Source: a virus
Length of the DNA: 35,614 nt
Direction: 5' to 3' (one strand)
Virus record (IMG/VR): IMGVR_UViG_3300022752_000203
Span: 1 to 35,614 of that record
Part shown: piece by piece, positions 1 to 35,614 of the stretch
Numbering within the stretch: position 1 is the stretch's first letter
How the letters are laid out: the number at the start of each line of letters is the position of its first letter
Notes under the pieces: generated by a model
Database searches by the model: none
Seen by the model: the letters and a program-made list of their open reading frames with translations, nothing else
Told to the model about the DNA's origin: nothing
Position numbers and translations under genes: made by a program

Positions 1-8
1 AAAGTTTT

Positions 9-38
9 GAGACCTGTTTCCTCGATGCGGGCCGCAAT
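9..38. repeat. 30-bp direct repeat, copy 1
   Basis: This 30-bp sequence is identical to 131-160, and its 3' two-thirds recurs at 340-360. It contains an odd-length palindrome TGCGG-G-CCGCA at 26-36. Copy 2 follows a CTTCATACnGTATGAAG palindrome by 7 bp, so the two element types are interleaved as iterons would be near a phage origin. No coding frame covers it. A role as a protein-binding or recombination site is inference. Confidence 0.85.
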
Positions 39-106
39 GACACACCATCTTATACCATGTTATGTTGCAGACAATACTCGTTGCGTTAACTAGCACCAAG
101 TTATAA

Positions 107-123
107 CTTCATACGGTATGAAG
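107..123. promoter_or_regulatory. CTTCATACnGTATGAAG palindrome, copy 1 (centre G)
   Basis: The 8-bp arms are perfect around a single central G. Symmetry extends to 10-bp arms (AA on the left, TT on the right, 105-125). Dyad symmetry of this length suggests a site for a homodimeric DNA-binding protein. As RNA it could form a 7-bp stem with a 3-nt loop. Confidence 0.75.
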
Positions 124-130
124 TTTCTCT

Positions 131-160
131 GAGACCTGTTTCCTCGATGCGGGCCGCAAT
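131..160. repeat. 30-bp direct repeat, copy 2
   Basis: Identical over 30 bp to 9-38, with the inner palindrome TGCGGGCCGCA at 148-158. It lies directly after the palindrome at 107-123. Confidence 0.85.
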
Positions 161-186
161 TGGTGCAAAACTAAGGGTAAACCCCC

Positions 187-195
187 TGTGGATAA
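187..195 (-). promoter_or_regulatory. DnaA-box-like 9-mer
   Basis: The minus strand reads TTATCCACA, an exact match to the bacterial DnaA box consensus (TTATNCACA). It is part of a small hairpin TGTGG-ATAA-CCACA at 187-200. It sits in the repeat-rich non-coding region beside the AT-rich inverted repeat, which supports an origin. A single 9-mer can occur by chance. Confidence 0.5.
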
Positions 196-218
196 CCACA
201 CAGAAAAGAAGTTGTCAC

Positions 219-238
219 GTGTTTAGACCCCTAAACAC
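219..238 (+). other. Hairpin, 8-bp stem
   Basis: GTGTTTAG-ACCC-CTAAACAC is a perfect 8-bp stem with a 4-nt loop. No T tract follows, so it is not a standard terminator. It is flanked by a direct repeat AAAGAAGTTGyCAC (starting near 205 and 243). Confidence 0.6.
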
Positions 239-339
239 ACCGAAAGAAGTTGCCACAAGAAATCACCCTACAACTTCTTTGCAACTTAAAATCTAAGTTA
301 TTACAAGCCGCCGACATTCAAAACCATTTACACCGAAAA

Positions 340-360
340 CTGTTCCCTCGATGCGGGCCG
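340..360. repeat. Partial copy 3 of the 30-bp repeat
   Basis: CTGTTCCCTCGATGCGGGCC and the following G match the 3' part of the 30-bp repeat with one change (TTTCC to TTCCC). The palindrome arm is imperfect (CCGTA). A shorter fragment, GAGACCTGTTCCCTC, recurs at 6259-6273 far to the right. Confidence 0.7.
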
Positions 361-416
361 TACTGACATGCAAGGGCTTGCGTTGCGTATGGTTGCATCG
401 TACTACGTGGACACAT

Positions 417-433
417 CTTCATACCGTATGAAG
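417..433. promoter_or_regulatory. CTTCATACnGTATGAAG palindrome, copy 2 (centre C)
   Basis: The 8-bp arms are perfect with a central C, and the flanks are not symmetric. It sits 38 bp left of the large inverted repeat that begins at 471. Confidence 0.75.
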
Positions 434-488
434 TGTCAAGTGCGTATAACGCAATGCTGTATGTGATTTTATTCAATTAAGCAAGAAA

Positions 489-506
489 ATTCTGTGACCA
501 CAGAAT
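489..506. other. Hairpin/palindrome ATTCTGTG-AC-CACAGAAT
   Basis: Perfect 8-bp arms around AC, overlapping the inner edge of the left outer arm of the large inverted repeat. It lacks the features of a terminator. Confidence 0.6.
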
Positions 507-598
507 AATACAAACCCCAATAAAATCAACAACTTACGCACGGTTTTTCCCTATTATTCTATTATTCTATTAAAAAATATATATGAAGAGACAATTTG

Positions 599-650
599 CA
601 AAAACACTAAATTTGCTGTTTTTGTTCGCTCTCGCACATGCATGCGTGTG
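599..650. other. Two hairpins at the centre of the inverted repeat
   Basis: CAAAAACA (599-606) pairs with TGTTTTTG (617-624) across a 10-nt loop. CACATGCATGCGTGTG (635-650) is a near palindrome that becomes fully paired if G-T wobbles are allowed. Both sit at the symmetry centre of the 471-783 block. Confidence 0.5.
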
Positions 651-824
651 AGTCCTGTTATTTGTCTCTCTCATCTCAAAACCGCAGAATAAAAGAATAA
701 TACCCAAAAAACCCTCGTAACACTATGATCTATAACGGTTTTCTTTTATTCTCCACTTACAGAACTTTCTTGCTTAATTGAATTTAATCACTCGCAGTAC
801 CCTCATATAACCACTAGTAGCAAC

Positions 825-853
825 TTGACATACCCCCCCTTTTGTCCTATAAT
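825..853 (+). promoter_or_regulatory. Consensus sigma-70 promoter
   Basis: TTGACA (825-830), a 17-bp spacer and TATAAT (848-853) match the sigma-70 consensus at every hexamer position with optimal spacing. Transcription should start near 860 and run rightward. The first plausible start codon is at 1496, so the transcript would have an unusually long leader, or an untranslated RNA is made. Palindrome copies 3 and 4 lie within that leader. Confidence 0.85.
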
Positions 854-941
854 GGACGCTCAACACGTAAGAACATGTTGTAGGGTAATCAGGCATCGTC
901 CAGTACCCGTGCCGCTCATTAACAACTTACCAGACACCGAT

Positions 942-958
942 CTTCATACCGTATGAAG
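942..958. promoter_or_regulatory. CTTCATACnGTATGAAG palindrome, copy 3 (centre C)
   Basis: Perfect arms, extended by GAT/ATC to 11-bp arms over 939-961. The extra symmetric flank differs in sequence from copy 1 (AA/TT), so the symmetry rather than the exact flank is kept. It lies about 80 nt downstream of the start expected for the promoter at 825-853. Confidence 0.75.
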
Positions 959-1335
959 ATCCAAACTAACCGCCGCTTGCTCGATGCAAGAAGCCACATA
1001 GATGACAGCACCAAAAGCACTGAACAAAGATGCAGAAGGTCAAAGATTCTCCCTGAGCGAATAGGCGTACCGTAGTCAGTCGGTGCACTTTGTGGTGTAG
1101 CTGGATGTGCAAATTTCGGGATAGGCATGCGTCAACCCCCGATACAACCCAGCGATAGCAAAGCGCAAGTCAATACAGATACTGCCTAAATGTGTGGTGT
1201 GCACTGCGCCAAAAGCGCAACATGCCTAACGTGGAGTATGCCCGGGAGAGTGACGTTCACTTACATACACGGGGCGATCAAGCCCTAGAACAATCACCGA
1301 ACCCGATGCCAACCCCCACTAGGAACCTGAGCCGA

Positions 1336-1352
1336 CTTCATACCGTATGAAG
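1336..1352. promoter_or_regulatory. CTTCATACnGTATGAAG palindrome, copy 4 (centre C)
   Basis: Perfect arms plus one more symmetric base pair (A1335/T1353). It lies in the long leader before the first gene at 1496. Confidence 0.75.
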
Positions 1353-1427
1353 TTGGGAGATGCAGAGTTCGACAAACACTATCGCAGTTAAAACAAACCA
1401 GTACAACGTAGCACAAGATAACAACCC

Positions 1428-1454
1428 GTAGGGCACAGCATGTCTGTGTCCTAC
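1428..1454 (+). other. Leader hairpin, 11-bp stem
   Basis: GTAGGGCACAG pairs with CTGTGTCCTAC across the 5-nt loop CATGT, with one G-U wobble. It lies 41 nt before the start codon at 1496. No T tract follows. It could affect transcript stability or translation of the first gene. Confidence 0.6.
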
Positions 1455-1495
1455 CAGATGCGATCTTGCATCAACAACTAACCGAAAGAATCAAC

Positions 1496-1771
1496 ATGAG
1501 TTATTTTGTCCAAACCCACACTGTACAACTAAGCGGGGCTATATGGCGTAACGCCCCAATCGAAGTCGAGCACAAACATGCACCCTTGCAGTGCCACAAA
1601 CTGGGGCTAATGCAAACGGCTACGGGCTACGGTAAGCGCATTGCCACGGCCACGATGGTTAAGTTCAACGGCAAATGGCGGCGCGTGTATTGCTGTATCT
1701 ATTCCAACGTTGGCACGTGCTACATCGGCAAACTGTCTGATGTGCATTTTGTTTCAGGCTACCCACAGTAA
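1496..1771 (+). CDS. Small phage protein of unknown function
   Basis: This 91-aa protein has no family I can name. The ATG at 1496 is chosen over an upstream in-frame TTG (1466) because GAAAG lies about 10 bp before it and the same leader pattern precedes the following genes. The sequence is rich in aromatic residues and Cys towards the C-terminus (WRRVYCCIYSNVGTCYIG), without a signal peptide or membrane segment. It is the first gene after the long leader from the promoter at 825 and is followed by a 26-bp gap. Early expression is likely from its position; function is unknown. Confidence 0.75.
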   Translation: MSYFVQTHTVQLSGAIWRNAPIEVEHKHAPLQCHKLGLMQTATGYGKRIATATMVKFNGKWRRVYCCIYSNVGTCYIGKLSDVHFVSGYPQ

Positions 1772-1797
1772 TCAACCAAACCCAACGAAAGCACATC

Positions 1798-2133
1798 ATG
1801 AAAATCAGTAACTGCAACGCACGTTGCCAAGTGCAGTCCCTCAAAGAGTTCAAGGCCAACAACATTTGGTCTGAGTGGGTGGACGACATCAACACGGACA
1901 CCCCCGATGCCCGGTACGTGGTCTACAGCTACAACACACACTGGCCCTTATTCATCTTTGATGTACGCACTGATACATGGTTCGAGAACACAAGTAAGTA
2001 CGGCGTAACAACATCTAAGCACAAGACGCAATGCTATCCCCACGGTGCCTCAGCCATGCACCCCCTGCATGTGGACGACATGATCAAGGTAGTCAAGAAT
2101 GGCCCCGTTGGCCTCATCACACCTATTAACTGA
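1798..2133 (+). CDS. Conserved-type phage protein with YVVYSYxTHxP signature
   Basis: This 111-aa protein contains RYVVYSYNTHWPLFIFD followed later by TTSKHKTQCYP. That pattern (a 'YSY.TH.P' strand and a 'TTSKH' segment) recurs in small early proteins of aquatic phages as I recall them; no biochemical role is known to me. No membrane segment or nuclease motif is visible. The start is supported by GAAAG at a 7-bp spacing. It sits between small genes of the early group and is probably co-transcribed with them. Confidence 0.75.
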   Translation: MKISNCNARCQVQSLKEFKANNIWSEWVDDINTDTPDARYVVYSYNTHWPLFIFDVRTDTWFENTSKYGVTTSKHKTQCYPHGASAMHPLHVDDMIKVVKNGPVGLITPIN

Positions 2134-2145
2134 AAGGACAACATC

Positions 2146-2397
2146 ATGAAACAAGTAGAAGACAACAAGACCACGGGTAAGTTCACTTGGAACTACCGCA
2201 TCGTCAACCTCAAGTCTGAGAACGGCGGCGACGACTGGTACTGCCTGACTGAAGTTTGCTACGACATGAACGACAAGCCAACGGGTTACAGCACACCCTG
2301 CCTTGGCTCGGACAGCATGGAAGGCATGCGGAATGTGTGGGACATGATGGGTGAGGCAATGGTGTTGCCCCCCATGCAGGAAGAGGACTTCAAATGA
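2146..2397 (+). CDS. Small hypothetical phage protein
   Basis: This 83-aa soluble acidic protein has the segment WYCLTEVCYDMNDKPTGYS, a compact 'xxxEVxYDxxxKPxGYS' strand-turn-strand pattern followed by an amphipathic region (SMEGMRNVWDMMGEAM). Similar small proteins are frequent in phages but have no known function. The start follows CTGAAAGGACAACATC, the ribosome-site type of this region. The stop overlaps the next gene by 4 bp (ATGA), so the two are translationally coupled. Confidence 0.75.
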   Translation: MKQVEDNKTTGKFTWNYRIVNLKSENGGDDWYCLTEVCYDMNDKPTGYSTPCLGSDSMEGMRNVWDMMGEAMVLPPMQEEDFK

Positions 2398-2597
2398 AAC
2401 AAGCAGAAGACAACAAGACTATCGACATGTGGGCAAAGAAAAAGTACAGGGTATCAGTAGTCTTTTCATACATCGACACCATCGAGGTGGAGGCCGACAA
2501 CAGAGAGGATGCCAAGTACATAGCGTGGGAATTGTTTGACAAGGAACGTGCAGTCCAAGGCGAGGGTGAAATATTAAACGTAGAGGATCTGGAATGA
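2394..2597 (+). CDS. DpnD/PcfM-like small protein (tentative)
   Basis: This 67-aa protein starts inside the stop of the previous gene. The core KYRVSVVFSYIDTIEVEADNREDAKYIA gives a strand, strand, 'VEADNxEDA', helix pattern seen in the short DpnD/PcfM-like family, whose function is unknown. A second gene at 4882 has the same layout (YDVTIRAIITKTYTVEADTENEAIS), so the window carries two likely paralogs. The first six codons of this gene and the preceding one also resemble each other (MKQVEDNKT and MKQAEDNKT), suggesting duplication of the initiation region. Its stop overlaps the next small gene. Confidence 0.65.
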   Translation: MKQAEDNKTIDMWAKKKYRVSVVFSYIDTIEVEADNREDAKYIAWELFDKERAVQGEGEILNVEDLE

Positions 2598-2692
2598 GTA
2601 AGCAACAACACGACAACATCTTGCAGTGCGTAGTTTATGTGGCCATACTAGTAGTGCTGTGCCTCGACATGTTCGTGTGGCGTCCGGGTTGA
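2594..2692 (+). CDS. 32-aa single-span membrane protein
   Basis: The frame encodes 32 residues, with a short polar N-terminus (MSKQQHDN) and then a hydrophobic stretch ILQCVVYVAILVVLCLDMFV long enough to cross a membrane once. It starts on an ATGA overlap with the preceding gene, the coupling used throughout this cluster. Its last codons overlap the -35 box of the promoter at 2689. Small membrane peptides of this kind occur in phage early regions; no specific role can be given. Its reality rests on the overlap and hydrophobic pattern only. Confidence 0.55.
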   Translation: MSKQQHDNILQCVVYVAILVVLCLDMFVWRPG

Positions 2693-2717
2693 CACCCCAT
2701 TGTCAATCTGATATAGT
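2689..2717 (+). promoter_or_regulatory. Sigma-70 promoter with inverted repeat at the -35 box
   Basis: TTGACA (2689-2694), a 17-bp spacer and TATAGT (2712-2717, 5 of 6) form a strong promoter for the gene at 2799. The -35 box is the left arm of an inverted repeat TTGACA-CCCCAT-TGTCAA (2689-2706), which could be an operator. Palindrome copy 5 lies about 33 nt into the transcript. Confidence 0.8.
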
Positions 2718-2756
2718 GTAGTTTGTGTTAGTTAAGTGTGTGTGTAAACGGTACAA

Positions 2757-2773
2757 CTTCATACTGTATGAAG
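2757..2773. promoter_or_regulatory. CTTCATACnGTATGAAG palindrome, copy 5 (centre T)
   Basis: Perfect arms with a central T. It lies between the promoter at 2689-2717 and the gene at 2799, so it falls about 30-50 nt into the predicted transcript and 25 nt before the start codon. This fits an operator within a leader or an RNA element. Confidence 0.78.
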
Positions 2774-2798
2774 ATACCAACCCTGAAAGGAAATCATC

Positions 2799-3698
2799 AT
2801 GAGTTTCGCAATCAACATGGACAACTTCAGTGTGTCCAAACTGTCCTCCTCTGCCCTCATTGTCAATCTGTCCCTGTCCGTATGGACTGGGCGCAAGTTG
2901 GACAAGCGTGTCAGCGAGGAAGTGGATCAGCAGAACAGCACCAAGACCCGTGCTGGCAACTACCACAAGAACCTGCTGGCAGGGTCTGGCAAGCTGACCG
3001 AGATCACGAAGGTGGCGAATGCCATCCGTTCGTGGCTGTATGGCGTAACCCAGCCGTGGGGCGACAACGGCGACCGCATCCTCAACATGTCTTACTTCAT
3101 GGAGTTCAAGGACAGGCTCACTGACTACGAGCAGCAGTTCGCATCCAGCGTCAACACCTTCCTGAGTGACTACGACACACTGGTGTCTGCTGCTGCCTTC
3201 CAGTTGGGTGACTTGTTCAACCGTGAGGACTACCCGACACGGGAGTCCATCGAATCCAAGTTTGCCATGCGCTACAGCATGACCCCACTGCCTCAGTCCG
3301 GGGACTTCCGTGTGGACATTGGTGAGGATGGCCTACGTGAATTGCAAGCTCAGTATGAGTCTGTCTTACAGCAACGTGTTACTGGTGCTATGACCGAGGC
3401 GTGGGAGCGGCTGCACGACTGCCTGACCCGCATGTCAGAGCGGCTGACCGACGACACCGATGCCAACGGTGACCCCAAGCGCAAGATCTTCAGGGACTCT
3501 CTTATCGAGAATGCCGTGGAGGTGTGCGGCCTGTTGAAGTCATTCAACATCACTAACGACACACGTATGGATGAGATGCGCAAGCAGTTGGAGGATGCCA
3601 TGCGTGGTGTGGATGCCGACTCTCTGCGTGACAGCGACATGTTGCGTGAGCAGACCAAGCGCAAGGTGGACAGCATACTGTCTAAGTTTGAAATGTAA
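2799..3698 (+). CDS. Unknown 299-aa protein of the MoxR-VWA module (DUF3150-like, tentative)
   Basis: This soluble, mostly helical protein of 299 aa begins MSFAINMDNFSVSKLSSSAL and contains repeated charged helices (for example around RLTDDTDANGDPKRKIFRDSL and RDSDMLREQTKRKVDSILSK). No catalytic motif is visible. In other phages a protein of this size and style (annotated DUF3150 in my recollection) precedes a MoxR ATPase and a VWA protein, as it does here, so it is probably the third partner, perhaps an adaptor or substrate. The promoter at 2689, a palindrome at 2757 and a GAAAGG ribosome site control it. The 89-bp gap to the ATPase gene holds another palindrome, so the genes may be separately tuned. 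Confidence 0.75.
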   Translation: MSFAINMDNFSVSKLSSSALIVNLSLSVWTGRKLDKRVSEEVDQQNSTKTRAGNYHKNLLAGSGKLTEITKVANAIRSWLYGVTQPWGDNGDRILNMSYFMEFKDRLTDYEQQFASSVNTFLSDYDTLVSAAAFQLGDLFNREDYPTRESIESKFAMRYSMTPLPQSGDFRVDIGEDGLRELQAQYESVLQQRVTGAMTEAWERLHDCLTRMSERLTDDTDANGDPKRKIFRDSLIENAVEVCGLLKSFNITNDTRMDEMRKQLEDAMRGVDADSLRDSDMLREQTKRKVDSILSKFEM

Positions 3699-3711
3699 TT
3701 TGTTGGGGCAT

Positions 3712-3728
3712 CTTCATACCGTATGAAC
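3712..3728. promoter_or_regulatory. Degenerate CTTCATACnGTATGAAG palindrome, copy 6
   Basis: 16 of 17 positions match (last base C instead of G). It is in the 89-bp gap between the gene ending at 3698 and the AAA+ ATPase gene at 3788. Every copy with good arms lies in the left 3.8 kb of the window, outside genes. Confidence 0.65.
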
Positions 3729-3787
3729 TTGCCCTGTTCTTTTCCCTAGTGTTTAATCCGTTTCCCTTAACCAACTGAAAGTAAATC

Positions 3788-4873
3788 ATGTACAACTCAA
3801 TCACTCTCAAGCAATGCGCTGACCTTATCGCAGCAGTCGGCGACCAGCAGACCGTCCTAGTGCAGGGCGAGATGGGTATCGGCAAGTCCGCTATCCTCAA
3901 GATGCTCCAGAACTCTACTGCCTACCCTCAATTCAAGGGTGCGTTCTTCTGCTACGTGGACATCACTACCAAAGATGTTGGTGACTTCCTTGTTCCCAAG
4001 ATACGTGACATTGACGGTGTAGAAGTGTGCTCATTCATACCCAACGAAGAGTTCGGGTTCCACTTCAAGGGCCGCAAGGTTGTGATGATGCTCGATGAGA
4101 TCGGCAAGGCGCGGGGTGGTGTACTCAATGCCTCACTCAGGCTGATGAACGAGAAAGCATTGGGCGTGAATGTACTGGAAGGTGTCGTGTTCGGTACGAC
4201 TAACCTGTCTGTCGAGGGACTGGGTGACAACATGCCGCCGCATGCCCTCAACAGGTTGACCCGTGTGAAGGTCGGCAAGACTGATGCCCGGACATGGATC
4301 GAGGACTACGCCATACCTATGGGTATCAACCCGGTCATCATTGGTACGGTGGCTGAGTACCCCGAGATGTTTGCATCCTTTGAGGACTACGAGAAGCCTG
4401 AGCAGAACACGTACATCAATGACCCCCGCACTGTGCGTGGTGCTGTTGTGACACACCGTTCCATGGAGCGTGCGTCCTATGTGTATGAGCGTACCCGGAT
4501 ACTGGGTGATGACGTGATGTGCCATGCACTGGCTGGCACTGTGGGTGAGAAGGCGATGCACAACATCTTGACGATGGACAAGATGAACAGCCAGTTGACC
4601 CCATGGGATGAGTTGATCAAGTCCCCCGAGACTGCCACTGTGCCCTCATCTGCTGCTGCGTCCTGCATGCTGGTGAGCAAGGCTGTACAGCGCATCGACA
4701 AGGACAGTATCAGCGCATGGATGAAGTTCCTGAACCGCATCCCCAAGGAGGCGCAGGGCTTGTTCGCCCGTAGCGTCATGTCAGACAAGTGCCCCAAGCG
4801 TGACGTGGCTGCACGCAACACCGAGTTCGCTGTATGGGCAGCAGCTAACAACTTCCTGTTCGCCAAGAAGTGA
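3788..4873 (+). CDS. MoxR-type AAA+ ATPase
   Basis: This 361-aa protein has Walker A GEMGIGKS at residues 27-34, Walker B VVMMLDE ending at D103-E104, a sensor-1 like segment FGTTNL and a following NRLTRV that could supply an arginine finger. This is the compact AAA+ layout of MoxR/NorQ/CbbQ ATPases, which work with VWA-domain partners to remodel or activate target proteins. The VWA partner is encoded two genes downstream (5061). The start follows CTGAAAGTAAATC. The stop overlaps the end of a GTG codon, but the next gene probably starts at 4882. Family assignment is firm; the cellular target is unknown. Confidence 0.9.
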   Translation: MYNSITLKQCADLIAAVGDQQTVLVQGEMGIGKSAILKMLQNSTAYPQFKGAFFCYVDITTKDVGDFLVPKIRDIDGVEVCSFIPNEEFGFHFKGRKVVMMLDEIGKARGGVLNASLRLMNEKALGVNVLEGVVFGTTNLSVEGLGDNMPPHALNRLTRVKVGKTDARTWIEDYAIPMGINPVIIGTVAEYPEMFASFEDYEKPEQNTYINDPRTVRGAVVTHRSMERASYVYERTRILGDDVMCHALAGTVGEKAMHNILTMDKMNSQLTPWDELIKSPETATVPSSAAASCMLVSKAVQRIDKDSISAWMKFLNRIPKEAQGLFARSVMSDKCPKRDVAARNTEFAVWAAANNFLFAKK

Positions 4874-4881
4874 GGTGTGTC

Positions 4882-5058
4882 ATGCCCAAATACGATGTAA
4901 CTATTCGCGCCATCATTACAAAGACCTACACGGTCGAGGCAGATACTGAGAACGAGGCTATTAGTAATGTCCATGAGACATTCACTGTCCAAGCAGACGA
5001 TACCCCTGAGAACTACGAGCAAGATGTTTTATCAATCCAAAAAGTAAAAGGAAAGTAA
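4882..5058 (+). CDS. DpnD/PcfM-like small protein (tentative)
   Basis: This 58-aa protein starts at ATG 4882, with GAGG at 4872-4875 as ribosome site. An in-frame GTG at 4870 has no comparable site. The pattern PKYDVTIRAIITKTYTVEADTENEAISN matches that of the gene at 2394 and recalls DpnD/PcfM-like proteins. It is embedded between the AAA+ ATPase and VWA genes, which would make it co-expressed with the module, but nothing shows a direct role. Confidence 0.65.
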   Translation: MPKYDVTIRAIITKTYTVEADTENEAISNVHETFTVQADDTPENYEQDVLSIQKVKGK

Positions 5059-5060
5059 TC

Positions 5061-6242
5061 ATGTCATTCATTACACAATCACGGTCGCTAACACCGACAC
5101 AGAAACTGCAACGTGCCCACGTCGAGTTGATGGGGCACAAGGACACCATGGAGTACGCCGCTGTGTTCATGGTCGGGAAGTACACAGTGTCCGACAAGGT
5201 TCCTACTGCCCGTACCAACGGCATCGACTGCGAGTACGGCAATGCCTTCATCAAGGACATGGTTGACTCTGACTTGCGTGGCCTCATCATGCATGAGAAT
5301 CTGCACAAGACATTCCAGCACATGTTCCTGTGGCAGCACTTGTACCAAGAGGATGGCAAGACCGCTAACATGGCATGCGACTATGTGATCAACATCATCA
5401 TTGACGATCTCAACAAGGCTACCAACGGGTTCGTCACACTGCCCAAGGGTGGGTTGCTTGATCGCAAGTACGCTGGCATGGACTCGCAGACTGTGTACAA
5501 CTTGTTGCGACAAGACAAGGAAGATGGTGACGGCGATGGTGGTGATGGTGATAGCCTCGATGACCATGACTGGGAGTCGGGCAAGGACATGTCACAAGAA
5601 GAGATCGAGCAGGTGACCAAGGACATCAACCAAGCTATCCGTCAGGGTCAGCTTATGGCAAGCAAGCTGGGTGGCAATCAGTCCCGTGCCTTGGGTTCTC
5701 TCATCGAGCCGAAGGTTGACTGGCGTGAGCAGTTGCGTGATTTCGTATCGTCTACCGCTGTGGGCAAGGACATCTCTACGTGGCAGCGTGTTAACCGTAG
5801 GTGGTTGCAGCATGATGTGTACATGCCCTCTACTGTCACCGAGACGATTGGTCGCATCGTGGTTGCCCCCGACATGTCAGGGTCTACGGAGCCTTACGTG
5901 TCCAAGTTCCTGTCCGAGGTGCAGGGCATCTGCCTCAACGTCAAGCCCGAGAAGGTTGACCTCATCTACTGGGACACCGAGGTATCACGACATGAGGTGT
6001 ACACACAGGAGAAACTTGGTACGTTGGCATCATCCACTAAACCTGCGGGCGGTGGTGGCACTGCCGTAAGGTGCGTGTCTACGTACCTCAAGGACAACCA
6101 GATCAAGCCCGAGTGCGTGGTCATCATGACTGACGGGTATCTCTACGGTGACTGGGGTACATGGTCTGCCCCTGTGCTGTGGGTCATCGTAGGTGGTAAC
6201 AAGGTTGTCCCTCCTGTAGGTTCGGCCATCTACCTTGACTAA
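5061..6242 (+). CDS. VWA protein with N-terminal metallopeptidase-like domain
   Basis: The protein is 393 aa. The N-terminal half carries HENLH at residues 78-82, an HExxH zinc-binding motif, followed by ACDYVINIIIDD, where such families place further active-site residues. A linker rich in Asp/Gly (about residues 153-175) leads to a VWA-like domain with DMSGS at 271-275, the first MIDAS metal-binding loop, and a later MTDGYLYGDW segment. This matches the DUF2201-type arrangement of a putative metallopeptidase with a VWA-like domain. With the MoxR ATPase at 3788 it forms a predicted ATP-driven complex. Peptidase activity is inferred only from motifs. The start follows AAAAGGAAAGTAATC. Confidence 0.85.
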   Translation: MSFITQSRSLTPTQKLQRAHVELMGHKDTMEYAAVFMVGKYTVSDKVPTARTNGIDCEYGNAFIKDMVDSDLRGLIMHENLHKTFQHMFLWQHLYQEDGKTANMACDYVINIIIDDLNKATNGFVTLPKGGLLDRKYAGMDSQTVYNLLRQDKEDGDGDGGDGDSLDDHDWESGKDMSQEEIEQVTKDINQAIRQGQLMASKLGGNQSRALGSLIEPKVDWREQLRDFVSSTAVGKDISTWQRVNRRWLQHDVYMPSTVTETIGRIVVAPDMSGSTEPYVSKFLSEVQGICLNVKPEKVDLIYWDTEVSRHEVYTQEKLGTLASSTKPAGGGGTAVRCVSTYLKDNQIKPECVVIMTDGYLYGDWGTWSAPVLWVIVGGNKVVPPVGSAIYLD

Positions 6243-6248
6243 TGTATG

Positions 6249-6264
6249 GGTCTCGCTAGAGACC
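6249..6264 (+). other. Hairpin GGTCTC-GCTA-GAGACC
   Basis: A perfect 6-bp stem with a 4-nt loop follows the VWA gene by 6 bp. Its right arm continues as GAGACCTGTTCCCTC, a fragment of the 30-bp repeat at 9-38. A C-rich rather than T-rich tract follows, so it is not a typical terminator. It may protect the 3' end of the module transcript. Confidence 0.55.
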
Positions 6265-6307
6265 TGTTCCCTCCCCCCGACCCCTAACCTTAACCTGAAA
6301 GAAACTT

Positions 6308-7207
6308 ATGCAAACAACCATTGAAAACTATGTCGGTAAAATTCCTTTTGACCGCTTCCAAACCGTATCGCAAGCCGCACGTGACGAAGGACATAAATAT
6401 TGGATTGGTGACATCCCCGTACACTTTGAGTTGCTCAAGTTCTTCAAGGCATTCAAAGCCAAGCGTTACAACATCGTGCCATGCGTTGACAAGGGTACTC
6501 ACCCGCTTTGGGTAAAAGATGGGTTTGGTGCTAATAAACCCATAAACATTTTTCACGTACTAGGTATCACGTTCCCTGATGCGGTTGACTTTAGGTCAGG
6601 TAAGATATTTGTTACCAACGATGGTAGTTCGGTTGTGTACTGTGTGGAGTCTGACAAGATAGAGAACGAGAAGTTCTCAGTCTCAAGTGATGGTTACCAC
6701 ACCCGTCAGTCCAAGGACATGGCTAAGGCATTGAAACTTGCCCTGAAGTTTTTGACGCCGCTTGATCATGATGACATAGAGGCATGTTGCGATGCGAAGC
6801 TGAGTTCGGCTATCTACACGTTGAACCAAGAGGCGAAGAATAAGATGTACAACAAGCTCAGTATCGAGCGTAGCGTCATAGCACAAGAAGTTGCTCACAT
6901 GATTGCATGTGGGTACGTACCAGCAACAACAGAGTTTCAGAAAGCACTTGACTTACTTGCGGCAGAGGGCGCAGAATTGCGGCGTATGCAGGGCTACAAA
7001 CCCCGTGCATGCTTTGTATGGATCAAGTCCAACAGCTTGTCGTACAAATTCAAGGATGACAAAGAAGCGATTGTGTGCACTAGCATGGATGATGTGCCTG
7101 AGTTGATCCGTAATAAGTTGGCCGTGTTGCAGATCGCAAACAACAGTGACGTTATTGCGGATGTTGGTATTCGTGTATCGGACATCACCTACTGGGTGTT
7201 CGCATGA
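6308..7207 (+). CDS. Hypothetical phage protein, 299 aa
   Basis: I do not recognise this family. The protein is soluble, with no signal peptide, and starts after CCTGAAAGAAACTT. Its last 35 residues (LIRNKLAVLQIANNSDVIADVGIRVSDITYWVF) match the end of the next protein (WIIESISMLRIAENNDLVPELGFKISDTLYYIL), indicating a shared C-terminal element: helix, 'IAxNxDxVxxxG', strand, 'SDxxYxxx'. The stop overlaps the next start by 4 bp. The duplication suggests tandem copies that diverged, or a shared interaction domain. It is the last gene preceded by the GAAAG-type leader. Confidence 0.8.
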   Translation: MQTTIENYVGKIPFDRFQTVSQAARDEGHKYWIGDIPVHFELLKFFKAFKAKRYNIVPCVDKGTHPLWVKDGFGANKPINIFHVLGITFPDAVDFRSGKIFVTNDGSSVVYCVESDKIENEKFSVSSDGYHTRQSKDMAKALKLALKFLTPLDHDDIEACCDAKLSSAIYTLNQEAKNKMYNKLSIERSVIAQEVAHMIACGYVPATTEFQKALDLLAAEGAELRRMQGYKPRACFVWIKSNSLSYKFKDDKEAIVCTSMDDVPELIRNKLAVLQIANNSDVIADVGIRVSDITYWVFA

Positions 7208-7551
7208 ATGAGCGTGTAGACATCGGGCCTTATCCTGCCACACAGGACTATACGGCACAGCGCATACTAAGTAGATGGCAACACATGATGAAGGAGGGGC
7301 TTGTAAAAACAAATGACGTTATCCGTGTAGAAGTTAATGAGGATGGCACTGTTAACTTGTACGATTTTTCTTTGCCAAGTAAAGGAGGACTGAGATGTCT
7401 TAACATCCCACAAAAAGATGTTGATACATGGATCATAGAGTCGATATCCATGCTGCGTATTGCGGAGAACAATGATCTAGTACCTGAGTTGGGATTCAAA
7501 ATATCCGATACCCTGTACTACATATTAAACAGAGAAGGAGAGATGGCATGA
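7204..7551 (+). CDS. Hypothetical phage protein with C-terminal element shared with its neighbour
   Basis: This 115-aa protein starts in an ATGA overlap with the preceding gene and shares that protein's C-terminal element (see the gene at 6308). The N-terminal half (YTAQRILSRWQHMMKEGLVKTNDVIRVEVNEDGTVNLYDF) looks like a helix followed by a beta meander. No catalytic motif is visible. It ends in a further 4-bp overlap with the gene at 7548, so translation is probably coupled along the row. Confidence 0.78.
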   Translation: MNERVDIGPYPATQDYTAQRILSRWQHMMKEGLVKTNDVIRVEVNEDGTVNLYDFSLPSKGGLRCLNIPQKDVDTWIIESISMLRIAENNDLVPELGFKISDTLYYILNREGEMA

Positions 7552-7739
7552 CAGAACATGAACAGAACTTACGGGACTTAGCAGCGATGTTTGCTATGAC
7601 CGGGCTATTGGTTAGAAACAAAAAGGGCGATGACATCATTGCATCTGCATTTGAATTGGCCGATTCATTCATAAAGGCACGAGCACCACAAGAAGGCGGC
7701 ATTGCAGACATACTTAACAAGTGGGGAGATCAATCATGA
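7548..7739 (+). CDS. Small phage protein (RDLAAMFAMTGLL type)
   Basis: This 63-aa protein has the pattern RDLAAMFAMTGLL...ASAFELADSFIKAR, which resembles a frequent but uncharacterised small phage protein with an 'AAMxGLL...AxxAxxxADAMLxAR' signature. It is helical and soluble. GGAGA precedes the start, and the stop overlaps the next ATG. Confidence 0.72.
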   Translation: MTEHEQNLRDLAAMFAMTGLLVRNKKGDDIIASAFELADSFIKARAPQEGGIADILNKWGDQS

Positions 7740-7936
7740 ACCTTATTGCATTGTTTAAAAGCTACTGGCGTACACCAACACCGTTGGAGGTGATTGCCAA
7801 GGAGTTGGCCGTTGCACATCTGTGCAAGCTAGAAGCAGAGACGGCGGTGGACTATGCAGTGAGTGTCGTGCGCTACAACGACACCCGCATCAAGAGGTTA
7901 GAGCAGCACATCAGTAACCACAAGGAGCAAGCATGA
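7736..7936 (+). CDS. Small hypothetical protein
   Basis: This 66-aa protein starts at ATG 7736, overlapping the previous stop. An upstream in-frame GTG at 7721 would overlap more and lacks a ribosome site, whereas GGGGAG sits 8 bp before the ATG. Its helical sequence (LEVIAKELAVAHLCKLEAETAVDYAVSVV then RIKRLEQHIS) fits a short coiled coil. Function unknown. Confidence 0.68.
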   Translation: MNLIALFKSYWRTPTPLEVIAKELAVAHLCKLEAETAVDYAVSVVRYNDTRIKRLEQHISNHKEQA

Positions 7937-8058
7937 TGGACGATGGCGACTACACCGAGATAGATGAGATCATGCATTGGATGACCATCATCGTTTTGTT
8001 CTTGATGACGATTGTTTTCCTCGCAGGTATTGCGGGACTAATGTGGGCCATGCTATGA
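7933..8058 (+). CDS. 41-aa single-span membrane protein
   Basis: The frame encodes 41 residues, with an acidic N-terminus (MMDDGDYTEIDEIMHW) followed by a hydrophobic span MTIIVLFLMTIVFLAGIAGL ending WAML. It has ATGA overlaps with both neighbours, which supports it as a real gene although it is short. AAGGAG lies 6 bp upstream of its first ATG. The acidic N-terminus suggests the C-terminus-in or N-out placement cannot be decided. Role unknown. Confidence 0.68.
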   Translation: MMDDGDYTEIDEIMHWMTIIVLFLMTIVFLAGIAGLMWAML

Positions 8059-8282
8059 ACTCCGAAGAAGATGAATTCAGACGCATCGAACGCGAGGCTT
8101 TGCGCCAAGCAGCGAGGGACGAGGACGATGACATACAGGTCTACGCCAAGCCGTGGGTGGGGCTGACGATTGAGGAGATTAACAAAATAATGGACGACGA
8201 GATTGGTTTTAATTCTTGTTGGGGGCCAGAGGAATCCTTTGCCCGAGCCATTGAAGCCAAGCTGAAGGAGCGCAACACATGA
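8055..8282 (+). CDS. Small acidic protein with PWxGLT...KLKERNT module
   Basis: This 75-aa protein starts at ATG 8055, overlapping the preceding stop; upstream in-frame codons are inside the neighbour. Its C-terminal module, KPWVGLTIEEINKI...ARAIEAKLKERNT, recurs in the genes at 8512 and 9223. The end codons for LKERNT (AAG GAG CGC AAC ACA TGA) also supply the AAGGAG ribosome site and overlapping ATGA start of the following gene. It is a type of small phage protein often present in several copies; the function is unknown. Confidence 0.75.
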   Translation: MNSEEDEFRRIEREALRQAARDEDDDIQVYAKPWVGLTIEEINKIMDDEIGFNSCWGPEESFARAIEAKLKERNT

Positions 8283-8515
8283 CACGAGATGACATCATCC
8301 TCATGGCAGACGCCTCTGGTCTGTCGTGGTACGGCATGGGCAAGGACAGGGATAAATTTCTGCACTACCTTGAAGCCTTTGCCGCCCTTGTTGCTGCCGC
8401 CGAACGTGAGGCTTGTGCGAAGCTGTGTGACCGCATGGCGGCACGTTGCAACGACATCAGGGCCGCTGCTTTGGAATCAGCAGCAGAGAACATCAGAGCA
8501 AGGGGAAACACATGA
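8279..8515 (+). CDS. Small phage protein (FAALVAAAEREACAK type)
   Basis: This 78-aa protein has the segment LEAFAALVAAAEREACAKLCDRM, a hallmark of a very common short protein in phages and prophages of Proteobacteria with no known function. The N-terminus DDIILMADASGLSW precedes it. The C-terminus again ends GNT with AAGGGG in its last codons serving the next start. Start and stop both overlap neighbours by 4 bp. Confidence 0.75.
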   Translation: MTRDDIILMADASGLSWYGMGKDRDKFLHYLEAFAALVAAAEREACAKLCDRMAARCNDIRAAALESAAENIRARGNT

Positions 8516-8865
8516 CTAAAGATGAAGCACTAGCGTTGGCGCTGCATGCGTTGCACACCAAGGGCGAGCATCACCCACGAGTGTATGAATCCATATACGC
8601 TATTCAAACAGTTTTGGCACAACCACCCCTGCTAGAGCAGGAGCCAACGCCGTGGCGTGACATGGTTGTGGCTACCCTAGTCCGAGAGGGCATCAATAAA
8701 CACAAAGCGCGGGAGTTGGCTGATCACTTTGCAGCGCAGCGCCCGTGGCAGGGTCTGACATCAGAAGACCTCGCGCAAATTGAGAGCGATGAATTTTGGC
8801 AGGTTGGAAATCACATGGCTATTGCAATGGCAGTGGAAGATAAGTTGAAGGAGCGCAACACATGA
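8512..8865 (+). CDS. Hypothetical protein with PWxGLT...KLKERNT module
   Basis: This 117-aa protein starts at ATG 8512, after AAGGGGAAACAC and overlapping the upstream stop. The N-terminal half contains a helical pair (TKDEALALALHALHTKGEH, YESIYAIQTVLAQ) typical of small phage proteins. The C-terminal half, RPWQGLTSEDLAQI...AIAMAVEDKLKERNT, is the module also seen at 8055 and 9223. This looks like a fusion of a common N-terminal unit to that mobile C-terminal unit. Function unknown. Confidence 0.75.
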   Translation: MTKDEALALALHALHTKGEHHPRVYESIYAIQTVLAQPPLLEQEPTPWRDMVVATLVREGINKHKARELADHFAAQRPWQGLTSEDLAQIESDEFWQVGNHMAIAMAVEDKLKERNT

Positions 8866-9044
8866 TTGACTACTTAGAGTTTTACAAGACCTACATTCCA
8901 CCACCGCCGATAAGCACATTGGAAGACGCCTATGTAAAACACCACCGCAAGTACGGCGACAGGTTCAATGCGTTTTACACGCAGATGCCTCTGTGGATGA
9001 AAGAACTATTTTGGTACAGTTTTTGGAAGGAACACAGCACATGA
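8862..9044 (+). CDS. Small hypothetical protein
   Basis: This 60-aa protein is rich in aromatic residues (YLEFYKTYIPPPP, FYTQMPLWMKELFWYSFWKEH). It starts in an ATGA overlap after AAGGAGCGCAAC and ends in another overlap. No family is recognised and no membrane span is evident. It is supported mainly by its place in the coupled row and good ribosome site. Confidence 0.65.
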   Translation: MIDYLEFYKTYIPPPPISTLEDAYVKHHRKYGDRFNAFYTQMPLWMKELFWYSFWKEHST

Positions 9045-9226
9045 CCCAACCAAACAAACAGCACATACACGAACGCCTTGGCATGTCTGTAGAGGAATCA
9101 CTCAACCGCTTGATCTGGTTCGGGCAGATCAGTCACAAGTACAAGGAAGAGTTTGGTGAGACGATGAACCCAAAACATCTTGAGGCCGTGCTTAATGCCA
9201 CACCACCAAAGGAGGAGAACACATGA
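9041..9226 (+). CDS. Small hypothetical protein
   Basis: This 61-aa protein starts at ATG 9041 after GGAAGGAACACAGC. It is soluble and helical (HIHERLGMSVEESLNRLIWFG, NPKHLEAVLNA). It ends PPKEENT, whose codons contain AAGGAGGAG, a strong ribosome site for the next gene with an ATGA overlap. Function unknown. Confidence 0.68.
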   Translation: MTQPNKQHIHERLGMSVEESLNRLIWFGQISHKYKEEFGETMNPKHLEAVLNATPPKEENT

Positions 9227-9537
9227 TTGCGCGAGTGTTTGATGACAACTACGAAAAGTACTACTGCACCTTGTGTAACAGGCCGTTTCAAGCAATGCGT
9301 GAAGCCACTGAACATGCAGGGTTCTGCGGTCAAGCTGTGCCAATACAGCCTACGTTTAAGTCTTACACAACGGCAGCAACCTTTGAGCTAAAAGATGATG
9401 ACATACAAACTTATGCAGTGCCGTGGCAGGGGCTGACGGATGAGGAGTATCAGCAGATACTAATACAGCACGATGGCGCAGGGCTGCTTGCTTTCTACAA
9501 CCTAGTTGAAGCCAAGCTCAAGGAGAAGAACGCTTGA
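9223..9537 (+). CDS. Zinc-finger-like protein with PWxGLT module
   Basis: This 104-aa protein has an N-terminal C15-x2-C18-x12-H31-x3-C35 set (YYCTLCNRPF ... EHAGFC) that could bind one zinc ion. The C-terminal part, VPWQGLTDEEYQQI...LVEAKLKEKNA, is the third copy of the module seen at 8055 and 8512, here joined to a zinc finger, so the module is combined with different N-termini. Its last codons carry AAGGAG for the next gene, which starts at a TTG overlapping the stop. It may bind nucleic acid or protein; this is inference. Confidence 0.75.
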   Translation: MIARVFDDNYEKYYCTLCNRPFQAMREATEHAGFCGQAVPIQPTFKSYTTAATFELKDDDIQTYAVPWQGLTDEEYQQILIQHDGAGLLAFYNLVEAKLKEKNA

Positions 9538-9749
9538 GATGCCCCATATGCAACGCACAGACTGACGTAAAAGACTCACGAGTAAGAAAGGAAAACAACC
9601 GTGTCATTAGAAAACGAAAATGCTTCAACGACCACACCTTCCAAACGGAAGAAAAAGTTCAAGGATATAAACTTCTACGACCCGTTCACGAGGGTGGATC
9701 CAAAGCTGCTGGAGCAGATGTACCGAGCAGCACAAAGAGAAAAACTTAA
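9534..9749 (+). CDS. NrdR-like zinc-ribbon protein, TTG start
   Basis: This 71-aa protein begins MRCPICNAQTDVKDSR and continues VIRKRKCFNDHTFQTEE, which parallels the N-terminal zinc ribbon of NrdR (CPxC...V.DSR...IRRRR.C..C...F.T.E). Zinc ligands would be C3, C6, C30 and H34, so the last ligand is His instead of Cys. The ATP-cone of NrdR is absent, so it is a short DNA-binding ribbon. TTG at 9534 is the only in-frame start giving the complete motif and has AAGGAG 8 bp upstream. From 9601 onward the same DNA also encodes the next gene in another frame; the tail after about residue 42 is low-complexity. Confidence 0.72.
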   Translation: MRCPICNAQTDVKDSRVRKENNRVIRKRKCFNDHTFQTEEKVQGYKLLRPVHEGGSKAAGADVPSSTKRKT

Positions 9750-9774
9750 ACAACAACCAGAAGCATTAATGTGA
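9601..9774 (+). CDS. Small basic protein overprinted on the zinc-ribbon gene, GTG start
   Basis: The frame encodes 57 aa from GTG 9601, preceded by AAAGGAAAAC. The product has a basic stretch PSKRKKKFKDINFYDPFTRVDPKLLEQMYRAAQREKLKQQ, which looks like a genuine helical small protein rather than random translation. It overlaps the zinc-ribbon frame for about 150 bp. Its last codons are duplicated imperfectly 33 bp downstream, where the copy forms the ribosome region and start of the VRR-NUC gene. Both overlapping frames appear real, but this one is less certain. Confidence 0.5.
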   Translation: MSLENENASTTTPSKRKKKFKDINFYDPFTRVDPKLLEQMYRAAQREKLKQQPEALM

Positions 9775-9808
9775 CAGATTAAACAACAACCAGAGGCTTT
9801 ACTATGAC
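9746..9808 (+). repeat. Imperfect tandem duplication of about 30 bp
   Basis: TTAAACAACAACCAGA begins both 9746-9775 and 9779-9808; about 25 of 30 positions agree. In copy 1 the end reads ATGTGAC (a stop codon); in copy 2 it reads ATGAC (the start codon of the VRR-NUC gene). The duplication seems to have created the gene junction. Confidence 0.7.
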
Positions 9809-10103
9809 ACCAGAGAAAAAAGTTAAGACCAAGGTAGTCGCCATACTCAAAGAACTTGGAGCGTACTACTTCTATCCCATCACCGGAGGCTACGGTGCAT
9901 CGGGCGTACCCGACATAGTTGGGTGCTACAAGGGCAAGTTCTTTGCGATTGAATGCAAGGCAGGGAAGGGGAAGACAACTGCATTACAGGATAAGAACAT
10001 AGCGCAAATCATTGCGCAGGGTGGGTTGGCTATTGTTGTCCATGAGGACAACATGGAGGATGTTAACGAGTTACTAAGATACATTGAAAGGAACGAAGGA
10101 TGA
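9804..10103 (+). CDS. VRR-NUC domain nuclease
   Basis: This 99-aa protein is a single VRR-NUC domain, the PD-(D/E)xK-type fold found in phage Holliday-junction resolvases and other structure-specific nucleases. Key residues visible are the GVPDIV motif with D37, then E50-x-K52 in FAIECKAGKGKTT, and Q62. The TGGYGASGVPD loop is typical. The length fits stand-alone phage members. It acts on branched DNA, probably in recombination or maturation of replicating genomes. It overlaps the next gene by 4 bp and lies in the DNA metabolism block. Confidence 0.9.
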   Translation: MTPEKKVKTKVVAILKELGAYYFYPITGGYGASGVPDIVGCYKGKFFAIECKAGKGKTTALQDKNIAQIIAQGGLAIVVHEDNMEDVNELLRYIERNEG

Positions 10104-10663
10104 ACACCGTGATGGAAGATAAGATCAAGCAAGCGTTTCAAGAGTGGAAAGAGACAGACAAACCAAAGGAGAAAGAGATGAACATCAGTATCAGCAGGAA
10201 CAAGCAGTTGTCCAACATGTTATTGGATAAGATCACAGCGCAGCCCGGAGTAACGGGTAAAGAGTTACGCACATACATTGCGGAAGAGTATCCCGGTATA
10301 CCCATATCGTATGTACCTGCGGTTCTCAAAGGCTTTTATGACAGGGGGCTTGTGAGTCGTGAGGGCATACTACCCGGAGATGGGAAGGTGGGCCGCAGTA
10401 CGTTTGCCTACACATATGTCCCGCCAAACAAACGTAAAGTAACGCCTAAGAAGGACAGGGTGAAGGCGTACACAAAGAAGAAAGCCAACAAGGGCATCTC
10501 AGCACTTGTACCAGCAGAGCGCGTGGTCACGCGCCCACTGGCTGTCGGGCCTACAACCCTGCACATCACGATCTCAACATCGTTGGGAGCCTACTCCATG
10601 AAGTTAGAGGAGGCCAAGTTTATCTACCAACAACTCAACCAGATCTTTGGAGGTGTGCGGTGA
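10100..10663 (+). CDS. Winged-helix-like DNA-binding protein (tentative)
   Basis: This 187-aa protein has, at about residues 35-90, LLDKITAQPGVTGKELRTYIAEEYPGIPISYVPAVLKGFYDRGLVSR, a helix-turn-helix and wing-like pattern, followed by a very basic linker (PPNKRKVTPKKDRVKAYTKKKANKG) and a C-terminal strand-helix unit (LHITISTSLGAYSMKLEEAKFIYQQLNQIFG). The wHTH plus basic linker suggests DNA binding. An alternative ATG lies at 10112. It is coupled by overlaps to the VRR-NUC gene and the next gene. It could be a regulator or a replication accessory; neither is proven. Confidence 0.7.
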   Translation: MNTVMEDKIKQAFQEWKETDKPKEKEMNISISRNKQLSNMLLDKITAQPGVTGKELRTYIAEEYPGIPISYVPAVLKGFYDRGLVSREGILPGDGKVGRSTFAYTYVPPNKRKVTPKKDRVKAYTKKKANKGISALVPAERVVTRPLAVGPTTLHITISTSLGAYSMKLEEAKFIYQQLNQIFGGVR

Positions 10664-10899
10664 CTGACCCCGTGCCTCGCATGTTCGGGGAAGTGTTTGC
10701 AGATGGGCAGTTCCGTGGGGCGGTTGAGGAAACCGCTGGCGATAAGCTACGGGCCATGCTGAATGTAGGTGACTACATGATCTGGGATGTAGACGGTGAT
10801 TCGTTTTGCATTACGCTTACAACTACAGGCGAGATGGGTGTGTTCAAGAAGAAAGATTTTGAGTCACACGTTGCAGCCTTTTTTGGATTGAACTTCTGA
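10660..10899 (+). CDS. Small hypothetical protein
   Basis: This 79-aa protein starts at GTG 10660, overlapping the upstream stop, with GGAGGTG as ribosome site. The sequence DYMIWDVDGDSFCITLTTTGEMGVFKKKDFESHVAAFFGLNF suggests a small beta-rich domain. It shares one base with the polymerase start and is therefore likely made together with it. No family recognised. Confidence 0.7.
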   Translation: MTDPVPRMFGEVFADGQFRGAVEETAGDKLRAMLNVGDYMIWDVDGDSFCITLTTTGEMGVFKKKDFESHVAAFFGLNF

Positions 10900-12719
10900 T
10901 GAAACTTATAACACTGGACTTTGAGACGTACTACACCAGCAAGGGCTTGGGGTTCAAGACCCAAACGACTGAGGAGTATGTACGTGATCCGCACTTTGAA
11001 GTGATCGGGGTGGCGGTCAAGGTGGGGGATGGTGAGACTACGTGGCGCACGGGTACGCACGCGCAGATCAAGGCATTCCTCAACACGTTTGACTGGGCCA
11101 ACAGCATGGTGGTTACGCACAATGCGATGTTCGACATGTCAATACTGAACTGGCACTTCAGTATCAGGCCCAAGGCTATCGCAGACACACTGAGCATGGC
11201 ACGTGCCATCAACGGCATTGAGGTAGGCAACAGCCTCAAGAAGCTGGCAGAGTACTACAAGCTAGGCGTCAAGGGTACTGAGGTGGTGGATGCCATCAAC
11301 CTGTGCCGTGAGGACTTCTCAGAGAAACAGCTTGCGAAGTATGGGCTGTACTGCATCAATGACGTTGACCTGACATACGACTTGTTCCTGACGCTACTGC
11401 CCATGTTCCAGAGGGTAGAGTTGAAGCTGATCGACCTGACGATCCGTATGTTTACAGAGCCAGTCCTCCGCCTCGATGAATCTATCTTGCGGCAACATCT
11501 TATAGAGGTGAAGGATCGCAAGCAGCGCCTGCTCGATGAATGTGGTGCGGACATCTCTGACCTGATGTCCAACCAGAAGTTTGCTGAAGTTCTGCGTGGG
11601 CTAGGTGTTGACCCGCCTATGAAGATCAGTGCGACTACGGGTAAGCAAGCGTTGGCGATGGCGAAGTCTGACGAGGGGTTCAAGGCTTTGGCCGAGCACC
11701 CTGACGAGCGCGTACAGACACTTGTTGCTGCGAGGTTGGGTAACAAGACTACGCTGGAGGAGACTCGCACCGAGCGCCTCATTGGGATTGCGGGAAGGGG
11801 GACGATACCTGTTCCCCTCTCCTACTACGCTGCACACACAGGGCGATGGGGCGGGTCGGACAAGATCAACTTCCAAAACTTTCCCTCACGTGGTGAGAAC
11901 GCAGGGAAGCTGAAGAAGGCTATCCTTGCCCCAGAGGGTCACGTGATCATTGACTGCGACTCTGCACAGATTGAGGCGCGGGTACTTGCATGGTTCGCAG
12001 GACAAGATGATTTAGTGGAGGCATTTAAAAATGGCGAAGACGTATACAAGATCATGGCATCTGCTATCTACCAAAAGAAGCGGGAAGAGATTACTACGGC
12101 TGAAAGATTTGTTGGCAAGACCACCATTCTTGGCGCGGGTTATGGCATGGGCAGTGCGAAGTTCCAAGCGCAACTCAAGGCTGTCGGCGTGTCGATCAGT
12201 GCAGAGGAGTCTGCAAGGATTATCTCTACCTACCGTGAAACCTATCCTAGTATCCCCGCCCTATGGAAGTCCGGTTCCACGGCGATTGACGCTATGAGCA
12301 AGGGGCGATACGCCCCATGGGGTAACGGGTGTATCAGCATTGGTGTGGAGGGAATCCTCATGCCAAATGGGTTGTATCAAAGATACCCAAACCTGCGAAA
12401 AGTACAAGACAAAGATGGCAAAACCCAGTACATTTATGACTCACGCAAAGGGCCAGTGAAGCTGTACGGCGGCAAGTTAACAGAGAACATTTGTCAGGGC
12501 TTGGCGCGTTGCATCATCGGTGAACAACTTATCAAGATCAGCAGGAAGTACCGCGTTGTACTCACTGTTCATGACGCTGTGGCATGTGTTGCACCAAAGG
12601 AAGAAGCGCAAGAAGCTATGGAGTACGTGATGGAGTGCATGCGGTTTGTACCTGCTTGGGCAGAGGGCATTCCGTTGAACTGCGAAGCAGGTGTGGGAGA
12701 TAGTTATGGCGACTGCTAA
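10899..12719 (+). CDS. DNA polymerase, family A, with 3'-5' exonuclease domain
   Basis: The 606-aa protein begins with an exonuclease motif (LDFET, D7/E9) of the DEDD type and continues into a family A polymerase. Motif A is DSAQIEAR with D354 and E359. Motif B is R403-x3-K407-TTIL-GAGYG with Y415. Motif C is VHDAV with H558-D559. At the position equivalent to E. coli Pol I Phe762 this enzyme has Leu411, and the acidic residue after the motif C Asp is replaced by Ala560. It lacks a 5'-3' nuclease domain, as is usual for phage replicative enzymes. It replicates the phage genome with the primase-helicase at 18736. The start overlaps the upstream stop by one base. Confidence 0.95.
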   Translation: MKLITLDFETYYTSKGLGFKTQTTEEYVRDPHFEVIGVAVKVGDGETTWRTGTHAQIKAFLNTFDWANSMVVTHNAMFDMSILNWHFSIRPKAIADTLSMARAINGIEVGNSLKKLAEYYKLGVKGTEVVDAINLCREDFSEKQLAKYGLYCINDVDLTYDLFLTLLPMFQRVELKLIDLTIRMFTEPVLRLDESILRQHLIEVKDRKQRLLDECGADISDLMSNQKFAEVLRGLGVDPPMKISATTGKQALAMAKSDEGFKALAEHPDERVQTLVAARLGNKTTLEETRTERLIGIAGRGTIPVPLSYYAAHTGRWGGSDKINFQNFPSRGENAGKLKKAILAPEGHVIIDCDSAQIEARVLAWFAGQDDLVEAFKNGEDVYKIMASAIYQKKREEITTAERFVGKTTILGAGYGMGSAKFQAQLKAVGVSISAEESARIISTYRETYPSIPALWKSGSTAIDAMSKGRYAPWGNGCISIGVEGILMPNGLYQRYPNLRKVQDKDGKTQYIYDSRKGPVKLYGGKLTENICQGLARCIIGEQLIKISRKYRVVLTVHDAVACVAPKEEAQEAMEYVMECMRFVPAWAEGIPLNCEAGVGDSYGDC

Positions 12720-13479
12720 CAGACCATACGGCAGAACACTGACCGGGCACACCGTCCCCTACGGTGCTCTTGTTGGTGCGAGTAAGGAACTTAAAAGTGC
12801 GTACTACCACTACGGCTACCTGCGTGATGAGGATATGCCTGAGTTGCCATGCGTACCCCCTGAGGGAGAGTGTGTTGATCCCATAGAAGAGGTGTACAAA
12901 AAGGATGTTGCTAGACTTATCGAGGAAGCATTGGAGGACGTTACCCCAAGGCAAAAGGCGGTGTTGTGCTTGCGGTTTGGGATTGGCCTGACACAAGACT
13001 ACACATTGGAAGAAGTTGGTGTGGTGTTTGATTTATCCCGAGAGCGCATTAGGCAGATCGAAGCCAAGGCAATGCGCCACATCAAGCACCCGTATCGCGT
13101 ATACAAACTTGCAGAGTTGGTTGGGCAATACGTAACAACCACAGAGAAGAAAGCGGAGATAGAGGCGAAACAAACGCAATGGGAAAAAGAACGGGCAAGA
13201 GCCGAAGAGCAGAAAGAAGCACGGGCACAATTTAAAATTAATTCCAAACTGAGAGAAGAACAACGTATACGAGAAGAAGAACAACGTATACAAGAAGAAG
13301 ATAAAAAGTTACGTGCAAAGTGGGATGAGCTTTACCCAATGGTGTCCGACACTGATTGGGTAGAGCATTTGAAGACAGAGAACCCTGAGATGTATCAAGA
13401 GTTGAAATACATGGTTGGGGACATTTGGGGTAAGAACGCAAGGCAAATTTGGGACATGCATACAACGGAGAAAAAATGA
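12706..13479 (+). CDS. Sigma-70 region 4 protein with C-terminal coiled coil
   Basis: This 257-aa protein has, at about residues 78-130, a clear sigma-70 region 4: TPRQKAVLCLRFGIG...YTLEEVGVVFDLSRERIRQIEAKAMRHIKHP. Region 4 contacts the -35 element and the RNA polymerase beta flap. No region 2 (the -10 binding and melting domain) is seen; the first 75 residues do not resemble it. After residue 145 follows a long charged helix with a heptad repeat (EEQRIRE/EEQRIQE), ending in a WVEHL...MYQELKYMVGDIWG segment. ATG 12706 is favoured over GTG 12691 by GGGAGAT spacing. It could redirect or modulate host polymerase for later phage genes; that role is inference. Confidence 0.85.
   Translation: MATANRPYGRTLTGHTVPYGALVGASKELKSAYYHYGYLRDEDMPELPCVPPEGECVDPIEEVYKKDVARLIEEALEDVTPRQKAVLCLRFGIGLTQDYTLEEVGVVFDLSRERIRQIEAKAMRHIKHPYRVYKLAELVGQYVTTTEKKAEIEAKQTQWEKERARAEEQKEARAQFKINSKLREEQRIREEEQRIQEEDKKLRAKWDELYPMVSDTDWVEHLKTENPEMYQELKYMVGDIWGKNARQIWDMHTTEKK
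13253..13295 (+). repeat. 21-bp tandem repeat within coiled coil
   Basis: CAACGTATAC recurs at 13261 and 13282, exactly 21 bp apart, flanked by AGAAGAA tracts. The unit encodes one heptad (EEQRIxE), so slippage adds or removes whole heptads of the coiled coil without changing the frame. Confidence 0.75.
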
Positions 13480-14168
13480 AAGCACCTGCATGGAGTTACT
13501 CAGGCATCACGCTGTTCGATCAGTGTCCTAAAAAGTATTACCACACACGGGTGGCGAAGGACATCAAGGAACCTGCGAGTGACGCAATGATGTATGGCAC
13601 TGCGGTTCACACTGCCGCAGAGGAGTACGTGCGTGATGGCAAGCCAATTCCGAAGCAGTACAAGTACATGGAGCCACTGCTTGAAAAGCTGATGAAGATT
13701 GACGGTGAAAAGATTTGCGAACAGAAGATGGGGTTGAAGAAGGAAGATGGGCGGCTGGTGGCATGTGGGTTTGATGACCCACAAGTTTGGTACAGGGGCA
13801 TAGCCGATCTGTTGATCATCGACCGTAAGAAGAAGGAAGCCCGGATCATTGACTACAAGACTGGCAAGAGTAGTCGCTATGCAGACCCCAAGCAGTTAGC
13901 ACTGATGGCAGCTTGTGTTTTTGTGCACTACCCTGAGATAGAGTTCGTGCGTTCAGGGTTGCTGTTCGTGGTTTGCAGGGACTTCATACCCGTGGATTTC
14001 TCTGTACACAACAAGTTTGACATCTTTGCGAAGTTGGATGATGTGATCGTTTCACGTGAAACAGCATACGAGACCGGGGTGTTCAACGCCAAGAAAAATT
14101 TCACTTGCAAAGCGTGGTGTCCTGTATCAGAATGTAGCCACAACGGAAGGAATTTACATGCCTTATAA
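13476..14168 (+). CDS. Cas4/RecB-like PD-(D/E)xK nuclease with four-Cys set
   Basis: This 230-aa protein has the PD-(D/E)xK exonuclease core: H45 in YGTAVHTAAEE, D111 in RGIADLLII, and D126-Y-K128 in IIDYKTGK, followed by a Gln motif (DPKQLALMA). C17 near the N-terminus and C211, C215 and C220 at the C-terminus form the pattern of Cas4- and AddB-type nucleases that hold an iron-sulfur cluster. Such phage enzymes process DNA ends in replication or recombination. No CRISPR genes are nearby, so a link to CRISPR is not suggested. ATG 13476 overlaps the sigma-like gene stop and follows GGAG. Confidence 0.9.
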   Translation: MKAPAWSYSGITLFDQCPKKYYHTRVAKDIKEPASDAMMYGTAVHTAAEEYVRDGKPIPKQYKYMEPLLEKLMKIDGEKICEQKMGLKKEDGRLVACGFDDPQVWYRGIADLLIIDRKKKEARIIDYKTGKSSRYADPKQLALMAACVFVHYPEIEFVRSGLLFVVCRDFIPVDFSVHNKFDIFAKLDDVIVSRETAYETGVFNAKKNFTCKAWCPVSECSHNGRNLHAL

Positions 14169-14478
14169 GAACCCCGCTGACCGTAACGTCAAGCGCGAAT
14201 ACGAGTTAGAGAAGCAACGTGCGGGTGCACACGAGGCGCGGATGGAGCGACAACGTGCACGGCGTAAGTTGGACAAGACCAAGCCCGACAACAACCACAA
14301 CGGGGAAGCTGACATGCGTGAAGGTAAAGATGTTGCCCACGTGAAAGCCTTGTCCAAGGGCGGTGGTAACAAGAACGGTGTGCGTATTGAAAGCGCATCA
14401 ACCAACAGATCATTTAAGCGCGGGGCTAACCACAAGGTGGTGTCCGAAGTAAGCGCGAAGGAACGTAAAAGATCATGA
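14158..14478 (+). CDS. HNH-endonuclease-like protein
   Basis: This 106-aa protein has a very basic N-terminal helix (residues 12-42, EYELEKQRAGAHEARMERQR) followed by DVAHVKALSKGGGNKNGVRIESASTNRSFKR at residues 58-88. That matches the short HNH form 'D/H-xx-H...LSKGG...N...NRSF', with H61 and N83 as likely metal or catalytic residues. The usual zinc-binding CxxC pairs are absent. It may nick or cut DNA in the replication block, or may have kept only the fold. The start follows GGAAGGAA and overlaps the nuclease gene end by 11 bp. Confidence 0.7.
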   Translation: MPYKNPADRNVKREYELEKQRAGAHEARMERQRARRKLDKTKPDNNHNGEADMREGKDVAHVKALSKGGGNKNGVRIESASTNRSFKRGANHKVVSEVSAKERKRS

Positions 14479-14489
14479 GTGAGTCATGA

Positions 14490-14613
14490 TGTCTGCAAGG
14501 TAAGGTACGAGTAGTAGCAGACAGGGTTTGATTAGCCTAGCATAACCGTATCAGTCAACACCGTTTTAAAACTTTCAAGCGGGGAGTTGACCGGAACCCC
14601 CACGTCACGGGGG
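14490..14613 (+). other. Gap with two hairpins before the next gene
   Basis: The 190-bp gap from 14479 to 14670 has no convincing gene. TGTCTGC (14490-14496) pairs with GCAGACA (14517-14523) across a 20-nt loop, and CCCCC (14597-14601) pairs with GGGGG (14609-14613) across 7 nt. Neither has a T tract. The spacing suggests an RNA structure or processing region that divides the operon. Confidence 0.4.
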
Positions 14614-14670
14614 ACTTATAAAAAGAACCTGATACACACCGTATTCAGGATGTTAGTCATTGGAGATCAG

Positions 14671-14850
14671 ATGAGAAAAGTTTCAGAACGAGAGATGAGA
14701 GTGACGATTGGCATGATGCGTTCAATTGCAAATTGCATACCCATAAGCCCGTTTCACCTTCAAGCGTCGAAAGATATGGAGCGCATGCTAGAAGAACTAT
14801 TAGAGTTGCGCAAGCAAATGAAGGAGAAGAAAAGTGCAGATCATAGATAA
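14671..14850 (+). CDS. Small helical protein before the helicase gene
   Basis: The 59-aa product starts at ATG 14671, with GGAG at 14662-14665; the longer frame from TTG 14587 would cross a hairpin and lacks a ribosome site. Sequence: a helix (KVSEREMRVTIGMMRSIANCI), a turn, and a second, strongly charged helix (MERMLEELLELRKQMKEKK). Its last codons contain AAGGAG, which is the ribosome site for the helicase GTG start 17 bp upstream of its own end. It may be a helical-bundle partner. Function unknown. Confidence 0.6.
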   Translation: MRKVSEREMRVTIGMMRSIANCIPISPFHLQASKDMERMLEELLELRKQMKEKKSADHR

Positions 14851-16384
14851 CCGTGCGTTACTGTTGAAGGTACGCAACCCCGACAGGATCACCACAGTGA
14901 TTCCAAAGAGCAAAGTTTTGTCAGAGGATGATGGAGTCTCGGAGGTCTTGGTAAATTGGGATTTGGAGGAGGCCATTGTCCTGAAGAACCTCAAGTTCAA
15001 AGACATACCCTCGCCCATCAATGCCCTATACAAATGGCCGGGGCTGTATAAACCTTTCGCCCATCAAAAAGTTACATCGTCCTTCTTAACGATGCACCGC
15101 CGGTCGTTCTGTTTTAACGAGCAGGGTACTGGCAAGACTGGCTCAGTCATCTGGGCATCGGACTACCTGCTATCAAGGGGCATCATCAAGCGGGTGCTGG
15201 TCATCTGTCCGCTGTCCATCATGGACACAGCATGGCGCAATGAGTTGTTCAGGCTGGCTATGCACCGCAAGGTAGATGTTGCCTACGGCAAGCCAGAGAA
15301 GCGCAGAGAGATCATCGCGGGGGATGCTGAGTACGTCATCATCAACTACGATGGGGTGGAGATCGTTGCCAACGACATCCTCAAGGGCAAGTTTGACCTC
15401 ATCGTGATTGATGAGGCCAACGCATACAAGAACCCCTCTACAAGACGTTGGAAGGTGCTCAGTAATCTGATCAAGCCGAACACGTGGCTATGGATGCTGA
15501 CGGGCACACCTGCATCGCAGTCCCCCTTGGATGCCTATGGCATCGCCAAGCTGGTGAACCCCGAAGGGATTCCGCGTTTCTTTGGCGGGTTCCGCGATCA
15601 GGTCATGCACAAGATCACGCAGTTCAAATGGGTTCCCAAGCTAGATTCAGAACAAGTTGTCCACAGGGCGTTACAGCCTGCCATAAGATTTACTAAGGAA
15701 CAATGTTTAGACCTCCCTGAAATGACTTATGTAACACGTGACGTACCACTTACTGCACAGCAAGAGAAGTACTATGAGCTACTACGTAGGCGTCTTATCG
15801 TACAAGCAGCAGGTGAAGAGATAACGACAGTAAATGCTGCTGCTAACTTAAATAAGTTGTTGCAATTATCAGGTGGTGCGGTATACTCTGATACAGGTGA
15901 GGTGGTTCAGTTCGATGCAAGCAACCGACTGGCGGTGTTGCGCGAAGTGATTGAGGAGTCTAGCCACAAGGTGCTGGTGTTTGTGCCGTACAGACACGCC
16001 ATTGAGGTGGTTGCAGAGGATTTGCGTAAGCATGGATGCCCGACAGCAGTCATTCATGGCGGTGTGTCGGTGGGAAAGCGATCAGAAATCTTTGAGCGTT
16101 TCCAAACAAAGGATGACCTACGGGTACTTGTCATCCAGCCACAAGCGGCATCGCACGGGGTAACCCTGCATGCCGCCAATACGATTGTCTATTGGAGTCC
16201 AGTGATGTCCGTCGAGACCTACCTACAAGCCAACGCACGTGTACACCGAGCAGGGCAAAAAAACCCCTCAGTGGTGGTGCACTTGCAAGGCAGCGGGGTA
16301 GAGCGCCGTATGTACAAGATGCTGGAGAACAAGATGGACATCCACAACCGGATCATCGACTTATACGGAGAAATGCTTAAATGA
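14834..16384 (+). CDS. SNF2-type DEAD-like helicase/translocase
   Basis: This 516-aa superfamily 2 protein has Walker A GTGKT at residues 98-102 (NEQGTGKTG), Walker B DEAN at 193-196, motif III TGTPASQ, and the C-terminal helicase lobe with QPQAASHGVTL and QANARVHRAGQ (465-475), the motif VI of SNF2 ATPases. Phage SNF2 proteins act in replication, recombination or transcription by moving along double-stranded DNA. The GTG start at 14834 has AAGGAG 8 bp upstream and overlaps the preceding gene by 17 bp. Motif II is DEAN rather than DEAH. The size fits compact phage members without accessory domains. Confidence 0.92.
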   Translation: MQIIDNRALLLKVRNPDRITTVIPKSKVLSEDDGVSEVLVNWDLEEAIVLKNLKFKDIPSPINALYKWPGLYKPFAHQKVTSSFLTMHRRSFCFNEQGTGKTGSVIWASDYLLSRGIIKRVLVICPLSIMDTAWRNELFRLAMHRKVDVAYGKPEKRREIIAGDAEYVIINYDGVEIVANDILKGKFDLIVIDEANAYKNPSTRRWKVLSNLIKPNTWLWMLTGTPASQSPLDAYGIAKLVNPEGIPRFFGGFRDQVMHKITQFKWVPKLDSEQVVHRALQPAIRFTKEQCLDLPEMTYVTRDVPLTAQQEKYYELLRRRLIVQAAGEEITTVNAAANLNKLLQLSGGAVYSDTGEVVQFDASNRLAVLREVIEESSHKVLVFVPYRHAIEVVAEDLRKHGCPTAVIHGGVSVGKRSEIFERFQTKDDLRVLVIQPQAASHGVTLHAANTIVYWSPVMSVETYLQANARVHRAGQKNPSVVVHLQGSGVERRMYKMLENKMDIHNRIIDLYGEMLK

Positions 16385-16391
16385 AAAACTC

Positions 16392-16419
16392 TTGACACTG
16401 TAAAGTTTTAGGTTATTAT
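16392..16419 (+). promoter_or_regulatory. Sigma-70 promoter
   Basis: TTGACA (16392-16397), a 16-bp spacer and TATTAT (16414-16419, 5 of 6) lie just after the helicase stop and 29 bp before the next gene. This should start a second transcription unit running to the terminator at 21829. It is the third promoter in the window with a perfect TTGACA box. Confidence 0.8.
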
Positions 16420-16447
16420 CCATACACAAACAAAAAAGGAGAGCGTT

Positions 16448-16855
16448 ATGACCGAGACAATATCGGTTGATAAACTCGTCGCCGTCTACATCAAGATGCG
16501 TGACAAACGTGCCGAACTTCTGCGTGACTACGAAGAAGCTGACAGCACGGTGAAGACACAGATGGAACTTGTGGAGACCAAGCTATTGGACACCTGCAAG
16601 GAAATCGGTGTTGACCGTCTCGGTAGCAAGCACGGTACGGTAATGCGTACGGTGAAGACCCGCTACTGGACAAGCGACTGGGAGTCCATGCACAAGTTCA
16701 TCTTGGAACACAAGATGCCTCAACTGCTGGAGCGCCGTATCGCGCAGCTTAATATGAAACAACTGCTGGAAGAGAACCCGGATCTTACGCCTATGGGTTT
16801 GAACACTGACAGCAAATACAGCGTAACTATAAGGAGAACCGCGAGTGGAACTTGA
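16448..16855 (+). CDS. Conserved-type phage protein, unknown function
   Basis: This 135-aa protein has an N-terminal helix (VDKLVAVYIKMRDKRAELLRDYEEADSTVKTQME) that looks like a coiled coil, then a beta unit (TVMRTVKTRYWTSDW), then FILEHKMPQLLERRIAQLNMKQLLEENPDLTPMGLN. The 'WESMxKFIxEH...LLExRIAQxNM...NPDxxPxGLN' signature is familiar from early regions of many tailed phages but has no function I know. It is the first gene after the promoter at 16392 and precedes a possible ssDNA-binding protein, so a replication accessory role is plausible. GGAGAG precedes its ATG. Confidence 0.8.
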   Translation: MTETISVDKLVAVYIKMRDKRAELLRDYEEADSTVKTQMELVETKLLDTCKEIGVDRLGSKHGTVMRTVKTRYWTSDWESMHKFILEHKMPQLLERRIAQLNMKQLLEENPDLTPMGLNTDSKYSVTIRRTASGT

Positions 16856-17036
16856 AGCATCTATGACTGTGCCAGAAGTGGCAAAGCTGTTGAGGATGTC
16901 ACGTCAGACAATCTACAACATGATCCGCGAGGGAAAAATCCCTCATTTCCGTGTAGGCACCAAAGTGCGTTTCAATCGCGCCGATCTTGATGCCCTAATG
17001 CAAACCAAACCTGTAACAACTGGAGAACCCAAATGA
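16845..17036 (+). CDS. Excisionase/MerR-type helix-turn-helix protein
   Basis: The 63-aa protein carries the pattern TVPEVAKLLRMSRQTIYNMIREGKIPHFRVGTKVRFNRADLDALM, the compact winged HTH of the excisionase (HTH_17) family. It binds DNA as a regulator or recombination directionality factor. No integrase is in the window, so regulator is the more cautious call. GTG 16845 is chosen because AAGGAG lies 8 bp before it; ATG 16863 would have no site. It overlaps its neighbours on both sides. Confidence 0.85.
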   Translation: MELEASMTVPEVAKLLRMSRQTIYNMIREGKIPHFRVGTKVRFNRADLDALMQTKPVTTGEPK

Positions 17037-17926
17037 GTGAAATGACCCTGTTTTCTAAAGGCGGCAACACACTACCTGCCCACCTGAAGAACCTGCAACT
17101 TGATGCTACAACCAAAGCCCTGATGGGCGGCAGTGGTGTTAGCGGCAAGCGTATCTCTATTCGCGGCAACGTCTTCCGCATGATGGTCGATGGCAAAGAG
17201 GTTGCCCAAAACGAAGACCGCGCTATGAACATCATCATTGCGGCGGCGAATGCCAATGTATCGAGAACATACTATGCGGGATCCTACCAAGAAGGCCAAG
17301 CCACAGCCCCCACATGTTGGTCAAACGATGGTGTCGCACCCGACATCAAGTCTGAGTCACCACAAGCAAGCAAGTGCGCTGCGTGTTCACAGAACATCAA
17401 AGGCTCCGGTCAAGGTGATTCCCGTGCATGCCGATTCAGTCAACGCCTTGCCGTCCTCTTGGAGAACGATATTCGTGGAGACGTTTATCAGTTGACGCTA
17501 CCCGCGCAGTCAATCTTTGGTGCAACCGAGAACGGCAAGATGCCCTTGCAGTCATATGCAAAGTTCTTGGGTAGTCATGGTTTGCCCGTCACAGCCGTCG
17601 TCACTGAGATGCGTTTTGATACTGCAAGCGCAACACCACGGTTGACCTTCAAGGCAGTGCGCCCGTTGGACGAAACCGAGTTGACGATGACCCAAGAGAA
17701 GGGCCAGTCTGCTGAAGCCAAGGTCGCCATTGCATCTACTGCGGCCCAAGCTGATGGTGTTACGAAACCTACCGCGCAGATTGCCGCCCCTGTTGCAGTG
17801 GAAGCCCCCAAAGAGCAGCCCAAGGTACAGGCTGAAGAAGTTGAGGCAGAGCCAACCAAGCGCAGCACCAAGAAAGCCGCACCAAAAGATGTGGCTGACA
17901 TCTTGGACGATTGGGCTGACGAGTAA
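17033..17926 (+). CDS. Probable ssDNA-binding protein
   Basis: This 297-aa protein has a soluble core of about 215 residues containing C95, C115, C118 and C133, which could bind zinc, followed by an Ala/Pro/Lys-rich linker and a strongly acidic tip (DVADILDDWADE). The linker-plus-acidic-tail design is that of ssDNA-binding proteins, where the tail recruits replication enzymes. It is encoded between small regulators and the primase-helicase, which fits. An OB fold cannot be proven by eye, so the call rests on tail, size and context. The start is in an ATGA overlap; a strong hairpin follows the stop. Confidence 0.65.
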   Translation: MSEMTLFSKGGNTLPAHLKNLQLDATTKALMGGSGVSGKRISIRGNVFRMMVDGKEVAQNEDRAMNIIIAAANANVSRTYYAGSYQEGQATAPTCWSNDGVAPDIKSESPQASKCAACSQNIKGSGQGDSRACRFSQRLAVLLENDIRGDVYQLTLPAQSIFGATENGKMPLQSYAKFLGSHGLPVTAVVTEMRFDTASATPRLTFKAVRPLDETELTMTQEKGQSAEAKVAIASTAAQADGVTKPTAQIAAPVAVEAPKEQPKVQAEEVEAEPTKRSTKKAAPKDVADILDDWADE

Positions 17927-17930
17927 AAAC

Positions 17931-17952
17931 AGATGGGGGGAAACCCCCATCT
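17931..17952 (+). other. Hairpin with GAAA tetraloop
   Basis: AGATGGGGG-GAAA-CCCCCATCT is a perfect 9-bp stem closed by a GNRA-type tetraloop. It directly follows the stop at 17926 and precedes the AAAGGAG of the next gene, without a T tract. It is more likely a transcript stabiliser or attenuator than a terminator. Confidence 0.75.
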
Positions 17953-17966
17953 CAAAGGAGAACAAC

Positions 17967-18449
17967 ATGGATAGGCAACAACTGAGAGATCAGTGGCGGC
18001 ACACTATTGATGACGAAGGTGGGCATTGCCCCGTGTGTGACCGCTGGGGTCGTGTTTACGCCCGTGGTATCAACAACACTATGGCGAGAGCATTGATATG
18101 GCTATACCAACAAGCTGGTGACAAAGATGGTTGGGTAGATGTTCCTACAACCGCGCCTCAATGGTTGGTACGGTCTAACCAACTAGCTACTTTGCACTGG
18201 TGGGGTCTTGTAGAACGCAAAAGCAAAGACGAAACGCACAGAGCAAAGTTCTCAGGCATTTGGCGGTCTACAAAACTAGGCAGAGAGTTTGCCCAAGGCG
18301 AAGTTCGCGTACCCAAAAAAGTATTTACGTACATGGGTAATGTCGAGGGTACAAGCACTGAAGAAGTTAGCATAAGCGAGTGCTTTAAAGAGGTATTTAG
18401 TTACGAAGAAGTCATGGGCAAATATGAACAACAGAGGCTATTCTCGTAA
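17967..18449 (+). CDS. Phage protein with N-terminal CxxC and winged-helix-like core
   Basis: This 160-aa protein has C21-x2-C24 (GHCPVCDRWGRVY) near the start. The middle (ARALIWLYQQAGDKDGWVDVPTTAPQWLVRSNQLATLHWWGLVERK) has the helix-helix-wing order of winged-helix proteins. The segment GIWRSTKLGREFAQGEVRVPKKVFTY follows. Proteins with this signature recur in phages but have no known function. ATG 17967 is preceded by AAAGGAG at 17954-17960. It overlaps the next HTH gene by 26 bp. Confidence 0.75.
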   Translation: MDRQQLRDQWRHTIDDEGGHCPVCDRWGRVYARGINNTMARALIWLYQQAGDKDGWVDVPTTAPQWLVRSNQLATLHWWGLVERKSKDETHRAKFSGIWRSTKLGREFAQGEVRVPKKVFTYMGNVEGTSTEEVSISECFKEVFSYEEVMGKYEQQRLFS

Positions 18450-18672
18450 GTTTGTAGATGCGAACAATAAAGCAGATTCATTCCACGTGGGTGTGCAACT
18501 TGGTCGCATTTGCATTCGACGTGACATCCCGGTACAGGATGTAGCGGAGCACATAGGCGTATCACGGCAAGCCATTTACACGTGGTTCTTAGGGAAAGCA
18601 CTGCCCCACCCGCCGAAGCGCAAAGTATTATGGGAACTGCTTGATCGTCTAGCGGCAAACACCGCAATTTGA
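18424..18672 (+). CDS. Helix-turn-helix regulator, Cro/XRE-like
   Basis: The 82-aa protein contains HVGVQLGRICIRRDIPVQDVAEHIGVSRQAIYTWFLGKALPHP, a Cro/C1-type HTH (helix, DVAEHIGVS, recognition helix RQAIYTWF). It is a single-domain DNA-binding protein and a candidate for recognising one of the palindromes in the left region, though nothing links it to a specific site. Its start lies inside the preceding gene, so translation is coupled. A small inverted repeat follows at 18685. Confidence 0.82.
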   Translation: MNNRGYSRKFVDANNKADSFHVGVQLGRICIRRDIPVQDVAEHIGVSRQAIYTWFLGKALPHPPKRKVLWELLDRLAANTAI

Positions 18673-18684
18673 TTCCCCGCCCAA

Positions 18685-18703
18685 GGTCTATCGCCAGTAG
18701 ACC
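18685..18703 (+). other. Hairpin GGTCTA-N7-TAGACC
   Basis: 6-bp perfect arms with a 7-nt loop in the 63-bp gap before the primase-helicase gene. It may influence translation of that gene, whose ribosome site GAGAGA lies about 24 bp further on. Confidence 0.5.
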
Positions 18704-18735
18704 GGAAGGCATACCTGTCTGTAAAAGAGAGAATA

Positions 18736-21579
18736 ATGACAACACGGAACTCCTTTCTTACGTCTGTGCTTGCTCCCGAAGGCTTGTGCTGCGTGGTTGG
18801 TTTGAAGAAGGGTGCGCCGAGGCAGACTTTTGTAGAAACGATTGCTGAGATTGATGGAGTCGTAGAGGGGCTTATCTCGCAGGGGTATGACGCATATTTT
18901 GGATGCGCCAAATATCTTCTGGAGACTGAAGGCCGCACAGCAAAGAACGCAAAATGGTTCAGGTCTTTTTGGCTTGACCTAGATTGCGGGGAAAACAAAC
19001 CATACGACACACAAGCATCTGCACTGGATGCGCTCAGACTATTTGTTAAAGCAACAGGGTTACCTCGACCCACTATCGTTAACTCAGGACGTGGCATACA
19101 CGTTTACTGGACGCTGAAGGAGACCATCGGTTACAACGATTGGAAGCCAACAGCCGAGACACTGAAGAAATTCTGTGCCTCATACAATCTGCTTGCTGAC
19201 CCTTCCGTCACAGCAGATGCCGCTCGGATACTACGTGTACCCGAGACGCTGAACTTCAAGGACAACCCACCCAAGCAAGTCTCCATACTTATTGAGTCGC
19301 AGCCCGTAGAGTTCATACGCTTCAAGACGTTGATAGGTGCGGAAGAGGAAGACGACGAACCGCAAGGTGTGTTTGGTTCTGACTCCCCACCACGCCGCCC
19401 AATAGATGCAACGACCCGCGCTTTGATGGGTAACAGCATCTCGCGGTTTTCAACGGTCATGCGCAAGAGTGCTGAAGGCGAAGGGTGTGCACAGCTACTG
19501 CGTATATACAAAGAGCAAGAGACTGTTGAGGAGCCGCTATGGAGAGCGGGGCTATCAATCGCAATCAACTGCGAAGACGGCGAGAAAGCAATCCACAAGA
19601 TTAGCAATCAGCATTCAGAATACGATCCACGAGAGACGTTCAACAAAGCCCATGCCCTGCTGGGGAAGCCATACAAGTGCACTACGTTTGCAAGTATCAA
19701 TTCAGCACCGTGCCAAGACTGCGCACACAAGAACAAGATTACTTCCCCGATTCAGATTGGCTCACGCATTGCTGAAGCCAAGGCAGAAGACAACATCGTT
19801 GTCATGCACAACGCTGTGCTGGAAGAAGAAGTCACAGTCGAAATCCCTGACTATCCGTTCCCCTATTTTCGTGGTAAGAACGGCGGTGTGTACAAGCGGG
19901 GTTGGGGCAAAGACGAGAAGGGTGAGGACAAGAAAGATGAGTTGATCTACGAGTACGACTTCTATGTCGTCAAGAGGTTGAATGATCCTGACACTGGAGA
20001 ATCTTTATGGATGCGTCTGCACATGCCCAAGGACGGGATCCGTGAATTCTCTGCGCCACTATCGAGCATTTTATCTAAGGACAAACTGCGGGAAATTCTT
20101 GCCTACCAAGGCGTTACCGCATACAACAAAAGATTGGATTTACTTATGGGATACATCACCAAGTGGGTGCAAGAACTTCAGCACCTGTCAGAGGCAGAAA
20201 AGGCGCGGCAACAATTTGGTTGGCATGAAAACGATACCAAGTTCATCTTGGGTAACCGCGAGATCACGGCAGAGGGGGTGAACTACAGCCCGTCATCAAA
20301 CGCCACTGCGGAGATTGCAAACTACTACACCAAGAAGGGCACGATTGCTGAGTGGAAGAAAGTTGCCAACATCTATGGAGCACCGGGGAATGAGGTACGT
20401 GCGTTCACTTTGTTTGCGGGGTTTGGTTCAGCGTTGTTCAAGTTCACAAAACTCAACGGCGCAATCATTCACCTGACAAACAACGGCTCCGGTGTAGGCA
20501 AGACAACCATCCAGTACATGGTCAATAGCATCTGGGGTAGGCCCGTTGAACCATTGATGAATCAAGATGACAAGTACTTGGCACGTATACACCGTATATC
20601 CGTGCTTGGTAATCTGCCGGGGACTATTGATGAACTGACCAACATGGTTGACGAGGAAGTCAGTGCAGTGGCTTACGCCATCACGCATGGCCGGGGCCGC
20701 AACCGCATGCAGTCGCAGACCAATGCTGAACGTAGCAACATGTTGCGCTGGTATCTAATCGCAATCACGTCAGGCAACAAGAGCCTGTACGATCAGTTGT
20801 ACAACCTCAAAGACTTTCCAGAGGGCGAACTGATGCGGATACTGGAGTTCTCGGTATCCAAGAACGACAGCTTCAGCAAGGCTGAGTCAGATGCGATGTT
20901 CAACCCCATGTACGAGAACTACGGCATAGCCGGGGAAATCTTCATACGGTATGTGATTGCCAATCTGCCTGAAGTTCAGCGGCTACTAGAGAAGGTTCAG
21001 CGCAAGTTTGATAAGGCCGCAGGGTTCACACAACGTGAGCGTTTCTGGTCAGCAACAGCAGCATGTGCCCTGACATCGGGCATCATTGCCAAGCAGTTGG
21101 GCTTGCACGACATTGACGTTTCCGCAATCTACAAGTGGGCAGTGGAGACCCTGAGCAGTATGCGCCTTGAAGTGCGCTCTGATGGCATGACACCTTTGAG
21201 TCGCATTGGCCAGTTCTTGAATGAGAAGAACAACAACATGTTGATCGTAAAAAGCACCTCTGATAAACGGTCAGGGCTGCTTGAAGTTCCGGTCAGAGAA
21301 CCCCGTGGGGAGTTGATGACCCGCTACGAACCCGATACAAAGCTGTTGTACATCTCTGCAAAGGCGCTGCGTGAGTGGTGTAGTAACAACCAGATCTCTT
21401 ATAAGATGTTGTGTGCTGATTTACAGAAGAATAACATCACCAAAGGTGTTGTTAAAAAGAGCATGTCCAAGGGGTCTGACATGAATACGCCATCTGTGTT
21501 TGCGCTAATGATTGACTGCGCTGTTGCTACTGACCTTGACCCGGAAGTAGAAACTACTAAACATGACGATAACAACTGA
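18736..21579 (+). CDS. AEP primase fused to DUF927-type helicase
   Basis: The protein is 947 aa. The N-terminal 200 residues show archaeo-eukaryotic primase motifs: FWLDLDCGE with D81 and D83, SGRGIHVYW at 117-125 (the 'sxH' motif with H122), and DAARILRVPETLNFKD. A central region with clustered Cys/His (TFASINSAPCQDCAHKNK) follows. The C-terminal part from about residue 490 is a DUF927-like ATPase: FGWHENDTKFILG, GSGVGKT (584-590), and later DELTNM and ITSGNKSLYDQL. It would unwind and prime DNA for the family A polymerase at 10899. This primase-helicase fusion is common in phages and mobile elements. Ends by overlapping the next small gene. Confidence 0.92.
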   Translation: MTTRNSFLTSVLAPEGLCCVVGLKKGAPRQTFVETIAEIDGVVEGLISQGYDAYFGCAKYLLETEGRTAKNAKWFRSFWLDLDCGENKPYDTQASALDALRLFVKATGLPRPTIVNSGRGIHVYWTLKETIGYNDWKPTAETLKKFCASYNLLADPSVTADAARILRVPETLNFKDNPPKQVSILIESQPVEFIRFKTLIGAEEEDDEPQGVFGSDSPPRRPIDATTRALMGNSISRFSTVMRKSAEGEGCAQLLRIYKEQETVEEPLWRAGLSIAINCEDGEKAIHKISNQHSEYDPRETFNKAHALLGKPYKCTTFASINSAPCQDCAHKNKITSPIQIGSRIAEAKAEDNIVVMHNAVLEEEVTVEIPDYPFPYFRGKNGGVYKRGWGKDEKGEDKKDELIYEYDFYVVKRLNDPDTGESLWMRLHMPKDGIREFSAPLSSILSKDKLREILAYQGVTAYNKRLDLLMGYITKWVQELQHLSEAEKARQQFGWHENDTKFILGNREITAEGVNYSPSSNATAEIANYYTKKGTIAEWKKVANIYGAPGNEVRAFTLFAGFGSALFKFTKLNGAIIHLTNNGSGVGKTTIQYMVNSIWGRPVEPLMNQDDKYLARIHRISVLGNLPGTIDELTNMVDEEVSAVAYAITHGRGRNRMQSQTNAERSNMLRWYLIAITSGNKSLYDQLYNLKDFPEGELMRILEFSVSKNDSFSKAESDAMFNPMYENYGIAGEIFIRYVIANLPEVQRLLEKVQRKFDKAAGFTQRERFWSATAACALTSGIIAKQLGLHDIDVSAIYKWAVETLSSMRLEVRSDGMTPLSRIGQFLNEKNNNMLIVKSTSDKRSGLLEVPVREPRGELMTRYEPDTKLLYISAKALREWCSNNQISYKMLCADLQKNNITKGVVKKSMSKGSDMNTPSVFALMIDCAVATDLDPEVETTKHDDNN

Positions 21580-21766
21580 TACTGTACAAGTTGCTGTAGA
21601 ATGGCATAAGTTTGTAGTGGGTAGTTCCTTCTACATACCGTGCCTAGATCGTCAAGGTATTGCGGATCAAATTACCGCCTCTGCTGACGAGCGCGGTATG
21701 AAAGTTAAGTCCCGATTTGTTTTGGAAAGAGGCACACAGGGAGTGAGGTTTTGGCGAATCACTTAA
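21563..21766 (+). CDS. Small hypothetical protein at operon end
   Basis: This 67-aa protein overlaps the primase-helicase end by 17 bp. Pattern: a strand (AVEWHKFVVGSSFYIPCLD), a helix (RQGIADQITASADERGM), and a strand pair (KVKSRFVLERGTQGVRFWRI), a small alpha-beta domain. Function unknown. The ribosome site is weak, so it probably depends on coupling. The stop lies within a palindrome (21764-21776). Confidence 0.68.
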   Translation: MTITTDTVQVAVEWHKFVVGSSFYIPCLDRQGIADQITASADERGMKVKSRFVLERGTQGVRFWRIT

Positions 21767-21776
21767 CACTGTGTTA
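21764..21776. other. Palindrome TAACAC-T-GTGTTA at gene end
   Basis: Perfect 6-bp arms around one T, overlapping the stop codon of the last plus-strand gene. A second stem, TAGCAAC (21787-21793) with GTTGCTA (21813-21819), follows. They lie in the convergent gap before the main terminator. Confidence 0.5.
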
Positions 21777-21828
21777 GAGTTCACCCTAGCAACGGTGTTA
21801 TTCTCTCCTTGAGTTGCTATCTCCTTGA

Positions 21829-21856
21829 ACCCCGACTTCGGTCGGGGTCTTTTTTT
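21829..21856 (+). terminator. Rho-independent terminator, TTCG loop
   Basis: ACCCCGAC-TTCG-GTCGGGGT is an 8-bp stem with a UUCG tetraloop, followed by TC and seven T residues. It ends the plus-strand unit. It overlaps the 3' end of the minus-strand gene at 21855. On the minus strand no T tract follows the stem, so it should act mainly on rightward transcription. Confidence 0.95.
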
Positions 21857-24800
21857 AATCGCCGTATGCTTCTGCGGCGGCTTGCTTCAAGTAGGGAGCC
21901 AGCTTACGGTCAAGCTGTACACCGTGGTGCATCTCATTTGTAATACGCTCCCGCGCTTTCACTGACTGCGTGATTGTCTTCTCACTGATCTTTAGGTCAG
22001 GGTACTTAGCACCAAGCTCAAACAACTTCTCACGCGCCTCCATCATGCCGTCGGCGTCACCCTCACGCATCGCCGCATAGTATTTCTTCAGCGCGTTCTT
22101 CTCTATAGCCTTGATGGCCTTACCCTTCTCGGTCATGTACGCATTCTCTTCGTACTGCTTCATCAAGTCAGCAGGAGCAAAGCCAAGCACTTGCATAGCA
22201 GCGTTGTATCCGTTCACATCCCCAACCGCATCACCGCGCAACGTGTTAGCCCCTTCGATTGCGTAGCGACCACCTTTAAAGACGTTGCGCAGACCCACAG
22301 GGAGCATAGCCTCAATACCACGCTCATACTGACCTTCAGCAATCAAGTCTTTTGCACGGAACAAACTGTCAGCAATCGAGTACGGCGCACCCAATGCGGT
22401 TTCAAGAATTTGGGACAAGGCACTTGCATCTGCCTTGCTACCCTTTTGCTCACGCCACAACAAGTCAGTCCAGCCCACACGGTCGGCAACGCTCAGATTA
22501 GTGAAGTAATTGACTGGGCCTTTGAACGGGAAGTCACCAAGGTATTCCCGCATGACGGTATCAAAGTCATCGTCATCTTTGCCTTGGAACATGTTATAGG
22601 CCAGCGCAGCAACCCAATACAAGGGTATACCCTTGACACCTGCAAAGAGCGCGGACATGCCGTAGATGCCAAGAAGCTGCCTACGAGCCGCCTTGATTGC
22701 TTCAAGCTGTTCACCCGTTGCGCCTTTGGTGGGGAGCGAACGGATCATGGTGTCGAACAACATGTAGTACATGCTGAACGCAAACCGCTTGAACACCATC
22801 AAAACTTTTCCTATGTCACTCTGACCGAGGCTGGGGCCGGATAACGTGCTACCTGCACCGTGCGCATACTCTACGAGCTTTAGAGCTTTATCAATTGCTT
22901 TGGTTTGCTTCTCAGCTTCGCTCAGGTTGGAGTTCTTGAGTTTTCCCATCTCCAAGTCATAGGCGGCAACGGCTGTGATCTCACGGTTCATGCGCTCGGC
23001 ATGGTGGAACATGAAAGAACTTACCAACGCAGTTTGGCGCATAAGTTTGTTTGCGTTGCCGTAGCCCGATGAGTTGTTGTTCTCTGAACTTAGTGCACTC
23101 CGTGCGGTAGACGTGGCCAGTAGACCACGGGCTTTCATGGCTTCAATGAGACCCGCATACTTTGTGGCTTTACTGTCCCCCCTGTTGATTAGATTCTCAA
23201 TGGAGGTCATGGCCTTTTGATCACTGACTTCGCCTGTCAACTCAGTAACCTTCCGTGACAACCCACTGCTTGTGTAGAGTTTCAGGGCATTCTTCAAGGC
23301 CACATAGGACTCTTTGAACCCATACTCACCACCAAGTTGCGGGAAGACAACCAACGGAGTTTGCAAGGTGTTAACAGCCGCAGAGGATACGTTACCAGCG
23401 AGGTTGTAGTAGAACGCACCGGAACTTGCAAACTGCGACCAACCGGACAGGGTAGGTTTCATTGCAAATTCGCGGCGACCTTCAAACTCTTTAATGAGTT
23501 CTGTCCCATAGGTATTGACATCCCCCCGTGCGGTATTAGCCGTTGCAACCATTTCTGTCACAAGACGCTGTAGTTCAGGGCCGTACTGCATACGCCCCAA
23601 CTGACGTGCGGTGTTACTGCTTACACGGTCAAACACAAAGGCGGCATTGTCGATGTAGCCACCGATACCAGTACGTTTTTGACGGCCCTTTAAGATGCTG
23701 GCTTCAGGCATGGCCTTAACAACAAGTTGTATCAAGTCGTCAATAGCATCTGTACCGGCACCGCTGTCTTTCATGATCTTCATGATTTCAGCCAACATAG
23801 TGCCAGACGGTACGGTCTTGGTTGTCAGTTGATCCGCACGGGAGTAAGCGTCAAAGTTTGTAGCACCGCTGGCTTCTAGTTTCTTACGCGCAAAGTCACG
23901 TTCAGCCTCGGACTCAAAGGCTTCTTTCTTAGTGTCAGTACCCACGTCATACTGCAACCAGAACGGCCCTTCGCGGAACAGCGGCGCATAGTGGTCAACA
24001 CGTACAGTACTCAACTCAAACAAAATCTTCTGGTAAGCAGAGGCAGCCTGTGCTTTGTCACCCACCGTAGCCCCGATGTTGCGCTCAAGCGAGATTAAAA
24101 ACTCTGCATCAAGTTTTTTGTAGGTGGCAAACAGATCGCGGTATAACTTCTGGCCCGTTGGTGTAAGTTTGTTAAATCTTGCACTGAGTTGCCTCCACTC
24201 GGCTACCTTTGTGGGACTGCCTACGTACTTGCTCACGTCTGCGTATGGGTTTACGTCCACACGAGTAGCGTCATGTACCAAGGTAGACCACGCCTGATAC
24301 TCAGGAGCCTGTCGAAATTCAGTTAAGCGGTCATGTAACGGGTGCATGGCTTCAAGCATCTTCTCTTGATAACCCGCCATCTCTTCAAGGGTGGAAGCAA
24401 AACGAGTTGCGGTATTGCCCAAATATTTGCTACCAGCTTCACCCAAGGCAGACAAGTTCAATGACCTGTACATCATGTACCGACCTGTACGCCCAACCTT
24501 TTCTGCGGCCTTCCAAAACCCAACAGCCTTCTCACTGTTCATGATGGGTTGCTTGCGTATGGCCTCCCCCGCCTTTGCAAATATTTCTTGCACAACGTTG
24601 GGGTTGTGCAGGGACTGCGCGTACAAAGTTTCACCCGTGCGTGTCTCAGGTGGTGGGCTGATGATGTCGTTGAGCATGCGGTCAATCGCATCCAGCGCAG
24701 TCTTATATTTAGGGGGCAAGCGTAACAACTGACGCACGGCGTTAACCAAACGCTCCCAACCAGTAAGTTTCTCACCAGTAGGCTTGAACTCTTTCAGGCG

Positions 24801-27800
24801 GTTGCGGAACGCATCATTGCTCCACGCCTCGCCTGCAAACTCTTGTATATCTTGCGCACCATAAGTTCCTTCAGTGCCTTTCTTCATTTGATTGAAGAGG
24901 GTCATGACCTGACGGGTCACGGGGTGTGAAGGGTTGTCCAAGGTGTGAGACATGGTTGCATGTGAAGACTCATGCAGGATCTCATACTCAGTAGCGCCAT
25001 CACGCAGGTAGACGGTGTTGGTCTTTGGATCGAACATGGACTTCTCAGCGCCATATACGAGGTTCACATTGCCAACAAGTTTGGATAAGTTCTGTGCAAA
25101 GAGTTCTGCTGTCTTAGACGACCCACTGTCCGCCAGCCCTTGTAAAGCACCCGCCAAGTTGTTGTTGGCAAGCTGTTGGAGCACCGCCGGGTGAGCCTGT
25201 GTATGTAATGCGGCTAGGTCTGCATCAGCTTTATAGCCTGTGGTGTCAGTGTCAGCGTTATCGTCTAAATTGTCGTAGGGGTCTTGTTCAGCCAACTGCC
25301 GTGCAAGACGTTGCATTTGAGCTTTACGTTTGCCCGCTTCAGTTTTTGTACCTTTAGCGTCTGCAATTTCTTCTTCTGTGGGAGCGTACTCGCCTTGCGC
25401 TTCAGCGGCGGCAGATTCTTCGGCCACTTGCGTTTTTACACCCTTGCTGATGTTTTGCTGCCTCTGCTGCTTCGCTCGTGCTGTGTTAGAACGTCTGGCT
25501 TCTTTTGTGTACAGGGCAATCTTCTGGTCTAAGAATGCAACAGATTCAGGGGACAAGTTGGCACGTGCCCATGCCTCGGCATTCTTGGCGTGGATACCAC
25601 CTTGGCCTTTATAGAATGCGGCTTCTGCTTCAGTACCAAATGTTGGCTCGGGGGTTGCGGCAAATGTCCCCGGTTTGCTAACGCTAGGCAACGTCATCTT
25701 AGAGTTGCGGTAGGCAGTGGGTTGTAGCACCAAGTCGTTGGCAATCGAATCGAGCGCAAGTTCAGGGGCTACCTTGCCAAAATAGGCACGGGCATCTGTT
25801 GCTTGTGTGTCGAGCTTAACCCCGCGCCGACCAAGTTTCTCGTTGATTACGGGCAGTTCTGCGGACAGATCAGGGCGGTCTAAAACGCTTCGCGGGGCAG
25901 CGGGGGCTTCTTGTCTTTGCGTTTCTGCTTGCTGGGTTTGAGGGGGCGCAGTGCCAAGGTCTACTCCTGTTGGTTCAGTTAGTGCAGTGGGCTGTTGTTC
26001 TTCTCGTACAGCAGTGTCTCCAACATCTTGCTGAGTAGAAACATCTCCACCTCGTTCAGGTGCCGCAATGGTTGGGGCAACTCCAGCGGCAACGGGTTCG
26101 CTAACCACGCTAGGGCTTCCTCCACTTGGGGCGGCGTCAGGTCTTGTAACATCAGGTGCTCCAGATTGCGATTCAGCACGGGCGGCAATAACTTCTTGTG
26201 GGTCAAACTTGCTAACTAAAGCGTTGTAAGCAGCTTCATCAACCTTGCCTGTGAAACTAGGGTTCTCTAATGTCTGGATGAGTTGGCGGCGACCATCTAC
26301 GGTATCAAGGTCTGTGCCTAGTAGGCTCTTACCAACTTTAGTACGGGGAGAAATATCAAGGCTTTTTAACGTGTCCACAGTGACAGGATCACCGGGTTTG
26401 AACATACCGCCAGTGCCGGGGGTAGGCTGCTGTGTAGCAAACGCTGACCCCGCCTGTTTATTACGCAAACCTTTGTCGTACTCAGCTTCAACCTTATTAA
26501 GTTCGGCTTGTGCTTGCGCCTTTGCTTTAGTTTCATCTTCAGCAATTTTGGCTTTATTTGCTGCAATAGCGGCATCTATATCCCCGTAAATACGTTTATA
26601 CGCGCCGGGATTTTCTTTTATGTTATCTGCACGCTCCATAAGTGCTGCAATAGATACCGCGCCTACATCTTCAGGCATTTTGGCAAACGCAGCAGCTAAA
26701 TCAGCTTCACGTTTAGTGCGGTCATTTGCAATCTGTGCATCATACTCAGCAGACTTTTCTGGAGTGAGCGTACCCGCAGCGGCTTCTTGAGCGCGTAGTT
26801 GATTGACGTATGCTTCGGCTTCTTGGGCAGTAGCAAATTCTTTACGGGCAGTCAGACCTTGGCTTGTGCCAGTTGCAGTACCAAACACACCGCCACCGAT
26901 TGCACCCTTAACGAACGACTCTTTGTAACGCTGGATGTTCTCAGGAGAGAGCATGCCCTTGGTGCTACCTGCAACTTGTTCTGCTGCGGCATTGATAGCC
27001 TCTTGCGCGGCTTCGGTCAGCCCTTCAGTCCCTGCGGATATTGCAGCTTCTTTGGCAATATACTTCCACACCTTCGGTGCAGCACCGGATTCTTTGGCCA
27101 ACTTCTCAACGACCTTCAACTTGCCGTAGCCACCAAGTTCCCCTAGCAATTTGCCGGGGACGATGGTGTCCAAGACAGAAGAGATGCCCCCCGCAAGCGC
27201 GGCAATCCCCGGCTCCATCTCGCCAGTTTCTCGGTAGATGCTCTCAAACACTTCGGGTGCGTTTTGTGCCAACGAGCCAAGGTACACACCACCATACATT
27301 GCGCGTTTACCAGCAACCTGACCAGCTTGTTTAGCAGCGGTCTCTGCCACTGCCATACCAGCGCGAGACAAAGGGCCAACCGCTTGCGCAGCCCTCATAG
27401 CACCAGCACTAGCCATCCGTGCGGCTACAGCTTCAGCACCCACACCGGGGATCAGCGCAGTCAAGGCTGTTGGGCCAAGTTCACCAATAGTTTCAGCACC
27501 GTATTGCAGGGCTTCGTATGGGTTATCAATCTCAGTGTATGACTTGAACTGTGTGGGGTACTTGGCTTCTAACGCTTGGCGTGAGACATCAGCTTCCTCC
27601 ATCTGACGTTTGGCGTAGTCATCAAAGCCAAGTTTAGACGCGCCCATGGCGGGGAGGATATCTCCCAGAGCGATACCTGTTTCTCCCATGCCACGCATGA
27701 AACCACGCTTGAGCAGCGTACCAATCCCTACCTCTGGTTTTGGCAGCTTGAAATCGTACTTATCTTGAAGCGCAGATAGTTGCGCTTGAAACTGCTCAGA

Positions 27801-27854
27801 CGTTAGATCATCCCGAAAGTTAACGGGGCCGAGCTTTGGGAGATCAATGATCAT
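21855..27854 (-). CDS. Large polyvalent virion protein with zincin motif
   Basis: The protein is 1999 aa. The N-terminal region is helical, with Ala/Gly-rich hydrophobic stretches (TALTALIPGVGAEAVAARMAS; GAIGGGVFGTATG). A long disordered, Pro/Gln/Glu-rich part covers about residues 560-680. HESSH at 961-965 (YEILHESSHATMSH) is an HExxH zinc metallopeptidase motif. The C-terminal third, with FMFHHAERMNREITAVAAYDLE and later AARRQLLGIYGMSALFAGVKG, resembles large polyvalent protein-associated domains (LPD38-like in my recollection). Such giant proteins are packed in the capsid and enter the cell with DNA. Minus-strand virion operon, last gene; 2 bp from the upstream gene. Start MIIDLP follows TAGGTG. 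Peptidase activity is predicted only. Confidence 0.85.
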   Translation of the reverse strand: MIIDLPKLGPVNFRDDLTSEQFQAQLSALQDKYDFKLPKPEVGIGTLLKRGFMRGMGETGIALGDILPAMGASKLGFDDYAKRQMEEADVSRQALEAKYPTQFKSYTEIDNPYEALQYGAETIGELGPTALTALIPGVGAEAVAARMASAGAMRAAQAVGPLSRAGMAVAETAAKQAGQVAGKRAMYGGVYLGSLAQNAPEVFESIYRETGEMEPGIAALAGGISSVLDTIVPGKLLGELGGYGKLKVVEKLAKESGAAPKVWKYIAKEAAISAGTEGLTEAAQEAINAAAEQVAGSTKGMLSPENIQRYKESFVKGAIGGGVFGTATGTSQGLTARKEFATAQEAEAYVNQLRAQEAAAGTLTPEKSAEYDAQIANDRTKREADLAAAFAKMPEDVGAVSIAALMERADNIKENPGAYKRIYGDIDAAIAANKAKIAEDETKAKAQAQAELNKVEAEYDKGLRNKQAGSAFATQQPTPGTGGMFKPGDPVTVDTLKSLDISPRTKVGKSLLGTDLDTVDGRRQLIQTLENPSFTGKVDEAAYNALVSKFDPQEVIAARAESQSGAPDVTRPDAAPSGGSPSVVSEPVAAGVAPTIAAPERGGDVSTQQDVGDTAVREEQQPTALTEPTGVDLGTAPPQTQQAETQRQEAPAAPRSVLDRPDLSAELPVINEKLGRRGVKLDTQATDARAYFGKVAPELALDSIANDLVLQPTAYRNSKMTLPSVSKPGTFAATPEPTFGTEAEAAFYKGQGGIHAKNAEAWARANLSPESVAFLDQKIALYTKEARRSNTARAKQQRQQNISKGVKTQVAEESAAAEAQGEYAPTEEEIADAKGTKTEAGKRKAQMQRLARQLAEQDPYDNLDDNADTDTTGYKADADLAALHTQAHPAVLQQLANNNLAGALQGLADSGSSKTAELFAQNLSKLVGNVNLVYGAEKSMFDPKTNTVYLRDGATEYEILHESSHATMSHTLDNPSHPVTRQVMTLFNQMKKGTEGTYGAQDIQEFAGEAWSNDAFRNRLKEFKPTGEKLTGWERLVNAVRQLLRLPPKYKTALDAIDRMLNDIISPPPETRTGETLYAQSLHNPNVVQEIFAKAGEAIRKQPIMNSEKAVGFWKAAEKVGRTGRYMMYRSLNLSALGEAGSKYLGNTATRFASTLEEMAGYQEKMLEAMHPLHDRLTEFRQAPEYQAWSTLVHDATRVDVNPYADVSKYVGSPTKVAEWRQLSARFNKLTPTGQKLYRDLFATYKKLDAEFLISLERNIGATVGDKAQAASAYQKILFELSTVRVDHYAPLFREGPFWLQYDVGTDTKKEAFESEAERDFARKKLEASGATNFDAYSRADQLTTKTVPSGTMLAEIMKIMKDSGAGTDAIDDLIQLVVKAMPEASILKGRQKRTGIGGYIDNAAFVFDRVSSNTARQLGRMQYGPELQRLVTEMVATANTARGDVNTYGTELIKEFEGRREFAMKPTLSGWSQFASSGAFYYNLAGNVSSAAVNTLQTPLVVFPQLGGEYGFKESYVALKNALKLYTSSGLSRKVTELTGEVSDQKAMTSIENLINRGDSKATKYAGLIEAMKARGLLATSTARSALSSENNNSSGYGNANKLMRQTALVSSFMFHHAERMNREITAVAAYDLEMGKLKNSNLSEAEKQTKAIDKALKLVEYAHGAGSTLSGPSLGQSDIGKVLMVFKRFAFSMYYMLFDTMIRSLPTKGATGEQLEAIKAARRQLLGIYGMSALFAGVKGIPLYWVAALAYNMFQGKDDDDFDTVMREYLGDFPFKGPVNYFTNLSVADRVGWTDLLWREQKGSKADASALSQILETALGAPYSIADSLFRAKDLIAEGQYERGIEAMLPVGLRNVFKGGRYAIEGANTLRGDAVGDVNGYNAAMQVLGFAPADLMKQYEENAYMTEKGKAIKAIEKNALKKYYAAMREGDADGMMEAREKLFELGAKYPDLKISEKTITQSVKARERITNEMHHGVQLDRKLAPYLKQAAAEAYGD

Positions 27855-27856
27855 AT

Positions 27857-29599
27857 TTAATCACCTAAAAGAGCATCTGCCTGACGAGCATAGCCCGTTT
27901 GTAAATCGTGTTGACTAAGCGCATCTGCTACATGAGCTTGTTTCGTTTGTTTAAATTTCATTTGGGCTTCTAAACTACGAGGATCTTTACCAGTTTCCCA
28001 GTTAGGGCCATACCCACCTTTTGAAGGATCTTTGGAGTAAGTTGCTTTTAACCCCGGTGCAATTTCTTTATCAAACGTATTTGAAGCATTTACACGAACT
28101 TGCTGCTGACGTGCTAACGCTGTTGCATTCATAGCATCAATACGTCTGTTTTGCATTGCAAGAGTTGCAGCCGCCGCCGCTGCGTGTTGTTGAAGTTGCC
28201 TATTTTGTATATCCAAATGCCCAATACCAAGTTTACCGGATTGATCTAGAGACGCTTGTTGGAAATTGCCTTGCATCTCGGTGTGATAACGTTGCAAAGC
28301 CTCGTTGCTGCCGTAGTGAGCAGCTTTCATAGTTAAATCTTGATATTTGTACACGTTATCAATTGCGCGTTCCTTAGCAGCTTGGGCAGCTTGGTAGTTG
28401 CCTTTCTTAGCAGCAGTTTTTTGTTGCTCAAAGTTGTCACGGGCATCATCCAGCTTATCCAAAGCAGCGCGGTTTGCGGCTTCGCCTCTGAGCAAGTCAC
28501 GGATACCTTCGCGGCCTTCGTTACCCAGAGCACCTGCAAGGGTACGTTCTTTACTGCCAGCAATCCCAAAGCCAAGATTCATTATGTTCAAAGCGCGATC
28601 CATTGCCGAGTTTTTTGCTTGGGCAGCTTCACGTTTGCTGTATTTTTCTTCTCGGGCTGCATTACCGGGTTCGTCAAAACTTTCTAATTTTTCTAGTGTT
28701 TCTCTATTAGCGGTGTCTCCCGCTCTTTTTGTTTTTGCTTCCGTATCTCCAAGTAATGTTTGGTAGTTTGTCGATGCGGGTGCGGAGGGCATTGTCATAC
28801 CAGCAAATGTAGGCATCTTGAAACTACTCGCGCCGGGGATTGCAGCACCGGGAGCAGCACTAGGGGCAGCGGGGGCGGCACCGGGGGTGTTAGGGATGGG
28901 GGCGTTTGTGTACTGAGAGCGGCGAGTAGCGGTTGCCGGGTCGTATGGCATAGCCGCAGGAGTAGCTGTAGGTGCTACAGCAGGAGGCATGGGAAGCCCC
29001 ATAGATTGACCCATTGCTCCAACAGGGCCACCAGTTATTGAACGTTCAGCGTTAGATAAAGCAGCTTGTGCTTCTTTAGCGGCAGTCTCTGCGGCAATGT
29101 ACCCTTGGGGGTCTTGTTGGCGTTGGCGCAAACCATAGGTGCGTAACTTGGCCATTGCTTCTTCAACGCGTTTTCTTTCGCTTTCGCCTGTATATCCAGC
29201 GTTCTGGTAACGCTCAACTTGACCACCACCTTCAAACGCAATGATGCCACCGCCAGCATAAGACTGCGGTAGGTTAGATGGCAGGGCTTCAACCCCTTGG
29301 CTTTCTTGGGCGGCTTGCTGCATCACCTGCTGGGCAATCGGGGGGCCATCTGCCGGGGGCTGTGGCATGCCAGCACCAGCAACGGTTTGCGCCATCTTGG
29401 CCGTGGCCTCTGCCAACTTCTTGGTCAGGTCTTGGATCAGGGGGATGCCAACGTATGGTTGTATCGAACCGTTCTGAACACCTGCAACAAGACTTTGCTG
29501 TATGGCTTGTATCTCTTGCGGGTTGTTTGCGCGTCTAGCCATTGCCGCCATTGAAGCAGCGCGGCGTGACATATCATCTTGAAGGCTATTGAGGCTCAT
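27857..29599 (-). CDS. Virion-associated protein, Ala/Gln-rich, with AGGGIIAFEGGG motif
   Basis: This 580-aa protein has a helical N-terminus (SLNSLQDDMSRRAASMAAMARRA), then YAGGGIIAFEGGGQVERYQNAGYTG at about residues 114-138. A Pro/Ala-rich middle (TPATAAPAAPSAAPGAAIPGA style) and a long helical C-terminal half (many Lys/Glu/Ala/Gln) follow. Similar Gly-Gly-Ile segments occur in the three structural proteins upstream of it. The mix of low-complexity and helix fits an internal virion or ejected protein. It starts after AAGGAAA. No enzymatic motif is visible. Confidence 0.75.
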   Translation of the reverse strand: MSLNSLQDDMSRRAASMAAMARRANNPQEIQAIQQSLVAGVQNGSIQPYVGIPLIQDLTKKLAEATAKMAQTVAGAGMPQPPADGPPIAQQVMQQAAQESQGVEALPSNLPQSYAGGGIIAFEGGGQVERYQNAGYTGESERKRVEEAMAKLRTYGLRQRQQDPQGYIAAETAAKEAQAALSNAERSITGGPVGAMGQSMGLPMPPAVAPTATPAAMPYDPATATRRSQYTNAPIPNTPGAAPAAPSAAPGAAIPGASSFKMPTFAGMTMPSAPASTNYQTLLGDTEAKTKRAGDTANRETLEKLESFDEPGNAAREEKYSKREAAQAKNSAMDRALNIMNLGFGIAGSKERTLAGALGNEGREGIRDLLRGEAANRAALDKLDDARDNFEQQKTAAKKGNYQAAQAAKERAIDNVYKYQDLTMKAAHYGSNEALQRYHTEMQGNFQQASLDQSGKLGIGHLDIQNRQLQQHAAAAAATLAMQNRRIDAMNATALARQQQVRVNASNTFDKEIAPGLKATYSKDPSKGGYGPNWETGKDPRSLEAQMKFKQTKQAHVADALSQHDLQTGYARQADALLGD

Positions 29600-29608
29600 A
29601 ATTTTTCC

Positions 29609-31417
29609 TTAGTGCACCGCGTTGTACAAGCCCAAGTTTGCAATACCTGATCGCACAGTACCGCCCTTCTTTTTACCCAGCGCATTTGATAGTGCCGTAG
29701 CGCCGACCGCAGCCGTGCCAAAGCCTGCCAACTGGTTGCCTAGTGTAGGTTGCGCCTGATACTGGGTTGTAGTCGTACCGGGAAGAGCATAACCGCGCAA
29801 CAGAGAGTTGAACTGGTTAAGGGACTGCATTGGCGCTTCTCTTCCTTGCGCGTAGTTCTGAATCGCTTGGTTGATGATCTGCTGCTCCTGCGCCTGCTGC
29901 TGCCCGCCAATCTGATTCTGTAGGCTAAGGATGCCTTGTTGTGCGGCAAGCTGCTGGGTGCCTAACTGACCCAACTGACCCGCTGATTGATTAGCTAGGC
30001 CGTAACCAGCTTGTTGTCCCGAGACACCTTGAAGCCCAGTCTGTGCACCCTGCATGCCTTGAGCCGTACCCGCCAGTTGACGATCCACACCCTGAAGCCC
30101 AGCTTGGGCACCTTGGATACCCAGACCAGCCCCCTGCATACCTTGGGCTGTACCTGCAAGTTGAGCGTTAACACCCTGCAAGCCCATGCCAGCCCCCTGC
30201 ATACCAAGGCCGTACAAGTTACCCGCTTGACCCAAACCAGAAATACCCGCTTGTTGCCCAGCCATAGCCTGACCAATACCCGACAAGCCAAGCTGACCGC
30301 CTTGCAAGGCAGTACCCAGACCAGATTGCGCCCCGCCCAAACCTTGAAGACCAAGATTGGAGCCGTACTGCATAGCCTGAATAGCTTTGTCGTAAGCGGC
30401 TTGTTGGCCTTGAGCACGAATGGCATCTTGTTGCGTAGCCAATGCGCGGTTAGCTTCAGCATTCTCAATAGCTTGACGGGCACCACCAAACGCACCAGAA
30501 CGCGCAGCACTTGCCCCACGTTGGTTACGTGCAATATCAGCTTGACGTTGCGCAGCGGCTATCTGGACATCAGTCACAGCAGACTGATAGGGGTTCATGT
30601 ACTGTTGAACCGCATTAGGGTTAGTCATTTGACGGGCGTAATCTTGCCCTGCGGCGGCTTGTTGAGCCGCATAGTTACGCGCTTGCCCTGTAATATCTTG
30701 CCCCAAAGACTCAGCACGGAGACCCATGCGGCCAATGTCAGCGGCAGACTGCCCATACTGCTGCGCTTGGGGGGCTAACCCGGCAGCGGATGCACCGTAC
30801 CCTGCACCCATGTTGCCGTAATATTGGCCACCCTGCATACCAACTTGCTGCCCTAACAGCCCGGACTGTTGGCCTTGCCTACCAGCTTGGGCACCCATGT
30901 CGCCGTAATATTGGCCACCTTGAGTACCAAATTGTTGACCCTGTTGGCCAGACTGGAACCCTGCATTGCCGTAACCTGCGGCTTGGACGGCGCTATTTAA
31001 ACCACCTTGACCAGCAGCGTTAGCGTAACCCGTTGCTTGGTTGAACTGACCCGGCATTTGCAAGTTTGCAGCGTTGTACTGAACCTGCTGTTGCAGGGGG
31101 CTAAACCCCGCTACATACTTTGAAGGGTCGGTGCTGTAAGGTACAAAAGGTTTGGTGCCTGCAATTTCAAACGTGCTTGGTTTGCCGTCTACGCCGGGTA
31201 TTTCGTTGGTTTTGAACAACTCTTTCATTGCCCCACCAAGCACTGTCTCAACTTGGGGGCGAAGGTACTCGGGTATGTTGGATTGGTTAACCGTAGTAGT
31301 GGTTGGCTGATTACCACCTCCACCACCGCCATAGATACGCCCACCGGGTTTTAAACGGGTTACGCTCTCGCCAAGAGGTTCCCCCATAGCTTCAAGTTGC
31401 CTGCGGGAATAGTTCAT
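29609..31417 (-). CDS. Gly/Gln/Ala-rich repetitive virion protein
   Basis: This 602-aa protein has a conventional N-terminus (residues 1-115, with SNIPEYLRPQVETVLGGAMKELF), then a long repetitive centre built from Gly, Gln, Ala and Tyr: copies of GGQYYGxMGA 29 residues apart, and of LAGTAQGMQGA with LQGV spacers. A later helical part (AAQRQADIARNQRGASAARSGAFGGARQA) lies between. It ends KKKGGTVRSGIANLGLYNAVH. The repeats suggest an extended fibrous or helical rod. Phages with this protein type carry it in the tail or internal core region. Start after GAGG. Strand and neighbours support a virion role. Confidence 0.78.
   Translation of the reverse strand: MNYSRRQLEAMGEPLGESVTRLKPGGRIYGGGGGGNQPTTTTVNQSNIPEYLRPQVETVLGGAMKELFKTNEIPGVDGKPSTFEIAGTKPFVPYSTDPSKYVAGFSPLQQQVQYNAANLQMPGQFNQATGYANAAGQGGLNSAVQAAGYGNAGFQSGQQGQQFGTQGGQYYGDMGAQAGRQGQQSGLLGQQVGMQGGQYYGNMGAGYGASAAGLAPQAQQYGQSAADIGRMGLRAESLGQDITGQARNYAAQQAAAGQDYARQMTNPNAVQQYMNPYQSAVTDVQIAAAQRQADIARNQRGASAARSGAFGGARQAIENAEANRALATQQDAIRAQGQQAAYDKAIQAMQYGSNLGLQGLGGAQSGLGTALQGGQLGLSGIGQAMAGQQAGISGLGQAGNLYGLGMQGAGMGLQGVNAQLAGTAQGMQGAGLGIQGAQAGLQGVDRQLAGTAQGMQGAQTGLQGVSGQQAGYGLANQSAGQLGQLGTQQLAAQQGILSLQNQIGGQQQAQEQQIINQAIQNYAQGREAPMQSLNQFNSLLRGYALPGTTTTQYQAQPTLGNQLAGFGTAAVGATALSNALGKKKGGTVRSGIANLGLYNAVH
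30805..30930 (-). repeat. 87-bp direct repeat inside the Gly/Gln-rich virion gene
   Basis: CACCCATGTyGCCGTAATAT begins at 30805 and again at 30892, 87 bp apart, and the match continues for about 39 bp. The unit encodes 29 residues (ending GGQYYGxMGA). The high nucleotide identity implies recent duplication or homogenisation. Confidence 0.7.
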
Positions 31418-31845
31418 ATTAGTACCTCAACAAGGGTATTTCTGGGTTCAAAGTTGTAGCGTTTCCACAAGCGTACTATGGCATCTCTGCCGTACCCTTG
31501 GATTTTTGTAGCGCCACGTTGTTTCAACAAGGTCTTTAACTGCTCAAAAGTATCTTGGCTGGAAATAAGTTTGCCACCAATTGTTGTTACAAACGCCACC
31601 CGATGCAGGGGGTAGTTGATAAATGACACAGTTGAAGCCCCGTGTATTTGGTTCTCTTCATCTACTGCCACTAGCAAAAGCCACTGCCCCGAAGTTAAAA
31701 ATGATTGGACGTGTGAGGCATCATACCCCGCAGCCCACTCAGGGAAATCCCCGCCCTTATCAAGTGCTTCCTCAATAAACGGCTGCACCATAGGCCAAAC
31801 TTGTTGGACATAGTTGGTTTCAACCGAACGAATGGTAAGGGTCAT
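31414..31845 (-). CDS. GNAT-like acetyltransferase fold protein in virion operon
   Basis: This 143-aa protein has a GNAT-like order: N-terminal strand and helix (TIRSVETNYVQQVWPMVQPFIEEAL), central strands (WLLLVAVDEENQIHGASTVSFINYP), strand FVTTIGGK, helix TFEQLKTLLKQRGA, and C-terminal RLWKRYNFEPRNTLVEVLI ('Y-x-F/G-F' of GNATs). It overlaps both neighbours by 4 bp within structural genes. Small GNAT-like proteins at this place in podovirus-type operons are thought to be virion components comparable to the T7 gp13 region; substrate unknown. The acetyl-CoA binding loop (Q/RxxGxG/A) is not clear, so enzyme activity is doubtful. Confidence 0.7.
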   Translation of the reverse strand: MTLTIRSVETNYVQQVWPMVQPFIEEALDKGGDFPEWAAGYDASHVQSFLTSGQWLLLVAVDEENQIHGASTVSFINYPLHRVAFVTTIGGKLISSQDTFEQLKTLLKQRGATKIQGYGRDAIVRLWKRYNFEPRNTLVEVLI

Positions 31846-32909
31846 TTTTTAAGTATCCCTGCAATCCCACCTTCTGCACGGCGCATCACGTTGGGAGTGC
31901 CACGGAAACCTGAAGACCGACCCACAATAGGAGATGTTGGGCCAGAAGAAGTCGGTACTACAGGCTGCTGTTGATAAGTTTGTGGGTATGAATCATATGG
32001 GTTGTACTGTTGCTGGTAACTAAACGGGCTGTACTGCTGTTGTTGGTACGGGTTGTATTGCTGTTGTTGATAGCCAAACGGGTTGTACTGCTGCTGTTGC
32101 TGAAACCGTTGGTTAGCATAGTTAGTTGGGTTAGCCAAACCCGTAGCCCTTCCGCTATATGGGTCAACATAACTATCTGGATTAGCCAAACCCATAGATC
32201 GGGGCTGTTGATAACTAAACGGGTTGTATTGCTGCGGCGGTTGATAAAACCGACTAGCTGTACCATAGTCACTTACATTGCTAAAATTATATGGGTTAGC
32301 GTAATTTTGATATTGCGAGTTGTAAACAGGCTGAGTAAACTGATCAGAACCTGCCATAGGTCTGCCAGTGGGGGAGGTCATACCCGCATTTTGAACTAGA
32401 GCTTCGTAGTTAGAATCTGATATTGGCCTACCTTGAGTCGTCAAAGCGTTTCTGATGTCATTACCAACGTAACCTTGTTGTAGCAACGAGTTGTAGTACT
32501 GCCCCGATTGGTTATACGGCGACCCACCAATAGCTTTAAGAGCGGGATTGTTGGGGTCTATGGTTGAAGTTCCCGCAGTAGGTTGGGTTTTTTTAACTAC
32601 GGTATTATTGTTATTGATGTCGCCGCCATAACCCCCACCATCAAAACCACTGTTCTTGTTACCACCGTACGCAACATACCCGCTCAACCCGCCAGTGTTT
32701 ACTGGGCCAAAAAGACCACCAGCATTATTACCAAAATAACCACCACGACCACCACCAAACGAACCCGCACTATCAGCTTGCGTAGAAGGGTTTGAACCGG
32801 GATCTGCATTTCCAGTAGCATCGCCCTGACCCCCGCTGCCATCCCCACCACCACCGGGATAAAGACGGATGCCAGCTTGATAGCCGCTATGTTTGCTTGG
32901 GATAATCAT
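31842..32909 (-). CDS. Virion-associated protein with prion-like Gln/Asn/Tyr/Pro domain
   Basis: This 355-aa protein has a Gly-rich N-terminal third (GGGGDGSGGQG, SFGGGRGGYFGNNAGG) and a long low-complexity C-terminal half made of QQQYNPFxY and NPYQQQQY units (about residues 225-325). It ends RRAEGGIAGILKK, again a Gly-Gly-Ile motif. Composition is that of an intrinsically disordered, prion-like segment, which is uncommon in a compact phage protein. The start follows AAGGAAC. Context places it among virion proteins; function unknown. Confidence 0.72.
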   Translation of the reverse strand: MIIPSKHSGYQAGIRLYPGGGGDGSGGQGDATGNADPGSNPSTQADSAGSFGGGRGGYFGNNAGGLFGPVNTGGLSGYVAYGGNKNSGFDGGGYGGDINNNNTVVKKTQPTAGTSTIDPNNPALKAIGGSPYNQSGQYYNSLLQQGYVGNDIRNALTTQGRPISDSNYEALVQNAGMTSPTGRPMAGSDQFTQPVYNSQYQNYANPYNFSNVSDYGTASRFYQPPQQYNPFSYQQPRSMGLANPDSYVDPYSGRATGLANPTNYANQRFQQQQQYNPFGYQQQQYNPYQQQQYSPFSYQQQYNPYDSYPQTYQQQPVVPTSSGPTSPIVGRSSGFRGTPNVMRRAEGGIAGILKK

Positions 32910-32918
32910 GATTGTTCC

Positions 32919-33914
32919 TTATGCGAACATGTATTTACGGGGGTTGATTTCACGGCCTTGGGACTTACGGCCAGTACGCGCTTGGCGCACTCTGTCCATC
33001 ATGGCATAAAGTTGTTTGGCACCGGCATCGGAAGAGCCATTACCAAGATGAGAGACCACATCAGCGGGGACTACAAACTCTTCATTGGCCAAACGGGCAG
33101 GGCGTTTACCGGCAATGCTTGCGGGGATGCTATCAGACATGCCGTCACCCGGGCCACGTAGCATACGGCCACCATCAGAGTAGCCGCCTAGATCAGAGAT
33201 GCCGCCACGGGCCATACCCGCTGGACTCATTGGTTCATCGCCAACCACATGGTCATAGCCACCTGAAGCTAGACTAGCAATACCGCCTCCAGCCAAAATA
33301 GCGGGGCGGTAAGTATTGGGGTTAAACACAAACCGTTTCAACGGGCCATCGTATTCGTCTGGCTTCTTGGGGTCTTCTCTTCCACCAATAGCACCAGCCA
33401 AAGCTGAAGCACCCAGTTTGTACTTGTTGTCCATTATGTACTTTGTGGGGTCTTGGGCTATTTTGCTCAAACCTTCCATAAACGAAGGTGGTGAGCCTGC
33501 ACCGGGGATAGCAGGTGCAGCACCGGCAATGGGCGTAGTGGCGGGGGCAATAGCATTAGGAAGACTAGCAATACCGGGGGCAGCGGAAGCAAAACTAGTA
33601 GCAGCTTCAGGGAACATGCCAAACGTCCCGCTACCTAAAGCACCGGGGGCACCGGAAAGCCCTGTAAGCGCGGCTGGAGCAGCCGCCGCGTTCATTGCAG
33701 CCGCATTAGCTACAGTTGGAGCTAGGTTAGCCAGAGGAGCAGCTTCAGCAGCGGCCAACCCAGCACCGCCAAACATGCCACCCAAACCCCCACCAACGCC
33801 GCCGGTTAGCCCACCAAGGAGAGCGCCTTTAAGCGGATCGCCCCCGGTTACAGCGGCAGAGCCACCACCCATTACCGCGCCCATCATTGCCGCTTCCATT
33901 ATTCCACCATCCAT
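32919..33914 (-). CDS. Virion structural protein with conserved DGMSDSIPASI C-terminus
   Basis: This 331-aa protein has a Gly/Ala-rich, hydrophobic N-terminal half (MMGAVMGGGSAAVTGGDPLKGALLGGLTGGVGGGLGG), with glycine-zipper-like stretches that could be membrane-active. A segment LAGGGIASLASGGYDH and ARGGISDLGGYSDGGRM follows. The C-terminus, GDGMSDSIPASIAGKRPARLANEEFVVPADVVSHLGNGSSDAGAKQLYAMMDRVR, is a signature I know from many aquatic phage structural genes. Glycine zippers could help form a DNA-ejection channel; this is inference. AGGAG precedes the start. Confidence 0.8.
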   Translation of the reverse strand: MDGGIMEAAMMGAVMGGGSAAVTGGDPLKGALLGGLTGGVGGGLGGMFGGAGLAAAEAAPLANLAPTVANAAAMNAAAAPAALTGLSGAPGALGSGTFGMFPEAATSFASAAPGIASLPNAIAPATTPIAGAAPAIPGAGSPPSFMEGLSKIAQDPTKYIMDNKYKLGASALAGAIGGREDPKKPDEYDGPLKRFVFNPNTYRPAILAGGGIASLASGGYDHVVGDEPMSPAGMARGGISDLGGYSDGGRMLRGPGDGMSDSIPASIAGKRPARLANEEFVVPADVVSHLGNGSSDAGAKQLYAMMDRVRQARTGRKSQGREINPRKYMFA

Positions 33915-33946
33915 AATAGGCTCCTATGTTTTGTGATATTTTAGTG

Positions 33947-34339
33947 CTAAGGCGTCACTGTGCCAACTTTTCCGGCCCCAGAAACACCAGTTAAATTTTT
34001 AGTAATCGTGCCCCCAACAGCCCCAACACTGCCAACTGCCCCAGCCCCAGAAACACCAGTCAGTTCAACAGGAACTTTAATACGAAGCATTTGACTTGTG
34101 GCTTGTACACCATCTTGCGTGTCTCGGTATACATCGCCAATACGAAGGTTAGGTAAATCTGCGTCTGTAGGCAACGTCTTTAAATCTAAATTTAAGCTGG
34201 CTAGATTAAGTTGCTGAACCGTGTTAATGGTGTTAAAGAACAACCTAATTACGTTGCTCAATGCATTCATGTACGCCACATCGTACTGCGGCGGGGCTTG
34301 TGGGATATTCGGAGAAGCCCGATTCTGAAGCATTGCCAT
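33947..34339 (-). CDS. Small virion protein with LTGVSGAGxVGxV repeats
   Basis: This 130-aa protein has a helical N-terminal part (YDVAYMNALSNVIRLFFNTINTVQQLN) and a C-terminal part with two copies of LTGVSGAGxVG, plus VGAVGG. The nucleotide sequence GCCCCAGAAACACCAGT occurs twice in the gene (near 33974 and 34042), encoding the repeats. Such 'GVSGxGxVG' repeats are common in aquatic phage structural proteins of unknown placement. It follows the larger structural gene by 3 bp. Confidence 0.72.
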   Translation of the reverse strand: MAMLQNRASPNIPQAPPQYDVAYMNALSNVIRLFFNTINTVQQLNLASLNLDLKTLPTDADLPNLRIGDVYRDTQDGVQATSQMLRIKVPVELTGVSGAGAVGSVGAVGGTITKNLTGVSGAGKVGTVTP

Positions 34340-34342
34340 AGG

Positions 34343-35614
34343 TCAGCGTCTGCCGTCAGGTCTGATATCGAGTCTAGGAGCGCCAAGCTGCCAAGTTGTA
34401 CCTATATCTGTAGAAGCCATCTTAAATATCATCTGCCGTCCACGAGCGCGGGTGTAAATGACGCCTGTATATTCTTCGGTAACCACATACGAAGAACCTT
34501 TTGTAACGGTAGCACTAGCTGCATTACCTGTACCAGACCCTGAGTTCTGCATGGGGTAGAGCGTCATGGTGGTGTTGGGCGTAGTTGCACTTGTAGTAGA
34601 CGATCCGCTAAAAGTTAAGTCGGGTAGCACGCGCCACACAAACCCAAAGTTGTGCCCATCCCCAATGTCAAACTCAGAAGAAGATATATAAGCAGGTAAG
34701 GCAGTTGGGCTTCCAAGCACATAGGCATCTACCCCGTCTTCGTGCTGTACAAGTTCTTTGTCATATGTAGCAGCAATAGGTAGCGGCAGCAGCCCGGAGT
34801 CTAGCCACGCAGAACGCCCTATATCCCCGTAGTACCAAATGTTTTCTGAGTAGTTGTACACCACGTAGCGGTCACTAAAATCGGAATCTGCGGAGCAGTA
34901 GAACCACCAGACTTCATTAAAGCCTTCGTTGGTGCTGCAATAAACTTGCTGGGCTTGTAGCGTGTTGAAGTCATCAACTATGTAACGGCGCAGATCGCAA
35001 TTCAATGTTTGCACTCGTCCATCATATTTGTAGAACTTATCAACCGCCATCCAATACACCACACCAGAGGCGATAGTAACGGCGTTGGGGCCAATAATAG
35101 ATACGTTGTCCGCAATCAACTGCGCTGTCCATACATAGGGTGGCCCAACATATTGCAGTGAGTACAGCGAGGAATCCGTAAACACCACGATCTCTTGGCG
35201 CGACTGTACGGCGGTAACGATTGATGAGCCATGGGACAAACGCAAGCTACCTGCTTGGTTAGTTGCCTCGGGTGTCCATGTGTATGGGTCTTCTTGATCC
35301 GACCAGCGGATCAACATGGGGTCAAGGTAAGTTTGCCCATAATCGTTTGTGCCAAACACCAAAACAAACCGGAAAGCATCCGATACAAGGAGGTAGTTTT
35401 GGTACAGCGGAGCATCCGCATCCCCGGCATCTGCTAGGTCAATACCACGTTGGGAGATGTATTGCAGCCCGGATTGCCCGCCAGAAGTCGTAATAGGCGT
35501 ACCTTGAATTGTTGTAGATACACTAAATGTCCCGCCAGTGGTCTGCACTACAAAATACACTTGCCCAACAACTAGACCCGTAGGCAACGCGCCAGTGGAT
35601 GTAAACGTGATACC
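34343..35614 (-). CDS. Virion structural protein, 5' end beyond the window
   Basis: The frame is open to the window edge: codons before the TTG at 35587 read GITFTSTGA in frame, so 423 or more residues are visible and the true start lies outside. Segments RGIDLADAGDADAPLYQNYLLVSDAF, QAGSLRLSHGSSIVTAVQSRQEIVVFTDSSLY and YSENIWYYGD suggest a beta-propeller-like head-tail connector or 'stabilisation' protein (P22 gp10-like in role, inference). The end GRQMIFKMASTDIGTTWQLGAPRLDIRPDGRR is a recurrent signature in aquatic phage structural genes. It is the first visible gene of the minus-strand operon. Confidence 0.78.
   Translation of the reverse strand, partial: GITFTSTGALPTGLVVGQVYFVVQTTGGTFSVSTTIQGTPITTSGGQSGLQYISQRGIDLADAGDADAPLYQNYLLVSDAFRFVLVFGTNDYGQTYLDPMLIRWSDQEDPYTWTPEATNQAGSLRLSHGSSIVTAVQSRQEIVVFTDSSLYSLQYVGPPYVWTAQLIADNVSIIGPNAVTIASGVVYWMAVDKFYKYDGRVQTLNCDLRRYIVDDFNTLQAQQVYCSTNEGFNEVWWFYCSADSDFSDRYVVYNYSENIWYYGDIGRSAWLDSGLLPLPIAATYDKELVQHEDGVDAYVLGSPTALPAYISSSEFDIGDGHNFGFVWRVLPDLTFSGSSTTSATTPNTTMTLYPMQNSGSGTGNAASATVTKGSSYVVTEEYTGVIYTRARGRQMIFKMASTDIGTTWQLGAPRLDIRPDGRR

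Follow-up and report, generated by a model that had tools for sequence, protein, structure and literature searches.

A DUF3150-like, MoxR and zincin-VWA gene module on phages and plasmids, with predicted phage-specific operators

Introduction

The closest described relative of the locus reported here is the phage pair of a MoxR ATPase and a zincin-VWA protein (PHROG 1297/1314), a common uncharacterised module of lytic phages that includes N4 gp24/gp25 and for which virion assembly has been proposed (Iyer et al. 2021, PMC7824862). The AAA+ family, the fusion of zincin to VWA and the adjoining of the two genes are common to that pair and to our locus, and in N4-like phages the pair likewise lies in a non-structural gene block. 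No published function for any relative of the phage module was found in the literature searched. The cellular pairs NorQ/NorD, CbbQ/CbbO and RavA/ViaA also combine a MoxR ring with a VWA/MIDAS partner and act on specific cellular enzymes; unlike the VWA protein studied here, their VWA partners have no zincin domain described in the literature searched. MoxR-vWA ternary conflict systems (Kaur et al. 2020, PMC7159879) resemble our locus in joining MoxR and VWA to a third conserved component, which is VMAP, iSTAND, FtsH or a beta-propeller in those systems and a DUF3150-like protein in ours, where in addition the VWA bears a zincin and the module is found on phages and plasmids. For regulation, a likeness is seen with the repressor and stoperators of Cluster A mycobacteriophages, which have many dispersed phage-specific regulator sites (PMC9283540, PMC6550527), but stoperators are asymmetric whereas our sites are symmetric 15-bp palindromes.

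Here we describe a module at positions 2799-6242 of a 35,614-nt stretch of a freshwater phage (IMG/VR record IMGVR_UViG_3300022752_000203), the whole of which is referred to as the window. Compared with the pair of Iyer et al., this module adds a syntenic DUF3150-like gene, and its genes are interspersed with sites predicted to be operators of a phage-specific regulator.

Results

Gene content of the module

The ORF list of the window places four open reading frames in the module, all on the + strand:

2799..3698, + strand: DUF3150-like protein, 299 aa; beta-hairpin and long helices; a recurrent third member beside MoxR and VWA
3788..4873, + strand: MoxR-like AAA+ ATPase, 361 aa; PHROG 1297 and motifs
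4870..5058, + strand: DpnD/PcfM-like protein, 62 aa; overlaps the ATPase stop
5061..6242, + strand: zincin-like domain fused to a MIDAS VWA domain, 393 aa; Pfam, PHROG and motifs

The module sits in the rightward replication arm of the window, with its own promoter in front, and precedes the DNA polymerase and replication genes; the opposite, leftward arm carries a virion structural gene and the gene of a large polyvalent protein. An earlier reading made from the sequence alone (the sequence-only reading) had placed a MoxR ATPase and a VWA protein with an HENLH motif here, and profiles and motifs both agree. The 361-aa protein matches PHROG 1297 ‘ATPase’ (E=1e-37) and carries Walker A GEMGIGKS (K33), Walker B MMLDE (D103/E104), a sensor TTN (N139) and an arginine finger (R156). 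None of these motifs varies among 54 phage sequences, and K33, D103, N139 and R156 are likewise invariant in 59 sequences that include plasmid and N4-like relatives. Among curated MoxR/AAA models, the best Pfam AAA matches and bpMoxR all score below cut-off, so the name ‘MoxR-like’ rests on PHROG 1297, the motifs and the VWA partner.

The 393-aa protein exceeds the cut-offs of both DUF2201-type profiles, PF13203 ‘putative metallopeptidase’ (E=4e-19, 69.8 bits, cut-off 23.2) and PF09967 VWA-like (E=1e-10, 42.1 bits, cut-off 26.4), and matches PHROG 1314 (E=3e-81). Its zincin motif HENLH corresponds to H78/E79/H82, with D107 as candidate third ligand, and the MIDAS of its VWA domain is formed by D271-S273-S275, T334 and D358. 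H78, E79 and the ATPase K33 are thus where the sequence-only reading had put them, and these residues and H82 are all conserved. The AF2 model of this protein (pLDDT 76; that of the DUF3150-like protein has 77) gives VWA structural matches with Z up to 12.9, and Foldseek returns VWA/MIDAS folds, among them the midasin MIDAS and NorD of the NorQD complex; the list of matches is filled by the VWA domain and barely covers the zincin half. HExxH and MIDAS are conserved from phages to plasmids, and the conservation of HExxH supports catalysis. The exception is L072, a distant relative that kept the VWA MIDAS but no longer has HExxH, so peptidase activity is dispensable in that case. The targeted proteolysis suggested by the sequence-only reading is, from these motifs, plausible and unproven.

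For the 299-aa protein, PF11348 (DUF3150) reaches E=2e-4 and 20.9 bits, below its gathering cut-off of 24.9, and we therefore use the name ‘DUF3150-like’. Homology to DUF3150 nevertheless spans the full protein: the annotated DUF3150 of phage MinM2 shares 28.7% identity over 95% coverage (E=7e-25), and an annotated DUF3150 in BFVD aligns to the model at E=7e-18. No PDB entry matches the model at E<0.001, which is not in itself evidence of a new fold. W29, D35, K57, R77, R93, G137, P146 and R283 are invariant from phage to plasmid. As to the tiny DpnD/PcfM-like protein noticed earlier, the open reading frame is present, but PF14207 (DpnD-PcfM) scores 23.0 bits, under its 25-bit cut-off, and tblastn finds no match in related loci L001-L129; on this sequence comparison it is not a conserved module member.

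Spread among phages and plasmids

The module is not special to the phage of the window. The MoxR and zincin-VWA pair is widespread in phages, with relatives of the VWA protein in 718 GenBank phage records, where the label is often wrong (‘HNH endonuclease’). Among viral contigs, DUF3150-MoxR-VWA synteny is kept down to about 50% identity; cyanophage MinM2 has the three genes in a different order, and phage KP8 carries the MoxR/VWA pair among nucleotide-metabolism and rII-like genes. A MoxR-DUF3150-VWA run also occurs on Burkholderia and Rhodovastum plasmids, adjoining PRTRC and type IV secretion genes in Burkholderia, and Simplicispira has all three genes with others interposed. DUF3150 is thus a recurrent third partner of the pair, on proteobacterial plasmids too, an association that is new here. 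The partner is missing near MoxR-VWA in the clade L111-L128, in N4-like VBP47 and in Rhizobium phage RHph_TM3_14A, and therefore is not obligatory. Bacterial contigs searched with a single plasmid DUF3150 gave only two loci, a genome search with PF11348 gave no match anywhere, its controls included, and so carries no weight, and the term ‘DUF3150’ was not found in the literature searched. Pseudomonas phage Rollin, which is close in its primase-like protein, has neither the module nor recurring palindromes in the 49 kb covered. Rfam gave no match.

Promoters, palindromes and a candidate regulator

Control by a promoter and palindromes had also been proposed from the sequence, and both are present, in an unusual arrangement:

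825..853, + strand: sigma-70-like promoter TTGACA-17-TATAAT; 12/12 consensus bases; consensus match only
2689..2717, + strand: sigma-70-like promoter TTGACA-17-TATAGT upstream of the DUF3150-like gene; 11/12 consensus bases, TG before the -10; consensus match only
108..122, no strand: palindrome TTCATACGGTATGAA, predicted operator
418..432, no strand: palindrome TTCATACCGTATGAA, predicted operator
943..957, no strand: palindrome within a 23-bp perfect inverted repeat, predicted operator
1337..1351, no strand: palindrome TTCATACCGTATGAA, predicted operator
2758..2772, no strand: palindrome TTCATACTGTATGAA, predicted operator; core ends 27 bp before the DUF3150-like ATG
3713..3727, no strand: palindrome TTCATACCGTATGAA, predicted operator; between the DUF3150-like and MoxR genes

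Promoter-like sites in the window do not outnumber those in shuffles, so the promoter at 2689-2717 rests on its position and match quality. The palindrome TTCATACNGTATGAA has six exact copies (at 108, 418, 943, 1337, 2758 and 3713), and at <=2 mismatches there are 7 matches against 0.14 expected. In 43/49 loci a palindrome precedes the DUF3150-like ATG by 11-40 bp, and 30/57 loci have a site equivalent to that at 3713. Within one phage all copies have one sequence; in each related phage the palindrome at the corresponding positions has a sequence of its own, which switches as a set, and in the long contigs searched the palindromes are restricted to one region. Two features favour a double-stranded DNA operator over an RNA hairpin: the two bases flanking the centre (CNG, TNA) are still symmetric, although they would fall in an RNA loop and could not pair there, and the copies of any one phage are identical in sequence. 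Beyond the palindrome there is no strongly conserved flank of the kind expected for a fixed promoter element, and no ParA was found that would go with a phage-plasmid partition site.

The palindromes are probably read by a ~170-aa phage protein, to judge from how the two vary together. Its gene lies directly upstream, off the left end of the window, and the protein changes in step with the palindrome, R/K going with G and Q with A. Residue 104 is R in 19/19 TCATAC and TCGTAC sequences, K in 9/9 TCCCAC and Q in 4/4 TCATAT, and G002, which encodes two paralogues of the regulator, contains palindromes of both classes. Assigning the palindrome from the nearest neighbour of the regulator segment fails in 3/36 cases. 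The covariation of a phage-specific operator set with its regulator is what marks a dispersed-operator repressor, with few independent pairs: those that are tree-independent and supported number only 4 and 2, and all agree (p = 0.125 and 0.5). In contrast to the Cluster A immunity repressor, the candidate has no Pfam or PHROG family match, and no integrase, resolvase or ParA (PF00589, PF00239, PF13614) was found in 15 related contigs of 50-74 kb, which may be incomplete. An HTH protein at 18424-18669 was rejected as the reader, its predicted recognition helix being nearly the same over the palindrome classes.

Discussion

There are several possible explanations for the module. The one that we consider best, and hold tentatively, is an early operon, controlled by a DNA-binding regulator specific to the phage and encoding a machine that remodels, and may also cleave, a host or defence protein. 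An AAA+/VWA remodelling machine, as proposed from the sequence, is the likely reading of the gene content. The MoxR ring would hydrolyse ATP, and the VWA protein would dock on it and grip the substrate through its MIDAS metal site; the helical DUF3150-like protein may be a third subunit or a substrate adaptor, and the zincin domain fused to the VWA would cut, or once have cut, the gripped protein. To judge by position and promoter, transcription would be early and from a host-type promoter, and a dimer of the ~170-aa regulator is predicted to bind the 15-bp palindromes as double-stranded DNA, thereby turning the operon up or down. The job would most likely be to disable or reshape a host or defence protein, a need of any incoming replicon, because the same triad is carried by conjugative and other plasmids. 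The earlier claim that the phage must use the module against a host or phage target was too strong, and does not follow, because chaperoning of an element-encoded protein or virion assembly could also account for it.

Chaperoning of this kind is possible, if doubtful: the module would act as a chaperone or maturase of machinery that belongs to the phage or plasmid itself, such as a complex for replication or transcription. MoxR/VWA would insert a metal or remodel the complex, and the zincin fold would be a structural or metal-binding relic. By analogy, NorQ/NorD and CbbQ/CbbO are dedicated remodelling or metal-insertion chaperones (PMC9976466, PMC13036017, PMC4660213), and both the place of the module ahead of the replication genes and L072, with MIDAS but no HExxH, are in keeping with such a role. 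However, HExxH is otherwise retained over very diverged phages and plasmids, and a non-exhaustive comparison revealed no obvious single replication protein common to their module-bearing members. Another proposal, made by Iyer et al. for group 2.2 jumbo phages, is that the pair serves virion assembly and that structural proteins are processed by proteolysis; it draws on the analogy with Acidianus two-tailed virus, whose tail assembly requires a MoxR-VWA pair (PMC7824862). We regard it as improbable for the window, where the module has its own promoter and lies opposite the structural-gene arm; the KP8 pair is set among genes of nucleotide metabolism and rII-like type, and the plasmid copies make assembly unlikely as a general role, because conjugative plasmids with the triad build no virions. 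Quite unlikely too is an exclusion or defence module that shields an infected cell, or the host of a plasmid, from other phages. The architecture of MoxR, VWA and a third protein resembles the ternary conflict systems of multicellular bacteria (PMC7159879), and mobile elements carry the triad, but a Pfam scan of the module and its neighbours found no VMAP, iSTAND, FtsH or beta-propeller partner, bpMoxR stays below cut-off and PADLOC returned no match. The 15 related contigs, with no tyrosine integrase, serine resolvase or ParA, give no sign of long residence in the cell.

The preferred reading, a machine directed at a host or defence protein, can be extended to a more speculative and rather unlikely form. 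Apparently lytic phages would run a takeover operon through a new DNA-binding family with a residue-to-base code (Arg/Lys for G, Gln for A), its specificity switched repeatedly, as in immunity repressors, and related phages would thereby avoid cross-regulation. The DUF3150/MoxR/zincin-VWA machine, which conjugative plasmids also carry, would eliminate a protein of host defence or host control, extracting it at the cost of ATP and cleaving it. Because conjugative plasmids have these genes too, DUF3150 included, the range of possible functions is narrowed to something common to incoming replicons, which is testable in laboratory N4. The palindrome and regulator set, in turn, provides a series of natural switches in specificity among phages that otherwise are almost the same, and therefore makes operator diversification directly testable in a phage with no recognisable lysogeny genes.

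Domain content and conservation of the module

The four open reading frames proposed in the sequence-only reading are present at their coordinates:

2799-3698, + strand, DUF3150-like protein (299 aa)
3788-4873, + strand, MoxR-like ATPase (361 aa)
4870-5058, + strand, DpnD/PcfM-like protein (62 aa; score under the Pfam cut-off)
5061-6242, + strand, putative zincin-VWA protein (393 aa)

The suspected DUF2201 relation of the 393-aa protein was borne out in Pfam, with PF13203 'putative metallopeptidase' at the N-terminus (69.8 bits, cut-off 23.2) and the VWA-like domain PF09967 at the C-terminus (42.1 bits, cut-off 26.4). The suspected DUF3150 relation of the 299-aa protein held in part: its score fell under the Pfam cut-off, but homology to annotated phage DUF3150 spans 95% of its length, hence DUF3150-like. 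The 361-aa protein matches PHROG 1297 'ATPase' (E=1e-37) and has intact Walker A, Walker B, sensor and arginine finger. The zincin-VWA protein matches PHROG 1314 (E=3e-81), a family labelled 'HNH endonuclease', for which the predicted PF13203 and PF09967 domains give no support. The same label stands on zincin-VWA proteins in PHROGs and in many RefSeq phage records, for which domain searches return these two domains.

AlphaFold models the 393-aa protein as an N-domain of mixed helices and strands followed by a VWA fold, with HExxH within helix 69-84 and D107 within the next helix (99-120). Structure comparison confirms the VWA half, with Z scores reaching 12.9 and an rmsd of 2.7 over 147 residues, and Foldseek matches of the VWA model include the midasin MIDAS and NorD. 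In 59-60 sequences, plasmid and N4-like relatives among them, no variation is seen at MoxR K33, D103, N139 and R156 or at VWA D107, D271, S273 and D358; HExxH is broken in a single locus (L072), where ANITMR replaces the motif and the MIDAS is retained.

Distribution in phages and plasmids

Searches of viral contigs, using the three large proteins in turn as queries, gave 129 loci, many sharing contigs. The order DUF3150-MoxR-VWA is kept down to about 50% identity, and the 62-aa gene was not found in the related viral-contig loci that keep it. Cyanophage MinM2 has the order MoxR, DUF3150, VWA. One clade (for example L111, L114 and L128) carries MoxR and VWA with no recognisable DUF3150 within the DNA examined. 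This clade also encodes a SprT-like zincin (HELVH/HELCH) upstream of MoxR:

L111, 3193-3855, SprT-like zincin
L128, 4262-4849, SprT-like zincin

Among 50,697 GenBank phage records, at E<=1e-5 and with counts biased towards the best conserved protein, a VWA relative occurs in 718, an ATPase relative in 69 (single-sequence search) and a DUF3150 relative in 3. In the cultured Rhizobium phage RHph_TM3_14A, related through its primase-like protein (24.7% identity), MoxR and VWA are present and DUF3150 was not detected. Plasmid records contain DUF3150 in 41 cases and VWA in 53. A B. ambifaria plasmid carries ATPase-DUF3150-VWA with a PRTRC cluster on one side and genes for type IV secretion on the other, a Rhodovastum plasmid likewise has all three genes, and in a Simplicispira plasmid the ATPase gene lies farther upstream of the other two; each of these plasmids retains intact catalytic motifs.

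Proposed mechanism and target

The MoxR/zincin-VWA pair is already known; in the literature searched, of partial coverage, we found no report of a DUF3150 partnership across phages and plasmids, nor of a specificity-switching operator/regulator set over the operon. Work on NorQ/NorD, CbbQ/CbbO and midasin provides the basis for a motor and grip model (PMC9976466, PMC13036017, PMC4660213, PMC8837202). By analogy, the MoxR ring would be the motor and the VWA protein would grip through its MIDAS, and the fusion of a zincin to the VWA suggests that the gripped protein would be cut. DUF3150 may be a third subunit or adaptor, given that it accompanies the pair in two gene orders and on phages as well as plasmids. 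We consider it probable that the three proteins act as a single machine; the zincin has about an even chance of cutting in this phage.

For the target we lean, tentatively and at slightly less than even chances, towards a host or defence protein. A role of MoxR/zincin-VWA in virion assembly (PMC7824862) is less preferred, because plasmids also carry the triad and because the module genes accompany replication genes downstream of a host-type promoter. A serious rival to a host or defence target is that the machine chaperones a protein encoded by the element itself.

A palindrome set and its probable reader

The palindrome TTCATACNGTATGAA occurs in six exact copies spread over 108-3727, and allowing up to 2 mismatches there are 7 against 0.14 expected. 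In most of the related phages a palindrome recurs at corresponding sites, one sequence per phage and different among phages; in the long contigs searched it is restricted to a single region of several kb.

Palindrome classes, named by arm
1-base centre: TCATAC, TCATAT, TCCCAC, TCGTAC, CCCTAT, CGGGAC, TTAGAC
2-base centre: CTAGAC, GGGTAC

With some loci close relatives and counts thus not independent, a palindrome lies 11-40 bp upstream of the DUF3150-like ATG in 43/49 loci, before MoxR in 30/57 and before VWA in 27/55. In seven loci it falls within coding sequence, giving FIPYE if TCATAC and FVPYE if TCGTAC. MinM2 has its own palindrome, GTTCAG-N-CTGAAC, in eight copies around the module; no homologue of the reader described below was detected in the stretch examined.

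Between two contigs, G002 (TCCCAC) and G007 (TCATAC), most replication-arm proteins are 94-99% identical and the palindromes differ; the outlier, at 65%, is a protein of about 170 aa encoded where the palindrome region begins. It is represented by 39 distinct ORFs among related loci and matched no Pfam or PHROG family. Its recognition-helix-like segment and C-terminal flank covary with palindrome class. Residue 104, chosen like the segment boundaries post hoc with the data in view, is R in 19/19 TCATAC and TCGTAC sequences, K in 9/9 TCCCAC and Q in 4/4 TCATAT. TCATAC and TCGTAC differ by one base per arm, and in a group where both occur close together the helix reads VYL and TYL, respectively. 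Besides its TCCCAC set, G002 carries three TCATATNATATGA sites, one directly upstream of its DUF3150-like gene, and a second paralogue of the protein, which belongs to the TCATAT type.

Palindrome class switches 11 times on the MoxR+DUF3150 tree and 7 times on the reader tree. The statistics are modest once kinship is removed: the independent supported pairs number 4 and 2, all concordant (p 0.125 and 0.5). Nearest-neighbour assignment of class was correct in 33/36 cases by the post hoc segment and in 30/36 by the rest of the protein. The protein probably reads the palindromes. Window position 1 aligns to position 4000 of the closest relative, L033, 77 bp past the reader stop, which leads us to expect the reader gene just beyond the window's left end.

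Other features of the window

Within the first 400 bases, which are poorly coding, TCGATGCGGGCCG occurs at 22, 144 and 348; it also occurs in 44 related loci and is possibly an origin or processing element. A strongly conserved 82-aa Cro-like HTH protein (18424-18669) has a recognition helix almost constant across palindrome classes. The 1999-aa LPD39 protein at 21855-27854 (- strand), whose C-terminal part resembles very large DarB-like antirestriction/polyvalent proteins, is a candidate for injection with the DNA. Apart from sigma-70 region 4 (E=1.4e-16), the product of 12691-13479 has few recognisable features; it is a possible phage sigma-like factor.
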